This document shows, in pieces, positions 1 through 47,029 of a stretch of 47,029 nt of DNA. Source of the DNA: Verrucomicrobiia bacterium (lineage in GTDB: Bacteria; Verrucomicrobiota; Verrucomicrobiia; Limisphaerales; DSYF01); contig DASTWL010000095.1 in assembly GCA_035765895.1 (NCBI GenBank), positions 1 to 47,029 of the forward strand. The letters run 5' to 3'. The translations under genes and the position numbers were made by a program. Positions within the stretch are counted from its first letter, which is position 1. Each line of letters begins with the position of its first letter. The notes beneath the pieces are model-generated. The model worked only from the letters and a program-made list of their open reading frames with translations, had not been told where the DNA came from and ran no database searches.

Positions 1-48
1 GTTCCACGACAGAATGACGATGGCGACGCGGGGCAAGGAGTTGTCCAT
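1..48 (-). CDS. Family 2 glycosyltransferase, N-terminal fragment (cut by window edge)
   Basis: Sixteen codons read leftward from an ATG into the window edge and give MDNSLPRVAIVILSWN. The V-A-I-V-I-L-S-W-N run is the typical first beta strand of GT-A fold family 2 glycosyltransferases, which bind a nucleotide-sugar and extend polysaccharides or glycolipids. The gene is divergent from cimA. No clear Shine-Dalgarno precedes the ATG. Only the first strand is visible, so substrate and function cannot be given; the family call rests on this short motif alone. Confidence 0.6.
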   Translation of the reverse strand, partial: MDNSLPRVAIVILSWN

Positions 49-210
49 GGCTCAAGGGCCGCGCCGGGCGGGTGCGTCGAATGCAGTCATGCGTTGTGCC
101 GCGCATCGTAGGGCGTCACCCCGGCGCGGGCAAGTTGAAGCGACCTGATTTGCCCTTTGCGTCAGGGGCGTTTTTTCGGTTTAATCCGGCTCCGCTTTGG
201 CGGCATAACG

Positions 211-1773
211 ATGAAACCCCAAGTCGAAATCTATGATACGACCCTGCGCGACGGTTCGCAGGGCGAAGGCGTCAATTTCTCGGTCGCGGACAAGCTCCGC
301 ATCGCCGAGAAACTCGACCAATTCGGGGTTCATTATATTGAAGGCGGCTGGCCAGGCTCCAATCCCAAGGACATCGAGTTCTTCGCACAGGCCAAGAAGC
401 GGAAGTTCAAGCACGCGAAGCTCGCGGCGTTTGGTTCCACCCGGAAGAAGGGCGTCGCGGTCGAGCACGACGATCAAGTGCGTCTGCTCATCGAGGCGGG
501 CACGCCCGTTGTGACGATTTACGGCAAGACTTCCATGCTGCACGTGAAGGAGGTCCTGCGCTGCACGCCCGAGGAAAACCTCGCGATGATCGCGGACACG
601 GTGAAGTATCTGAAGGACCACGGAAAATTTGTCGTTTACGACTGCGAACATGCGTTCGACGGCTACAAGCTCGATCCCCAATACGCCCTCGCCACGTGGC
701 ACGCCGCGGAAAAGGCGGGCGCGGATTTCGTCGTGCTCTGCGACACGAACGGCGGCTGTCTGCCGGGCGAGGTGGCGGCCATCACCAAGTTCGCCGTCGG
801 CCAGTTGAATTGCCGGGTCGGCATCCATACGCACGATGACATCGGCATGGGCGTCGCCAACGCGATTGCCGCGCTCGAAGCCGGCGCGTGTCACGTGCAA
901 GGCACCGTGAACGGCTACGGCGAGCGCACGGGCAATTGCAACCTCACCAGCGTCATTCCGTGCGTGGCGTTGAAGATGAAGAAGACCTGCGTGCCCGCCA
1001 AGTCGCTGCCGAAGTTGAAGGAGCTTTCCATGTTCGTGGACGAGGTCGCGAACATCCGGCACAACCCGCGTCTGCCGTGGGTCGGCTCCGCCGCGTTCGC
1101 GCACAAGGGCGGCACCCACGTCAACGCCGTCCAGAAGCTCGCAGCCAGCTATGAGCACATCAACCCCGAGCTGGTCGGCAATGCGCGCAACATTTTGATC
1201 AGCGACCTCGCCGGGCGCAGCAACATCGTGATGAAGGCGCAGGATCTCGGCTTCAAACTCCGCAACGACACGCCAGAGTTGAAGCAAATCCTGAATGCCA
1301 TCAAAGAGCGCGAGCACGCCGGTTACGAATACGAAGCCGCCGAGGCTTCGATGGCCCTGCTCATCCGCGGCATCCTGGAGCACAATCCCGATCTGCTGTT
1401 CACCATCGAGACCTATCACGTTTCGATGCGCCGCGACAAAAAGGAATCCATCTGCGAAGCCACGGTGCGCGTCCGCGTCGGCGACAAGATCGCCCACACG
1501 GTCGCCGAAGGTGACGGCCCGGTGAACGCCCTCGATGCCGCGTTGCGCCGCGCACTGGTCAGCTTCTTTCCGAAGTTGAAAGCGATCGAACTCACCGACT
1601 ACAAGGTCCGCATCATCAACGCCGGCACCGGCACGGCGGCGAAGACCCGCGTGTTGATCACGTCCACTGACGGCAAGCGCGAATGGGGCACCGTCGGTGT
1701 CAGCGAAAACATCATCGAAGCCTCGTTGGAGGCGCTCGTGGACTCGTTGGAGTTCGCGTTGTTGAAGAAATGA
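211..1773 (+). CDS. cimA: (R)-citramalate synthase
   Basis: The protein (520 aa) condenses pyruvate with acetyl-CoA to citramalate, the threonine-independent entry to isoleucine synthesis. The N-terminus has the DRE-TIM metallolyase signature YDTTLRDGSQGEGVNFS at residues 7-23, followed by YIEGGWPGSNPKD. The form IEGGWPGSNP, rather than that of LeuA, is characteristic of the CimA type. HTHDD and VQGTVNGYGERTGNCNL carry metal- and acyl-CoA-site residues. The last third is a LeuA-type allosteric dimerisation domain. The length matches CimA. I chose the ATG at 211 because an 18-codon upstream extension is not family-like. A repeat-filled 84-bp gap separates it from valS on the same strand. Confidence 0.93.
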   Translation: MKPQVEIYDTTLRDGSQGEGVNFSVADKLRIAEKLDQFGVHYIEGGWPGSNPKDIEFFAQAKKRKFKHAKLAAFGSTRKKGVAVEHDDQVRLLIEAGTPVVTIYGKTSMLHVKEVLRCTPEENLAMIADTVKYLKDHGKFVVYDCEHAFDGYKLDPQYALATWHAAEKAGADFVVLCDTNGGCLPGEVAAITKFAVGQLNCRVGIHTHDDIGMGVANAIAALEAGACHVQGTVNGYGERTGNCNLTSVIPCVALKMKKTCVPAKSLPKLKELSMFVDEVANIRHNPRLPWVGSAAFAHKGGTHVNAVQKLAASYEHINPELVGNARNILISDLAGRSNIVMKAQDLGFKLRNDTPELKQILNAIKEREHAGYEYEAAEASMALLIRGILEHNPDLLFTIETYHVSMRRDKKESICEATVRVRVGDKIAHTVAEGDGPVNALDAALRRALVSFFPKLKAIELTDYKVRIINAGTGTAAKTRVLITSTDGKREWGTVGVSENIIEASLEALVDSLEFALLKK

Positions 1774-1777
1774 ATTC

Positions 1778-1850
1778 ACCGCGGAAGCGCAGAGACGCGG
1801 AGGAACCGGAATTAATTCTTTCCTCTCCGCGCTTCCGCGTCTCCGCGGTT
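1778..1850. repeat. Imperfect inverted repeat filling the cimA-valS gap
   Basis: The left arm begins ACCGCGGAAGCGCAGAGACG and the right arm, read on the opposite strand, begins ACCGCGGAGACGCGGAAGCG. The two arms share the words AGACGCGG and AAGCGC in permuted order around an A+T-rich centre (GGAATTAATTC). It occupies nearly the whole spacer. It resembles short dispersed G+C-rich repeats found between genes rather than a classical terminator: the A-rich run TTTAAAAATATG simply leads into valS. Confidence 0.6.
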
Positions 1851-1857
1851 TAAAAAT

Positions 1858-4800
1858 ATGTCTGAAATTCCGAAAGCCTACGAACCTCAGTCTGTTGAGG
1901 ACAAATGGTATGACTTCTGGGTGGAGCAAGGCTGCTTCACCGCCGACCCGTCGCGCGTCAGCGACAAGCGCCCGGCGTATTCCATCGTCATCCCGCCGCC
2001 GAACGTCACCGGCATGCTCCACATGGGGCATGTGCTCAACAACACCATCCAGGACATCCTTAGCCGCAAGGCACGCATGGACGGCAAGGAAGTCCTCTGG
2101 CTCCCCGGCACCGACCACGCCGGCATCGCCACCCAGGTGCAGGTCGAGAAGGCGTTGAAGAAGGAAGAGCACAAGACCAAATACGATCTTGGCCGCGAGG
2201 AATTCCTCAAGCGCGTCTGGAAGTGGAAGGAAGAAAAAGGCGGCATCATCATCAACCAGCTCAAGAAACTTGGCGCGAGCTGCGATTGGTCCCGCGAACG
2301 CTTCACGATGGACCCGGAGTATTCGCGCTGCGTCCAAAAGGTGTTCGTCGAGCTTTACAAGAAGGGCCTCATCTATCGCGGCAAACGCATGGTGAACTGG
2401 TGCCCGGCAACGCAAACGGCGCTCTCCGACGAGGAAGTGGAGATGAAACCGCAGAAGGGTTTCATGTATCACTTCTGCGTTGAAGTGGTGGAAAAGGGCG
2501 AAGCAATCACAAAGAACGCGCGGCCCCTCACCCCTTCCCTCTCCCCATCGGATGGGGAGAGGGTGGCCGATAGGCCGGGTGAGGGGAAACCCGGCGGCCC
2601 GCAAGTGGACTCCGAAGGCCGCGTTTGGCTCACCATTGCCACCACGCGTCCCGAGACGATTCCCGCCGACACCGCCGTGGCGGTGAATCCGAAGGACCCG
2701 CGTTACACGCATCTCATTGGCAAGCACGTGTATCGTGCGTTGCCGCTCGATGTGCCGAAGGAACAGCGCATCATCCCGATCATCGCGGATGAACACGTGG
2801 ACTTCGAGTTCGGCACCGGCGTGCTCAAGGTGACGCCGGCACACGACAAGGCCGACTTCGAGATCGGCCAGCGTCACAAACTGCCCATCATCGAATCGCT
2901 GACCCCGGATGGAAAAATGACTGCCGTGGCCGGCGCTGACTTGGCGGGGCTGGACCGTTTTGTCGCGCGGAAGAAGGCGGCGGAAATCCTGGAAGGCGCG
3001 GGCGCACTCGACAAAGCCGAGCCTTACGAGAACAACGTGGGCTTCAGCCAGCGCGCGGATGTGCCCATCGAACCGCGCTTGAGCGAACAATGGTTTTTGA
3101 AGTATCCGTCCGTGGAGCAAGCGAGGGCGTGTGTGGAACAGGATGAAGATGGGAGCGCACGCGTCTCGCGTGCCGATTCCGGCGTCTCGCCGGAATCCTC
3201 GTCCATCGATTTGAAGTTGGAGGAACAAGCATCGGGCGCGACGCCCGATGCGGCACGCGGGACGCGTGCGCTCCCCAAAATGCGGTTCCATCCGCAGCGC
3301 TGGGCGAAAACCTACGACCACTGGCTGACGAACATCCAGGACTGGTGCATCAGCCGCCAGCTCTGGTGGGGGCATCAGATCCCGGTGTGGAGTCGGCGTT
3401 ATTCAAAGCAAGAAATCGCAGACGATCCAAAGCTGGGACATTTGATGCGCTCCGTTGATGATGTCTCTTCCAAACTCGATGCGATTCGCAAAAAGTTTGG
3501 AACACAACTTGGAACAGACAAAAAGTCTGATTCACGTCGTTTGATCGAAGACACATTGGCTGAAAGCGCTGACGCGATTTATTGGTGGCACAATCTTTCA
3601 GAGGATGAAAATTGGATTGAAGTTGAAGCCGTTACTTATTCCGAAACAGCGGCAAAATATTTGGAAGGTCGCGGCTTCACCCAAGATCCCGACGTGCTCG
3701 ACACATGGTTCAGTTCCTGGCTCTGGCCGTTTGCCACGATGGGCTGGCCGGAGAACACCGAGACGTTGAAGAAGTTTTATCCGACCACGGACCTCGTCAC
3801 CGGGCCGGACATCATCTTCTTCTGGGTCGCCCGCATGATCATGGCGGGCTACGAATACATGGGCGACCTGCCGTTCAAGAACGTCTATTTCACCGGCATC
3901 ATCCGCGACAAGCAGGGCCGCAAGATGTCGAAGACGCTTGGCAACTCTCCCGACCCGCTAGAACTCATCGCGAAATATGGCGCCGACGCCCTCCGCTTCG
4001 GCACGATGCGCAGCGCGCCGCTGGGCCAGGACGTGCTCTTCGACGAGAAGGACGTCGAGCTCGGCCGCAACTTCTGCAATAAGCTCTGGAACGCCTGCCG
4101 CTTCCGCCAGATGCAATCAAGTGCGGAGTGCGGAACGCGGAGTGCGGAATTTGAAGGCGAGATCAATCCGTCGCTGCTCACCTCGGACGACAAGTGGATT
4201 CTCCTCCGCCTTGACCAGGCCATCCGCGAAGTCAGCGAGGCGTTGACCACCTACAACTTCGCCACCGCCGTGCAGGCGCTCTACCGTTTCTTCTGGAGCG
4301 AGTATTGCGACTGGTATGTCGAAGCGTCTAAAGCTGCCTTCGGGAAACCCACCCCTACCCCCTCCCAGGAGGGGAACTCCGAACTCACGTCCGAACGTCA
4401 GCTCCCCTCCTCCGGAGGGGCTGGGGGTGGGTCCGCGCTCGCCGCCAACAAGCTCGCCGTGATCGACTTCGTCCTCGGCAACACGCTGCGGCTGTTCCAT
4501 CCGTTCCTGCCGTTCATCACGGAGGAACTCTGGCATGGCATGGGATTCAGCAAGGACCTGCCGGAAAATCAGGGCGGCAAGACCATCATGTTCGCACCGT
4601 GGCCCAAGCCGCTCAGCGCCGAGGAGAAGGAACACTTCGGCCTCGACGACGCGGCGGACAAGGTCGCCACCGCCAAATACGAGCTGGTCGGACTCGGCCG
4701 CAACCTGCGTCGCGAATTGAAGCTCGACCCGGCCAAGAAGCTGAAGTTCATGCTCAAACCGGCCGGCGAACTCGCCTCCGCCGAAGTGGAAGTGCTCAAG

Positions 4801-5121
4801 ATCCTCCTGAACGCCGAAGCCGTCGAAGTCGTGGCGAAGGATTGGGCGCCGCCGAAAGGCACGCCGAGCGCCGCGAATCTGTTGGGCGAAATCTTCCTGC
4901 CGCTCGCCGGCCTGGTGGACTTCGCTGCCGAGCGCGTCCGTCTCGGGAAGGAACTGGAGAAGGTGCGCGCTGAAATCACGAAGGTTGAGGACAAACTCAA
5001 CAACCCGAACTTCGCCCAAAAGGTTCCGGCGAAGGTGCTCGATGAGCACAAGCAACGGCTTGCCGACTGGCAGGCCAAGCACAACCAGATTGAAAAGTCG
5101 CTGGCGGATTTGCCGGAGTGA
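1858..5121 (+). CDS. valS: Valyl-tRNA synthetase with several in-frame insertions
   Basis: Class I synthetase charging tRNA-Val. Rossmann motif HMGH is at residues 55-58 (PPPNVTGMLHMGH) and the KMSKS-type loop KMSKT begins near residue 689. The editing (CP1) domain lies between them, then an anticodon-binding domain and a C-terminal coiled coil rich in Glu/Lys (FAAERVRLGKELEKVRAEI). At 1087 aa it is well over the roughly 880-950 aa usual for ValRS. The excess is explained by four low-complexity stretches that are translated palindromic or tandem repeats (listed separately), plus an A+T-richer insert near 3400-3663 where the short zinc-knuckle region normally lies. The frame is open throughout and all signature motifs are intact, so I treat it as functional. 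Confidence 0.95.
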   Translation: MSEIPKAYEPQSVEDKWYDFWVEQGCFTADPSRVSDKRPAYSIVIPPPNVTGMLHMGHVLNNTIQDILSRKARMDGKEVLWLPGTDHAGIATQVQVEKALKKEEHKTKYDLGREEFLKRVWKWKEEKGGIIINQLKKLGASCDWSRERFTMDPEYSRCVQKVFVELYKKGLIYRGKRMVNWCPATQTALSDEEVEMKPQKGFMYHFCVEVVEKGEAITKNARPLTPSLSPSDGERVADRPGEGKPGGPQVDSEGRVWLTIATTRPETIPADTAVAVNPKDPRYTHLIGKHVYRALPLDVPKEQRIIPIIADEHVDFEFGTGVLKVTPAHDKADFEIGQRHKLPIIESLTPDGKMTAVAGADLAGLDRFVARKKAAEILEGAGALDKAEPYENNVGFSQRADVPIEPRLSEQWFLKYPSVEQARACVEQDEDGSARVSRADSGVSPESSSIDLKLEEQASGATPDAARGTRALPKMRFHPQRWAKTYDHWLTNIQDWCISRQLWWGHQIPVWSRRYSKQEIADDPKLGHLMRSVDDVSSKLDAIRKKFGTQLGTDKKSDSRRLIEDTLAESADAIYWWHNLSEDENWIEVEAVTYSETAAKYLEGRGFTQDPDVLDTWFSSWLWPFATMGWPENTETLKKFYPTTDLVTGPDIIFFWVARMIMAGYEYMGDLPFKNVYFTGIIRDKQGRKMSKTLGNSPDPLELIAKYGADALRFGTMRSAPLGQDVLFDEKDVELGRNFCNKLWNACRFRQMQSSAECGTRSAEFEGEINPSLLTSDDKWILLRLDQAIREVSEALTTYNFATAVQALYRFFWSEYCDWYVEASKAAFGKPTPTPSQEGNSELTSERQLPSSGGAGGGSALAANKLAVIDFVLGNTLRLFHPFLPFITEELWHGMGFSKDLPENQGGKTIMFAPWPKPLSAEEKEHFGLDDAADKVATAKYELVGLGRNLRRELKLDPAKKLKFMLKPAGELASAEVEVLKILLNAEAVEVVAKDWAPPKGTPSAANLLGEIFLPLAGLVDFAAERVRLGKELEKVRAEITKVEDKLNNPNFAQKVPAKVLDEHKQRLADWQAKHNQIEKSLADLPE
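2524..2586. repeat. Palindromic repeat inserted in frame in valS (copy 1)
   Basis: CCCCTCA at the left end pairs with TGAGGGG at the right end. Inside, CCCTCTCCCCATC pairs with GATGGGGAGAGGG almost immediately. The 63 bp (21 codons) translate to PLTPSLSPSDGERVADRPGEG inside the editing domain. The length is a multiple of three, so the frame is kept. Confidence 0.75.
3151..3275. repeat. Compound palindromic repeat inserted in frame in valS (copy 2)
   Basis: Terminal 25-bp arms (3151-3175 and 3251-3275) are inverted copies with one mismatch. Within it are four hairpins, each with a three-base loop: 3157-3173 (7-bp stem), 3175-3197 (10-bp stem), 3229-3251 (10-bp stem) and 3253-3269 (7-bp stem). 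The translated insert reads SARVSRADSGVSPESS...ASGATPDAARGTRALP. This is a mobile-repeat architecture inside an essential gene. Confidence 0.85.
4120..4152. repeat. Short tandem repeat inserted in frame in valS (copy 3)
   Basis: Three near-identical units of the form (A/G)TGCGGA or ACGCGGA follow one another (AGTGCGGAGTGCGGAACGCG...). They add about eleven codons (SSAECGTRSAEFE) just before the anticodon-binding domain segment ending in DDKWILLRLDQAI. Confidence 0.6.
4347..4432. repeat. Palindromic repeat inserted in frame in valS (copy 4)
   Basis: An outer arm starting ACCCACCCC pairs with GGGGTGGGT at the far end. Two inner hairpins, CCCCTCC-CA-GGAGGGG and CCCCTCC-TCC-GGAGGGG, lie between. 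It is translated as PTPTPSQEGNSE...QLPSSGGAGGGS inside the anticodon-binding domain, between ASKAAFGK and AANKLAVIDF. Confidence 0.75.
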
Positions 5122-5153
5122 ATGAACTGCGGGCCCGTCGCCTGCGGCCCGGT

Positions 5154-6551
5154 TCAAGGCACCTGCCAGGTTCGATAGAACGACTTGGCCACACCCGGGG
5201 CTGGTCGATTCGTGAATTCCACGGTGCTGGTAACCGGCACATTCGTCCACACCGGCGTCCACGTCGCCAAATCGGCGGACGCGGCCACGATGTTGGTTCT
5301 GCCCGGGGTCAGATTGGTGATGGTGAAGCGAAACGCACCGTCGCCGAGCCATGCCGGGTCCACGAGTTGTGCCGCTGCCAGCGGTGCAGGAAGCGGAACG
5401 GGAGCGGTGATAACGCAACGGAACCCCAGATCATACGCCGCCCCGTCCGCGCCGGAATAGGGGAAGTAAGTCCGATTGGCGCAACGCGCGAAGGAGGCAT
5501 CCGTCTGCCAGGAGCCGCCGCGCAACACGCGGTTCGTGGCGCCTCCCGCCGGACCGCGCGGATCGGGCGCAACGGCGCCGGGGTTGTCATACCAAGAGCC
5601 ATCGTAGGCGTCCCAACACCATTCCCAGACGTTGCCGGCCAGGTCGAAAAGCCCGTAGGCATTGGCGGCAAACGCTCCCACTGGACTGGTGTAAGGCGCG
5701 TCGCCCGTGCCGTAAACCGGGTCAAACCCGTTCGTCCCGCTCGTGTCGTAACTGTAAAACGTGCTGGCAAAATAATTCGCATCGGCCGGCGAAATGGTGT
5801 TTCCCCACGGGAAACGCAATCCGGCCGCACCGCCGCGCGCCGCCTTTTCCCATTCGGCCTCGGTCGGCAGCCGGTAACCGCTGGCCTTCCAGTCCACGCA
5901 ATCGTTGGCGAGGTCGATTTGCCCCGTGCGATAAGGCGCGTCGAACGAGGCATTCGTAAAGTAGGCGCAGCCGCGTCCCTCCATTTCCGAACGCGCGTTG
6001 CACCATTTCACGGCGTCATACCAGTCGAGCGTCTGCACCGGATGATTGGCGGCGCGACCGCTCCCCGCATGATCGAAGCTGTAACCATGCGCGATGGCCC
6101 AGAGATAAACGTCGTCCCACAAGTTTCGGGTCACTTCATAACGCTCCATGTAGAATGCCGCTACGCTCACGTCATGAACGGGCCGCTCGCCGCCGAATCC
6201 TTCGGCAAAGGTGTCGCCCATCGCAAAGCGGCCCGCAGGGATCAACGCCATGTTCGTGCCGGGCACCTGCACGGCGCGATAGAACCGCGGACCATCGGCG
6301 GGCGGATTCGTGTCCGTCACCGACGCCACCGCATCAAGCTGGCAAAAACCGAGGTTGAACCAGCGGACGGTCACGGCAAGATTGTCGCTCCACTGCACCT
6401 GGCAGGCAGTCCCGGGCGGCGCGGTGACGGTCAATACGGGAGTTGGATCCAAGTGCAGACTCAACTGAATTTGGGCGAACCCGACTGTGGGGAGCGCAAC
6501 CACGCAACAACCTGCGGCCCGGATAAAGCGGAATGGAAACAGCTTGTTCAT
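5154..6551 (-). CDS. Secreted SUMF1/FGE-sulfatase-fold protein
   Basis: The protein (465 aa) has a signal peptide (residues 1-26, ending GFAQ), a short W...FYRAVQV module (27-97), and an FGE-sulfatase domain from about residue 98 to 380. Typical landmarks are MALIPAGRFAMGD, YEVTRNLW, YRLPTEAEWEKAARGG, FPWGN, GNVWEWCWD, NRVLRGGSW and LGFRCV. A second W...FYRTWQVP module ends the protein. FGE proteins oxidise a sulfatase Cys to formylglycine, but most relatives carrying this fold are not shown to do so. No sulfatase gene lies nearby, so enzymatic activity is unproven. It is convergent with valS (32 bp apart) and divergent from the next gene. I chose the ATG that opens the signal peptide; the frame stays open further upstream. 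Confidence 0.85.
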   Translation of the reverse strand: MNKLFPFRFIRAAGCCVVALPTVGFAQIQLSLHLDPTPVLTVTAPPGTACQVQWSDNLAVTVRWFNLGFCQLDAVASVTDTNPPADGPRFYRAVQVPGTNMALIPAGRFAMGDTFAEGFGGERPVHDVSVAAFYMERYEVTRNLWDDVYLWAIAHGYSFDHAGSGRAANHPVQTLDWYDAVKWCNARSEMEGRGCAYFTNASFDAPYRTGQIDLANDCVDWKASGYRLPTEAEWEKAARGGAAGLRFPWGNTISPADANYFASTFYSYDTSGTNGFDPVYGTGDAPYTSPVGAFAANAYGLFDLAGNVWEWCWDAYDGSWYDNPGAVAPDPRGPAGGATNRVLRGGSWQTDASFARCANRTYFPYSGADGAAYDLGFRCVITAPVPLPAPLAAAQLVDPAWLGDGAFRFTITNLTPGRTNIVAASADLATWTPVWTNVPVTSTVEFTNRPAPGVAKSFYRTWQVP

Positions 6552-6750
6552 GACCCTCTGATTGCGGTCATCCTGATGGGCCCAACCGAGCCGGTCAAAC
6601 TCCGTTTGACAATGATTCCCCCCGACCGGAAAGCTGCCCCACGACGTGGCCAGTTGCTGGTTCCAAACGCCCGGCCCCATCGCGACATCCCACGGCACCG
6701 CCCGAACATTGCTCGCCTCGGAAGGAGAATTCCGCCAGACTACGCCGCAC

Positions 6751-7569
6751 ATGAACAAGGCTGAGCAAAATGCCGCCCTGCGCTGCGCCGTTGCCGCCGC
6801 TCGCGCAGCCGGCGCGCTGATGCGCCGCAACCTGACGGCGACGAAGACGGTCAACCTCCGCGCCACCCACGACATCAAGCTCGAGCTGGACGTGCGCTGC
6901 CAGAGGCTGATCGAACGCCGGCTGTCCCGGGATTTTCCCGCCATTGCAGTGCTCGGCGAGGAAGGTGAATCGGGCCTGGCCGACGCGCCGGCACGCTGGG
7001 TGATTGATCCCATAGACGGCACCGTGAATTTCGCCTACGGCATTCCCCACGCGTGCGTCTGCATTGCCCTCCAGGTGCGCAGCCGTTCCCGAACGGCGCA
7101 GATGGACGGCGGCTACGAAACCATCGTCGGCGTGGTTTACGATCCGTTCATGGATGAACTCTGGAGCGCGACGGCCGGCGACGTGGCGCGCTTGAACGGC
7201 AAACCCATCCGCGTCAGCACACGCGCCCGGCTGAGCGACGCCATTAGCGCGATGGGCTACGGCAAAAATGAAAAGACGATGGCCATTGCCCTGAAATTGT
7301 TCCGCAACCTGTCACGCCGCTCCCGCAAGGTGCGCAACATGGGTGCGGCCGGGCTGGCGCTGGCCTACGTGGCGACCGGACGATTCGACGCCTACATCGA
7401 GCGGGGCATCAGCATTTGGGACATTGCGGCCGGCGGCTTCATTGTGGAACGGGCGGGCGGTGAATTCTGGCGCGAGCGCCTGCGCGATGGCAGCGGTTAC
7501 CGGATGATTGCCAGCAACGGCAGGTTGCGGAGGCAGATTGAATCACTGCACGAAACCCGCCGCGCCTAG
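6751..7569 (+). CDS. Inositol monophosphatase family protein
   Basis: The 272-aa protein is a lithium-sensitive Mg-dependent phosphatase fold. Metal-site motifs are complete: GEEGES, then WVIDPIDGTVNFAYGIPH, and the C-terminal WDIAAGGFIVERAGG. Likely substrates are inositol-1-phosphate, histidinol-phosphate or 3'-phosphoadenosine-5'-phosphate; the sequence alone does not decide. Start ATG 6751 is chosen because the usual short helix (AALRCAVAAARAAGALM) begins directly after it. Its stop codon TAG shares the palindrome CTAG with the stop of the convergent rdgB. Confidence 0.9.
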   Translation: MNKAEQNAALRCAVAAARAAGALMRRNLTATKTVNLRATHDIKLELDVRCQRLIERRLSRDFPAIAVLGEEGESGLADAPARWVIDPIDGTVNFAYGIPHACVCIALQVRSRSRTAQMDGGYETIVGVVYDPFMDELWSATAGDVARLNGKPIRVSTRARLSDAISAMGYGKNEKTMAIALKLFRNLSRRSRKVRNMGAAGLALAYVATGRFDAYIERGISIWDIAAGGFIVERAGGEFWRERLRDGSGYRMIASNGRLRRQIESLHETRRA

Positions 7570-8267
7570 GAACGCGGCCGCTGGAAGTGCTGTCTCAGTT
7601 TGGCCAGGGCCTGGCCGCGATGGCTGAGGCGGTTTTTCTCCGCGCGCGGCAGCAGCGCAAAGGACTTTTCGAGACCGACGGGATAAAACAACGGATCGTA
7701 GCCGAAGCCGTCCCCGCCGCGCGGTTCAAAGCCAATTACGCCTTCACAAACCCCCTCGAACACATGGGTGCTCAGTTCAAATTCGTCGGCCAGACAAACC
7801 GGTGAGGCGCTGTCCACCGTGCCGGCCAGCACCGGCGTGAGCGCAAGCACACAGCGAAACCGGGCGGTGCGCCGCGGCCCGGGCACGTCCCCCAGCAGCC
7901 GCAACAACTTGGCGTTGTTTTCCGAATCCTTGGAGTTTCCCGGCGCCCCGGTGTCGAGCGCCGCAAAGCGGGCCGAATGCACGCCGGGAGCGCCGTTCAA
8001 TGCATCCACCTCCAAACCGGAATCGTCGGCCAGCACATGCCAGGCGGCCGCCGCCTCCCTGCCCATCGTCTCACGATTGATGGACAGCCAGCGCGCGATC
8101 TCGATGGCCTTCTTGCGCGCGTTGCCCTCGAACGTGGCCGCGTCTTCGACCACGTGGGGTGAGCCAACATAATCGGCCAGTGTGGAATACTGGAAGGCGT
8201 TGCCAAGAATGGCACGAATCTCTCCGATCTTGTGCGTGTTGCGGGTGGCGATGACCAGTTGCTTCAT
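7566..8267 (-). CDS. rdgB: XTP/dITP diphosphatase (RdgB/HAM1 family)
   Basis: House-cleaning enzyme that hydrolyses dITP, XTP and ITP to monophosphates. The opening MKQLVIATRNTHKIGEI, then FEGNARKKA, LADDSGLEVDALNGAPGVHSARFA, GFGYDPLFYP and the closing LSHRGQAL are the family landmarks. It has 233 aa, slightly longer than the usual ~200. The start at 8267 gives the canonical N-terminus; an in-frame ATG lies 12 bp upstream. It is convergent with the phosphatase gene with overlapping stops, and lies downstream of the cupredoxin gene across a hairpin. Confidence 0.93.
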   Translation of the reverse strand: MKQLVIATRNTHKIGEIRAILGNAFQYSTLADYVGSPHVVEDAATFEGNARKKAIEIARWLSINRETMGREAAAAWHVLADDSGLEVDALNGAPGVHSARFAALDTGAPGNSKDSENNAKLLRLLGDVPGPRRTARFRCVLALTPVLAGTVDSASPVCLADEFELSTHVFEGVCEGVIGFEPRGGDGFGYDPLFYPVGLEKSFALLPRAEKNRLSHRGQALAKLRQHFQRPRS

Positions 8268-8290
8268 CGGGGGCAACATGCCAGCGCCGC

Positions 8291-8315
8291 CGCGACTTGG
8301 CGAGGCCAAGTCGCG
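8291..8315. repeat. Perfect 11-bp hairpin with GAG loop between rdgB and the cupredoxin gene
   Basis: CGCGACTTGGC, loop GAG, GCCAAGTCGCG. It sits in the 51 bp between the cupredoxin stop and the rdgB start. No T-tract follows on either strand, so it is a poor intrinsic terminator. It shares the three-base-loop, GGC-core design of the hairpins inside valS. Confidence 0.75.
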
Positions 8316-8318
8316 CCG

Positions 8319-9176
8319 TCAAGGCCAGTCCTGGCGGACGCGGTAGAACCGTCGCTCATCCGTCCCCACGACGTTGGTGAAGGAGATGACCGGTGCGGCA
8401 TTGGCATTGGTCGCAAACGCCGACCACGAGAGCAGGTTCGTGGAAAACTCCGCAATGTAAGCCTGCCCCGCGGTCGCATTGACGTCGAAGTGAAAGCTCC
8501 CGGCGGCAGCACCGGGATTCACGATCGTTGCGCTCGTCAGCACCTGAATGGTCACGGGCGCGGACGTCGTTGCCAGTCCCAGGTCATCCACGGCCTGCGC
8601 GGTAAATGTATAATTGCCGGCACCGAGGTTGCTGGCCGTGGTTTGATACGGGGCCGCCGCGACATCTGCAAGCGAGGTGGTCCCGCTGAAGAATTGCACG
8701 CTGGCCACACTGCCATCCGCGTCGCTGGCCGAAGCCTGCAACAGCACGTTGGCCGGCGCGAGGAACTTTGCCCCGGGCGCGGGGTTGGTAATGCTGACGA
8801 GCGGCGCCGTATTGGCACCGTTGGTGATGGTCAGCGTGCCGGTCATGCCGAGAAAGCAATGCGGCACGCAAAAATAGGGATACACACCCGTGTTCAGGTT
8901 CGTGAAGGTGAATTTGAACGTCCCCCCACCGGCAATGTTGCCGCTGCTCCACAAACCATCCGGCGAACAACTGCTGCCGCTGGTGGACGTGTGCGTGATG
9001 CCGCTGACATTCGTCCAGATCACCGTGTCTCCTTTCGCGATGGCCAGCGTGGCGGGAACGAAAGTCAGGCTGCCGGTCATTTGCACGACATGTGTGGCAG
9101 CCAGAAGCGCCGGGGCAACAAGGAACAGCCCTGTAACGGTCAGACAACGAAGGGACAGATGAATCACTTTTTTCAT
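8319..9176 (-). CDS. Secreted cupredoxin (plastocyanin-like) with Ig-like domain
   Basis: This 285-aa exported protein starts with a signal peptide (MKKVIHLSLRCLTV...ALLA, residues 1-27). A type-1 copper domain follows (28-118) with all four expected ligands: His62 (ITHTST), Cys103, His106 and Met111 in YFCVPHCFLGM. A bacterial Ig-like domain (about 124-215) comes next, and a C-terminal W...FYRVRQ module (about 225-285). Type-1 copper proteins shuttle single electrons. It is co-directional with and directly downstream of the barrel and multiheme genes (19-bp gap), which suggests it takes part in the same electron-transfer chain; that role is inferred. Confidence 0.88.
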   Translation of the reverse strand: MKKVIHLSLRCLTVTGLFLVAPALLAATHVVQMTGSLTFVPATLAIAKGDTVIWTNVSGITHTSTSGSSCSPDGLWSSGNIAGGGTFKFTFTNLNTGVYPYFCVPHCFLGMTGTLTITNGANTAPLVSITNPAPGAKFLAPANVLLQASASDADGSVASVQFFSGTTSLADVAAAPYQTTASNLGAGNYTFTAQAVDDLGLATTSAPVTIQVLTSATIVNPGAAAGSFHFDVNATAGQAYIAEFSTNLLSWSAFATNANAAPVISFTNVVGTDERRFYRVRQDWP

Positions 9177-9195
9177 GGTTTGATGGGTTTCAGTT

Positions 9196-11637
9196 TCACG
9201 GAACAGGAATGGTCGCACTCGCAAACAAGGCGTGCGCGCGGTAGTCGTTCAGCCCGCCAAAGCTGGGCTCGTGGTATTGAAAAAATCCGTAGCCCAAGGT
9301 GGTGGTCACCCCATCCTTGAAGCGGTGCACCAGCGAAACCTGAACGGCATGCCGGTCATAAACGATGCCCGCCGGAAGGCCGCTCGCGGCGTTGTTTTGG
9401 CCGTAGTCCGATTGGGTGAACGCGTAACTTCCCCGCAAATCCGTCGCCGGGCTGAGCGCAAAGGTGGCGCTGGTCAGGACGCTGTAAACGTTGCCCTGCC
9501 ACGGCGCCAGATAGCCCGCGCCGTTGCTGGCCGTGCGCGTGAGCGAATCCGAAAAGGAAAAGGTGCCGGAAAAGAAAAGCCGGCGAAACGGTGTCAACAC
9601 GGCATTCAGGCTGTAAACCCGCGATTCAAAATTGGCGGCGTCGATGGCCCCGCCGGGCGAGGAACCAGGCACCGGACCGGTGGCGCTGTTGAAGTCGGAT
9701 TGCACCCACTTGAAGGTGAATGCGGTCCGCAACCACGCGTTCGCCCGCCACGTGACCCGCGCGTCCACCTGATTGTCCACAATGTCGCGCCAAAGAATGA
9801 AACCCGGATAGAGATGACCGCTCGGGTTGAAGGGTTCCACGTGCGTGTAGTCAGTGCGCCGGTCACGCCGGCGGTAATCCGCGCCGAAGGAAACGCTGGA
9901 CCACGGTGACGTGTTGAAGCCGGTGCGATATTCGGACGTTTGAATGTCCGCATCCGTGTCGAGGGCGAACGCTTCCGAACCGTCAGGACGCTCATCAAAC
10001 CGCGCCAGGCTCTCCTGCCGCAACCGCAGCTCGCCGGAGAGGATGGTGAACGGGATTACCGTGTAACGCAGCAGCACATTTTCGCGTGCGCTGGCCGTGT
10101 CCAAATCCCCCGTCACCGCCGAGGGATCCGAGAACAGGATGGGGATGCTTGGATCACCGATGCGCAAGTCCTCCTGCCCAACGGTTTTTTGTCGCACCCA
10201 CTCCCCCTGCCCGCCCATCGACAGGCTCAATCCCGCCCATGGTCCGGCGAGTCCGGCCACACTCGTGGCGTGCGTTTCCCGCATCATCATGAGGCGGTCC
10301 GCCTGCCATTGCAGACCGCCGGTGAACTGGCCATTGCCGGCGAGCGTGCTTTGATCCAGCGTGCCGTCGCCCTCAAGACGCGCATACAAATAGCCGCCCG
10401 AAACGGACAGCCAGTCAGCCAGTTGTTTGTTCACCCGGAAGGTGTTCGCCCCGCTGACGTGATGATACGTCTCCCGCACGACCACGAGCGTGTCCGGGCC
10501 CGGGCCAAACGTGTCCGCCGCCGCATTCTGCCGTCGAGTGGAAAGATCATAAAATTCCACCACCCCATGGTCCGCCAGTTCCCAGCCGCGCAATTCGTGG
10601 CTGGCATCCAGTTTGAGAAGATGCGCGTGTTCGTCGAGGTGCTCGAAAGCGGGGTAAACGGACTTCGCATCCGTGTTGGGATCAAACGGCGGCAATGTGC
10701 CCGCCGGTCCCCATTGCAATGTCGATTTATCGCCCTCACGAAACTGATACTCGTAGCCCAAAACCAGCCGCGGATAATGAGGCAGTGTCAAGCCGGCCTC
10801 AAACCACGCCCGGCCGACATCCAGATGCAGATCACGGTGGAGCGCAAAGGCGTTGGTCGGCAGTGTCGGGGCAAAGCCGCCCGTGTCGTTGTAAAATTCG
10901 CGCCACGATTCAAAGCCAGCATGAACGAAGCCGACGTCGTTCTTTACCAAACGGAGCGCCAGGCGGTAATTCTCGTCCCCGGCCAGCGCCCGGCCTTCAA
11001 CACTTGCGGCCGTGTCGGGGCTGACCTGCTCATGCAACTCAAAATGCTCCAGCCCGCCGGCCCACCCGTCATTGATGCCTTCGATCTCTCGAAACTGGCT
11101 CCGGTTGCCATGCACCGAAATCCAGCGCAGCGTTGGCGTGATTGAAAGCGACAGCTTGGACGGCGCGTTCGTGGACCAATGCGCGCCTTGATCAATCCAG
11201 GCCCGCAGCAGCCGGATTTGCGCAACCGTCAGCGGCTTGTCCCTGTCGCCCGGTGGCATCTGCGTGTCCGGATCCAGCCCGGCGACGTAATGAATCAACC
11301 GGCTCCGCGCACTGTCGCCCGGCACAATGTCGTTTGTGTTGTCATCACCGCCCTTCAACGCGGACTCCCGGTTGTCGAGGCGAAACCGGCTCTTCGCCTT
11401 GTTGGGGCCGTGACAACGAAAGCATGACTGCTCGAAAATCGGCCGGACGTCCCGGTCATAATCCACCGTCACGCCGGCGGGCGGCGGCAGCTTGGCCACA
11501 TCCACTTCGGCAGCCATCAGCCGGACGCCGGTGTGGGCGGCCAGAAAACTCAACACCAGCCGTGGCCAGCATTGGCCGAAGCCAGCCGCCAGCCGCTTCA
11601 CCCCGCCTCCGTTCAACAGGTTGTGGTTAGTTGGCAT
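9196..11637 (-). CDS. Outer-membrane beta-barrel (MtrB/PioB-like) with N-terminal monoheme cytochrome c domain
   Basis: The 813-aa product starts with a signal peptide (hydrophobic run LVLSFLAAHTGVRLMAA, cleavage near residue 43). Residues about 55-155 form a planctomycete-type cytochrome c domain: YDRDVRPIFEQSCFRCHGPN with heme motif Cys72-Cys75-His76, and a likely distal Met127 in DTQMPPGD. The rest is a large alternating-residue barrel (FRVNKQLADWLSVSGGYLYA, SVSFGADYRRRDRRTDY, WLRTAFTFKWVQSDF) like the MtrB/PioB sheaths that hold a multiheme cytochrome across the outer membrane. The octaheme gene lies 18 bp upstream. A GTG at 11601 preceded by GGAGG is an alternative start. The barrel family is inferred from pattern and neighbour; the heme domain is read directly. 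Confidence 0.8.
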   Translation of the reverse strand: MPTNHNLLNGGGVKRLAAGFGQCWPRLVLSFLAAHTGVRLMAAEVDVAKLPPPAGVTVDYDRDVRPIFEQSCFRCHGPNKAKSRFRLDNRESALKGGDDNTNDIVPGDSARSRLIHYVAGLDPDTQMPPGDRDKPLTVAQIRLLRAWIDQGAHWSTNAPSKLSLSITPTLRWISVHGNRSQFREIEGINDGWAGGLEHFELHEQVSPDTAASVEGRALAGDENYRLALRLVKNDVGFVHAGFESWREFYNDTGGFAPTLPTNAFALHRDLHLDVGRAWFEAGLTLPHYPRLVLGYEYQFREGDKSTLQWGPAGTLPPFDPNTDAKSVYPAFEHLDEHAHLLKLDASHELRGWELADHGVVEFYDLSTRRQNAAADTFGPGPDTLVVVRETYHHVSGANTFRVNKQLADWLSVSGGYLYARLEGDGTLDQSTLAGNGQFTGGLQWQADRLMMMRETHATSVAGLAGPWAGLSLSMGGQGEWVRQKTVGQEDLRIGDPSIPILFSDPSAVTGDLDTASARENVLLRYTVIPFTILSGELRLRQESLARFDERPDGSEAFALDTDADIQTSEYRTGFNTSPWSSVSFGADYRRRDRRTDYTHVEPFNPSGHLYPGFILWRDIVDNQVDARVTWRANAWLRTAFTFKWVQSDFNSATGPVPGSSPGGAIDAANFESRVYSLNAVLTPFRRLFFSGTFSFSDSLTRTASNGAGYLAPWQGNVYSVLTSATFALSPATDLRGSYAFTQSDYGQNNAASGLPAGIVYDRHAVQVSLVHRFKDGVTTTLGYGFFQYHEPSFGGLNDYRAHALFASATIPVP

Positions 11638-11655
11638 GTTCGATCTGGTGTCGCT

Positions 11656-12468
11656 TCAGTATTGCAATCGAGGATCGACGTTGGAGCCATGCACCGCGGT
11701 ATGGCAGCCTGCCGTCCAGCAGGTCGCCCGGCTCAAAAATGCCGTGTGATCCACGGCACCAATCATGACCACGCCCGTGCCGCCGGCGACGCCCTGATTC
11801 TGCGCATGACAGCGCAGACAGAGGTTGGCGTCGGCCTGGACCAGCAGCTTGCGATTTACAGAACCGTGGGGATTGTGGCACGTGGTGCAGCCCTCCCGCA
11901 TGGCCTCGTGTTCGAAGACGAAGGGCCGCGTTTGTTCGCGATGGCAGGCGGCGCACGTTTCATTCTCGCGTGCCATGGCAAGCCCGCCGGACGATTTGAA
12001 TATGTCCATCCCGTGCGGGTCATGACACTGCACGCAGTTCATCTGCCCGCTGGCGACCGGATGATGATGCGCCAGGCTGAACTCGCCCCGCGTTTCCAAA
12101 TGGCAGGCAAAGCAGGCCGACGGATCCCGCCCCGGATTGATGATGAACTTGCCCCGCCCGCCGCCCGCCGCGACGTGAAGGCTGCCCGGACCGTGACACG
12201 ATTCGCAGCCGGAAACGCGTCCGCCCGGCGCATCGGCAAAATGCGCGCGGGCGTGCGGACTGGCTGGAAAACGGCGCACATATTGCGCGTGGCAGTCGGC
12301 GCAGGCACGGCTGCCGACATACGTGGCTCCGGGAATGGTCGGCAAAAGTTCCACGGTCGCCGGCACCGAGGAGCAGGAGTTCAACAGCGCCGACAGCACG
12401 AGTGCCACCAACGTCGCCGTCAAAGCGGCCGCCAGACCGGTTGCGCCTGCCATCAAGCAGTTTTTCAT
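11656..12468 (-). CDS. Octaheme c-type cytochrome lipoprotein (MtrA/DmsE-like)
   Basis: Of 270 residues, the first 31 form a lipoprotein signal with lipobox LNSC (Cys32). Seven CxxCH motifs follow (Cys56, 88, 119, 145, 172, 194, 217), with an eighth CX4CH motif at Cys250-Cys255-His256. Paired spacing and extra His residues (SLAHHHP, FEHE, HTAFL, TAVHGS) fit bis-His ligated hemes in a wire like MtrA, PioA or DmsE. These sit inside a beta-barrel and pass electrons between periplasm and exterior. It is first of three co-directional genes. Start 12468 gives the cleanest signal sequence; the frame is open upstream. Direction of electron flow (metal reduction or Fe(II) oxidation) cannot be read from sequence. 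Confidence 0.87.
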   Translation of the reverse strand: MKNCLMAGATGLAAALTATLVALVLSALLNSCSSVPATVELLPTIPGATYVGSRACADCHAQYVRRFPASPHARAHFADAPGGRVSGCESCHGPGSLHVAAGGGRGKFIINPGRDPSACFACHLETRGEFSLAHHHPVASGQMNCVQCHDPHGMDIFKSSGGLAMARENETCAACHREQTRPFVFEHEAMREGCTTCHNPHGSVNRKLLVQADANLCLRCHAQNQGVAGGTGVVMIGAVDHTAFLSRATCWTAGCHTAVHGSNVDPRLQY

Positions 12469-12817
12469 CACGCGACTCGTGTATTTTTTTGTGTGCTGAG
12501 AATGGCCAGCCCGGCCGCCCGGGATTGCTCCCGGATCGCCATGCGCGGGTGCCAGCTTTCTTCGGTCCATGGCCAGACGGGCACCCGGTGTCGGGTGGCC
12601 CGGCGGCCCGGCGGGCGCACGGATGCCACCTGAATTCGCCCGCTTTTTTGCCGGCACGACGGGATCCATCTCGGCTTCACGTTCCTTACGAGGGGCCAGT
12701 GGGAAGTTTGTTCCCGAGAATTCCGCTCGAATTCACGGGCGGCCCCGCGCAGAGTGAGGCACGCAACCATCCGTCCCCGGGAACATTTTGGCGGCTTGTT
12801 GCTCCTACACATGCGAC
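12469..12817. promoter_or_regulatory. Divergent intergenic region between cytochrome and sigma-factor genes
   Basis: I see no gene in these 349 bp. They must hold the divergent promoters. Two adjacent inverted repeats, GGGAA-5-TTCCC (12701-12715) and GAATTC-5-GAATTC (12718-12734), are candidate operators. GGGAAC at 12778-12783 resembles an ECF -35 element 35 bp before the sigma-factor start, but no convincing -10 partner is visible. Confidence 0.4.
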
Positions 12818-13345
12818 ATGGCGGCGGAGCTTGAATTTGAAGCCCTGGTGGCCCGGTTTTACGAGCCACTCTACCGGTTCGCGTTCAGCCTGTGCCGCGA
12901 CGAGGCCGACGCATGCGATTTGACGCAACAGACCTTCTACGTGTGGGCCAGCAAGGGGCACCAATTACGCGACCGGGGCAAGGTCAAGACCTGGTTGTTT
13001 ACCACGCTGCACCGGCTGTTTCTGGAGACGCGCCGCCGTGCCACGCTGCATCCGCACGAAGAACTGGATGCCGCCGACGAATCACTTGCCGCACCGGCCC
13101 CCGAACTCGCCAATCAACTCGACGCCCCGCAGGTCTTGCAGGCACTGGCCCGCGTGGATGCCGTTTACCAAGCGCCGGTGGCACTGTTTTATCTGGAAGA
13201 TTACGCCTACAAGGAAATCGCCGCCATTCTCGACGTGCCCATGGGAACCGTAAAATCGCGCATCGCCCGGGGAATCGCGCAATTGCAAAAGCTCCTGAAC
13301 GATGACCCCACCCCAACGCATTCAAACGGAGGGCTGAACCCATGA
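12818..13345 (+). CDS. ECF RNA polymerase sigma factor
   Basis: A 175-aa sigma-70 family protein with region 2 (FYEPLYRFAFSLC, ADACDLTQQTFYVWAS, VKTWLFTTLHRLFLETRRR) and region 4 (YQAPVALFYLEDYAYKEIAA, ILDVPMGTVKSRIARGIAQL). Region 3 and region 1.1 are absent, as in ECF factors. It is transcribed away from the cytochrome cluster. Its last codons overlap the next gene by ATGA, so the two are translationally coupled, as sigma/anti-sigma pairs often are. Start ATG 12818 places the region-2 helix at the usual distance from the N-terminus. Confidence 0.92.
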   Translation: MAAELEFEALVARFYEPLYRFAFSLCRDEADACDLTQQTFYVWASKGHQLRDRGKVKTWLFTTLHRLFLETRRRATLHPHEELDAADESLAAPAPELANQLDAPQVLQALARVDAVYQAPVALFYLEDYAYKEIAAILDVPMGTVKSRIARGIAQLQKLLNDDPTPTHSNGGLNP

Positions 13346-14100
13346 CTCGCGACGACGCCAAGCGCATTCTCGCCAGCCACCGGCCCTGGGCCGAGGAGCC
13401 GGCCGACTCGGAAACGAACGCGGCCCTCGAACTCGTCCGCCAGGATGCGGACCTGTCCCGCTGGTTTGCGCGGCATTGTGCCCGTCAGGATCAAATTCGC
13501 GAAAGCCTGCTGCGCGTGAAGCCGCCCGCCGCCCTCCTGGAGCAGATTCTTTCCGAGCGCCCGGCGCCTGCCCCAGCAGGACGAAAAATGCCAGCCTTGA
13601 TCACCGCGGCGTTTTTGCTCCTCATGCTGGGCGGCGCCGGCTTCTGGCTCACGCAGCGCACCGGAACGAACGATGAATTGAGCTACACGAATTACCGCAG
13701 CCGGATGGTGCGGAAGGCGCTGCGGATTTACGGCATGGATCTGGAGACAAACAGCCCGACGGTGATCCGCGCCTACCTGGCCGAGCACGGTGCGCGGGCC
13801 GATTATCAACTGCCGCCACGGCTCGCGGCCGCGGCCAGCGCCGGGTGTGGCGTGCTCAAATGGCAGGGCCATCCGGTGACAATGGTTTGTTTCAAATCCG
13901 GCCGGCCACTGAAACCCACCGAAAAGGCGGATCTGTTTCTCTTCGTCATCAACCGGCAGGCGGCATCGGACATTCCAGCCAGTGGCGAACCACAATGGCA
14001 GCAGGTGAACAAATTGATGACCGCGAGCTGGAGTGCCGGCGACAATGTTTACCTGCTGGCCGCGCCGGGTGATGAAGCTTTTCTCGCGCAGTTTCTCTGA
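13342..14100 (+). CDS. Membrane-anchored anti-sigma-like protein
   Basis: The 252-aa protein has a cytoplasmic N-terminal helical part (residues 1-80; DADLSRWFARHCARQDQI...PPAALLEQIL), one transmembrane helix (about 84-103, ALITAAFLLLMLGGAGFWL) and a roughly 150-residue exported domain. This is the topology of an anti-sigma factor, and it overlaps the sigma gene by 4 bp. The canonical zinc anti-sigma motif (HxxxCxxC) is not present. The outer domain (FLFVINRQAASDI, AGDNVYLLAAPGD) is not one I recognise. Function is inferred from pairing and topology. Confidence 0.65.
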   Translation: MTRDDAKRILASHRPWAEEPADSETNAALELVRQDADLSRWFARHCARQDQIRESLLRVKPPAALLEQILSERPAPAPAGRKMPALITAAFLLLMLGGAGFWLTQRTGTNDELSYTNYRSRMVRKALRIYGMDLETNSPTVIRAYLAEHGARADYQLPPRLAAAASAGCGVLKWQGHPVTMVCFKSGRPLKPTEKADLFLFVINRQAASDIPASGEPQWQQVNKLMTASWSAGDNVYLLAAPGDEAFLAQFL

Positions 14101-14117
14101 GTGCTGACGGAATAAAC

Positions 14118-15002
14118 TCAATACCCGCTGCGGGGCACTGAATCGCTGTCCACGCTCATGTGATCCGTGATCCACTTGAAGTCGGCTGACTGGGTGCGGG
14201 AGACGTAGAACGGCAGCGCCGCCCCATCCGGTTTGGCCGGGGCCTTGGTGCTGTCCACCACCCAGCGGCGCAACTGGCTGTGACCGTCGGCAAAGGAGAA
14301 CGAGGCCGCCCCGTCGTGATACGAGGCCGGCAGATCCACCCATTCCTGGTAGGAGGCACGGTTCAAAAAATAGCCGTCGTTGATGCTGTCCGGATGTTCG
14401 TCCAGAAAGACGAAGATTTCCGCCGGATGCGGAATGGAGGTGATCCGGAAAAACTGCACATAGCCCGGATTGTTGACGTTGGAGCCCATGCGCGACAATT
14501 CCCCGGCATCCCCCACCATGGCATTCATTGAGTAACTGCGGATGCGCGCTGTCCAGCCCGCCTGCCTTTGGATCGCGCTCAGCACGTGATCGGACGGACA
14601 TCGGTAAATGTTCACTGACCGGTTGCCGTAAGGTCCCAAGCTGGCCTCGGTGATGGTGGCCGTGTTGGTGTTGTCCGGGTCCAGCTCCCACGTCATGATG
14701 TTGTTGACCCAGTTCAAATTGGTCCGCTGGGCCACGGTGGACCGCGAAGCGTCACCGCCGAGGTTATACGGCAGGCGGCCCTCGTGATCATCCGCGTAAA
14801 GCGTCCAAGCCAGCCCAAGCTGGCGGGTGTTGCTGAGACAGCCGACGGCTTGGGCGCGGTTTTTGGCGCGGTTGAGGGCCGGCAACAACAGGGCCGACAA
14901 AATGCCGATCATCGCGATGACGACCAACAATTCCACCAAAGTGAAGGCGGGCCCACCGGAAAGGAAACGTCTCGCACCGCCGCGCTGAAGGACTGGTTTC
15001 AT
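14118..15002 (-). CDS. Type II secretion/type IV pilin-like protein with prepilin N-terminus
   Basis: A 294-aa protein with a prepilin peptidase site: basic leader, then GPAFTLVELLVVIAMIGILS, the Phe-Thr-Leu-x-Glu start of a pseudopilin helix. The soluble part has the pattern common in Verrucomicrobia and Planctomycetes (CLSNTRQLGLAWTLYADDHEG, YRCPSD, FADGHSQLRRW). Such proteins are very numerous in these phyla and individual roles are mostly unknown. It is convergent with the anti-sigma-like gene (17 bp apart). Confidence 0.88.
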   Translation of the reverse strand: MKPVLQRGGARRFLSGGPAFTLVELLVVIAMIGILSALLLPALNRAKNRAQAVGCLSNTRQLGLAWTLYADDHEGRLPYNLGGDASRSTVAQRTNLNWVNNIMTWELDPDNTNTATITEASLGPYGNRSVNIYRCPSDHVLSAIQRQAGWTARIRSYSMNAMVGDAGELSRMGSNVNNPGYVQFFRITSIPHPAEIFVFLDEHPDSINDGYFLNRASYQEWVDLPASYHDGAASFSFADGHSQLRRWVVDSTKAPAKPDGAALPFYVSRTQSADFKWITDHMSVDSDSVPRSGY

Positions 15003-15146
15003 CTGTGGCGAAACTCAACTCAGGTTATGTCATTGGGCTCTCCAATAGATTGGATAAAATCCGCCCAAAGTCAAAATGGAGTTTTGCCCGGCCACGGGGG
15101 AGCCGCCCGGCCGCCAAAGATTTGCCGCGGCCGCGGGAGAATGGCT

Positions 15147-15174
15147 TTGACAATGGGCGCGACCTCCCTAGATT
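15147..15174 (+). promoter_or_regulatory. Sigma-70 promoter of tRNA-Ala
   Basis: TTGACA (15147-15152), a 16-bp spacer, TAGATT (15169-15174). The expected start point, about 7 bp downstream, lies roughly 12 bp before the tRNA 5' end. Confidence 0.75.
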
Positions 15175-15192
15175 GATGCCGCCTTTACGGAT

Positions 15193-15268
15193 GGGGTCGT
15201 AGCTCAGTTGGTAGAGCACCACAATGGCATTGTGGGGGTCAGGAGTTCGAATCTCCTCGGCTCCACCA
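15193..15268 (+). tRNA. tRNA-Ala (anticodon GGC)
   Basis: A 76-nt cloverleaf. The acceptor stem GGGGTCG/CGGCTCC includes the G3-U70 wobble that specifies alanine. The D arm is GCTC-AGTTGGTA-GAGC. The anticodon stem CCACA/TGTGG holds loop ATGGCAT (anticodon GGC, reading GCC and GCU). The T arm is AGGAG-TTCGAAT-CTCCT, and the 3' CCA is encoded. Confidence 0.97.
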
Positions 15269-15354
15269 TCTTTGAAATCAGGCACTTCCCTTCAGGAGAC
15301 GTCGCGCAACGCGATGGGCTCCAAAAATCCGACCGCGCCAGTTCGTTCCGACGT

Positions 15355-15381
15355 CCCAAAAGAATCTCTTTGGGGCATTTT
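15355..15381 (+). terminator. Possible intrinsic terminator downstream of tRNA-Ala
   Basis: CCCAAAAGA, loop ATC, TCTTTGGGG (8 of 9 positions pair), followed by CATTTTC. It lies 87 bp beyond the tRNA, and the T-tract is short. Confidence 0.4.
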
Positions 15382-15423
15382 CACGGCGGAACGGAAGCCG
15401 TATTTCGCCCGCTCACGAAGCGC

Positions 15424-17982
15424 TCAAGGCAAGACCAATCGGTCAATCACCACGCCCGGATCCACGGCACGAATTTTCAAGGTGTGCCGGCCGGCCACCA
15501 GCGCAGGCAACGGCACCTTCGCACGCACGTAATTGTCCTGCACCGCTTCGCTGCGCACGCGCCCGTTTTCGTTTTCGGCACCGCTGGACCCCGGCACCTC
15601 AATCATCGCCGGCGCGGCGCCATCCACAGACACGGCCACCCGCAGCTTCATGCCGGGGCACAGACGAAAGGTGGGCAGAAAGTCCACCCAAGCTTCGGCG
15701 TCGCCCGTTTTGCCGTCGAAATCAAATTCAAGGGCCGGCGCGGCGGCGTCATCCTCCGGCCAGGACGCGGCCAGGTTCGCGGGCTGCAACGCCATGGCCC
15801 TTCCCGATGGACCAAGACCTTCGACGGCGGACCAGCGGGCCGGACCCGTCGCGATTTGACGGTCAGCGGTGGCCGCATCACGCCAGTGCATGCCGGCAGC
15901 CGGCGAGTTTCCCTTGGCCACGGCATTGGTCGGCGAAGCGGATTTTTCACCCCAGGGCCAGCGCACCTGGCTGTTCCACGCCATCAGGTTTTTCCCGGTG
16001 ACGAGGCCGGGCATGATGTAATTCCACTTTCCGCCGGCCAGGTTCGTGTTGTAGTTCCGAACCTGCCGTTCCAGGTCGCCGCGCAGCCGGTTGATTTGTT
16101 CCGCGTTGGCCGAAACATTTTCGCCGCGCTGGACATGCCGGTCGGCCAGGAAAATCTGCCCCGTCTCGCCAAGCACCTGGACGGAAAAACCAACCAGTTC
16201 GGTGAAAGCATCACGCGCCTCGTGGGGCATGGCATCCGCCAGCACCCGTTCGCGGTCGAGCATTTTTTGATAATCGTCCGCCAGTTGCTTCGCCTCCTCC
16301 GGGGTGAGCGACAGCGCCCACTCTCGTTCCATCAGCTCCGGTTTGCGGATGGTGCCCAGCCGGTAAAATTCCATCAACAATTCGGCCATCGGCGCCGCGA
16401 ATTTTTCCCCGAAATTCGCGACGGCAAAGCCGGTCAGAAACCGGCGTTGCATTCCGAGTGGAAGGCCGTCCGGATGCCACGCCAGGCGCGAGAAATAGTC
16501 GATGCCGATTTCCATCGGCTTGAGGTCGCCCACATTGATCACCCAAATGGTGCGGGCGTCGTTTTCCCAAGCCTTGTGCAACTCCTCCCACATGAGAGCA
16601 GGCGCCGTGGTGTTGATCCATGTGTAGGAATGTGGACCGCCATAGTAGGACAGGTGCCAGTAAACCCCCGCCCCACCCAATCGCCTCCGCTCGGCGGACG
16701 AGCTGAGGCGGCGGAGGTAGCCAAAATTGTCGTCCCCCCACACGAGTGTGACATCATCGGGCACCGGCAAACCCGCATCATAAATCGGCAGCACTTCCTT
16801 GTAGGGGACGAAGCACTGGGCCACGGGCCCCCATTTCCGGGTCACATACCGGTCCAACAATTCGCGTTGGTCACGAAAAACCTCGCTCATCAGTTTGATT
16901 CGGCCCGGCAGGTCGTTCGGCGGCCGCTCCATGCCAGCATCGTGAATGCCCCGAATTCCGATGGTCCAGACGGCCTCTTCGCTGCCGCGGGCCTTCACGT
17001 TGTCCTCCCAGTAGGAATGAATGGCATCGCGATTGAGACTGTAATTCCAAAGGCCGCGCGCCTTTTCATTCCAATGAACGTTGTTGCAGAGCATTGGCTC
17101 GCAATGGGACGAGCCGGCCACAATTCCGAACTGGTCCGCCAGCGCAACGTTTTCGGGAACGGAACCGAACTCGGTGCTGCAGGCGTGCATGGCCGGCCAC
17201 AGATAATTCAGCCGCAGGCGCAACATCAGTTCAAAGACTCGTGCGTAGGTCTTCGGACCAATGTTTTTGAATTCCGGATCAAAGGTCTTTGACGCCCACG
17301 GAAACAGGCCCCAGTCCTCGTCATTGATGAAGAAGCCACGATATTTGACATCCGGCGCATCCATTTGCGGCGTCGGAACGCGGATCGCCAGGGCCTCGCG
17401 GTGCCGCGGCGGAACGTCCGCCCACCAATACCAGGGTGAAACGCCGATCACTTCAGAAAGGTGCATCAATCCGTAGGCGGTGCCGCGCCGGTCGCTGCCA
17501 ACAATCACCAGGGCGCGCGCCACGCCCGGAAACGGCTGCTCCACCATTTCCATGCGCGTGGCTTCCCACCGGCCGCGAAGGGTGTCGAGGTCTTTCAGCT
17601 TCCCGTCGGCAACCAGCGTTTGGATCAACGGACTTTGGCCCAACGTTCCGGCGATGACCAATTGCGGCGCCGCGGCCGGGGTGTTGGTTACGACGGGACG
17701 TTGCCCGGACACGCGCTGGACATCATCCGCCAACAGGTTGGCCGCCAAATGCACGACCGGCTCGTCCTGATCTGCCACCACCAATGCCGCCCGGACCTTG
17801 CCGGCCACCAACGTGATGCCATCAGCGCCATCCAAAGGCTTGTCCAATATTTCGCAATTCAGAGCCGCCGCCGCCAGAAGCGGAAGTCCGGCGATGATTC
17901 CAAACGCCAGCGCGCGTCGCTCCACCAGCAATCGCGAGGCGGGGCGAAATGCATTTGCATTTCTCAACGTTGGGTCACGCAT
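15424..17982 (-). CDS. Glycoside hydrolase family 115 (alpha-glucuronidase)
   Basis: About 852 aa with an N-terminal export signal (RRALAFGIIAGLPLLAAAAL). GH115 enzymes remove (4-O-methyl)-D-glucuronic acid from xylan side chains and related glycans. Family blocks seen include YRGFFINDEDWGLFPWA, LNYLWPAMHA, GIRGIHDAGMERP, VWGDDNFGYLRRLS, GVYWHLSYYGGPHSYTWIN and YIMPGLVTGKNLMAWNSQVR. A C-terminal beta-sandwich (about the last 180 residues) fits the family's extra domain. It is last of the co-directional glycan/peptide block. Start: ATG 17982 is used; an in-frame start 27 bp upstream is possible, and neither has a clear ribosome binding site. Confidence 0.92.
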   Translation of the reverse strand: MRDPTLRNANAFRPASRLLVERRALAFGIIAGLPLLAAAALNCEILDKPLDGADGITLVAGKVRAALVVADQDEPVVHLAANLLADDVQRVSGQRPVVTNTPAAAPQLVIAGTLGQSPLIQTLVADGKLKDLDTLRGRWEATRMEMVEQPFPGVARALVIVGSDRRGTAYGLMHLSEVIGVSPWYWWADVPPRHREALAIRVPTPQMDAPDVKYRGFFINDEDWGLFPWASKTFDPEFKNIGPKTYARVFELMLRLRLNYLWPAMHACSTEFGSVPENVALADQFGIVAGSSHCEPMLCNNVHWNEKARGLWNYSLNRDAIHSYWEDNVKARGSEEAVWTIGIRGIHDAGMERPPNDLPGRIKLMSEVFRDQRELLDRYVTRKWGPVAQCFVPYKEVLPIYDAGLPVPDDVTLVWGDDNFGYLRRLSSSAERRRLGGAGVYWHLSYYGGPHSYTWINTTAPALMWEELHKAWENDARTIWVINVGDLKPMEIGIDYFSRLAWHPDGLPLGMQRRFLTGFAVANFGEKFAAPMAELLMEFYRLGTIRKPELMEREWALSLTPEEAKQLADDYQKMLDRERVLADAMPHEARDAFTELVGFSVQVLGETGQIFLADRHVQRGENVSANAEQINRLRGDLERQVRNYNTNLAGGKWNYIMPGLVTGKNLMAWNSQVRWPWGEKSASPTNAVAKGNSPAAGMHWRDAATADRQIATGPARWSAVEGLGPSGRAMALQPANLAASWPEDDAAAPALEFDFDGKTGDAEAWVDFLPTFRLCPGMKLRVAVSVDGAAPAMIEVPGSSGAENENGRVRSEAVQDNYVRAKVPLPALVAGRHTLKIRAVDPGVVIDRLVLP

Positions 17983-18109
17983 GGTGGTCGTGTCTATGCG
18001 GTTGGCCACATCAGTTCACAACCACGCTGAAATTTCAAGCCCGGTGCTGGTTTCGCGTTCGCCCGGGCCAAACAACCGCGACGACGATTGGGCCGCACCA
18101 AAAGAAGGG

Positions 18110-18133
18110 AAGGGCCGGATGACTCCGGCCCTT
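18110..18133 (-). terminator. Hairpin terminator candidate (minus strand)
   Basis: A perfect 10-bp stem, AAGGGCCGGA with a four-base loop and TCCGGCCCTT. On the minus strand it is followed by CCCTTCTTTTGG, a moderate T-rich tail. It lies 30 bp past the stop of the gene remnant at 18163, so it probably ended that gene's transcript and may now end the GH127/GH146 transcript. Confidence 0.5.
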
Positions 18134-18162
18134 CCGGCGTGACTTGCCCACCCCTTCCCCGA

Positions 18163-18291
18163 CTATTGCGATTGAACGCGGAAGAATTGGTTGCCGATTG
18201 GATTGGTGATCAGCAATGGCGAGGTCGCAACGTTTGTCGTCCACGGCCCGAGAATGTTCGTGGTCTTCAGCACGGTGGATGCGCTACCGCT
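18163..18291 (-). pseudogene. Remnant: C-terminal FYRV-type module of a lost secreted protein
   Basis: Forty-two codons before a TAG stop read GSASTVLKTTNILGPWTTNV...NPIGNQFFRVQSQ. The W-T...N-P-x-x-x-Q-F-F-R-V pattern matches the C-terminal modules of other secreted proteins in this window. An in-frame TGA stands immediately upstream, there is no start codon, and nothing upstream belongs to it before the GH146-like gene ends at 18386. This looks like the tail of a deleted gene. Confidence 0.55.
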
Positions 18292-18385
18292 TCAAGGGAT
18301 GGAATTGGATTTCCCCTCCGGCAAGTCAGCCAGCGGGGAGCAAGTCCAGGGACGTTCGGCATCCAGTGCACCGCAACCCAACCCG

Positions 18386-20842
18386 TCAACGGTCGCTGTC
18401 CGCCCGAATCATCCGCACGCCGAAGACGGCGGCAATTTCGCTTCCGTTCGTGGATTGGAATCGGATCGTAACCTTCGACTTGTCCTTCACCACGTCGGCC
18501 GGGATCGCGTATTTGACGTCGAAGAAACGCGGGGTGCCGTCCTTGGCGACGACCTGCTCGCCAATTTTTTGTCCATCCGCCAGAATGTCGAACGTGCGTT
18601 TGCGCCACTCGTCGCTGTAATAGGTCACCACCACGGCCATCGGATGCGCCGGATCCACCGGCACATCGAAGGAAAACCAGTTGCGTCCGCGCCGCGCCGC
18701 GCGGCCCATGATGCGGTCCGGCTCCGACTCCTCCCCTTGTTGATTAAAGTCGCGCTCGGACTGCATCTCGCCCGGCTGCACAAAGGCCACCGTGGCCAGT
18801 TCCAGCTTGTGTTGCCGCTCGCGTTCCGCCGCAATCTCGGCCGCCCGTTTCTCCCATTCCGGAGGCGTGAACAAATCCCAATACACCGCGTAGGTGCGCT
18901 CGTGCAGCCGGTAGAATGGAATCAAATCCACGTCGCGCTCCCGCCCAACGCCGGCGGTCCGGAAATCGCCGGGCTTGCCCGGGATGGGCTTGATCCAGTC
19001 GGACAGATTCGGGTCGCCCGTGACCAGCACGGGCACCACCGACAGGTCATCCCGCCGCGCGCCGCGCCAGTTTTGCGGCCCCAAATCGCCCGCCAGCACC
19101 AGCGGACCCCACATCAGCGCGACCCGGCGCGGATTGTCCGGCACCGGCTCGGCGTGCAGGTGCTTGGGCAGCTTGAGCGTGACCACATCGCCATCGCGCC
19201 AGCGCCGCGTCAGTTCCACGTAATGATCCGGCGCCGGCAGCGCATCTACATCCTGACCATTGATGGCCACCTTGAACCCGTCGCCTGCCCAGCCTGGCCG
19301 CCGCAACGCCAGCGTGAAGTGTTTCGCCGATTTCAGGTGCAACTTCACCGAGACGCTTTCGCCTTCGGGAAAATCCGTCTGCACTTCCAGCTGCGCCTTC
19401 ATCGCCTGCCAGTCCGCGGTCGAAGGCGTGTAGAAATTGACCCAGAGTTTGTCCCGGCATTCGTAATAGATGCCGTCACCGTGCAACGCGTGACTTTCCA
19501 TGCCGGTGCCGACGCAGCAGGTGAAGCTTTCAAACATGTCCTGATACTCATGCGTCACGCCGCGCCCCACGGGAACCATGTAGCAGGTCTGTCCGTTCGC
19601 CGGGTCAATCGAGGCGAGAATGTGATTGAACAACGCGCGCTCCTCGAAATCCGCGTATTTGACGTCCGGCTCCAGCGCGAACAGGGTCCGCGTCATTTTG
19701 AGCATGTTATAAACGTTGCAGGTTTCGGCGGTGCGGCCATCCACGCGGTCGTTCAGCTTGTCCGGTTCGCCGAAATACTCGTCCTTGCCATGGCCGCCCG
19801 TCGCGAAGCTGTGATGATCAACCACCTGATCCCAGAAGTATTTCGCCGCCGCACCGTTCGTGGCGTTGCCCGTGTAAATGTAATACACCAAATCGCCGAG
19901 CAGCTTCGGCACCTGCGTGTTGCCATGTTTGCCCGCAAGGATGTCCCGGTGCTGCGCGAGCGGATCGACAATCGCGTGGTGCTCAAAATACTGGAATGCC
20001 TTCCGCCAGCGCGGATCGCCGGTGTCCGCGTATAGGTCGGCCATGATCTCGTTCATGCCGCCGAATTCGGTGTTGAGCATCTTTTGAATCTGCGCCTCGC
20101 TGAGCTGCGACAGGATGCCGTCGGCCCACCCGGCGAACTTGACTTCCACATCGAGCGCGGTGCGGTTGCCCGTCAGGCGATACGCGTCGCGCAAACCGGC
20201 GTAGAGCTTGTGCTCCACATACCACGGCGACCACATCCCGTTCAGGTCGAAGCCGCCGGATTGAATCACGCCTTTGGCCAGATCCTCGAAGCGCTGTTTG
20301 CCGTCCACCAGCGTCACCTTGCCGTCCTTCCGAACGTCGGCGAGCAGGCCGCCAATATAGCCGTCTCCCTGGGCGTCTTGAATCTCCTTCAACTCGCGCA
20401 CCATGTAATCGGCGCGCTCTTTGAACCGCGCGTCGCCAGTGGCCGCATACATGTAGCTCACTGCGGACAGATAATGACCCGCGATGTGTCCGGTCAGCTG
20501 CCGGCCGGCACCATCCCAGCCGCCGTAACCCGCTTTCGCCTTGGGCTTCAATCCCGCCCGCTCGCGCAGATGATACAGCATCCGGTCGGGCTCCAGCTCC
20601 AGCAGGTATTTCGCGTCCAGCTCCTGCGCGTGTTTCAGCGGTCCGCCCGTCAAACGCACGGCCGAAAGCGGCAATGGACAGGCGCGGTAAGGAACGGCGT
20701 TGGTGATGACCTGGCTCGGCAGCGGTTTCAGGCCGCAGTTCGCCGGGTCACCCCCGGAGGTTGAACGACAGCCCGACAGAACGAGCAGCGGCGCCGCGGT
20801 CAGCGCGGCAATAAATCCAGCAGCAAAGCATTTTGATGACAT
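18386..20842 (-). CDS. Beta-L-arabinofuranosidase, PF07944 (GH146-like) lipoprotein
   Basis: The 818-aa protein carries a lipoprotein signal (LSGC, Cys25), so it is probably membrane-anchored. The (alpha/alpha)6 barrel contains the zinc/cysteine catalytic site of this clan: Glu373 and Cys375 in AETCNVYNMLK, and Cys442-Cys443 in TCCVGTGMESH. In Bifidobacterium HypBA1 (GH127) the equivalent Glu338, Cys340, Cys417 and Cys418 bind zinc, and Cys417 is the nucleophile. The NVYNML and CCVGTGME wording resembles GH146 more than GH127. Known substrates are beta-L-arabinofuranosides of pectin side chains and plant glycoproteins. Its start is 36 bp from the end of the next PF07944 gene, so the two are probably co-transcribed. 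Confidence 0.9.
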   Translation of the reverse strand: MSSKCFAAGFIAALTAAPLLVLSGCRSTSGGDPANCGLKPLPSQVITNAVPYRACPLPLSAVRLTGGPLKHAQELDAKYLLELEPDRMLYHLRERAGLKPKAKAGYGGWDGAGRQLTGHIAGHYLSAVSYMYAATGDARFKERADYMVRELKEIQDAQGDGYIGGLLADVRKDGKVTLVDGKQRFEDLAKGVIQSGGFDLNGMWSPWYVEHKLYAGLRDAYRLTGNRTALDVEVKFAGWADGILSQLSEAQIQKMLNTEFGGMNEIMADLYADTGDPRWRKAFQYFEHHAIVDPLAQHRDILAGKHGNTQVPKLLGDLVYYIYTGNATNGAAAKYFWDQVVDHHSFATGGHGKDEYFGEPDKLNDRVDGRTAETCNVYNMLKMTRTLFALEPDVKYADFEERALFNHILASIDPANGQTCYMVPVGRGVTHEYQDMFESFTCCVGTGMESHALHGDGIYYECRDKLWVNFYTPSTADWQAMKAQLEVQTDFPEGESVSVKLHLKSAKHFTLALRRPGWAGDGFKVAINGQDVDALPAPDHYVELTRRWRDGDVVTLKLPKHLHAEPVPDNPRRVALMWGPLVLAGDLGPQNWRGARRDDLSVVPVLVTGDPNLSDWIKPIPGKPGDFRTAGVGRERDVDLIPFYRLHERTYAVYWDLFTPPEWEKRAAEIAAERERQHKLELATVAFVQPGEMQSERDFNQQGEESEPDRIMGRAARRGRNWFSFDVPVDPAHPMAVVVTYYSDEWRKRTFDILADGQKIGEQVVAKDGTPRFFDVKYAIPADVVKDKSKVTIRFQSTNGSEIAAVFGVRMIRADSDR

Positions 20843-20878
20843 GGTCGGTGCAGAATGATTCGTCGTCCCAAGTTTATC

Positions 20879-23701
20879 CTACTTGCCGTTCAGCATCCAG
20901 ACCATGGATTCTGGCCCGTTCGCGTTCCGGCGATTGCGCCGCCGCGGTTGCGGCTCGCTGTTCCCCGTGCTGGATGACGCGTCGGAAACGGTGGCTCCCG
21001 GCGCGTAATTCACCTTGGGCTCGTCCGCCGCATCCGTCGCCACCTGGCCGAGGCGGTTCAGCCGTGCGAAGTTCGGAATCGCGGTCATCGGCTTGCCGTT
21101 GGCCCATTTTCCTTCCAGCACCATTACGCCGTCAAGCAGGTTGCCACGCCATTCGACCTTGAGCGGGTCGGCGCTCAACGGCTGGGAAAGGTCCGATTGG
21201 TCGGCGCGTTCGACGCTGTAGATCAGCGGACCGTAACGCAGCGCCACGCGGCCCTCATCCGCATTGACGTGCTGGTCCGCCGTGATGCGCTGCGGCCGCA
21301 GCGGCAGTTCCAGTTCGATGCGGTCGCCGGCCTTCCATTCGCGCGTCACCACCGCATAGCCCTTTTCCATTTTCGGAGTGTAGGATTTTCCGTTCACCGC
21401 AAATGACGTGTAGCCGCTGACCGCCGGGGTTTCGGTGTAGAGTTCGCTCGTGCTGCGATCCGGAATGCGCACATAAACCGAGAATTTGCGCGACTGCTTG
21501 GGGTTCACGGTGATGGCGATCTTGCCGCTCCAGGGATAATCCGTGTCCTGCACCATCTCGACATCCGTGCCGGCGACGCGCTCGACGTTGATGCGGCTGC
21601 CAATGAAGAGATTCACATAGATGCCGTCATCGCTCTTCACATAGGTCCACGTGGGAATCATCAGCAAGGTCCGCGGAATGTTGCCCACGCAACAGGGGCA
21701 GACGTGCCACGGCGTCCGGCGACCATCAACGAGCGGATTGGTGTAGTTGAAATTCTTCCCGTCCAGATCCGTCGCGCCGAGCAGCGCGTTATACATCGTT
21801 TCCTCGTAAAGGTCGGCATACTTCGCGTCGTGATAGGCGAGGTTCAGTTTGTATTGGAAGAAAATCAGGCCGCAGCTTGAGCACGATTCGCAGTAGGCAT
21901 GATTCGGCAGCGAGTAATTCGGGCCAAAGCCTTCCGAGGTTTCGCCGCTGCCGATGCCGCCGGTGACGTAATATTTCTTGTTCACGATGTTGTCCCAAAG
22001 CGACATCACGGCGCTTTCGTAGTCGATGTCACCCGTTTCCGCGGCAATGTCCGCCATGCCGGAGTAGAAATAGGCCGCGCGCACCGCATGACCGACGGCT
22101 TCGTATTGTTTGATGGGCGGCAGATGGCTCTGGTCGTATTCCGAGCCGCCGCGCCGCGAATCGAGCAGGAACCGCGCGAGCTTGATGTAATTGTCGCCGC
22201 GGCCGTGGCCTTCGACGTCATTCACGAACCGGCCGAACCGCACCAGCGCCTGCTCCATTTCCTGATGGCCGTCAAACCACGCCTTCTTGCCCGGACCGAT
22301 GTTGGCCACCCAGCAATCCGCCAGCTTCTTGGCCGCATTGTAGAGGCGCAAGTCCGTGCCGTCGGTGAGCGTGTAATGATTGATGGCCGATTCGATGAAA
22401 TAGCCCGCGACGTAGCCTTCGTGGTCGCCGCGGTGTTCCGGCGACCAGCGTTCCGGCCAGCGCTGGCGGTCGGCCAGCGTGTAGGCCGTCTGCAAATAAC
22501 CGTCCGGTTCCTGCGCCCCGAGGATGATCGGAATCCAATCCTCCAGCGTCCGTTTCATCTTCGCCTGTGCCTTAAGGATGTCCGGATCGCCCTGCGGATC
22601 CACCATCAACGCAATGCACATGGACTCGACGGTTTGATGCACCCAGGCGTTGGCAAAGACGTAACCCTTGTGGTGTCCGTGCGGTTCGCCGCGCAGCGCC
22701 TTGCCCGCCTCGATGAAATTGTCAATGCCGCCCTGCCCTTCCGTGAGGTTCGTTGCGTTGATCTGGTCAATGCAGTGCGGAATCCAGTTCACAATCAGCG
22801 CCTTCGCCCGCGCCTGCCAGAGCGGGCTGTTGATGCTGTAATGCTTGGTGTAAACGACATTGAGCCGCTCCTTGGGTGGCGGCGGTTCGGCGCGCAGCTT
22901 CAACGTCGCACTGCCGCTCAAGTCCCCGTCCAGCGCGGTCAGCTTCAGCACGTAATCGCCCGGCTCCGAAACGGTGGCCGTGGTTTCCAGCGCGCCGGCG
23001 TCCGCAAAGTTCACTGCGCCCGGCCCGGACGTCTTCGACCACGTTGTCTTGATGTTTTCGCCCTTGAGCGATTTGACCGCGCCGGAGAGGTAGGTCTTGC
23101 CGCCGATGATCACGACGCGATCAATGCCCGCGTTCACCGACGGCGGAAAGCCCGGCGAATCGCCCGCGTCATAGACCTTCCACTCGAGAATGCCCGTCGA
23201 GAGCCGCCCGTCTGAAACGATTTCCAGCCGCAGTTTGGTCGTGTGCACCGGATCAAAGGTGGTCGTGTTGAACTGATTTCGCGCCACGCCCAGGCCGGCG
23301 GCGTTCGGCACCGGGACGAACTCGCTGCCGTTCCAATACAACAGCCGGCACGCCTTGGGCGCGCCCACACCCTGCCCGTCAATCCACCAGTAAACCTCCA
23401 TCCGGTTGGCGGAAATCGGCCGGTCCCAGTCGTATTGCACCCAGACCGTGTCAGTGTGAGGCCAGTTGCCGTAGGCTTCGTGTGGCGCGGCGAACGACCG
23501 CCGGGGCGTGTCTCCATCATTGAGCGCATTGAGCGTGGTGTCGCCGGAGCAATAGGAACTCGACGGAGTCGCCACCAGGGCCAGATTGACCGGCTTTCCG
23601 TTCTCCGCGCCCCGCGCCGTCAACGCGAACAGCGACAGACACGACACGAACAGAGCGAACGGCGAACACCGGAACAGCCGGGCAAAACAAAGATGACTCA
23701 T
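20879..23701 (-). CDS. Secreted beta-L-arabinofuranosidase, GH127-like, with lectin-type and Ig-like domains
   Basis: A 940-aa exported enzyme: signal peptide (1-32), discoidin/lectin-like domain (34-180), Ig/PKD-like domain (190-270), then a PF07944 catalytic barrel (280-880). Active-site residues by comparison with HypBA1 are Glu590 (SEGFGP, acid/base), Glu605 and Cys607 (YCESCSSCG), and Cys670-Cys671 (HVCPCCVGNIPR). HypBA1 releases beta-1,2-linked L-arabinofuranose from arabinans attached to hydroxyproline in extensin-type glycoproteins; the same or a pectic substrate is likely. The tail is basic and low-complexity (PQPRRRNRRNANG). ATG 23701 opens the signal peptide. Upstream lies a 297-bp gap with a large inverted repeat. 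Confidence 0.9.
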   Translation of the reverse strand: MSHLCFARLFRCSPFALFVSCLSLFALTARGAENGKPVNLALVATPSSSYCSGDTTLNALNDGDTPRRSFAAPHEAYGNWPHTDTVWVQYDWDRPISANRMEVYWWIDGQGVGAPKACRLLYWNGSEFVPVPNAAGLGVARNQFNTTTFDPVHTTKLRLEIVSDGRLSTGILEWKVYDAGDSPGFPPSVNAGIDRVVIIGGKTYLSGAVKSLKGENIKTTWSKTSGPGAVNFADAGALETTATVSEPGDYVLKLTALDGDLSGSATLKLRAEPPPPKERLNVVYTKHYSINSPLWQARAKALIVNWIPHCIDQINATNLTEGQGGIDNFIEAGKALRGEPHGHHKGYVFANAWVHQTVESMCIALMVDPQGDPDILKAQAKMKRTLEDWIPIILGAQEPDGYLQTAYTLADRQRWPERWSPEHRGDHEGYVAGYFIESAINHYTLTDGTDLRLYNAAKKLADCWVANIGPGKKAWFDGHQEMEQALVRFGRFVNDVEGHGRGDNYIKLARFLLDSRRGGSEYDQSHLPPIKQYEAVGHAVRAAYFYSGMADIAAETGDIDYESAVMSLWDNIVNKKYYVTGGIGSGETSEGFGPNYSLPNHAYCESCSSCGLIFFQYKLNLAYHDAKYADLYEETMYNALLGATDLDGKNFNYTNPLVDGRRTPWHVCPCCVGNIPRTLLMIPTWTYVKSDDGIYVNLFIGSRINVERVAGTDVEMVQDTDYPWSGKIAITVNPKQSRKFSVYVRIPDRSTSELYTETPAVSGYTSFAVNGKSYTPKMEKGYAVVTREWKAGDRIELELPLRPQRITADQHVNADEGRVALRYGPLIYSVERADQSDLSQPLSADPLKVEWRGNLLDGVMVLEGKWANGKPMTAIPNFARLNRLGQVATDAADEPKVNYAPGATVSDASSSTGNSEPQPRRRNRRNANGPESMVWMLNGK

Positions 23702-23805
23702 AAGCGTTGTATGGTGTATGCGGAAACCCGCCAAAAATACAGAAGATTAACCGCCAGCCCATATTCGAAATGCACCCGGGGCTGTCAGCAATCATCACGG
23801 AAAGA

Positions 23806-23992
23806 GGGAAAGCCTCACGCGAAGAACGCGAAGGACGCAACGTGCAGAAGCCGGAAAGCTTCTATGGACTGCGGCGAGAAGCAAAACGCCGCGCCGCTGT
23901 GAACACCACGCCCGCGGCAAAAAATCCCGCAACGCCATCTTCCCATCTTGAACCTTTGCGTCCTTCGCGATCGCGGCGTGAGGCTTCTTCCC
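23806..23992. repeat. MITE-like inverted repeat in a gene gap
   Basis: A left arm (23806-23840) reading GGGAAAGCCTCACGCGAAGA... and a right arm (23955-23992) are inverted copies over about 35 bp with a few mismatches (shared words AGCCTCACGC and GCGAAGGACGCAA). They enclose a 114-bp centre with no gene. It fills most of the space between the GH127-like gene and the metallopeptidase gene. Confidence 0.7.
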
Positions 23993-23998
23993 GGCATT

Positions 23999-26551
23999 TC
24001 ATTGATACCATTTCGTGGCAATATTCGCCGGGCCTGTCACGCCAGCCGTGCCAGTTCCGGTGATTTTCAAACGGTAATCAAATTTGTTCGTGCGGCTGGA
24101 TTCGCCGTTGTAGAGGAAGTCGGTATTGCAAATGACCGCAATCATGACGTTGTTCTTTATGGCCTTGCCCGCGGGCGGCGTCAGGCTGCAGGCACCGCCG
24201 GACACGGGCTGGCTGTAGATGACCGAATTGTCCGTGGCGCGATAGACAAGCTGGCAGCTCATGTTCGTGCCCAACGGAGTGAAATTCACCGTCACATTGC
24301 CGGTTGCATTCGACGTCGTGAGCGGAATCTGGTTCGCGCCCGACCAGCCGGGGAGCGTGCGCCACTCCGGCGTGAGCGTGCCGGCGTTGTTGGTCGTGAC
24401 CACGTAGCACCGCGCCGTCCACGCCGGACAGTCAATCCAATAAGGCGACCATTCCTGGTCAATCGTCAGGCCCCAATTGTTGTTGAGCAGCGTCTTGTAG
24501 GCATTCGACCATTTGCCGAAATCGCAAAACACCTGGCGGGCGCGGAATTCCTTGATGAGCCGGCGCGTTTGATATTCGCCCAGGCCTTCGGGAGCCCTCG
24601 CGAGCCCTTCGAGCACACGATTCGTGCAGTAACGCCAGATCCACGCCACGCTGCCTTCCGACACGATCTCGCCCATGAAATGCGGGAACGCCTCGCCGTA
24701 TTGATTTCCGCCGAGCAGATTGCGCCACGTGCAAATCTGCACGTTGTTCGAGAACCGGTTGACGCCTTCGGCACACGGACCCCCAAAGCTGTCGTCCTGC
24801 AGCCAGCCGCTGTAGCATTCAACCGGCATGAACGGCGCGATCATCTGCCCCGCGCTCAGGAACCCCATGCTGCTGTAGTTGGAAGTTTTGCGGGCTGCGG
24901 CCTCGCCTTGCAGCCACGTGTTCCCGCCTTCCTGGAACCAGCACGCCTGTTTGCAACCGGGCATGTCGGCGAGCACGGAGTGAATCATCTCGTGCGTGCA
25001 GGCTTCCTGTTGCGCAACCTTGTCGCCGTAAGGACAGGCCGGGTCGAAGGAATAAACCGGGTAATATGAGAGGAGCCCCATCGGCCAGTCTTCGCCGTTG
25101 TAATTGATGTTCCCCTGCCAGCCGCCGAGGTCGTTGCTCTGTCCGCCAACGCACGTGCCCGAGCCGAGCAGATAAATCGCGCTGTGGTAGCCGCGCTTGG
25201 CGCGCTTGTCCGGCGGCCAGCCCATCACGTCGCGGAAGTAGGCGAAATCCGCGTTGAGCTTTTGCAGCATCGGAATCCACGCGTTCGACGTGACGAGCGA
25301 ATTCTTCCCGTCGCCGAACCGGAAGCAGAACCAGTTGTTCGGCAGCGTGATCGTGGTCGTGACGCCGGAGCAGTCATCGAGCACGTTCGTGGGCGGCGGA
25401 ATCGCGGCGAACTCGTTGGTGAAGTTGTAATTCAGATCGGGATTGTATTTGGGCCACACGTAGGGCGCAGCCGGATCTCCCGCCACGACGGTGACGCTCA
25501 AATTCGCCGCATGTGTGCTCAAGCTTCCCTGGCCCCAGACCGTGACTGGATACGTGCCCGGGGAAACCGTCGCGGAGGCAATCAGCGTGAGCAGGCTCGT
25601 CCCGCCCTTGAGCGTCGCGGGATGGAATTCGCAGGCAAGACCGTTCGGCAGATTGCTCGCGCTCAATGAAACCGTCTGCGGATGATTGCCCGAGGCGCCA
25701 ACCGTCACGGTCACCGTGTTGGCGAGCCCTTGCGTCACGACCAGGCTGCTTTGCTCCAGCTGAAGTAGAAAATCATTCCGCGAATGCAGGCGGAAAAATG
25801 CCGCATCGCCGGAAACCGAAACTGTTACAAAATTGGTTCCGCCCAACAGCGTCGGCGCCGGCAGTCCGTCCGTGCTCCACGCCGCTCCCGCCTGGGTTGC
25901 GCGTTCGAGGACGTATTCCGCCGTGGGATCCTGCCAGCTCAGCTCTAGCTGGTTCCCCGGACGCGCCGCCGCGTGAAGCAGTGCCGGCTCCAGCGCAGCG
26001 CCATCGCCGAACACCTTCCATTCCAAGATGCCGGTCGAGGCCGCGCCCGAGGAGGTGAACTTCAAGCGCAGCCGGTCGGTCCGGATGGAATCGAACGTCG
26101 TGACGTTGTATTGGTCGAGCGCCAGGCCAAGGCCGACCGCGTGTGGCACCGGCACATAACTGTTGCCATTCCAATATTCCAGCCAGCTTGCCGACGGAAT
26201 GTGAATGCCGACTTCATCCGTGCTCGTGTTGTCCCGCCACCAATACACCGCAATCTTGTCGGTGTTGATCCCAAGCGGCCAGTCGAGGTCCGACCATTGA
26301 TATTCGACCCAGTTCGTGCCGGTGGTCGGCCAGTTGCCGTAGGCGCCGTGGCTGTGGTCAAAAGAATTGGCCGGCTCAAAGCCGTCCTGGATCGCCAGCA
26401 GATTTTCCCACGGGGAAACGTAGGACGTGGAAGCGGTTGCGCTCAACGCAATGTTGTTCGTGCTGGCGTGGGTGCTGGCCAGCCCGGCAAGGAGCGCCAA
26501 ACCACAGCTCCCCCGGACCAGCGGTTTGAAAATCAGATTCTGGACGGTCAT
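23999..26551 (-). CDS. Secreted metallopeptidase candidate with N-terminal lectin-like domain
   Basis: The 850-aa protein has a signal peptide (1-30) and a discoidin-like domain (31-185) clearly homologous to that of the neighbouring GH127-like enzyme (NG-VPVP-GLGLA...STGILEWKVF). A W...FFRLH module (191-258) and an Ig-like domain (265-357) come next. A C-terminal catalytic part carries His520-Glu521-x-x-His524 (THEMIHSVL), and Glu541 in CWFQEGGNTW is the likely third zinc ligand, a gluzincin arrangement. Many Cys residues suggest disulfides. Substrate is unknown; the neighbourhood suggests plant or other glycoproteins. The family may be one of the poorly described DUF peptidases. The reading frame stays open 321 bp upstream of the chosen ATG, but that stretch has no signal peptide. 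Confidence 0.75.
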   Translation of the reverse strand: MTVQNLIFKPLVRGSCGLALLAGLASTHASTNNIALSATASTSYVSPWENLLAIQDGFEPANSFDHSHGAYGNWPTTGTNWVEYQWSDLDWPLGINTDKIAVYWWRDNTSTDEVGIHIPSASWLEYWNGNSYVPVPHAVGLGLALDQYNVTTFDSIRTDRLRLKFTSSGAASTGILEWKVFGDGAALEPALLHAAARPGNQLELSWQDPTAEYVLERATQAGAAWSTDGLPAPTLLGGTNFVTVSVSGDAAFFRLHSRNDFLLQLEQSSLVVTQGLANTVTVTVGASGNHPQTVSLSASNLPNGLACEFHPATLKGGTSLLTLIASATVSPGTYPVTVWGQGSLSTHAANLSVTVVAGDPAAPYVWPKYNPDLNYNFTNEFAAIPPPTNVLDDCSGVTTTITLPNNWFCFRFGDGKNSLVTSNAWIPMLQKLNADFAYFRDVMGWPPDKRAKRGYHSAIYLLGSGTCVGGQSNDLGGWQGNINYNGEDWPMGLLSYYPVYSFDPACPYGDKVAQQEACTHEMIHSVLADMPGCKQACWFQEGGNTWLQGEAAARKTSNYSSMGFLSAGQMIAPFMPVECYSGWLQDDSFGGPCAEGVNRFSNNVQICTWRNLLGGNQYGEAFPHFMGEIVSEGSVAWIWRYCTNRVLEGLARAPEGLGEYQTRRLIKEFRARQVFCDFGKWSNAYKTLLNNNWGLTIDQEWSPYWIDCPAWTARCYVVTTNNAGTLTPEWRTLPGWSGANQIPLTTSNATGNVTVNFTPLGTNMSCQLVYRATDNSVIYSQPVSGGACSLTPPAGKAIKNNVMIAVICNTDFLYNGESSRTNKFDYRLKITGTGTAGVTGPANIATKWYQ

Positions 26552-26900
26552 GCCATCGAATGGTGTCGGCGTTTTTCCCGGAAAAATGCAGCTGTTATCG
26601 GGCTGTTCAATCGGCTGATGAAAACAGACTTCGTTCCCGCCCCACTTCCACGGGCAACGGCACCCCCCCCTGTCCGCCTGCAGGCCGGCTGCGTTGTCAC
26701 CGGCGCCGTCGGACAAGCTCTGCACACACTCACCGTTGAATCGCCAGCCGACGGCGGCGGGCACAACGGTTTCATCGCAGTGTTTTTCGGGGTGGGCAGT
26801 ATTCACGCAGTGTGCGGCTGCCGCGCCAATTCCCCAATAGGATGACTCCACGCCCGCATACTCAATTTGCACCCGGCGGCCGGCCTGGGCCGCGGCTGAT
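26552..26900. other. Gap between peptide transporter and metallopeptidase genes
   Basis: No gene is assigned here. The minus-strand frame of the metallopeptidase is open up to 26872 (107 codons, Cys/Trp-rich, no export signal). I read this as chance openness in G+C-rich DNA or an untranslated leader. An eight-base C run lies at about 26664-26672. No intrinsic terminator or riboswitch could be made out. Confidence 0.4.
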
Positions 26901-28412
26901 TTATTTGACGCCGCTCATCAGCCGCTTGATGGGACGCGAGAAGACGATCAGCAAAACGCCGGCGGTCGCCGGCAGAATGACGATGTTCAAATACAATGTC
27001 GGCCAACGTTGGAGGGCGTCCGCCTTGAACTCGCCGGCGAGCAGCCCCGCCAGCAAATTGCCCAGCGACGTGGCGAGGAACCAGATGCCCATCATCTGCC
27101 CGGCCAGTTTTCGCGGTGCCAGCTTCGTCACGGAACTCAAGCCCACCGGGCTCAGGCACAATTCGCCGAAGGTGTGCAAGAGATACGTCGTGATCAGCCA
27201 GGTCGGCCATGCTTGATGACCGGAGGCGACGACTTTGGCGGCACCGGCCATCACGAGGAACCCCGCCGCCAGCAGCACGAGGCCCAGGCCGAATTTCACC
27301 GGGATGGAGGGATCCAGATTCCGCCGCGCCAGCCAGACCCACAGCCACGCGAACACCGGCGCGAATGTGATGATGAAGACCGGCCCCAGTGCCTGAAACC
27401 ACGCTGCGGGCACTTCGTAATTCAGCCAGCCAATCGTGCGCACCGTGCAGCGTTCGGCAAACAGGTTGAATGACGAGCCTGCCTGTTCAAACCCGGCCCA
27501 AAACAGGGCCGACGCGAGAAAAAGAACCAAAATCATCGCCACGCGTTCCTTTTCAATCTTGTCCAGGCCGCAGCCCAGAAACGCGAAGCCAAAGAAAGCG
27601 ACGGCAATGACGAGAATGACGTAGGCCATGCCCTGCGCCAGCGCCACGGGATTTAACGGAAGCCAGCCGCACAAGCCGAGCAGCAACACAATCAGGGCGG
27701 CCAGCAGACCGCCGAACAAAATGAACTGTTCGGAAACGTGCAGCGGATTCTCGTTGCCCCGGCGCCTTCCCGCCTCGCCCAGCAGGTGCCGCGAGAAGTG
27801 AAATTGAATAAGCCCCAGCACCATCCCCACCCCGGCCGCGGCGAAGCCCCAGTGCCATCCCCGTTCCTTGGCGAGCCAGCCGCAAATCATCGGACCAATG
27901 GCCGCGCCCAAATTGACGCCCATATAGAAAATGGTGAAGCCGGCGTCCCGGCGCGCGCCGCCTTCGGGATACAAATCCCCCACCAGACCGCTCATGTTTG
28001 GTTTCAGCGTGCCGCTGCCGACCACGACAAAAATCAATCCGAGGTAGAACGTCTGCGTCCAGGGCAGCGCCAGCGTGAAGTGCCCTAGCGCAATGATGAT
28101 GCCACCATACCAGACCGCCCGTTGTGCGCCCCACAGGCGGTCCGCCAGCCAGCCGCCCGGGAGCGACATCAGATACACCGCTGCCGTGTAGAGCCCGTAG
28201 ATGGCCGTCGCGGTCTTGTCGTCCAGGCCCATGCCGCCCCGCACGGCATCCACCATGAACAGCACCAGCAATGCCCGCATGCCATAGTAACTGAACCGTT
28301 CCCACATTTCCGTGAAGAACAGCGTGTATAGCCCGCGGGGATGTTTTTGGCCCGGCGCAAAGGATGTCGCGCGCGGCAAACCGGGGTCGGCCATCAGTTC
28401 GGTTTCAATCAT
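26901..28412 (-). CDS. POT/PTR2 family proton-coupled oligopeptide transporter
   Basis: A 503-aa major-facilitator protein of the POT family. The diagnostic ExxERFxYYG motif occurs as EMWERFSYYGMRALL in helix 1. The family loops GGWLADRLWGAQRAVWYGG, GTLKPNMSGLVGDLYP and FTIFYMGVNLGAAIGP follow, and LLHTFGELCLSPVGLSSVTK lies near the C-terminus. These carriers import di- and tripeptides with protons. Its place between two peptidase genes fits uptake of their products. ATG 28412 is chosen; ATG 28394 is also possible. Confidence 0.92.
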   Translation of the reverse strand: MIETELMADPGLPRATSFAPGQKHPRGLYTLFFTEMWERFSYYGMRALLVLFMVDAVRGGMGLDDKTATAIYGLYTAAVYLMSLPGGWLADRLWGAQRAVWYGGIIIALGHFTLALPWTQTFYLGLIFVVVGSGTLKPNMSGLVGDLYPEGGARRDAGFTIFYMGVNLGAAIGPMICGWLAKERGWHWGFAAAGVGMVLGLIQFHFSRHLLGEAGRRRGNENPLHVSEQFILFGGLLAALIVLLLGLCGWLPLNPVALAQGMAYVILVIAVAFFGFAFLGCGLDKIEKERVAMILVLFLASALFWAGFEQAGSSFNLFAERCTVRTIGWLNYEVPAAWFQALGPVFIITFAPVFAWLWVWLARRNLDPSIPVKFGLGLVLLAAGFLVMAGAAKVVASGHQAWPTWLITTYLLHTFGELCLSPVGLSSVTKLAPRKLAGQMMGIWFLATSLGNLLAGLLAGEFKADALQRWPTLYLNIVILPATAGVLLIVFSRPIKRLMSGVK

Positions 28413-28521
28413 GCGTTCTGAGTTGGGCGGGAGTTTTGCCGCCACGGCGTCGCCGCAGACTTTCCCCAAAGGCCTCGCGTCACAAGGTCTTTTTCAGGCG
28501 GCCATCGTCAGACGCCGCGAA

Positions 28522-31083
28522 TCATGATTTCTTCAAAAAGGCCCGGACAAAAAAGTCCACCAGCCGTCGCGATCCGTAGGGCGTGCCCGCCACGCCGTGG
28601 CCGGTGTTGGGCATGTAGAGCAAATCAAAATCCTTGTCCGCCTTGATCAGTGCGTTGACGACCTGCATCGTGCTGGCAGGATCCACGTTGTTGTCCATTT
28701 CGCCCACCATGAGCAGCAGCTTGCCCTGCAATTTATGGGCATCGGTCACGTTCGAGTTGCGCGCGTAGCTTTCATCCACCGGCCAGCCCATCCATTGTTC
28801 GTTCCACCAAATCTTGTCCATCCGGTTGTCGTGGCAGCCGGAATCAGCCACGCACGCCTGGTAGAAATCACCGTGATCCAGCATCCCGCGCAACGCGCTC
28901 TGGCCGCCCGCCGACGTGCCGTAAATCCCGACGCGGCTCAGGTCCATGCAGGGATGTTGCGCCGCGGCGGCCTTGATCCAAAGGATGCGGTCGGGAAAGC
29001 CCGCGTCCGCCAGGTTTTTCCAGCAGACGTCATGGAACTTCTTGGACCGGTTCGAGGTGCCCATGCCGTCAGCCTGCACGACGATGAACCCGCGCTCGGT
29101 CAGCCGGTGATTGCGGTAGTTTAACCGGAATTCCTTCGGCACAAATGAATCCTGTGGTCCGGCGTAAATGTCCTCCAGGACCGGATACTTTTTGGCGGAA
29201 TCGAAATCCGCCGGCCAGAAAATCACGCCGTAAATGTCCGTCACGCCGTCGCGGCCCTTGGCCACGAAGCGTTCCGGCGTGCGCCAGCCGCCGGCCCGCA
29301 GTTCGCTGTCATCCGCCGTCTCCAGGTGGCAGACGAGCTTGCCGTCATCGGTCCGCCGCAGGTCATTCACCGGTGGCAGATCCACCCGCGACCAGGTGTC
29401 TATCAGGAACCGCTGGTCGGGAGAAAAGGCGACCGAATGCGTGCCGTCGCCCTCGGTCAACACGACAAGCCCCGTGCCGTCAAAATTGATGCGGCAATAT
29501 TGCAGGTAATACGGATCCTGCCCCGCGATCAAACCGCCGGCCTCAAACCAAATCTGGCGCTTCGCCTCGTCCACGCGGTCCACCTTCCGCACCACCCAGT
29601 CGCCCTTGGTGATCTGATTTTTTACGCGGCCCGCCTTTGCGTCATAGAGATACAGGTGATTCCAGCCATCGCGTTCGGACATCCAGATGATCTCGTGCGT
29701 GTCATCGAGGTAGTCGGCGTAATACTTCGCCGAGTAGCAGATGAACGTCGCGCTGTGCTCGTCAACAATGGGACGCACGGCCCCGGTCTTGGCGTCAACG
29801 CCCAGGATGCGCAGCACCTGATGCCCGCGCTGGTTGAAGAGGAAGGTGAACTCGCTTGAATCCGACGCCCAACGCACGTCGCTGATGGACCAGGGATTCG
29901 CGAAAAGCGCGTCATCCACAGGAATTTCCTTCTTCGCTTCCACATCGAACAGGTGCGGCTTCGCATAGGGCACGTCATCGCCGGGCTTGAGGTAGGGATA
30001 CGAAACCAGCCGGGGCTGAAGCTGGTCCTTGGGCGAGGATTGCACCATGTAGATGCGGTGCTGCGTGCCGGGTTTGAAGCGCATGGCGACAAAGTGGCGG
30101 GAGTCGGGCGACCAATGAATCTCCGGCGTCGGCTGCTCCGGCTCGCGGGTGTCGTATTCCATGTCGATGGCCCGGTCCGCCTCGATGTTGCGCGCGTAAC
30201 TGTCGTCCGGATTTGCGTCATAGGTCAGTTGCTGCTCCTGGCCGCTCGCCGTGTCGCGCAGAAACAAATTATGTCCCTGCACGGACACCTCCCACTTTTG
30301 ATCAGGCGAACGGACCCCCTCGGGCCGGCGCTCGGCCCGGCCGTCGCGACGGTTCGGCCGCGGGCGTTCCGGCGCCGCCCCACCAATCTCCGCCACGCCC
30401 GGTTCCTCGGCCGCATCGAACACCGCGATGATGTCGTCATTGGCCGCCGTCACGAGCCAGACATGGCCCACGTAGGTGTGCTGGTCGCGGGTGTCGCCAG
30501 GTTGCAAACGGCCGTAAGGCTGGCGATTGCCGTCGGTGTCGAGCCAGAACAGGTTCACGGCATCCGGCAGCCGGTTGACGAAGCGGATGGACGTTTCCGT
30601 GGTGCTCGCCCGGGAAGGATGCGGCCGGCGGCTGAACGGCAGACGATTCGCGCCGTCGCCGTCGCCGGTGGCCGGGGTTACCGCGTAACTTTCAAGGTCC
30701 AGTTCCCAGGACTCGGCGCCGCGCAACGTGACCTTTTTCGCATCGGGCGAAAACCGCAGCGCCTCGAACGGCAGTTGGGCAGCCTCGAACGGTTTGCCCG
30801 TGGCCTTGCTCAGAGCCGCGGCCAGCCGCGCGTGGTCGAAGGCTGCCGTGCGCGTGCCCGCCGCCGCATCCACCAGCACGAATTCCTTCCGGCCCCCGGC
30901 GAGGTCCACCCGATACCAGAACCGGTTCGTTGCGCCCGCGGCATCCGCGAACCAGTGCGGGATGACTTTGTCGCGGTAAACATGCGGCGCGCCATTGGTC
31001 GGCGCACCGTTCGTCGCGGGCGCAGCCGCCGCCCAACACACCACCCCCACCACCAGCCAGCCAAGGTTAAGCACAGATTTCAT
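28522..31083 (-). CDS. Secreted S9 family prolyl peptidase with an inserted VHL-like beta domain
   Basis: The 853-aa protein has a signal peptide (about 1-20), a DPP-IV-type beta-propeller, and a C-terminal alpha/beta-hydrolase with Ser724 (GTSAGG), Asp797 (GEMDNNV) and His829 (NTGHGV). S9 enzymes cut at or near proline. The double-Glu motif of classical DPP-IV is not evident, so dipeptidyl specificity is uncertain. Residues about 161-232 form an inserted domain that aligns without gaps to the human VHL beta domain over 41 residues; the hydroxyproline-pocket residues Trp88, Tyr98, His115 and Trp117 appear as Trp180, Tyr190, His207 and Trp209, with Thr203 for Ser111. A basic, Arg/Pro-rich linker (238-258) follows. 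The POT transporter gene lies downstream, co-directional. Confidence 0.9.
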   Translation of the reverse strand: MKSVLNLGWLVVGVVCWAAAAPATNGAPTNGAPHVYRDKVIPHWFADAAGATNRFWYRVDLAGGRKEFVLVDAAAGTRTAAFDHARLAAALSKATGKPFEAAQLPFEALRFSPDAKKVTLRGAESWELDLESYAVTPATGDGDGANRLPFSRRPHPSRASTTETSIRFVNRLPDAVNLFWLDTDGNRQPYGRLQPGDTRDQHTYVGHVWLVTAANDDIIAVFDAAEEPGVAEIGGAAPERPRPNRRDGRAERRPEGVRSPDQKWEVSVQGHNLFLRDTASGQEQQLTYDANPDDSYARNIEADRAIDMEYDTREPEQPTPEIHWSPDSRHFVAMRFKPGTQHRIYMVQSSPKDQLQPRLVSYPYLKPGDDVPYAKPHLFDVEAKKEIPVDDALFANPWSISDVRWASDSSEFTFLFNQRGHQVLRILGVDAKTGAVRPIVDEHSATFICYSAKYYADYLDDTHEIIWMSERDGWNHLYLYDAKAGRVKNQITKGDWVVRKVDRVDEAKRQIWFEAGGLIAGQDPYYLQYCRINFDGTGLVVLTEGDGTHSVAFSPDQRFLIDTWSRVDLPPVNDLRRTDDGKLVCHLETADDSELRAGGWRTPERFVAKGRDGVTDIYGVIFWPADFDSAKKYPVLEDIYAGPQDSFVPKEFRLNYRNHRLTERGFIVVQADGMGTSNRSKKFHDVCWKNLADAGFPDRILWIKAAAAQHPCMDLSRVGIYGTSAGGQSALRGMLDHGDFYQACVADSGCHDNRMDKIWWNEQWMGWPVDESYARNSNVTDAHKLQGKLLLMVGEMDNNVDPASTMQVVNALIKADKDFDLLYMPNTGHGVAGTPYGSRRLVDFFVRAFLKKS
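30388..30603 (-). other. VHL-type beta-domain coding segment within the S9 peptidase
   Basis: Encodes residues 161-232. Readable landmarks in order are VNRLPDAVNLFWLDTDG, RQPYGRLQPGD and HTYVGHVWL, matching human VHL NRSP...VWLNFDG, QPYPTLPPG and HSYRGHLWL. By my recollection of the human sequence, 21 of 41 positions (human 78-118) are identical. Confidence 0.82.
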
Positions 31084-31313
31084 GATGCAACAAAGGACAC
31101 AGTTTTTGGAACGGGAAAGCAATGGCCCGCCAGGGGAAGCCGCCACGTTGGCCCGCGGGAAAGCACGGCACAACGCAACTCATGATTGCCAGGGCACACA
31201 TCCACGAACGTTCCGGGTCATTGCGCGCGGAGCGTAGCCACAAAGAGCTGCGGTTCCCATGCTCGAAACACACAGCGGGCTATCCGGCATCATCATTTGC
31301 CCGGGCGGGCGTT

Positions 31314-32201
31314 TCACGTCTTGCTGAACTTCTTGCGGCGATATTCGGAGGGCCGCCAGCCAATCCACTTCGTGAAGGCGTTCGAGAACACGAACGGATT
31401 CTGGTAGCCCACTTCCTGGGAAACGGACTCGATGGTCTGATCCGTGGACGCCAGCAGCTCGGCCGCGCGCCGCATGCGCAGGTAGGTGACCTGGTGCATC
31501 GGGCTGCGGCCCAGCTGGCGCCGGCACAGCCGCCGGAGATGCTCGTTGCTGTAACCGGCCTCGCGCGCCAGCCGCGTCAACGACCACGAATCCGCCAGGC
31601 TCGCGGCCACGCGTTCCCACAACAGGCGCAGCTGATCGGGCTGGTCGGACGGTTGCGCAAACCGCAGCACATACGCGTGGATCAAGTCGGTCCACTCCTG
31701 AATCAACGTGGGTTGCGCGGGACCGTTGCATTCATACATCAGTCCCAGGATGGCCGAGCGCAGCGGCAACGGATCATAACGGGCCAGGACCGGCGTGGTG
31801 GCGTCTGCGATGGGACGTTGCGCGGTCGGACGTTGATAGCACACCCAGCAAAATTCCCAGCGCGCTTTGGGCACGGCCTCGAAGGCGTTCAATGTATGCG
31901 CCGGCAGCAAACAGGCGTAGCCTTCACGGCACACGCGCCAATGTCCGTCAATCAGCACCCGCCCTTTGCCGCCGATGCACGCCAGAAAGTAGGTCGTGGT
32001 CTGCTTTGTGCGGATGATCCGGGTGGGCCCCTGCGTCTCCTCAATGCCCAGATGAACCATCCGGTATTGATTCAGGGCCTGGCAGACGGGAAAGCCTTCG
32101 ATCCAGGGGCGCGATTCAATGTTGGCCGCCTGCACGCCGCGCATGCGGGTGTGCGGGCTGTGAACCGTGACATCGACCAGCTCGGTTTGGGCATGAATCA
32201 C
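31314..32201 (-). CDS. AraC family transcriptional regulator
   Basis: The 295-aa protein has an N-terminal cupin-like effector domain (RTKQTTTYFLACIGGKGRVL, GYACLLPAHTLNAFE). Its C-terminal pair of helix-turn-helix motifs reads SLTRLAREAGYSNEHLRRLC and IESVSQEVGYQNPFVFSNAF, ending GWRPSEYRRKKF. Such regulators often sense sugars. It heads the minus-strand glycan/peptide block and is divergent from the Xaa-Pro aminopeptidase gene, so either side could be its target. The start codon used is GTG; ATG 32144 is an alternative. Confidence 0.88.
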   Translation of the reverse strand: MIHAQTELVDVTVHSPHTRMRGVQAANIESRPWIEGFPVCQALNQYRMVHLGIEETQGPTRIIRTKQTTTYFLACIGGKGRVLIDGHWRVCREGYACLLPAHTLNAFEAVPKARWEFCWVCYQRPTAQRPIADATTPVLARYDPLPLRSAILGLMYECNGPAQPTLIQEWTDLIHAYVLRFAQPSDQPDQLRLLWERVAASLADSWSLTRLAREAGYSNEHLRRLCRRQLGRSPMHQVTYLRMRRAAELLASTDQTIESVSQEVGYQNPFVFSNAFTKWIGWRPSEYRRKKFSKT

Positions 32202-32468
32202 GCCGCTGAAATTAAAGAAGCCGCGACTGTTCTGGCGATAAGAATGTGCCGCCCGCTTGGCCGCGGCACCTCCCGCCGCACAGCCACATCACGCCGGTGG
32301 TGATATGTGATAGGTGGGGGTGCATTCCATTCATGGGCGGAACCACGAATCGCCATTAGCCTTTAATCATGTTTGTGTGTCGGCATCGCCCGTGGTTCAA
32401 CGGCAACCCACCTCCTCCGCGGCACGGTCCCGCCAAGGTTTAAATCATCCGGGACGCGAATCATTTTC

Positions 32469-33836
32469 ATGCGTTACGATCCGATCACGCCGCAATTGTT
32501 CGTGGAAAACCGCCAGCGCCTCGCGGCCCTGCTGCCGCCCAACGCGCTGGCCATCGTCAATGCCAATGACATTTGCCCCACCAATGCGGACGGCACCCAG
32601 AACACCATCGTCAATTCGGACCTGTTCTACCTGACCGGGGTCGAGCAGGAGCAGACCATCCTGCTGCTCTACCCCGAGGCCGACGATGAACGGCATCGCG
32701 AACTGCTGTTCCTGCGCGAGCCGACGCCGGAAAGCGAAACATGGGAGGGCCACAAACTGAGCAAGGACGAGGCCCGCAAGCTTACCGGGCTGGAGAACAT
32801 CCACTGGCTGTCGGAATTCCCGCGCCTGCTGCACCGGCTGATGTGCGAATGCGACCACGTCTTCCTGAACAGCAACGAGCACAAGCGCGCCGTCATCGAG
32901 GTGGAAAGCCGGGACGCGCGGTTTGTGGCGGAGCTGAAGCGCCGGTATCCGCTCCACAACTTCCGCCGGCTCGCGCCATTGCTGCACCGGCTGCGCGCCG
33001 TGAAGTCCGAAACGGAAATTGCCCTGATCCGCCGGGCGTGCGCGTTGAGTGATCAAGGCTTCCGCCGCGTGCTGGCCTTCACCCAGCCCGGTGTTTTTGA
33101 GTATCAGGTCGAGGCCGAGTTTGCCCACGAGTTTACCAGCCAGGGCGGCCGCATGGCGTATCAACCCATCATCGGCAGCGGGCTCAACGCGTGCTGCCTG
33201 CATTATCTGGCCAACGACCAGGTGTGCCGCGACGGCGACCTGCTGCTGCTCGATGTCGGCGCGAGCTACGCCAACTACAATTCCGATCTCACGCGCACCA
33301 TCCCGGTCAACGGCCGGTTCACCCCGCGCCAAAAGGCGGTTTACAATGCCGTGCTCCGCGTCCTGCGTCAGTGCATCGCCGGCCTTGTGCCCGGCCGGAA
33401 ACTCAAGGACTGGCAGCAGGAGGCCGAACAGCTGACCGAACGCGAACTCGTCCACCTCAGCCTGCTGACCCCGGCGCAAATCAAGCGGCAAAAGCCGGAC
33501 GCGCCGGCCTTCAAAAAATATCTCATGCACGGCGTCGGGCACCCGATTGGCCTCGACGTCCACGACGTGGGCCACACCACCAAGCCCATCGAAGCCGGCT
33601 GGGTGATGACCGTCGAACCCGGCATTTACATCCGCGAGGAAGGCTTTGCGGTGCGGCTGGAGAACGACGTGCTCGTCACCCGGGACGGGCCCGTGGACCT
33701 CATGGCCCACATCCCCATCGAGGCGGATGAGGTCGAGGCCCTCATGAATGCCGGGAAAGCCTCCCGCAGCGGCGGCAATGGCCGGCCCCATGCGTCCCCG
33801 CGAGCCAAACGCCCGCTTGCCCTGGCGCCGGGATGA
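32469..33836 (+). CDS. pepP: Xaa-Pro aminopeptidase (M24B)
   Basis: A 455-aa cytoplasmic dinuclear-metal aminopeptidase that removes N-terminal residues ahead of proline. The N-terminal aminopeptidase-P domain (YDPITPQLFVENRQRLAALL, NSDLFYLTGVEQEQTILLLY) is followed by the pita-bread domain. The metal ligands are all seen: Asp in LLLLDVGA, Asp in NSDLTRTIPV, His in MHGVGHPIGLDVHD, Glu in TVEPGIYI and Glu in VRLENDVLV. ATG 32469 gives the conserved start. It is divergent from the AraC gene. It could complete breakdown of proline- or hydroxyproline-containing peptides brought in by the POT carrier. Confidence 0.93.
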   Translation: MRYDPITPQLFVENRQRLAALLPPNALAIVNANDICPTNADGTQNTIVNSDLFYLTGVEQEQTILLLYPEADDERHRELLFLREPTPESETWEGHKLSKDEARKLTGLENIHWLSEFPRLLHRLMCECDHVFLNSNEHKRAVIEVESRDARFVAELKRRYPLHNFRRLAPLLHRLRAVKSETEIALIRRACALSDQGFRRVLAFTQPGVFEYQVEAEFAHEFTSQGGRMAYQPIIGSGLNACCLHYLANDQVCRDGDLLLLDVGASYANYNSDLTRTIPVNGRFTPRQKAVYNAVLRVLRQCIAGLVPGRKLKDWQQEAEQLTERELVHLSLLTPAQIKRQKPDAPAFKKYLMHGVGHPIGLDVHDVGHTTKPIEAGWVMTVEPGIYIREEGFAVRLENDVLVTRDGPVDLMAHIPIEADEVEALMNAGKASRSGGNGRPHASPRAKRPLALAPG

Positions 33837-33878
33837 ACGGCGCGCTGCCGCCCGGGTCAAATCCCCTGCTTGTTTGCC

Positions 33879-34667
33879 ATGAAGTTATCATTCACCGCCT
33901 CTCTTGCCGCAGGGTTCGTTCTCGCTGTGATTCAGGCCACGGCGATCAGCGCCCCCACCAACGCGCCCGCCGTCAAGCAGCTCAATCCGCCCGAACAGGG
34001 ATTTTTCGCCAAGGAACTGGACTTCCACGGCATCCCGATCAAGGCCCACGCCGTCGTGTCGGACGCCGCCCTGTTCGCCGCCCGCGACCGGTTGACCCGG
34101 CTGCTCGAACACCTGCCGGACATCACGGCCAAGCTCGCCGCCGCCCGCGTTGAACTGCACATCATCGGCAAGGACCAAGTCACCACCGACCTGCCCGAAT
34201 GGCGGCAGGACAAGGGCAAGCCACTGCCGGAATACAACGGCCTGACGCGCGACCAGCGCACGCGCGGCATGGGCGGCCGGCTCGTTTCCTGTGGCGAGGA
34301 AAACCTGTTGAAGCTTGAAAAGGACAAATACCACGGCCGCGACATCTGCCTGCATGAATTCGCCCACGCGGTGCGCAATTACGGCATGAGCCGTTCCCTG
34401 CGCGCGCGGTTCAACGAACAGTTTCACGCATCGCTTGCCAAGGGCCGCTGGGTGAAAAGCTACGCCGGCAGCAATCCCGATGAATACTTTGCCGAACTCA
34501 CGATGTGGTATTTCGGCACGCACGGCGACCTGAACATGAACCCGCCGAAGCCGGCTGACGGCGCCGAAGGCTTGAAACAATACGATCCCGAAGCCTATGC
34601 CCTGTTCGATGATTTCTATCAGGGCCGCCTCACCGACGCGCAAGCTTCCGCCTCGCCGAAGTCTTAA
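33879..34667 (+). CDS. Small secreted metallopeptidase candidate (HEFAH)
   Basis: The 262-aa protein has a signal peptide (MKLSFTASLAAGFVLAVIQA, cleavage near residue 27). His159-Glu160-x-x-His163 (LHEFAHAV) is the zinc site, and Glu202 or Glu206 in DEYFAELTMWYFG is the likely third ligand. The arrangement resembles lethal-factor-like gluzincins of Planctomycetes and Verrucomicrobia (RGMGGRLVSCGEENLLKL before the HExxH). No substrate is known. It lies 42 bp downstream of pepP on the same strand, so the pair may form an operon. Confidence 0.75.
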   Translation: MKLSFTASLAAGFVLAVIQATAISAPTNAPAVKQLNPPEQGFFAKELDFHGIPIKAHAVVSDAALFAARDRLTRLLEHLPDITAKLAAARVELHIIGKDQVTTDLPEWRQDKGKPLPEYNGLTRDQRTRGMGGRLVSCGEENLLKLEKDKYHGRDICLHEFAHAVRNYGMSRSLRARFNEQFHASLAKGRWVKSYAGSNPDEYFAELTMWYFGTHGDLNMNPPKPADGAEGLKQYDPEAYALFDDFYQGRLTDAQASASPKS

Positions 34668-34912
34668 GTTCAGTCACCTGCTTCGGCCGCAAGAAGACCG
34701 CCCTGCCACTTCCCAACGGCGTGAGGGTGGATACTCGCACAAGAGCCTGCTCACCGTTCTGAGGCACTTCGTGCCGCGGCCAATGACGAAGAGCATTGGT
34801 CGCAACCGCCGAAATGCGCTACGCTGGGCACACGGAATGGGCGCACCTCGCCTCAACCGCCGGATGCGGACCGGTTGAGACAGCGTTGCTGCGCGCCGCT
34901 TCCGGCCACGAC

Positions 34913-36964
34913 ATGAACGACGACAAGAGCATCAAATTAGACATTGCGGTCCTGGGCGGCGGCTTTGGCGGCGTGTATTGCGCGCGGGCCATCGGCAAGG
35001 CACTTGGACGTCGCTCGCGGTTCAAGGCCGGCATCATCGCGGATGAGAATTACATGGTCTTCCAGCCCATGCTGCCGGAAGTGGCCAGCTCGTCGATCTC
35101 GCCGCGGCATGTTGTCAATCCGCTGCGGCTGCTCTGCCGGAACGTGGATGTTCTGCGCGGCCGGGTGGAAGCCATTGACTGGAACCGCCGCAGCCTGACG
35201 CTGAATGCCGGACCGTTCACGGGCAATTTGCGCATCACTTACGACCACCTCGTCCTCGCGCTCGGGGCCGTGACGGATTTGAGCCGCATCCCCGGCATGC
35301 CGGAGCACGCGTTCCTGCTCAAGAACGTCGGCGACGCCATGCATTTGCGCACAACCATCCTCGGGCGCATTGAAGAGGCCAACCTGGAACCGCGGCCGGA
35401 ACTCAAACGGCGCCTGACGACGTTCGTCGTGGTCGGCGGCGGATATTCCGGAGTGGAAACCGCGGGTCACATCTTGGACCTGTTCCGTGCCATTCACGGG
35501 TATTACCCCAACGTGTCGCTGGCGGACCTGACGGTTTATCTGGTCCACAGCGGCGACCATCTGCTGCCGACGCTGAGCCGCCGGCTGGGCGAATACAGCG
35601 CACGCCAGTTGAAACGGCTCGGACTCAAGTTGGTTCTCAATCAGCGGGTCAAATCCGTCACGGCCAACCGTGTTTATCTGGCCGACGGCACGAGCATCGA
35701 AACGAACACCGTCATTTCCACCGTCGGGAACGCGCCGCATCCGCTTGTCAAGGAGCTGGGCGCCGCCGCCGGCCTCGCGATGGAAAAAGGCAACGTCGTG
35801 ACGGAAGCGACCGGCAGGGTCAAGGGCCAGACGCAACTCTGGGCGGTCGGCGATTGCGCCGCCTTCCCGACGGTGACAGGCGGCTTCTGTCCGGGCACGG
35901 CGCAATTCGCCTATCGGCAGGGCTTGCTGGTCGGGCGGAACGTGGTGCGACAACTCCACGGACGTGCGCTGCAATCGTTCACGTTCAAGGGGCTCGGTGA
36001 AATGGCCAGCATCGGTCATCACCTCGCCGTCGCGGAAATCTGCGGCGTGCAATTCTCCGGCTTCTTCGCCTGGTGGCTTTGGCGCACGGTGTATCTGCTC
36101 AAGCTGCCCCGCCTTGACCGCAAACTGCGTGTCGTGCTGGACTGGACACTGGACCTGTTTTTCCCGCGGGACCTCAATCATCTCAGCCCGCGCTTTACCA
36201 AGCCGGTGAAGGAAATTTATCTGGAAACGGGCGACGTGCTGTTCCACGAAGGTGAACCGGCCTTTTCCTTCTACCTGGTGAAAAGTGGCGCGCTCGAACT
36301 GCGCGAGCCCGGGGAAGCCCCGCAACGCATCGCCGCCGGCGGCTACTTCGGCGAACAGGCGTTGCTCGCGGACGGCCTCTGGCACTGCGACGCCTGCGCG
36401 GTGGAACCCACCACGCTTGTCTCCATTCCGGCGGGGATCTTCCACCAGCTCGTGCGCGGGGTCGGCTCCCTCGGCCAGTTCTTCCAAAAGTCGGCCACCA
36501 AGTATCAATCACGCGAAATCGTCGAAGCCATCAGCCGCAAAATTCCGCCCGCCGTGGCCACACGCCCGATTGCCGCGCTGATGGAACGCAAGCTCTACAC
36601 CCTCGCCCCGGACACGACGGTGCAGGATGCGCTCGTCATCATGCGGGATCATCCGCGCAGTTCCTACCCGGTGGTGAACGGAAGCGGGCAACTGCACGGC
36701 GTCGTTCCGCGGGAAGAATTTTACGAGCTCTTGAAGCGTGAACCCACCCGGCCCGCAACCCGGCTCACGGAGCTGCCGCTGGCCCAATTGCCCACCGTGC
36801 CGGCGCAAACCCGCGTCAGCGAAGTCATGAAATGTTTTCTGCGCACGGGATCGAACAAGGTTCTCGTGGTGAATGACGCCAACCGGTTGCAGGGAATCGC
36901 CACCCTGATGGACCTCCTCGCCGCCAGCGATCATCCGCCGGATGAAGCTGGCGGCGGTTCGTAA
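34913..36964 (+). CDS. Type-2 NADH dehydrogenase fused to cyclic-nucleotide-binding and CBS domains
   Basis: The 683-aa protein starts with an NDH-2 flavoprotein (1-425): FAD motif AVLGGGFGGVYCARA, NAD motif VVVGGGYSGVETAG (172-185), and AVGDCAA (311-317) for FAD binding. An amphipathic Trp-rich segment, FSGFFAWWLWRTVYLLKLPR (381-400), should hold it to the inner membrane. A CAP-type effector-binding domain (about 428-520; GDVLFHEGEPAFSFYLVKSG, GGYFGEQALL) follows, then a CBS pair (about 545-672; TVQDALVIMRDHPRSSYPVV, TRVSEVMKCFLRTGSNKVLV). NDH-2 passes electrons from NADH to quinone without pumping protons. The extra domains suggest allosteric control by a nucleotide. ATG 34913 places the FAD motif near the N-terminus. 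Confidence 0.88.
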   Translation: MNDDKSIKLDIAVLGGGFGGVYCARAIGKALGRRSRFKAGIIADENYMVFQPMLPEVASSSISPRHVVNPLRLLCRNVDVLRGRVEAIDWNRRSLTLNAGPFTGNLRITYDHLVLALGAVTDLSRIPGMPEHAFLLKNVGDAMHLRTTILGRIEEANLEPRPELKRRLTTFVVVGGGYSGVETAGHILDLFRAIHGYYPNVSLADLTVYLVHSGDHLLPTLSRRLGEYSARQLKRLGLKLVLNQRVKSVTANRVYLADGTSIETNTVISTVGNAPHPLVKELGAAAGLAMEKGNVVTEATGRVKGQTQLWAVGDCAAFPTVTGGFCPGTAQFAYRQGLLVGRNVVRQLHGRALQSFTFKGLGEMASIGHHLAVAEICGVQFSGFFAWWLWRTVYLLKLPRLDRKLRVVLDWTLDLFFPRDLNHLSPRFTKPVKEIYLETGDVLFHEGEPAFSFYLVKSGALELREPGEAPQRIAAGGYFGEQALLADGLWHCDACAVEPTTLVSIPAGIFHQLVRGVGSLGQFFQKSATKYQSREIVEAISRKIPPAVATRPIAALMERKLYTLAPDTTVQDALVIMRDHPRSSYPVVNGSGQLHGVVPREEFYELLKREPTRPATRLTELPLAQLPTVPAQTRVSEVMKCFLRTGSNKVLVVNDANRLQGIATLMDLLAASDHPPDEAGGGS

Positions 36965-37009
36965 CGGGCGGCGGCATCCAATGCCCGGGCGCGCCGCACT
37001 GGCTTCCGG

Positions 37010-37963
37010 TCACCGGACGCGAGGAGCCTCCGCGAGCACAGCCACCGGGTGATTGCCCGCCCGCCATGCCTGAATTCCGCCCAGCAGGGGCCGCACGCGG
37101 GTAATTCCCTTCCGGCGTAGCAACAGGGCAACCCGAGCGCTGGTAACCTCGTTTGGGCATGAGCAATAAAGAATCACGTCACGGTCGCGGGGAATCTCGT
37201 GGTGACGATGGTCCACCTCATCCACGCTCAAGCGCATCGCTCCGAGAATGACAGAACGGTCGCTTTCAAATTCCAAGGTTGAACGCAAATCCAGGATGAC
37301 CAAATCTTCGCCCGCAGACTGCTTTTCCCTCAATTCAGGAACGGTGATCCGCGCGATTCGCAATTCACGCAGGAGGCGTTGGCGATGCCAGTATTTGAAG
37401 CCGATATACAAGGCGGCCAGGCCGAGAATCAACGCCAAAGCGCTGCCGCCAATATGGGAAATGGCGGAGTTAATCTGTTCAATTTGGTTGCTGAAAAGAA
37501 AACCCAGACCGAAAAAGCAAATCCCATAAAGCAGCGAGCCGGCTCCATCAGCAACAAGAAAGGAGCTTAAGCGCATTCCAGACATCCCAGCCAGCGGTGG
37601 AGCCACGGTGCTAAAACCCGGCACAAATTTGGCCACCACGATTCCCTTGGCGCCGTATTTTGAAAACACATTCTGCGTCCGCCTGATGCAAGAATCCGGC
37701 TCCAGAGACATGCGGCACAAAAAGCCCAGCACGTGGTTGCCGCGATAACGCCCCAGAAAAAACCAAATTCCGTCGGCCAGCAGGCACGCGACGAGCGTCA
37801 TCATCATCCCCCCAAGCAGGTTGAATTTCCCGGCGGCGGCAAGCGCCCCAGCGGCGAGCATCAAGAGTGGTGCCGGGAAAGGAATTCCCACCTGTTCCAG
37901 AAAAACGGCTCCAAAGACGATCCATAACCCGTAGTTTACCAACAACTGATCGGCTTGTGTCAT
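37010..37963 (-). CDS. DedA family membrane protein fused to a rhodanese domain
   Basis: Of 317 residues, 1-195 are a DedA/SNARE-associated membrane protein with several hydrophobic segments (GLWIVFGAVFLEQVGIPFPA, AKFVPGFSTVAPPLAGMSGM, LLYGICFFGLGFLF). Residues 205-310 are a cytoplasmic rhodanese domain with VILDLRSTLEFE, active-site Cys267 in LYCSCPNE, and the final GGIQAWRAGNHPV. DedA proteins act in membrane lipid and pH/redox homeostasis; rhodaneses transfer sulfane sulfur. It is last of the nine-gene operon (18 bp after the DoxX gene) and convergent with the NDH-2 fusion gene. Confidence 0.9.
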   Translation of the reverse strand: MTQADQLLVNYGLWIVFGAVFLEQVGIPFPAPLLMLAAGALAAAGKFNLLGGMMMTLVACLLADGIWFFLGRYRGNHVLGFLCRMSLEPDSCIRRTQNVFSKYGAKGIVVAKFVPGFSTVAPPLAGMSGMRLSSFLVADGAGSLLYGICFFGLGFLFSNQIEQINSAISHIGGSALALILGLAALYIGFKYWHRQRLLRELRIARITVPELREKQSAGEDLVILDLRSTLEFESDRSVILGAMRLSVDEVDHRHHEIPRDRDVILYCSCPNEVTSARVALLLRRKGITRVRPLLGGIQAWRAGNHPVAVLAEAPRVR

Positions 37964-37981
37964 AATCTAGTCGCCCAAAAA

Positions 37982-38440
37982 TCAGCGCTTTGAGGTGTGC
38001 TCGCCAAATAACTTTGCATCCAACGAGAATTTTCCACCTCCCATGAATGCAATGGATACGATGACGAGCGTGTAAAGAATAGCCAGCTGGGGATCGCGGG
38101 CCGCCAGCAGATTTTGCAGGATGGCTCCGCCCAAGGCTCCCGCCAAAAGCAGCGCGTTGATCCGCGTAAACAGTCCGGCAACGATGAACAGCGAACAGAC
38201 GAGTTGGATGATCGTCGCCACCCAGGCGGATGCCACCGGAGCGGGGGCGTGCATTCCCACCACATCTTCCACCAACGGCCAGGGTGTGCCATGGCGGGCA
38301 TAAGCAATGCCGCCTTCGAGTTTATGTAAGCCGTGGATGTAAAAAACCATTACTCCGGTAGAAACGCGGAGAATGAAATGTCCCCAAGTGACGGCAGTGC
38401 TGTTTTGATCGGCATCTAGCGATTTCTTAAATGGATTCAT
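37982..38440 (-). CDS. DoxX family membrane protein
   Basis: A 152-aa four-helix membrane protein (LRVSTGVMVFYIHGLHKLEG, ATIIQLVCSLFIVAGLFTRI, LLLAGALGGAILQNLL, LAILYTLVIVSIAFMGGG). It matches the DoxX/DoxD size and the characteristic early H-G-x-x-K-L segment. DoxX members are linked to quinone or thiol redox chemistry and stress; the exact role is unknown. It sits 8 bp after the amidohydrolase gene. Confidence 0.85.
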   Translation of the reverse strand: MNPFKKSLDADQNSTAVTWGHFILRVSTGVMVFYIHGLHKLEGGIAYARHGTPWPLVEDVVGMHAPAPVASAWVATIIQLVCSLFIVAGLFTRINALLLAGALGGAILQNLLAARDPQLAILYTLVIVSIAFMGGGKFSLDAKLFGEHTSKR

Positions 38441-38448
38441 GGCATGCC

Positions 38449-40320
38449 TTAAAATGCAAAGCAATCGCAGCCAAACCCGAAGAAGTCGGCGTAGCGATTG
38501 CGTGATGCCTCCGCAGCGTTGAAGAGCTGCTGCAAGGCGTGACCACAGCCGTGTTCATGGCAGGTGGCGTTGTGCTGATGCTGCGGCAGCGGCACACCGG
38601 CGCGGGCGGCTTTGCGAACATCCAACGGCGCGCCGTAGCCGCCGAAGACTTTGACGGGCGACCACTCGGGCAGCACGGGAATCGGCGGCGGTGCGTGCGG
38701 CGTGAATTCTTCCGTGGCATGGACCACTTTGCCGTCAACAATGGTAAGCACCGACTCAATGCTTTTGATCTGTTCTTCCGGAACTGCAAAGTAATCTTCA
38801 GTGAGCACGACAAGATCGGCCAATTGACCCGCAGCGATGGCGCCTTTCTTGCCAGCCTCGCTCGAAAACCAACTGCTGCCCTGCGTGTAAAGACGCAGCG
38901 CTTCCTCGCGGCTGAGACAATTCTTGTCGGGATACATCGAAACACCGCCAACAGTTTTGCCCGTCGTCAGCCAGTAGAGCGACACCCACGGATTATAGCT
39001 CGCGACACGTGTGGCGTCCGTGCCCGCGCCAACCGGCACGCCCAGTTCCAGCATCTTGCGCACCGGCGGCGTGCGCTCGGCGGCTGGCCGACCGTAACGC
39101 TCCATGAAGTATTCGCCCTGATAGGCCATGCGATGCTGGACGGCAATGCCGCCGCCCAGCGCCTTGACGCGCTCCAGATTGCGATCCGAAATCGTTTCGC
39201 AATGGTCAAAAAACCAGTTCAAGCCCTTGAACGGCACATCGCGATTCACCTCCTCGAACACATTCAGGAAGCGCGTGATGCTTTCGTCGTAGGTCGCGTG
39301 CAGGCGGAACGGCCATTTGTTTGCGGCGAGCAAGGCGACGACTTCCTTTAATTCGCCTTCGAGTGAACTGGCCAGATCGGGACGCGGCTCGAGAAAATCC
39401 TCAAAATCCGCCGCGCTGAAGACCAGCATCTCGCCGGCTCCGTTGCAGCGGAAGAAATCGTCGCCCTTGCCAGGTCCGGTCATTTTGATCCAGCGGGCGA
39501 AATCTTCCTTCTCCTGTTTCGGTTTTTGCGTGAACAGATTGTAGGCGATACGGAGAGTCATCTCGCCGCGCTCGTGGAGCTGGTTGATGATGGCATAGTC
39601 CTCCGGATAATTTTGAAATCCACCACCCGCGTCAATGATGCTCGTCAGGCCGAGGCGATTTAACTCGCGCATGAAATGGCGCGTGGAATTCAACTGATGT
39701 TCCGGCGGCAGCTTCGGACCTTTGGCAAGCGTGGCGTAAAGGATTGTGGCGTTCGGCCGTGCGATGAGCATGCCGGTGGGATTGCCGGCGTGGTCGCGCT
39801 GAATTTCGCCGCCGGGCGGATTGGGCGTGTCCTTGGTGTAACCACAGGCGCGCAAGGCCGCCTGGTTCAGCAACGCGCGGCAATACAGATGCAAAATGAA
39901 CACGGGCGTTTCCGGTGCGGCGGCGTTGATCTCGTCCAGCGTCGGCATCCGGCGCTCGGCGAATTGAAATTCACTCCAGCCGCCCACGACGCGCACCCAT
40001 TGGCCGGGCGGCGTGCGTTGCGCCTGTTCCTTGAGCATCCGCAGCGCATCGGCCAGCGACGGCACGCCGTCCCAGCGCAATTCCATGTTGTAATTCAATC
40101 CGCCACGGATGACGTGCAGATGTGAATCGTTGAGTCCGGGAATCACGCGCCGGCCTTTGAGATCAATGACCTTGGTGTCCGGCCCGCGTTCGTATTCCTC
40201 GGCGTCGTCCACGCCGACGATGCGGCCATCCTTGACGGCGATATTGGTCGCCTCGGGATATTTCGGGTCGAGCGTGGTGATGCGTCCGTTGTGCAGGATG
40301 AGGTCAGCGATTGTTTTCAT
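38449..40320 (-). CDS. YtcJ-like metal-dependent amidohydrolase with a His/Cys-rich tail
   Basis: The 623-aa enzyme is of the amidohydrolase superfamily (YtcJ/N-acyl hydrolase type). Landmarks are the beta-sandwich start ADLILHNGRITTLDP, metal motif VIPGLNDSHLHVIRGG, FRLHATYDESITRFL, FDHCETIS, GVPVGAGTDATRV and the closing GQLADLVVLTEDYF. Residues about 577-623 are unusual: QHQHNATCHEHGCGH, then a helix, then GCDCFAF, a likely metal-binding tail. No export signal is seen. The start overlaps the preceding ABM gene by 17 bp. The substrate is unknown. Confidence 0.9.
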   Translation of the reverse strand: MKTIADLILHNGRITTLDPKYPEATNIAVKDGRIVGVDDAEEYERGPDTKVIDLKGRRVIPGLNDSHLHVIRGGLNYNMELRWDGVPSLADALRMLKEQAQRTPPGQWVRVVGGWSEFQFAERRMPTLDEINAAAPETPVFILHLYCRALLNQAALRACGYTKDTPNPPGGEIQRDHAGNPTGMLIARPNATILYATLAKGPKLPPEHQLNSTRHFMRELNRLGLTSIIDAGGGFQNYPEDYAIINQLHERGEMTLRIAYNLFTQKPKQEKEDFARWIKMTGPGKGDDFFRCNGAGEMLVFSAADFEDFLEPRPDLASSLEGELKEVVALLAANKWPFRLHATYDESITRFLNVFEEVNRDVPFKGLNWFFDHCETISDRNLERVKALGGGIAVQHRMAYQGEYFMERYGRPAAERTPPVRKMLELGVPVGAGTDATRVASYNPWVSLYWLTTGKTVGGVSMYPDKNCLSREEALRLYTQGSSWFSSEAGKKGAIAAGQLADLVVLTEDYFAVPEEQIKSIESVLTIVDGKVVHATEEFTPHAPPPIPVLPEWSPVKVFGGYGAPLDVRKAARAGVPLPQHQHNATCHEHGCGHALQQLFNAAEASRNRYADFFGFGCDCFAF

Positions 40321-40864
40321 GTTTGAGGTTTGGTTTTGGTTGCAGCCAGCCATGCAGCGCGCGCGTAATCAGCGGCATGACCACCCAGGTTAAAAGTGCG
40401 ACTACGCACGCGTTGAAAATCGCGTTGTTCAGAATAAAATTCAGCGAGCGAACCGCCGGGCCGATGGTCAGGCTCAATCCCATCACGACCGGCAGCACGC
40501 CGGCATAAGTGGCGATGGCCATTTTCCAGCGTGTTGGCGGATTGTGCGGATTGCGGAACCACGCTTCGAGACCGGTCAATTCGCGATATTCCGGCGTGCC
40601 TTCCGTCAACGGTTTGATGCGCTCCTCCCAAGCCTTGAACATGGGCGAGGCATAAAAATCGTCGCGTTGCTGGGCGTTGGCAAAGGTCCGTAGAATTCCA
40701 AACTCAGGCGATGGCGATCCCGGCGGCGGGACCAGCATGCTGGCACCATGCACGCCGGTGTGCGCGAAAGAGGTTTTGAAAAACTCCTGAAGCGCCACTT
40801 GAAACTCGGTTTCGCAGCCCGGCTTGATCCGCCGGGTGATGGCAACATGAATGGGTTCGTTCAT
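40304..40864 (-). CDS. Antibiotic-biosynthesis-monooxygenase-type domain protein with two membrane helices
   Basis: A 186-aa protein. Residues 1-95 form a ferredoxin-like ABM domain (HVAITRRIKPGCETEFQVAL, GASMLVPPPG, FGILRTFANAQQRDDFYASP). The C-terminal half has two membrane helices (MAIATYAGVLPVVMGLSLTI, AIFNACVVALLTWVVMPLIT). This membrane-tethered ABM layout is common in bacteria. ABM proteins can oxidise quinol or aromatic compounds without cofactor, but many have no known reaction. It overlaps the amidohydrolase gene and lies 6 bp after the porin gene. Confidence 0.85.
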   Translation of the reverse strand: MNEPIHVAITRRIKPGCETEFQVALQEFFKTSFAHTGVHGASMLVPPPGSPSPEFGILRTFANAQQRDDFYASPMFKAWEERIKPLTEGTPEYRELTGLEAWFRNPHNPPTRWKMAIATYAGVLPVVMGLSLTIGPAVRSLNFILNNAIFNACVVALLTWVVMPLITRALHGWLQPKPNLKHENNR

Positions 40865-40870
40865 GACTTG

Positions 40871-42268
40871 TTAAAAAATATAGGTAAGCGTCGTGGAGAC
40901 ATAATTTACGTCCTTGCCGCCGGCCTCATGAACATAGCTGCCGGTAAAAAAGTGGACGTAAGAGGCTCCGAAAGTGAGGTGTCGTTGAATTCGCCACTGC
41001 AAATTCAAATCCACCGCCGTCGCGACATAGGCGGAGGCATTGCTATTTGCCGGTATCTCAATGTATCCGGGGACGGCGTAAACGGCGTCATTTCGCGAGT
41101 AGCGCCAAAACCAATTCACCCCGCCGTCCACCGTCACATTGCGCAACGGGTTCACCGTAAGGTTCGGGTGGACGCCAATGATGTTTTGCGGACGAATCAA
41201 GCTGGCATCGTTAAAATATCCGGATTTGAAATAGAGCGCATCGAAAGTTTGCAACTGCCCGTCACCGGAGTTGTGGTCGCCGCTGGTCACGCCGACTTTC
41301 AATCCCAGCCTCGGCTGCCACGTCGCATCCCAAGTATAGCCGAGGTTCTGGCCGGCGGTCCAAGCCAGGATGGAGTCATCGCCAAAACTTCCCACCTGCA
41401 AAACTTGTTCGGCGTCCCAGTCCCAGTGACGCCATTTCCCGAATTCACGCGTGCCGAAAGAGTGCCTGGTTTCGTGGCCAGTTACCGAAGCATAGGTCGC
41501 GGTCTGGTTGTCGATGCCCAGATAATAAAGATCAAATCCCTGCTGGTGCTGGGTGTTTAACCAATGGGTGACATACAATCCCCAGAAAGTTGTGTTGGGA
41601 TTACTTCCGGAGATTCCTCCGCTGTCCTCGACCGGCCGGGTGAGAAAGGCCGTCGCTTCCCACAGCGGCCGGGTATAGATCATCTCAAATCCGTCAAACC
41701 GGCTGGGAATGTTGGGTGCCGCACGGGTGGCGACAAGTCGGCCCGCCCCGAAGCTCATGCCGAAACGTCCGCCGCGCACCGTCAACTTTTCATCGTCGGT
41801 CAAATAGGGAATGACGTCGAGAAAGGCAAATTGCAAATCCAGCGGATCATCTTGCACATCGGGAGCCGGTGGATTTTCGCCCTCCATGAGGCCAGAAATT
41901 CCTTCCGCAAAGATGCGGACGCGCTCGCCAAGATGCACGTCGGACAGGAGGGTGACCCGTTGCAGCCAATAGGAATTTGCCCCCCTTCCCCCAATTCCAA
42001 AATGGGGGTCGTAATTCCCCTCGAATCGCTCACGCACCTCGCCGCCCAGCGTCAGATGCCAATCAGGCGCATTGGTTCGCAGGGGAATGTATTTAATTTG
42101 ATCAAGCCAGTCGGTGCGATTGGTTGGATTGTCCAGGTAGGAATAATTTTCATTAAAACGCAGAACTTTGTAGGCCGGCGGCACGAACTGGCTTTCGGGC
42201 GGCATGGTTTGGGACAGCGCAGTGAACGGCACCACAAGCACAGCCGGTATGAGCCACTCACTGCGCAT
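40871..42268 (-). CDS. Alginate-export-type outer-membrane porin
   Basis: The 465-aa outer-membrane protein begins with a signal peptide (MRSEWLIPAVLVVPFTALSQ). It has the early family block YKVLRFNENYSYLDNPTNRT, followed by DWHLTLGGEVRERFEGNYD, then many amphipathic strands. It ends VNYVSTTLTYIF with a C-terminal aromatic residue as expected for BAM substrates. This fold (alginate_exp) covers AlgE-like channels and many porins for small acids and aromatics. In this operon it most likely admits the compound the enzymes act on. It lies 5 bp after the M17-like gene. Confidence 0.87.
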   Translation of the reverse strand: MRSEWLIPAVLVVPFTALSQTMPPESQFVPPAYKVLRFNENYSYLDNPTNRTDWLDQIKYIPLRTNAPDWHLTLGGEVRERFEGNYDPHFGIGGRGANSYWLQRVTLLSDVHLGERVRIFAEGISGLMEGENPPAPDVQDDPLDLQFAFLDVIPYLTDDEKLTVRGGRFGMSFGAGRLVATRAAPNIPSRFDGFEMIYTRPLWEATAFLTRPVEDSGGISGSNPNTTFWGLYVTHWLNTQHQQGFDLYYLGIDNQTATYASVTGHETRHSFGTREFGKWRHWDWDAEQVLQVGSFGDDSILAWTAGQNLGYTWDATWQPRLGLKVGVTSGDHNSGDGQLQTFDALYFKSGYFNDASLIRPQNIIGVHPNLTVNPLRNVTVDGGVNWFWRYSRNDAVYAVPGYIEIPANSNASAYVATAVDLNLQWRIQRHLTFGASYVHFFTGSYVHEAGGKDVNYVSTTLTYIF

Positions 42269-42273
42269 GAGCT

Positions 42274-43023
42274 TTACTTGGTTGCGGAGACGTAGGGAGC
42301 GGTGTCGCGCCTGGCGAGTTCACTGTCCACGCCCGCAATGCCTTCGCCGACCTGTTTCACGGCGCTGTCGAAATAGCTTGGCCCCGCTTCGATCACGAGA
42401 CTTTCGATGCTGAACTTGGATTCGAGCCCCTGCGCTTGCAGGCGCTTTTCCGTGTCATAGGCGAACAGGAATTGCTCTGCGAAGGTGCGGTCGCCTAGCC
42501 CGACTTCAATCACAGTATTGCCTTCGTCGCGAATGACTGGCGCCCAGGCAACATGCCTGGCCTTGAGCCGAACCGCTTCTCGCGCGGCGATCCGGCCGAC
42601 CACACGCAATGAATCCAGCGACAAATCTTTCTCATCACCCAACCCGATGACCATGAAACGCTTCGCGGGGATGGAACCCTTCGTTGGTGTAAACAGAATC
42701 GTTTCGCCCAGTTCGCCGACGAACTCACCCCGGTTGCGCAACGCCGAAAGCAGACCACCGAGGTGGGCGTCGGTGTCTTTTGCCGCGCCTTGATAGGTGT
42801 CACCGGACGGCTTGTGTTTAAACAGGCAGATCATTTGCAAATCCGCCGCCTCCATGTAAGGGCCAACCATTTTCACCGAGAGCGTGATGCCCAGCGGTTT
42901 GGTGGCGAACACATTTTCCTTGGGCGCGCTGGTGGAATCGGCCCGCGCCGTCGCGACCAGCCACAGCGCAGCCAATGGGATAATCAAAAATCGCGTCTTC
43001 ATAAAACTTGAATGCAGTTTCAT
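42274..43023 (-). CDS. Exported stand-alone M17 leucyl-aminopeptidase N-terminal domain
   Basis: The 249-aa protein has a signal peptide (MKTRFLIIPLAALWLVATAR from the internal ATG at 43002). The mature part resembles only the N-terminal domain of M17 aminopeptidases (ADLQMICLFKHKPSGDTYQG, LGETILFTPTKGSIPAKRFM, VIGLGDEKDLSLDSLRVVGR, AVRLKARHVAWAPV). The C-terminal catalytic domain with the metal ligands is absent, so peptidase activity is not expected. Start ATG 43023 overlaps the stop of the preceding gene as TGATG, suggesting coupling. The role is unknown; it may bind a ligand. Confidence 0.78.
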   Translation of the reverse strand: MKLHSSFMKTRFLIIPLAALWLVATARADSTSAPKENVFATKPLGITLSVKMVGPYMEAADLQMICLFKHKPSGDTYQGAAKDTDAHLGGLLSALRNRGEFVGELGETILFTPTKGSIPAKRFMVIGLGDEKDLSLDSLRVVGRIAAREAVRLKARHVAWAPVIRDEGNTVIEVGLGDRTFAEQFLFAYDTEKRLQAQGLESKFSIESLVIEAGPSYFDSAVKQVGEGIAGVDSELARRDTAPYVSATK

Positions 43024-43697
43024 CAGTGAGCTTTTTTCGGAACGATCTGCGGCTTTTGCGCGGATTGCGGCGCGTGATGGACCATCGTGTAGGCGTATTC
43101 CACGCCCACGCCGTAAGCGCCAGCCTGCTGTTTGAGCAGGCCCATCAGGTTGTTGTAATGCTCGCGGTTCTTCCAATCGCGCTGCCATTCGAGCAAGGCG
43201 GCAATCGTCGTCAACCGCACCGCGCCCGCCTGCACCATGCGCGACAAAGCGGCTTCCTGCGCGGCCGGCGAAGTTGCGCCGCAGCAATCTTCCACCACGT
43301 AAATGTTGTAGCCGGCGCCGAGCATCTCAATCGTCGGCCAGGTGATGCATACTTCCGTCCACAGGCCGGTCATGAGGATGTTCTTGCGACCCGTGGCTTC
43401 GATGGCTTTGCGGAAACCGGCGTCGTCCCAGGAATTCATCGAAGTGCGTTCCACGACCGGTTGGCCGGGAAAAACGTCGAGTAACTGCGGCCAGATATAA
43501 CCGCTGAATGATTCCGTCTCGACGGCCGTGAGCACGGTGGGCACGTTGAACTCCTTCGCGACTTTGGCGAGAAGGGTGACGTTGTTGATCATGGTGGCGC
43601 GGTCGGCGCTGGCCATGCCGAACGTCATTTGCGGCTGCTGGTCAATGAAGACGACGGCGCTGTCTTCGGGGGTGTAGAGTTTGTGGTATTGGTTCAT
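43023..43697 (-). CDS. Isochorismatase-fold cysteine hydrolase (YcaC-like)
   Basis: A 224-aa protein close to the YcaC group: VVFIDQQPQMTFGM with Asp19, and GLWTEVCITW with nucleophile Cys117. At the position of the usual triad lysine I read Arg84 (VVERTSMNSW). YcaC-like proteins hydrolyse amides or are induced by stress, with no firm substrate. The C-terminal extension ends HHAPQSAQKPQIVPKKAH. It overlaps the M17-like gene and follows the pirin gene by 30 bp. Confidence 0.88.
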   Translation of the reverse strand: MNQYHKLYTPEDSAVVFIDQQPQMTFGMASADRATMINNVTLLAKVAKEFNVPTVLTAVETESFSGYIWPQLLDVFPGQPVVERTSMNSWDDAGFRKAIEATGRKNILMTGLWTEVCITWPTIEMLGAGYNIYVVEDCCGATSPAAQEAALSRMVQAGAVRLTTIAALLEWQRDWKNREHYNNLMGLLKQQAGAYGVGVEYAYTMVHHAPQSAQKPQIVPKKAH

Positions 43698-43727
43698 AGT
43701 TTTTTGTTGGTTGATGTTTGTTTGGAT

Positions 43728-44423
43728 TCAGTTGAGGTCGAAAAACAGAAAATGAGCGCCGGAAGTGGATCGCAGTTGAATGGCTTTTTCGCAGTCAAGC
43801 GAAGCCCCGTCGCCGGGAGAAAGCCTGGTTCCATTCAAGTCGAGATCACCTTCAATCAATTGCACCCAGCCGTGGCGTTGCTCCCCCAATACCTGATTGA
43901 TTGTTCCATTGGCCGCGAGCTTGCCAATGTAGAGTTTAACATCCTGATTGATTGAAATGGATTTGTCCCGGCCATCGGGCGAACAGGCCAGCGTCAGTGA
44001 ATTCACCGGCGCGTCGGCGAAAGATTGTTGCGCGTAGCTTGGCGGGAAACCTTTACGCGCCGGCATCAGCCAGATTTGGAGAAAATGAACCGGCTCGCTG
44101 GGTGAATTGTTGAATTCGCTGTGGGCTATGCCGGTGCCGGCCGAGATGCGCTGCACGTCACCCGCCTTCATTACGGCCGTGTGCCCCATGCTGTCCTGAT
44201 GCTTGAGCGCACCGCTGATGACGTAGCTGATAATTTCAAAATCCTGATGCGGATGTGTGCCAAATCCCTGACCGCCCGCCACGCGGTCTTCATTGATGAC
44301 CCGCAAATCACGGAAACCCATGTGTTGCGGATCGTAATAGTTCGCGAAGGAAAACGTGTGATAGCTGTCGAGCCAGCCGTGATCGGCATGGCCGCGAGCT
44401 TTGGATGGACGGATTTTGATCAT
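43728..44423 (-). CDS. Pirin family bicupin (YhhW-like)
   Basis: A 231-aa bicupin. It opens IRPSKARGHADHGWLDSYHT, then FRDLRVINEDRVAGGQGFGT, and the metal-site block THPHQDFEIISYVISG with His residues plus Glu. AGTGIAHSEFN completes the site. Relatives include quercetin 2,3-dioxygenases. The second cupin is shorter and lacks the ligands, as usual. It is the second gene of the operon, 18 bp after the hydrolase gene. Confidence 0.92.
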   Translation of the reverse strand: MIKIRPSKARGHADHGWLDSYHTFSFANYYDPQHMGFRDLRVINEDRVAGGQGFGTHPHQDFEIISYVISGALKHQDSMGHTAVMKAGDVQRISAGTGIAHSEFNNSPSEPVHFLQIWLMPARKGFPPSYAQQSFADAPVNSLTLACSPDGRDKSISINQDVKLYIGKLAANGTINQVLGEQRHGWVQLIEGDLDLNGTRLSPGDGASLDCEKAIQLRSTSGAHFLFFDLN

Positions 44424-44441
44424 GGTGGTGGAAACTTCAGT

Positions 44442-45266
44442 TCAGGACTTGATGAAGGCCAGCAAGTCGGCATTGAGCTTGTCTTTGTGGGTGCGGGGAA
44501 TTCCATGAGGTGCCCCGGCATAGACGAGCAATTTACCTTGCTTGAGCAGTCTGGCCGCCGCCCGGCCGGTTAGGTCCAACGGCACGATTTGGTCATCGTC
44601 GCCATGCACCACCAGTGTTGGCACATCGGTCTTTTTCAGGTCGTCAGTAAAATCCGTTTCGGAGAAGGCTTTGATGCAGTCGTAGGTATTTTTGTGCCCG
44701 GCCATCATACCTTGCATCCAAAACGTATCAATCGTGCCTTGTGATACTTTTGCTCCGGGACGGTTGAAGCCGTAAAATGGGCCGGCGGCGAGATCTTTGT
44801 AAAGCTGGGCGCGGTTGGCAACCGATCCCGCCCGAATGCCGTCGAACACTTCGATTGGCAGACCGTTGGGATTCGTCGGCGTCTTCAGCATCTGCGGCGG
44901 AACTGCCGCGACCAGCACGGCCTTCGCCACGCGCTGGCTGCCGTGACGCCCGATATAGCGGACCACCTCGCCGCCGCCAGTGGAGTGGCCCACCAACGTC
45001 GCGTTCTTCAGATCGAGCGTATCCATCAACAGCGCCAGATCATCGGCGTAGGTATCCATGTCATTACCCTGCCACGGCTGGCTGGAGCGACCGTGACCGC
45101 GCCGGTCGTGGGCAATACAGCGGTAGCCCTGCGCGGCCAGAAACAACATCTGGTCTTCCCAGGCATCCGAATTCAATGGCCAGCCGTGACTGAAAACCAC
45201 GGGCTGACCGGTGCCCCAGTCTTTGAAGTAAATCTGCGTTCCGTCCGTCGTGGTGATCGTATTCAC
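44442..45266 (-). CDS. Alpha/beta hydrolase, non-heme haloperoxidase/arylesterase type
   Basis: A 274-aa hydrolase. It opens [20 protein letters not shown], then [15 protein letters not shown]. The catalytic Ser is in [14 protein letters not shown], the acid is in [10 protein letters not shown] and the His is in [11 protein letters not shown]. This subgroup contains cofactor-free chloroperoxidases and aryl esterases. The start is GTG, as no ATG can give the conserved N-terminus. It is first of nine co-directional genes, 118 bp downstream of the response-regulator gene. Confidence 0.92.
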
Positions 45267-45312
45267 GCCTCAACCATACCCGCATGCTTGCATTTGCAAA
45301 TTGAACATTGGA

Positions 45313-45341
45313 AGGAGCGGGTTCTCCTACTTTAGAAGGAG
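45313..45341 (-). promoter_or_regulatory. Candidate operator or attenuator before the nine-gene operon
   Basis: Three alternating words lie in a row: AGGAG (45313-45317), CTCCT (45324-45328), AGGAG (45337-45341). CTCCTACTTTAGAAGGAG (45324-45341) matches its own reverse complement at 14 of 18 positions. The middle word can pair with either neighbour, so this is either a regulator binding site or a two-state RNA hairpin 47-76 bp upstream of the hydrolase start. Confidence 0.45.
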
Positions 45342-45384
45342 TGCGGCAAAAGCAGAAAAAGAAAAAGCTGACCGCGGAGGCCGC

Positions 45385-46089
45385 TTACATCCGCAGCAAC
45401 CCCCGGCGGTTCGCCACGGCAATGGCTTCGGTGCGGCTCAAGACATTGAGTTTTTTGAATATGGATTGAACGTGGCTTTTGACCGTGACTTCGGAGATGG
45501 ATAACGCCACGCCGACGAGCTTGTTGGGCTTGCCTTCCGCCAAAAGCCGCAACACTTCCAGTTCGCGCGGCGACAGTTCTTCGCCAGGCAATCGCTCGGC
45601 CAGCTTGGCCGCCACGGCCGGCGGCAGGAAGGTGCGGCCGGCGTGAACGGCCCGGATGCACTGAAACAATTCTTCGCGATGCACGTCCTTTAACAGATAC
45701 GATTTCGCGCCCGCCCGCATGCCGCGGTAAATGTCCTCATCACCGTCATAGGTGGTCAGCACAATGATCCGCGCGTTGGCATCAATGGCGCGGATTTCGT
45801 AAATGGCGGTAACACCATCCAGCTCCGGCATGCGCAAGTCCATCAGCGTGACGTCGGGCCGGTGCTGGCGCCACAGGGCCACCACTTCGCGGCCGTTGCC
45901 AGCCTCCGCGACGATATGCATGTCGTCCTGCTGGTTGATGATGGAAACCAGCCCGTTGCGCACGACCGTATGGTCTTCGGCAATGAGCACGCGGATGGCG
46001 GGCGGCCGGACCGGTGCTGCGCCCATCTGCGCGGTGCGGCGACGGAAAGCGGTGTCCACTTTCAGCTTCTCAGACCTGGTCATTTTCAT
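45385..46089 (-). CDS. NarL/LuxR-type response regulator
   Basis: A 234-aa protein with a receiver domain (about 32-150; IRVLIAEDHTVVRNGLV, phospho-acceptor Asp84 in TLMDLRMPELDG, Lys in SYLLKDV). The C-terminal LuxR-type HTH is LSPRELEVLRLLAEGKPNKL plus VTVKSHVQSIFKKLNV. A 30-residue N-terminal tail is Arg/Lys-rich. It overlaps the kinase gene by 20 bp and is followed by the nine-gene operon, which it probably controls. The overlap marks a co-transcribed two-component pair. Confidence 0.94.
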   Translation of the reverse strand: MKMTRSEKLKVDTAFRRRTAQMGAAPVRPPAIRVLIAEDHTVVRNGLVSIINQQDDMHIVAEAGNGREVVALWRQHRPDVTLMDLRMPELDGVTAIYEIRAIDANARIIVLTTYDGDEDIYRGMRAGAKSYLLKDVHREELFQCIRAVHAGRTFLPPAVAAKLAERLPGEELSPRELEVLRLLAEGKPNKLVGVALSISEVTVKSHVQSIFKKLNVLSRTEAIAVANRRGLLRM

Positions 46090-47029
46090 GGTTTCTGTCG
46101 GCCGCGTCGGCCGGTTTTAATTCCACCAAAATTTCCGTGCCCTGCCCGGGCATGGACCGGAGCACGAAACGGCCCGCCAGCTGTTCCGCGCGTTCCCGCA
46201 TGCCGACAAGGCCAAAGCCATCATGCTCGGCCTGCGGGTTGAACCCGCGCCCGTCATCCACAAGCTGCAATCGGACCGTATCCGCCGCAAACGTCAGCGT
46301 CGCGCCAAAACGGCGGGCCTGCGCGTATTTGATCGTGTTGGTCAGCGATTCCTGGGCAATGCGCAACAACCCCTCCTCCCACTCCGGCGGCAGGGACCGG
46401 CCCGCCCCTTGCACGACGAGCTCGGCTTGCAGATCCGTGCCGCTGGTCATCCGTTTCAACAGATCATCCAGGGCGGTTGAAAGCGTTCCGTCGAGCAGGG
46501 AACGCGAACGCATGGCACGGACGGAACGGCGGGCCTCGCCCAGGCTTGCCCGCGCCAGGGCCTCGGCGCGTTCAAGATGTGCCGTAACTGCGGGGCCATC
46601 CGCGCCCGTCATGGCCCCCTTCGCGGCTTCAAGCTGCATGATCACCCCCGTGAATCCCTGCGCCAGCGTGTCGTGAATATCCCGCGCCATGCGATTGCGT
46701 TCGGCCGCAACGGCAGCTTCGCGGCTTTGGCGGGACAGGCGCAGCAACCGCACCGCCAGCATCGCCTGATGCGTCAAAGCCCGGGTCAGTGCGATTTCTT
46801 CGGACAGGAATTCCCGCCTTTCCGCAAAGCGAATGCTGATGAGGCCGGCCACTTTACCGGCAAGCATGGTAGGAACCGCGAGGGTGCAAACGATGCCTGC
46901 CGTGCGCAGCCGTTTCATGATGGTTTCGGCGGTGGGATTGGCCGCGGTCGCAAATGACCAGTCATGCCAGCACGCCTCTGGTGCCTCCGCAAAGCGCACC
47001 CGAAACTGGCTTGGTTGAATGTCGCCGAT
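46070..47029 (-). CDS. Histidine kinase with GAF domain (N-terminus beyond window)
   Basis: At least 319 aa; the frame is open to the right edge, so the start is missing. The visible part begins inside a GAF sensor domain (LAVPTMLAGKVAGLISIRFA). A dimerisation helix with phospho-acceptor His in RNRMARDIHDTLAQGFTGVI (HisKA_3) follows, then an ATPase domain with LLRIAQESLTNTIKYAQARR, VDDGRGF and GFGLVGMRERAEQLAGRF. This is the NarX/DesK-type class that pairs with NarL regulators. No membrane helix is seen in the visible part. An apparent GTG start at 46999 is internal. Confidence 0.9.
   Translation of the reverse strand: MGDIQPSQFRVRFAEAPEACWHDWSFATAANPTAETIMKRLRTAGIVCTLAVPTMLAGKVAGLISIRFAERREFLSEEIALTRALTHQAMLAVRLLRLSRQSREAAVAAERNRMARDIHDTLAQGFTGVIMQLEAAKGAMTGADGPAVTAHLERAEALARASLGEARRSVRAMRSRSLLDGTLSTALDDLLKRMTSGTDLQAELVVQGAGRSLPPEWEEGLLRIAQESLTNTIKYAQARRFGATLTFAADTVRLQLVDDGRGFNPQAEHDGFGLVGMRERAEQLAGRFVLRSMPGQGTEILVELKPADAADRNHENDQV

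Follow-up and report, generated by a model that had tools for sequence, protein, structure and literature searches.

The closest described relatives of the switch reported here are the RpoE-RseA-RseB system of E. coli and the AlgU-MucA-MucB system of P. aeruginosa, in which an ECF sigma factor and a single-span anti-sigma factor (RseA, MucA) are encoded in one autoregulated operon, and RseB or MucB is a separate, soluble periplasmic protein with N- and C-terminal domains. The -35 element of sigmaE is GGAAC. The class I anti-sigma domain is described, in the portion of PMC7406223 drawn on here, as four helices, three of them in a bundle. For electron conduits, the accessible portion of He et al. 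2017 (PMC5615132) describes porin-cytochrome clusters of Verrucomicrobia in which eight-heme periplasmic cytochromes adjoin the porin, and the corresponding portion of PMC6344600 treats putative Verrucomicrobia electron conduits at the community level. The word 'sigma' has no occurrence (0) in the main text of PMC5615132 as accessible to us, which names no regulator for the Verrucomicrobia clusters, and a literature search with most subscription journals outside its coverage returned no sigma factor or regulator for such a conduit.

The window, the whole 47,029-nucleotide stretch of Verrucomicrobiia DNA analysed here, is one contig (C95) of a 96-contig, 4.64-Mb genome and contains a switch of an ordinary kind, an ECF sigma factor with a membrane anti-sigma-like partner, that is unusual in its build and its target (Table 1). 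As in the RpoE and AlgU systems, sigma factor and single-span partner share one operon with predicted autoregulation, the predicted -35 contains a GGAAC resembling that of sigmaE, and the two domains of the partner resemble MucA and the C-terminal domain of RseB/MucB. Unlike those systems, a single 252-aa membrane protein with one span combines parts that are split between RseA and RseB, and it has no RseB N-domain; the resemblances are structural only, and the predicted targets are redox or secreted proteins. We read the locus as a self-regulating sigma/anti-sigma switch whose target here is the conduit and which acts in relatives as a general surface-redox or secreted-protein switch, and put the probability of this reading at about three in four.

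Table 1. Genes, predicted promoters and inverted repeats in and around the sigma-cytochrome gap (window positions)
Feature	Position	Strand	Basis or remark
Cupredoxin + Big_7 secreted protein, 301 aa	8319..9224	-	PF00127 E 3.1e-11, PF17957 E 6.2e-15
Barrel-like outer-membrane protein, 813 aa, PSCyt1 cytochrome domain at the N-terminus	9196..11637	-	PF07635 E 3.8e-15; accompanies cytochrome in relatives
Multiheme cytochrome, octaheme-like, 270 aa	11656..12468	-	7 CXXCH + one CX4CH
Predicted ECF promoter, conduit	12687..12716 (read 12716-12687)	-	CGGGAAC (-35) ... CTCGTA (-10); matrix score 22.7; exact strict-pattern match
Inverted repeat 1	12701..12715		GGGAAGTTTGTTCCC; right arm, read on the minus strand, forms the -35 of the predicted conduit promoter
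Inverted repeat 2 (two GAATTC)	12718..12734		GAATTCCGCTCGAATTC; between the two predicted promoters
Predicted ECF promoter, sigma-partner operon	12778..12807	+	CGGGAAC (-35) ... CTCCTA (-10); matrix score 24.6
ECF sigma factor gene, 175 aa	12818..13345	+	Sigma70_r2 + Sigma70_r4_2 (Pfam, above cut-off); TIGR02937
Membrane anti-sigma-like partner, 252 aa	13342..14100	+	Structure model; adjoins sigma in relatives
DUF1559 pseudopilin-like gene	14118..15002	-	PF07596; convergent with pair; conserved neighbour without motif

The sigma gene (ATG at 12818, last base of the stop codon at 13345) and the partner gene overlap by ATGA at 13342-13345, and the pair diverges from the minus-strand cytochrome gene (start at 12468) across a gap of 349 bp (12469-12817), both as an initial annotation of this DNA had put forward. 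By its domains the sigma protein belongs to the ECF group, having sigma2 and sigma4 and lacking sigma1 and sigma3: Sigma70_r2 matches residues 10-75 (E 3.9e-11), Sigma70_r4_2 matches residues 105-156 (E 2.9e-12), and the TIGR02937 sigma70-ECF model scores 66.7 bits against a cut-off of 42.9. Nine other loci in the genome match it at E <=0.001.

The divergent genes, with their putative barrel, resemble the clusters of He et al. 2017, as described in the accessible portion of PMC5615132, in placing a periplasmic cytochrome with eight heme sites beside a porin in Verrucomicrobia; they differ in that the window's barrel carries PSCyt1, and the likeness is one of description. The multiheme cytochrome is clear, and the adjacent putative barrel is known by its PSCyt1 domain only, its barrel part having no Pfam match. 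Because PSCyt1 stands at the N-terminus of a barrel-like protein, a porin and one heme site would be joined in a single chain. The best curated models for the cytochrome, the GSU2203-family decaheme (172 bits, cut-off 325) and the DmsE family (148 bits, cut-off 192), both fall below cut-off. Its heme motifs are invariant in 10 aligned sequences, as are the Cys, Cys and His of the CX4CH motif (CWTAGCH type), which is probably the eighth heme site, and the cupredoxin/Big_7 gene is likely the end of the conduit operon. Close relatives of the cytochrome in named genomes belong mostly to Limisphaerales, Pedosphaera and other Verrucomicrobia bins; three contigs titled Akkermansia muciniphila (L293, L298 and L323) carry Limisphaerales-like conduit cytochromes with 50-63% identity, and this species label looks wrong.

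A shared ECF promoter upstream of homologous clusters, for which the initial annotation had suggested looking, was found: GGGAAC-N17-CTCNTA. De novo word counts before the sigma gene at 75 loci (window included, without prior alignment) give GGGAAC in 63 and its reverse complement GTTCCC in 50; the dyad GGAAC-17-CTCT is present in 24 of the 75, and the best shuffled dyad in 4-6. In its strict form the pattern lies at a near-fixed distance of 34-47 bp before sigma in 33/75 loci, the window among them, and on the divergent side in nine; the window has both. A matrix was built from the 33 sigma-side sites, one of which came from the window, without use of the divergent strand, and leaving the window out still gives its sigma-side site a score of 24.2. 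The two sites in the gap are the only ones to score >=12 in the whole 47 kb, and none of seven further ECF loci in the genome has a site >=12 in the same scan. The strict pattern has six matches in 4.64 Mb, two of them in this gap, against 17 for the pattern read backwards; as such it is therefore not enriched genome-wide, and its concentration in the gap is the point, since the other four genome sites lead one to expect 0.0003 matches there and the probability of two is 4.5e-8. Because the predicted -10 ends 10 nt upstream of the sigma ATG, the sigma message would have little or no leader; the predicted conduit promoter lies ~220 bp upstream of the cytochrome ATG, and the conduit message would carry a leader of about 210 nt. 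Co-encoding of the partner with sigma, together with the common motif before sigma, may be taken as sequence-level signs of a cognate anti-sigma factor and a self-recognised promoter, and the predicted control of the conduit by sigma in this genome is well supported by sequence.

The gap also holds the two inverted repeats singled out in the initial annotation, although their standing as regulatory signals in their own right is not supported. In shuffles of 348 of the gap's 349 bases, the eight inverted repeats with five-base arms (shuffled mean 3.3) are reached by 3.7% of 300 shuffles and the three with six-base arms (mean 0.9) by 9.3%, which is weakly above chance, and a role as operators was set aside in favour of the promoter reading. 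The outward-facing pair of ECF-type promoters, unlike the repeats, is far beyond chance.

The partner has the anti-sigma topology without a zinc motif that had been noted earlier: it is a single-span membrane protein, and its sequence has no match to the zinc anti-sigma (ZAS) motif Hx3Cx2C. In an AlphaFold2 model (pLDDT 91.2) a cytoplasmic helical domain (residues 1-72) is followed by a helix at 84-106 and an outer domain at 133-252, and hydrophobicity over a 19-residue stretch is highest from residue 85. The protein has no Pfam match, and among NCBIfam models only an anti-sigmaE model at E 0.061. The outer domain, previously described as unrecognised, models like the C-terminal domain of RseB/MucB. 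RseB occupies Foldseek ranks 1-7, at E values of only 0.004-0.02, and a second aligner gives RseB a Z of 8.2 (rmsd 2.9 A over 89 residues) and MucB 7.3 and 7.1, the next family being TM1622 at 5.4 and all others <=4.4. The N-terminal domain modelled alone (pLDDT 87.0) has helices at 3-11, 23-34, 36-58 and 63-72 that fit the class I anti-sigma layout, although its structural matches are weak; the best is MucA in complex with AlgU (Z 5.1, next 4.1), and other anti-sigma structures are absent among the matches listed. Weak as it is, the MucA match comes from an independent domain and may point to the same circuit as the outer domain. Since identity in the structural matches is 4-17%, the likeness to RseB, MucB and MucA is one of resemblance, with descent unproven, and a partner-profile search of PDB sequences gives no anti-sigma factor or RseB, just RecX and a ribosomal protein at E >=0.18. 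Together the two resemblances suggest that the partner is probably an RseA/MucA-type anti-sigma factor fused to an RseB-C-like sensor, a one-protein design that would simplify a signalling circuit already studied in depth.

Among 74 aligned partners Cys183 is present in all and Cys169 in 58, the paralogous clade included. Because that clade also carries them the two cysteines are a family trait, and they were rejected as a conduit-specific sensor. Cys169 is replaced by glycine, with Cys183 kept, in the partners of L127, L133 and L137, which face GSDH/CHRD-type secreted genes, and of L153. Many aligned partners also show a weak likeness to DUF3379 (PF11859), which 62 of the 74 match at E <=1 (best 1.1e-11); it covers the N-terminal half in six of ten members checked singly, all six below cut-off. 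The window's own partner does not match PF11859 at E <=1 (the DUF3379 cut-off is 33.2 bits), a search over 20 relatives gives one weak match, and no paper on DUF3379 was found in the literature search, most subscription journals lying outside its coverage. At L107 in one genome (G228), part of a second partner-like sequence (7511-8518) is arranged in tandem with the partner.

At E 0.01 the partner is found in 21 of 40 relatives; across 293 genomes of the order, 121 have the partner at E 1e-8 and 171 have the cytochrome at E 1e-15. The gene neighbourhood was compared in 101 loci, namely the window and 100 stretches around partner hits that are mostly best-scoring rather than random, with genes called by a simple script and then clustered. 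The partner is found in 98 of these, sigma in 97, DUF1559 in 63, the cupredoxin/Big_7 cluster in 39, the barrel in 29, the cytochrome in 27, SCO1/CusF in 15 (SCO1 and CusF being confirmed for one member of that cluster), valS in 14 and rdgB in 12. A quick tree groups 80 partners in a single clade with good support (clade A, SH-aLRT 99). The cytochrome lies within the fetched stretch in 28 of these, is absent in 36 and has too short a flank in 16; where the flank suffices, 28/64 loci thus have the cytochrome and 36/64 have none in reach. On the partner tree the cytochrome label switches no fewer than 17 times, so the association has been gained or lost repeatedly. The cytochrome is mostly divergent, follows the partner on the same strand in L150 and L162, and precedes sigma on the same strand in L105 and L148. 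In the reverse view, 80 named cytochrome loci have the barrel in 67 and the partner in seven, so the conduit can do without the pair. The regulon is wider and looser than the initial annotation held, the pair often lacking a cytochrome and most conduits lacking the pair. That annotation would have given up its proposal if the pair occurred without cytochrome genes and no common promoter was found; the former is the case at the 36 clade-A loci, and the promoter was found. Its view that the pair controls the conduit is partly supported, sigma gene and conduit sharing a predicted promoter.

A scan of the 250 bp before each gene (score >=12; shuffled 0.4%) places the motif before sigma in 51/98, the cupredoxin cluster in 12/38, c14 in 4/6, k22 in 4/4 and the cytochrome in 3/27; it is found before none of the DUF1559 (0/69), barrel (0/29), partner (0/97), SCO1 (0/15), rdgB (0/12) and valS (0/13) genes, and before 14 of 634 other genes. 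The DUF1559 pilin, although the commonest neighbour after sigma itself, is thus rejected as a target. An intergenic scan covered 74 of 79 clade-A loci (L104, L116, L146, L164 and L166 have no called sigma or partner), of which 51 are divergent; L112 and L135, with gaps >900 bp, are not counted among these, and both carry sites on both strands. At a score >=12 (shuffled 0.9%) the 51 have 46 sites on the sigma side, a count that is partly circular because many loci supplied the matrix, and 32 on the divergent side, a count that is not; 29 loci have both. By facing gene, divergent-side sites are present for the cytochrome in 5/8 (the other three score <12 on that side), the cupredoxin cluster in 10/14, c14 in 5/5, k22 in 4/4, SCO1 in 2/2, the pilin in 3/10 and others in 3/8. 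The genes with such sites facing sigma are those of the cytochrome, of cupredoxin-cluster proteins, of SCO1 and of large secreted GSDH/CHRD/Big_7 proteins, and in L100 the second gene on the divergent strand is a TIGR03118-cupredoxin fusion. The cupredoxin-cluster label pools proteins sharing Big_7 with true cupredoxins, the L155 member for example having CHRD and Big_7 without a cupredoxin. What these targets have in common is secretion and, in most cases, redox chemistry (copper, heme, PQQ-type glucose/sorbosone dehydrogenase fold), which we take to mark a surface-redox or secreted-protein regulon, with a plain envelope response as the alternative. The variety of these extracytoplasmic proteins is the reason for regarding the switch as a general one with the conduit as its target here.

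Cytochromes lying apart from the pair provide a further comparison, using 700 bp of upstream sequence and a score >=11. The motif precedes the cytochrome in 6/17 cases (3/6 and 3/11) where a clade-A pair lies elsewhere in the genome, two further cytochromes having been dropped from the first set for too little upstream sequence, and in 1/25 (0/7 and 1/18) where the genome has no partner match, L267 and L272 being outside the 25 for the same reason. The difference (Fisher one-sided P 0.012) leans toward control of the cytochrome, though modestly: one family accounts for four of the six positives, and adding 12 genomes whose partner matches are weaker or partial (0/12) turns the first figure into 6/29. 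Five distant cytochromes (in G025, G057, G158, G183 and G075) have their own site 49-123 bp upstream, with scores of 17.6-26.8. In G169, which has no partner match, one site lies 1250 bp before the cytochrome, beyond the 700-bp scan. In 30 genomes, that of the window and 29 more with the pair, a stricter pattern has 41 matches against five for the reversed pattern, and many of the 41 sit at the pair itself.

The gene pair, the two outward promoters, the recurrence of both in relatives and the fold resemblance are computed; binding, the direction of control and the signal are what we infer in the following scheme. When no signal is present, the cytoplasmic helical domain of the partner would hold sigma at the inner membrane. 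The outer domain, with its fold like that of the RseB/MucB C-domain, would detect a change in the envelope, and a change in the partner's shape or its cutting, by analogy with RseA/MucA, would release sigma. Free sigma would direct RNA polymerase to GGGAAC-N17-CTCNTA promoters, where the site at 12778-12807 (+) would give positive autoregulation of the sigma-partner operon, and with it more inhibitor, and the site at 12716-12687 (-) would induce the cytochrome-barrel(-cupredoxin) genes. In relatives the same switch faces other extracytoplasmic proteins, namely cupredoxin, SCO1/CusF, secreted GSDH and CHRD proteins. The predicted sigma factor, anti-sigma factor, promoter word and target list make regulation of the conduit testable, and the promoter word, which can be scanned for in any genome of the order, would predict what the switch controls. 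Knowing the inducer of the switch would show when the surface electron-transfer machinery is built in these bacteria. That the signal is redox or copper is a guess. We think it unlikely that the partner, as a one-protein RseA- plus RseB-like anti-sigma factor, senses the redox or copper state of the periplasm by means of Cys183 (invariant) and Cys169 (mostly present), which lie on neighbouring strands, and so sets conduit expression through a dedicated ECF promoter; if true, electron flow in the envelope would be tied directly, at the level of transcription, to the making of the conduit in Verrucomicrobiota.

A narrower role for the conduit is possible, though we lean against it: the switch may chiefly control itself and secreted cupredoxin, GSDH and CHRD proteins, with the conduit a frequent passenger that is sometimes controlled, in a response to envelope stress rather than for electron export. 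The divergent motif is indeed more regular with c14 and k22 than with the cytochrome, the RseB/MucB likeness of the outer domain points to envelope stress, and the conduit is usually found without the pair. Against its being a passenger, the second promoter in the window faces the conduit with a score of 22.7, and the five distant cytochromes noted above have sites of their own.

The remaining explanations would take the ECF pair out of the circuit. The outward sites might be two start sites read by another sigma factor, or a repressor operator, and the further loci matching this sigma in the genome provide candidate readers; we consider this improbable, as the site is locked before this very sigma gene in 33/75 loci, is absent at seven other ECF loci and is replaced by a different word in the paralogous clade. 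We give very little credence to an accidental neighbourhood of genes that share the region by descent alone, to which the recurrence of valS and rdgB nearby (14/101 and 12/101) might point, given that the cytochrome stays close although its orientation varies and that the pair and the divergent genes have a promoter in common.

Among the deeper paralogues (20 loci) GGAATAA stands before sigma in 14, in place of the GGGAAC-type word, and the promoter word therefore changes with the sigma factor. The paralogous loci with this -35 word (L170-L191) have TlpA-like neighbours in several cases. Other strict-pattern matches in the window's genome precede a small membrane protein (C68, score 24.4) and a TIGR03118 protein (C87, 25.7); a site of the C68 type precedes 0/9 homologues, two more being without alignment there, and one of the C87 type 1/8, so neither is a conserved target, and both count as tentative targets in this genome. 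Finally, in G282 (L230) a second, close ECF sigma gene has the same motif directly upstream, on a contig that differs from that of the conduit pair.

Follow-up and report, generated by a model that had tools for sequence, protein, structure and literature searches.

The window, a stretch of 47,029 nucleotides from a Verrucomicrobiia bacterium (GCA_035765895.1, DASTWL010000095.1:1-47029), carries on its minus strand a gene for a putative peptidase, here called VHL-S9, which is laid out as a signal-like N terminus, a beta-propeller with a VHL insertion and an S9 hydrolase domain (Table 1). Residue numbers assume that the protein starts at the ATG at 31083, and the signal-like N terminus results from that start. 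Given the same start, an earlier note on this DNA was right in placing nucleotides 30388-30603, on the minus strand, at residues 161-232 of an S9 peptidase. VHL-S9 is a serine peptidase of the S9 clan and, with its signal-like N terminus, probably of a secreted type. A full-length model built from two sequences had a mean pLDDT of 43.5. A placement of the VHL insertion at the substrate-contacting loop of PmDAP IV, between blades 1 and 2, was considered and dropped, since the sequence seems to place the insertion one repeat later.

Table 1. Features of the VHL-S9 gene and its neighbours in the window
Feature	Position	Strand	Basis
VHL-S9 peptidase, 853 aa	28522..31083	-	Pfam: VHL 157-217, DPPIV_N 258-571, Peptidase_S9 659-849
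VHL beta domain, residues 155-236	30376..30621 (Pfam core 30433-30615)	-	Profile match, predicted fold
Pocket stretch with W180, Y190, T203, H207, W209	30457..30546	-	Alignment to human VHL
DPP IV-type beta-propeller, C-terminal to the VHL insertion, without a kept double-Glu motif	29371..30312	-	
S9 catalytic domain, S724/D797/H829	28537..29109	-	Pfam; triad invariant in all covered sequences
POT/PTR2 oligopeptide:H+ symporter, 52 bp downstream of the peptidase gene	26901..28469	-	PF00854, E=1.3e-70; TIGR00924 above cut-off
957-aa protein, same gene array	23999..26872	-	No Pfam match of note
GH127 beta-L-arabinofuranosidase	20879..23734	-	PF07944, E=5.7e-67
Second GH127 beta-L-arabinofuranosidase	18386..20842	-	PF07944, E=2e-109
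GH115 (alpha-glucuronidase family), final gene of the same-strand array	15424..18009	-	PF15979, E=3.9e-120
AraC-family regulator, upstream of the peptidase gene	31314..32201	-	PF12833
M24 aminopeptidase P (Xaa-Pro aminopeptidase), divergent	32466..33836	+	PF00557, PF05195

With the bacterial DPP IV enzymes of family S9 (2ecf, 5olj, 5yp1), VHL-S9 has in common the combination of propeller and hydrolase, the Ser-Asp-His triad and the oxyanion tyrosine (Y640), which like the triad is kept in all covered sequences. It differs from them in the inserted VHL domain, in the lack of a kept double-Glu motif and in altered S1 positions, which we take to be Y631, Y662 and Y666 in human DPP IV numbering and which are changed to A, W and W, respectively, in the window enzyme. 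The double-Glu segment is missing in about 80 of the 94 aligned rows and is present but motif-less in the window protein. This motif anchors the substrate N terminus in DPP IV (PMC5807507), and its loss rules out a canonical DPP IV. The proposal of a proline-specific protease is left unsupported by the altered or absent segment and the changed S1 positions; proline specificity is unproven because VHL-S9 is without the motif, and the enzyme may well be an endopeptidase.

Several neighbours recur near VHL-S9 genes elsewhere. Homologues of the POT gene are found there in L146, L151, L162, L163, L166, L175 and L184, and homologues of the M24 gene, whose nearest NCBIfam model is a Xaa-Pro aminopeptidase with a score below the model cut-off, in L144, L149, L150, L154 and L184. 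In L190, which belongs to another family, VHL-S9 clusters on one strand with an M24-like gene and with an orthologue (948 bits) of the GH127 gene nearest to the peptidase, and a homologue of the second GH127 gene adjoins a hydroxyproline operon in L153. HypBA1, the enzyme on which family GH127 was founded, acts on arabinans freed from the hydroxyproline of extensin; arabinan, rhamnogalacturonan II and arabinogalactan proteins contain beta-L-arabinofuranose as well (PMC10850190). Because GH127 genes adjoin VHL-S9, extensin-type or arabinogalactan targets are favoured over collagen, so that two of the targets named in the earlier note, extensins and arabinogalactan proteins, gain from the neighbourhood while collagen is less favoured. 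The window also holds, at 9196-12669, genes for a multihaem cytochrome (doubled CXXCH) and for a Planctomycete-type cytochrome.

The VHL domain, its pocket and its carriers

Against PF01847 the protein scores 48.3 bits at residues 157-217 (cut-off 21, E=1e-12), and the isolated domain scores 51 bits. In a phmmer search of the PDB, residues 160-214 match human VHL 68-122 without gaps (E about 3e-9), and the 21 of 41 identities previously noted over human VHL 78-118 proved exact on recount; the maximum over the same human residues in 2000 shuffles of the VHL-S9 protein was 12. The Pfam and PDB E values and the shuffles rule out chance similarity to VHL. The gapless alignment claimed earlier holds for residues 160-214, but not in the form given, in which residues 161-232 (72 aa) were paired with 41 human residues.

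The predicted structure agrees with the profile match. An AlphaFold model of residues 148-246, made from a two-sequence alignment, has seven strands and a mean pLDDT of 84, and superposes on pVHL with a Z score of 13.3 and 1.6 A over 82 residues. Both Foldseek and VIA-align return pVHL as the top match for the domain model, and the structure matches near the top include 4awj, with capped hydroxyproline, and 1lm8, a complex with HIF peptide. The model depends in part on sequence likeness, because AlphaFold was trained on VHL. The alpha domain with its elongin-C box is absent from the protein: a Pro/Arg-rich linker leads from the VHL domain to the propeller, and there is no second VHL-family match. 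Taken together, alignment and model support the assignment of the domain as a homologue of VHL with the VHL fold.

That VHL recognises hydroxyproline is established for oxygen sensing in animals, and VHL-based degrader drugs make use of this recognition. In human VHL the pocket for hydroxylated HIF-2alpha is formed by W88, Y98, I109, S111, Y112, H115 and W117; S111 and H115 hydrogen-bond the hydroxyl and Y98 hydrogen-bonds the carbonyl (PMC6105673). The five residues of the window protein that had been singled out as the pocket do align with W88, Y98, S111, H115 and W117, with Thr at the place of Ser111, as is the case in most bacterial VHL domains. Conservation was scored on 104 distinct VHL domains extracted from bacterial genomes, 75 of them in S9-type proteins and 29 in other proteins. 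The five residues (W, Y, T or S, H, W) are complete in 72 of the 75 S9-fused domains, whose mean identity is 48%, and in 49 of 52 once those more than 70% alike are removed. By conservation they rank 2nd, 3rd, 5th, 6th and 7th among 69 positions; the chance of five random positions all lying in the top seven is 2e-6, a value that ignores the tendency of Trp and Tyr to be conserved. Of the residues that contact HIF, R69 and I109 are lost in the S9-fused domains, I109 being mostly Gln, and Y112 is Phe or Tyr.

H115 is kept in 74 of the 75 S9-fused domains and is replaced in 13 of the 29 modules of other proteins, in which Y98 is also variable. Because these replacements occur while W117 stays in 28 of the 29, H115 is not required by the fold. 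W117 is the sole pocket residue placed in the core of human VHL in the 'aromatic tetrahedron' paper, which models human Y98H as keeping the fold with lower stability (PMC3688787). Conservation of the pocket for folding alone is unlikely, since H115 and Y98 vary in the other modules and only W117 belongs to the core. As read from the alignments, the hydroxyproline pocket is intact and selectively conserved in VHL-S9.

A VHL domain occurs in 156 of the 320 genomes of the window's order, in 21 of 388 genomes of a phylum-wide sample and in none of 14 control genomes. The window genome has one. A scan of genome contigs with this single domain as query found one relative, L100, whose VHL-S9 is an orthologue 59% identical to the window protein. 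L100 is a MAG titled Chthonomonadales (Armatimonadota), so that either transfer or mis-binning may account for the gene. Outside the S9 proteins the VHL domain is found on, among others, sulfatases, SASA-type esterases, LRR proteins, proteins resembling metallopeptidases and a tandem array that also matches MACPF; it thus behaves as a mobile accessory module. A near orthologue in L056 cleanly lacks it, being without the residues of about 140-225, and L163 has a tandem pair in which one member carries VHL and the other does not; since the module is either present or cleanly absent, it is not needed for the enzyme fold.

The other carriers deserve brief description. Sulfatases with a C-terminal VHL domain are found in L117, L119, L050, L156 and L157, and H115 is Ala in most of them (RPGAVW). 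SASA-type acetylesterases and leucine-rich-repeat proteins carry the domain in L115 (10712-12508 and 2375-3253), L118, L104 and L108, several without H115. A 1359-aa open frame at L049:3-4079 contains VHL-like repeats, five in number, and matches MACPF towards its end. VHL or VHL-like domains accompany weak metallopeptidase matches (M90, ATLF) in L107, L118, L156:4311-6509 and L092, which are possible metallopeptidase counterparts of the VHL-S9 enzymes. Two plasmid VHL domains, annotated as hypothetical, come from a Nostoc of the hornwort Phaeoceros (NZ_CP040290.1, 9333-9563) and from Calothrix (AP018275.1, 27423-27632).

Linkage to 4-hydroxyproline catabolic genes

The window genome has a full 4-hydroxyproline operon on contig 33 (G000:C33), separate from the contig of the window, with genes for an AraC regulator, a proline-racemase-family enzyme, an FAD D-amino-acid dehydrogenase, a DHDPS-type enzyme and an aldehyde dehydrogenase. 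Both catalytic Cys residues are present in the proline-racemase-family enzyme, a probable epimerase, whose best NCBIfam model is the 4-hydroxyproline epimerase NF052296, with a score just below the cut-off (421.7 bits against 450). The breakdown of trans-4-hydroxy-L-proline uses the same four enzyme families (PMC4113996). A profile search of the window genome found no PF13640 hydroxylase, and for this reason the hydroxyproline is probably foreign.

The places of epimerase genes and of VHL genes of S9 size were compared in the 320 genomes of the order with a distance limit of 10 kb. Among the matches listed, the epimerase lies within this distance of an S9-size VHL gene in 12 of the 79 genomes with both, 0.35 being expected; the binomial tail is 2e-15 under random placement, uncorrected for kinship. 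Seven of the 12 linked genomes belong to one genus-level group and the rest come from four further families. In about 85% of the genomes listed as having both genes there is no close linkage, and most VHL-S9 genes, like that of the window, stand apart from the catabolic genes; short contigs are frequent. Co-occurrence of the epimerase with S9-size VHL genes (79/112 vs 98/208, Fisher p=6e-5, among the matches listed and uncorrected for kinship) weakly suggests a tie; the L100 genome has an epimerase match below threshold only.

Gene order in the relatives takes several forms. Epimerase, VHL-S9 and dehydrogenase follow one another on one strand in L144, L147, L148 and L149, and in L145 and L146 VHL-S9 is oriented divergently from an operon of epimerase, dehydrogenase and DHDPS genes. 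The order in L150 is aminopeptidase P, VHL-S9, DHDPS, trypsin-like, epimerase and dehydrogenase, and the dehydrogenase adjoins VHL-S9 in L061, L067, L068, L069 and L070. Beyond the order, three other families of the class are also linked: L182 has a row of epimerase, DHDPS-like, aldehyde dehydrogenase and VHL-S9 genes, L183 has the order epimerase, DHDPS, VHL-S9, and L184 has DHDPS-like, M24 aminopeptidase P, epimerase, VHL-S9, POT and dehydrogenase. Every VHL domain of the epimerase- or dehydrogenase-linked S9 genes has the full pocket. VHL-bearing sulfatases adjoin the epimerase in L156 and L157, with no S9 gene nearby and with H115 replaced. DPP IV-type S9 genes free of VHL lie inside hydroxyproline operons at L152:6536-8644, L158:2-2221 and L159:10273-12585, and it follows that S9 enzymes as such recur in these operons. 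L150:35-1093 encodes a pentapeptide-repeat protein with a TIR domain, upstream of a hydroxyproline operon.

Candidate function and competing readings

Because the pocket is intact and the gene in many relatives lies in or beside hydroxyproline catabolic genes, the VHL domain probably directs the peptidase towards proteins rich in hydroxyproline, for example plant or algal wall proteins. We favour, with reasonable confidence, a reading in which hydroxyproline guides VHL-S9 as the peptidase of a system that utilises hydroxyproline-rich glycoproteins; the binding, the guidance, the substrate and the order of the steps are what we infer. The GH127 enzymes would strip L-arabinose from hydroxyproline-rich proteins and so expose the hydroxyl; the VHL pocket would bind 4-hydroxyproline with a free hydroxyl and present the protein to the active site; the S9 domain would cut close to the held hydroxyproline, with aminopeptidase P also cleaving the chain; the POT transporter would take up small peptides; and the epimerase, FAD dehydrogenase, DHDPS-like deaminase and aldehyde dehydrogenase would convert hydroxyproline to alpha-ketoglutarate. 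The gene array of the window would then be a utilisation locus for such glycoproteins. Of the earlier proposal, the homology to VHL, the fold and the pocket are supported, and the predicted recognition of hydroxyproline gains strong independent support from gene neighbourhoods; a proline-specific protease is not supported.

Extensin hydroxyproline is mostly glycosylated, and glycosylation should block the VHL pocket. This counts against guidance by hydroxyproline, as do the position of the operon on another contig, the many genomes without close linkage, the concentration of linked cases in one genus-level group, the absence of the domain in L056, the Thr in place of S111, the loss of R69 and I109, and the activity of GH127 enzymes on other plant glycans. 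The state of native extensin also speaks for a module that binds some other ligand, for instance a glycan, a proline-rich peptide or hydroxyproline that carries arabinose, much as a carbohydrate-binding module does. The extensin peptidase Svx uses an extra domain to recognise the side chains of arabinan (PMC13164431), the presence of VHL on sulfatases, SASA-type acetylesterases, LRR proteins and metallopeptidase-like proteins is a spread typical of substrate-anchoring modules, and many of the non-S9 modules are without H115. We nevertheless think another ligand unlikely for the S9-fused class, in which the hydroxyl-bonding residues S/T111 and H115 are nearly invariant and the linked genes are those of hydroxyproline catabolism proper.

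It is also conceivable that the insertion is structural or regulatory (a lid or a dimer contact), that its pocket is kept for folding and that the linkage concerns the S9 enzyme rather than VHL. The VHL-free S9 genes in hydroxyproline operons, the near orthologue without the domain and the core position of W117 (PMC3688787) are all in keeping with this, but the variation of H115 and Y98 in other modules, the retained if less stable fold of modelled Y98H (PMC3688787), the epimerase-adjoining VHL of the unrelated sulfatases in L156 and L157, and the clean absence of the module from some enzymes, whose fold therefore does not need it, make it rather improbable. Bacterial protein hydroxylation, on which there is a review (PMC4295552), would allow the target to be a hydroxylated protein of the bacterium itself, a counterpart of HIF/VHL signalling; with no PF13640 oxygenase in the genome, a signal-like N terminus on VHL-S9, and a peptide importer and glycosidases as its neighbours, we consider this very improbable indeed. 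If hydroxyproline guidance is correct, the VHL-S9 family is a prokaryotic hydroxyproline reader with the pocket of human VHL, the attack of some environmental bacteria on hydroxyproline-rich wall proteins of plants and algae is explained, and the evolutionary source of the VHL domain becomes testable. VHL-S9 domains would also offer small readers for detecting hydroxyproline. A tentative idea, which we rate as possible though doubtful, is that the VHL beta domain was at root a bacterial hydroxyproline reader of secreted enzymes digesting hydroxyproline-rich proteins, to which animals added an elongin-binding helix for oxygen sensing.

Relation to known systems

Bacterial VHL domains are already known from Pfam and from Litorilituus sediminis (PMC9002001). 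What is new is the VHL-S9 gene in or beside the 4-hydroxyproline operon, in several cases between epimerase and dehydrogenase; in the open-access literature we found neither a VHL-bearing peptidase nor a bacterial VHL tied to hydroxyproline use described. The Litorilituus protein EMK97_00595 likewise has a Pfam/InterPro VHL domain and is predicted to be secreted, but its framing is tumour-suppressor-like, and the paper has no peptidase, pocket survey or hydroxyproline pathway (PMC9002001). With the beta domain of human pVHL, VHL-S9 has in common the fold, the identities over residues 78-118 counted above and the five core pocket positions, Ser111 being Thr here. It differs from pVHL in having no alpha domain, elongin box or ubiquitin link, in sitting in a secreted-type peptidase and in not keeping the HIF-contact residues outside the pocket.

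The described 4-hydroxyproline operons (4HypE, DAAO-type oxidase, DHDPS-type deaminase, ALDH; PMC4113996) comprise the same four enzyme families that the window genome has and that accompany VHL-S9 in relatives. We found no VHL-S9 peptidase described as a member of them, and peptidase neighbours are mentioned once, for another cluster (PMC4113996). The bifidobacterial breakdown of hydroxyproline-linked arabinan (HypBA1 GH127, GH121; PMC10850190, PMC7263609) has GH127 in common with the window, where it stands beside a peptidase; the bifidobacterial systems take the sugars, whereas the VHL-S9 system would also use the protein backbone and the hydroxyproline. Svx of Pectobacterium is, like the enzyme proposed here, a secreted peptidase guided by an accessory domain. 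However, Svx is a metallopeptidase and its extra domain reads arabinan (PMC13164431), whereas the reader in VHL-S9 would be one for hydroxyproline.
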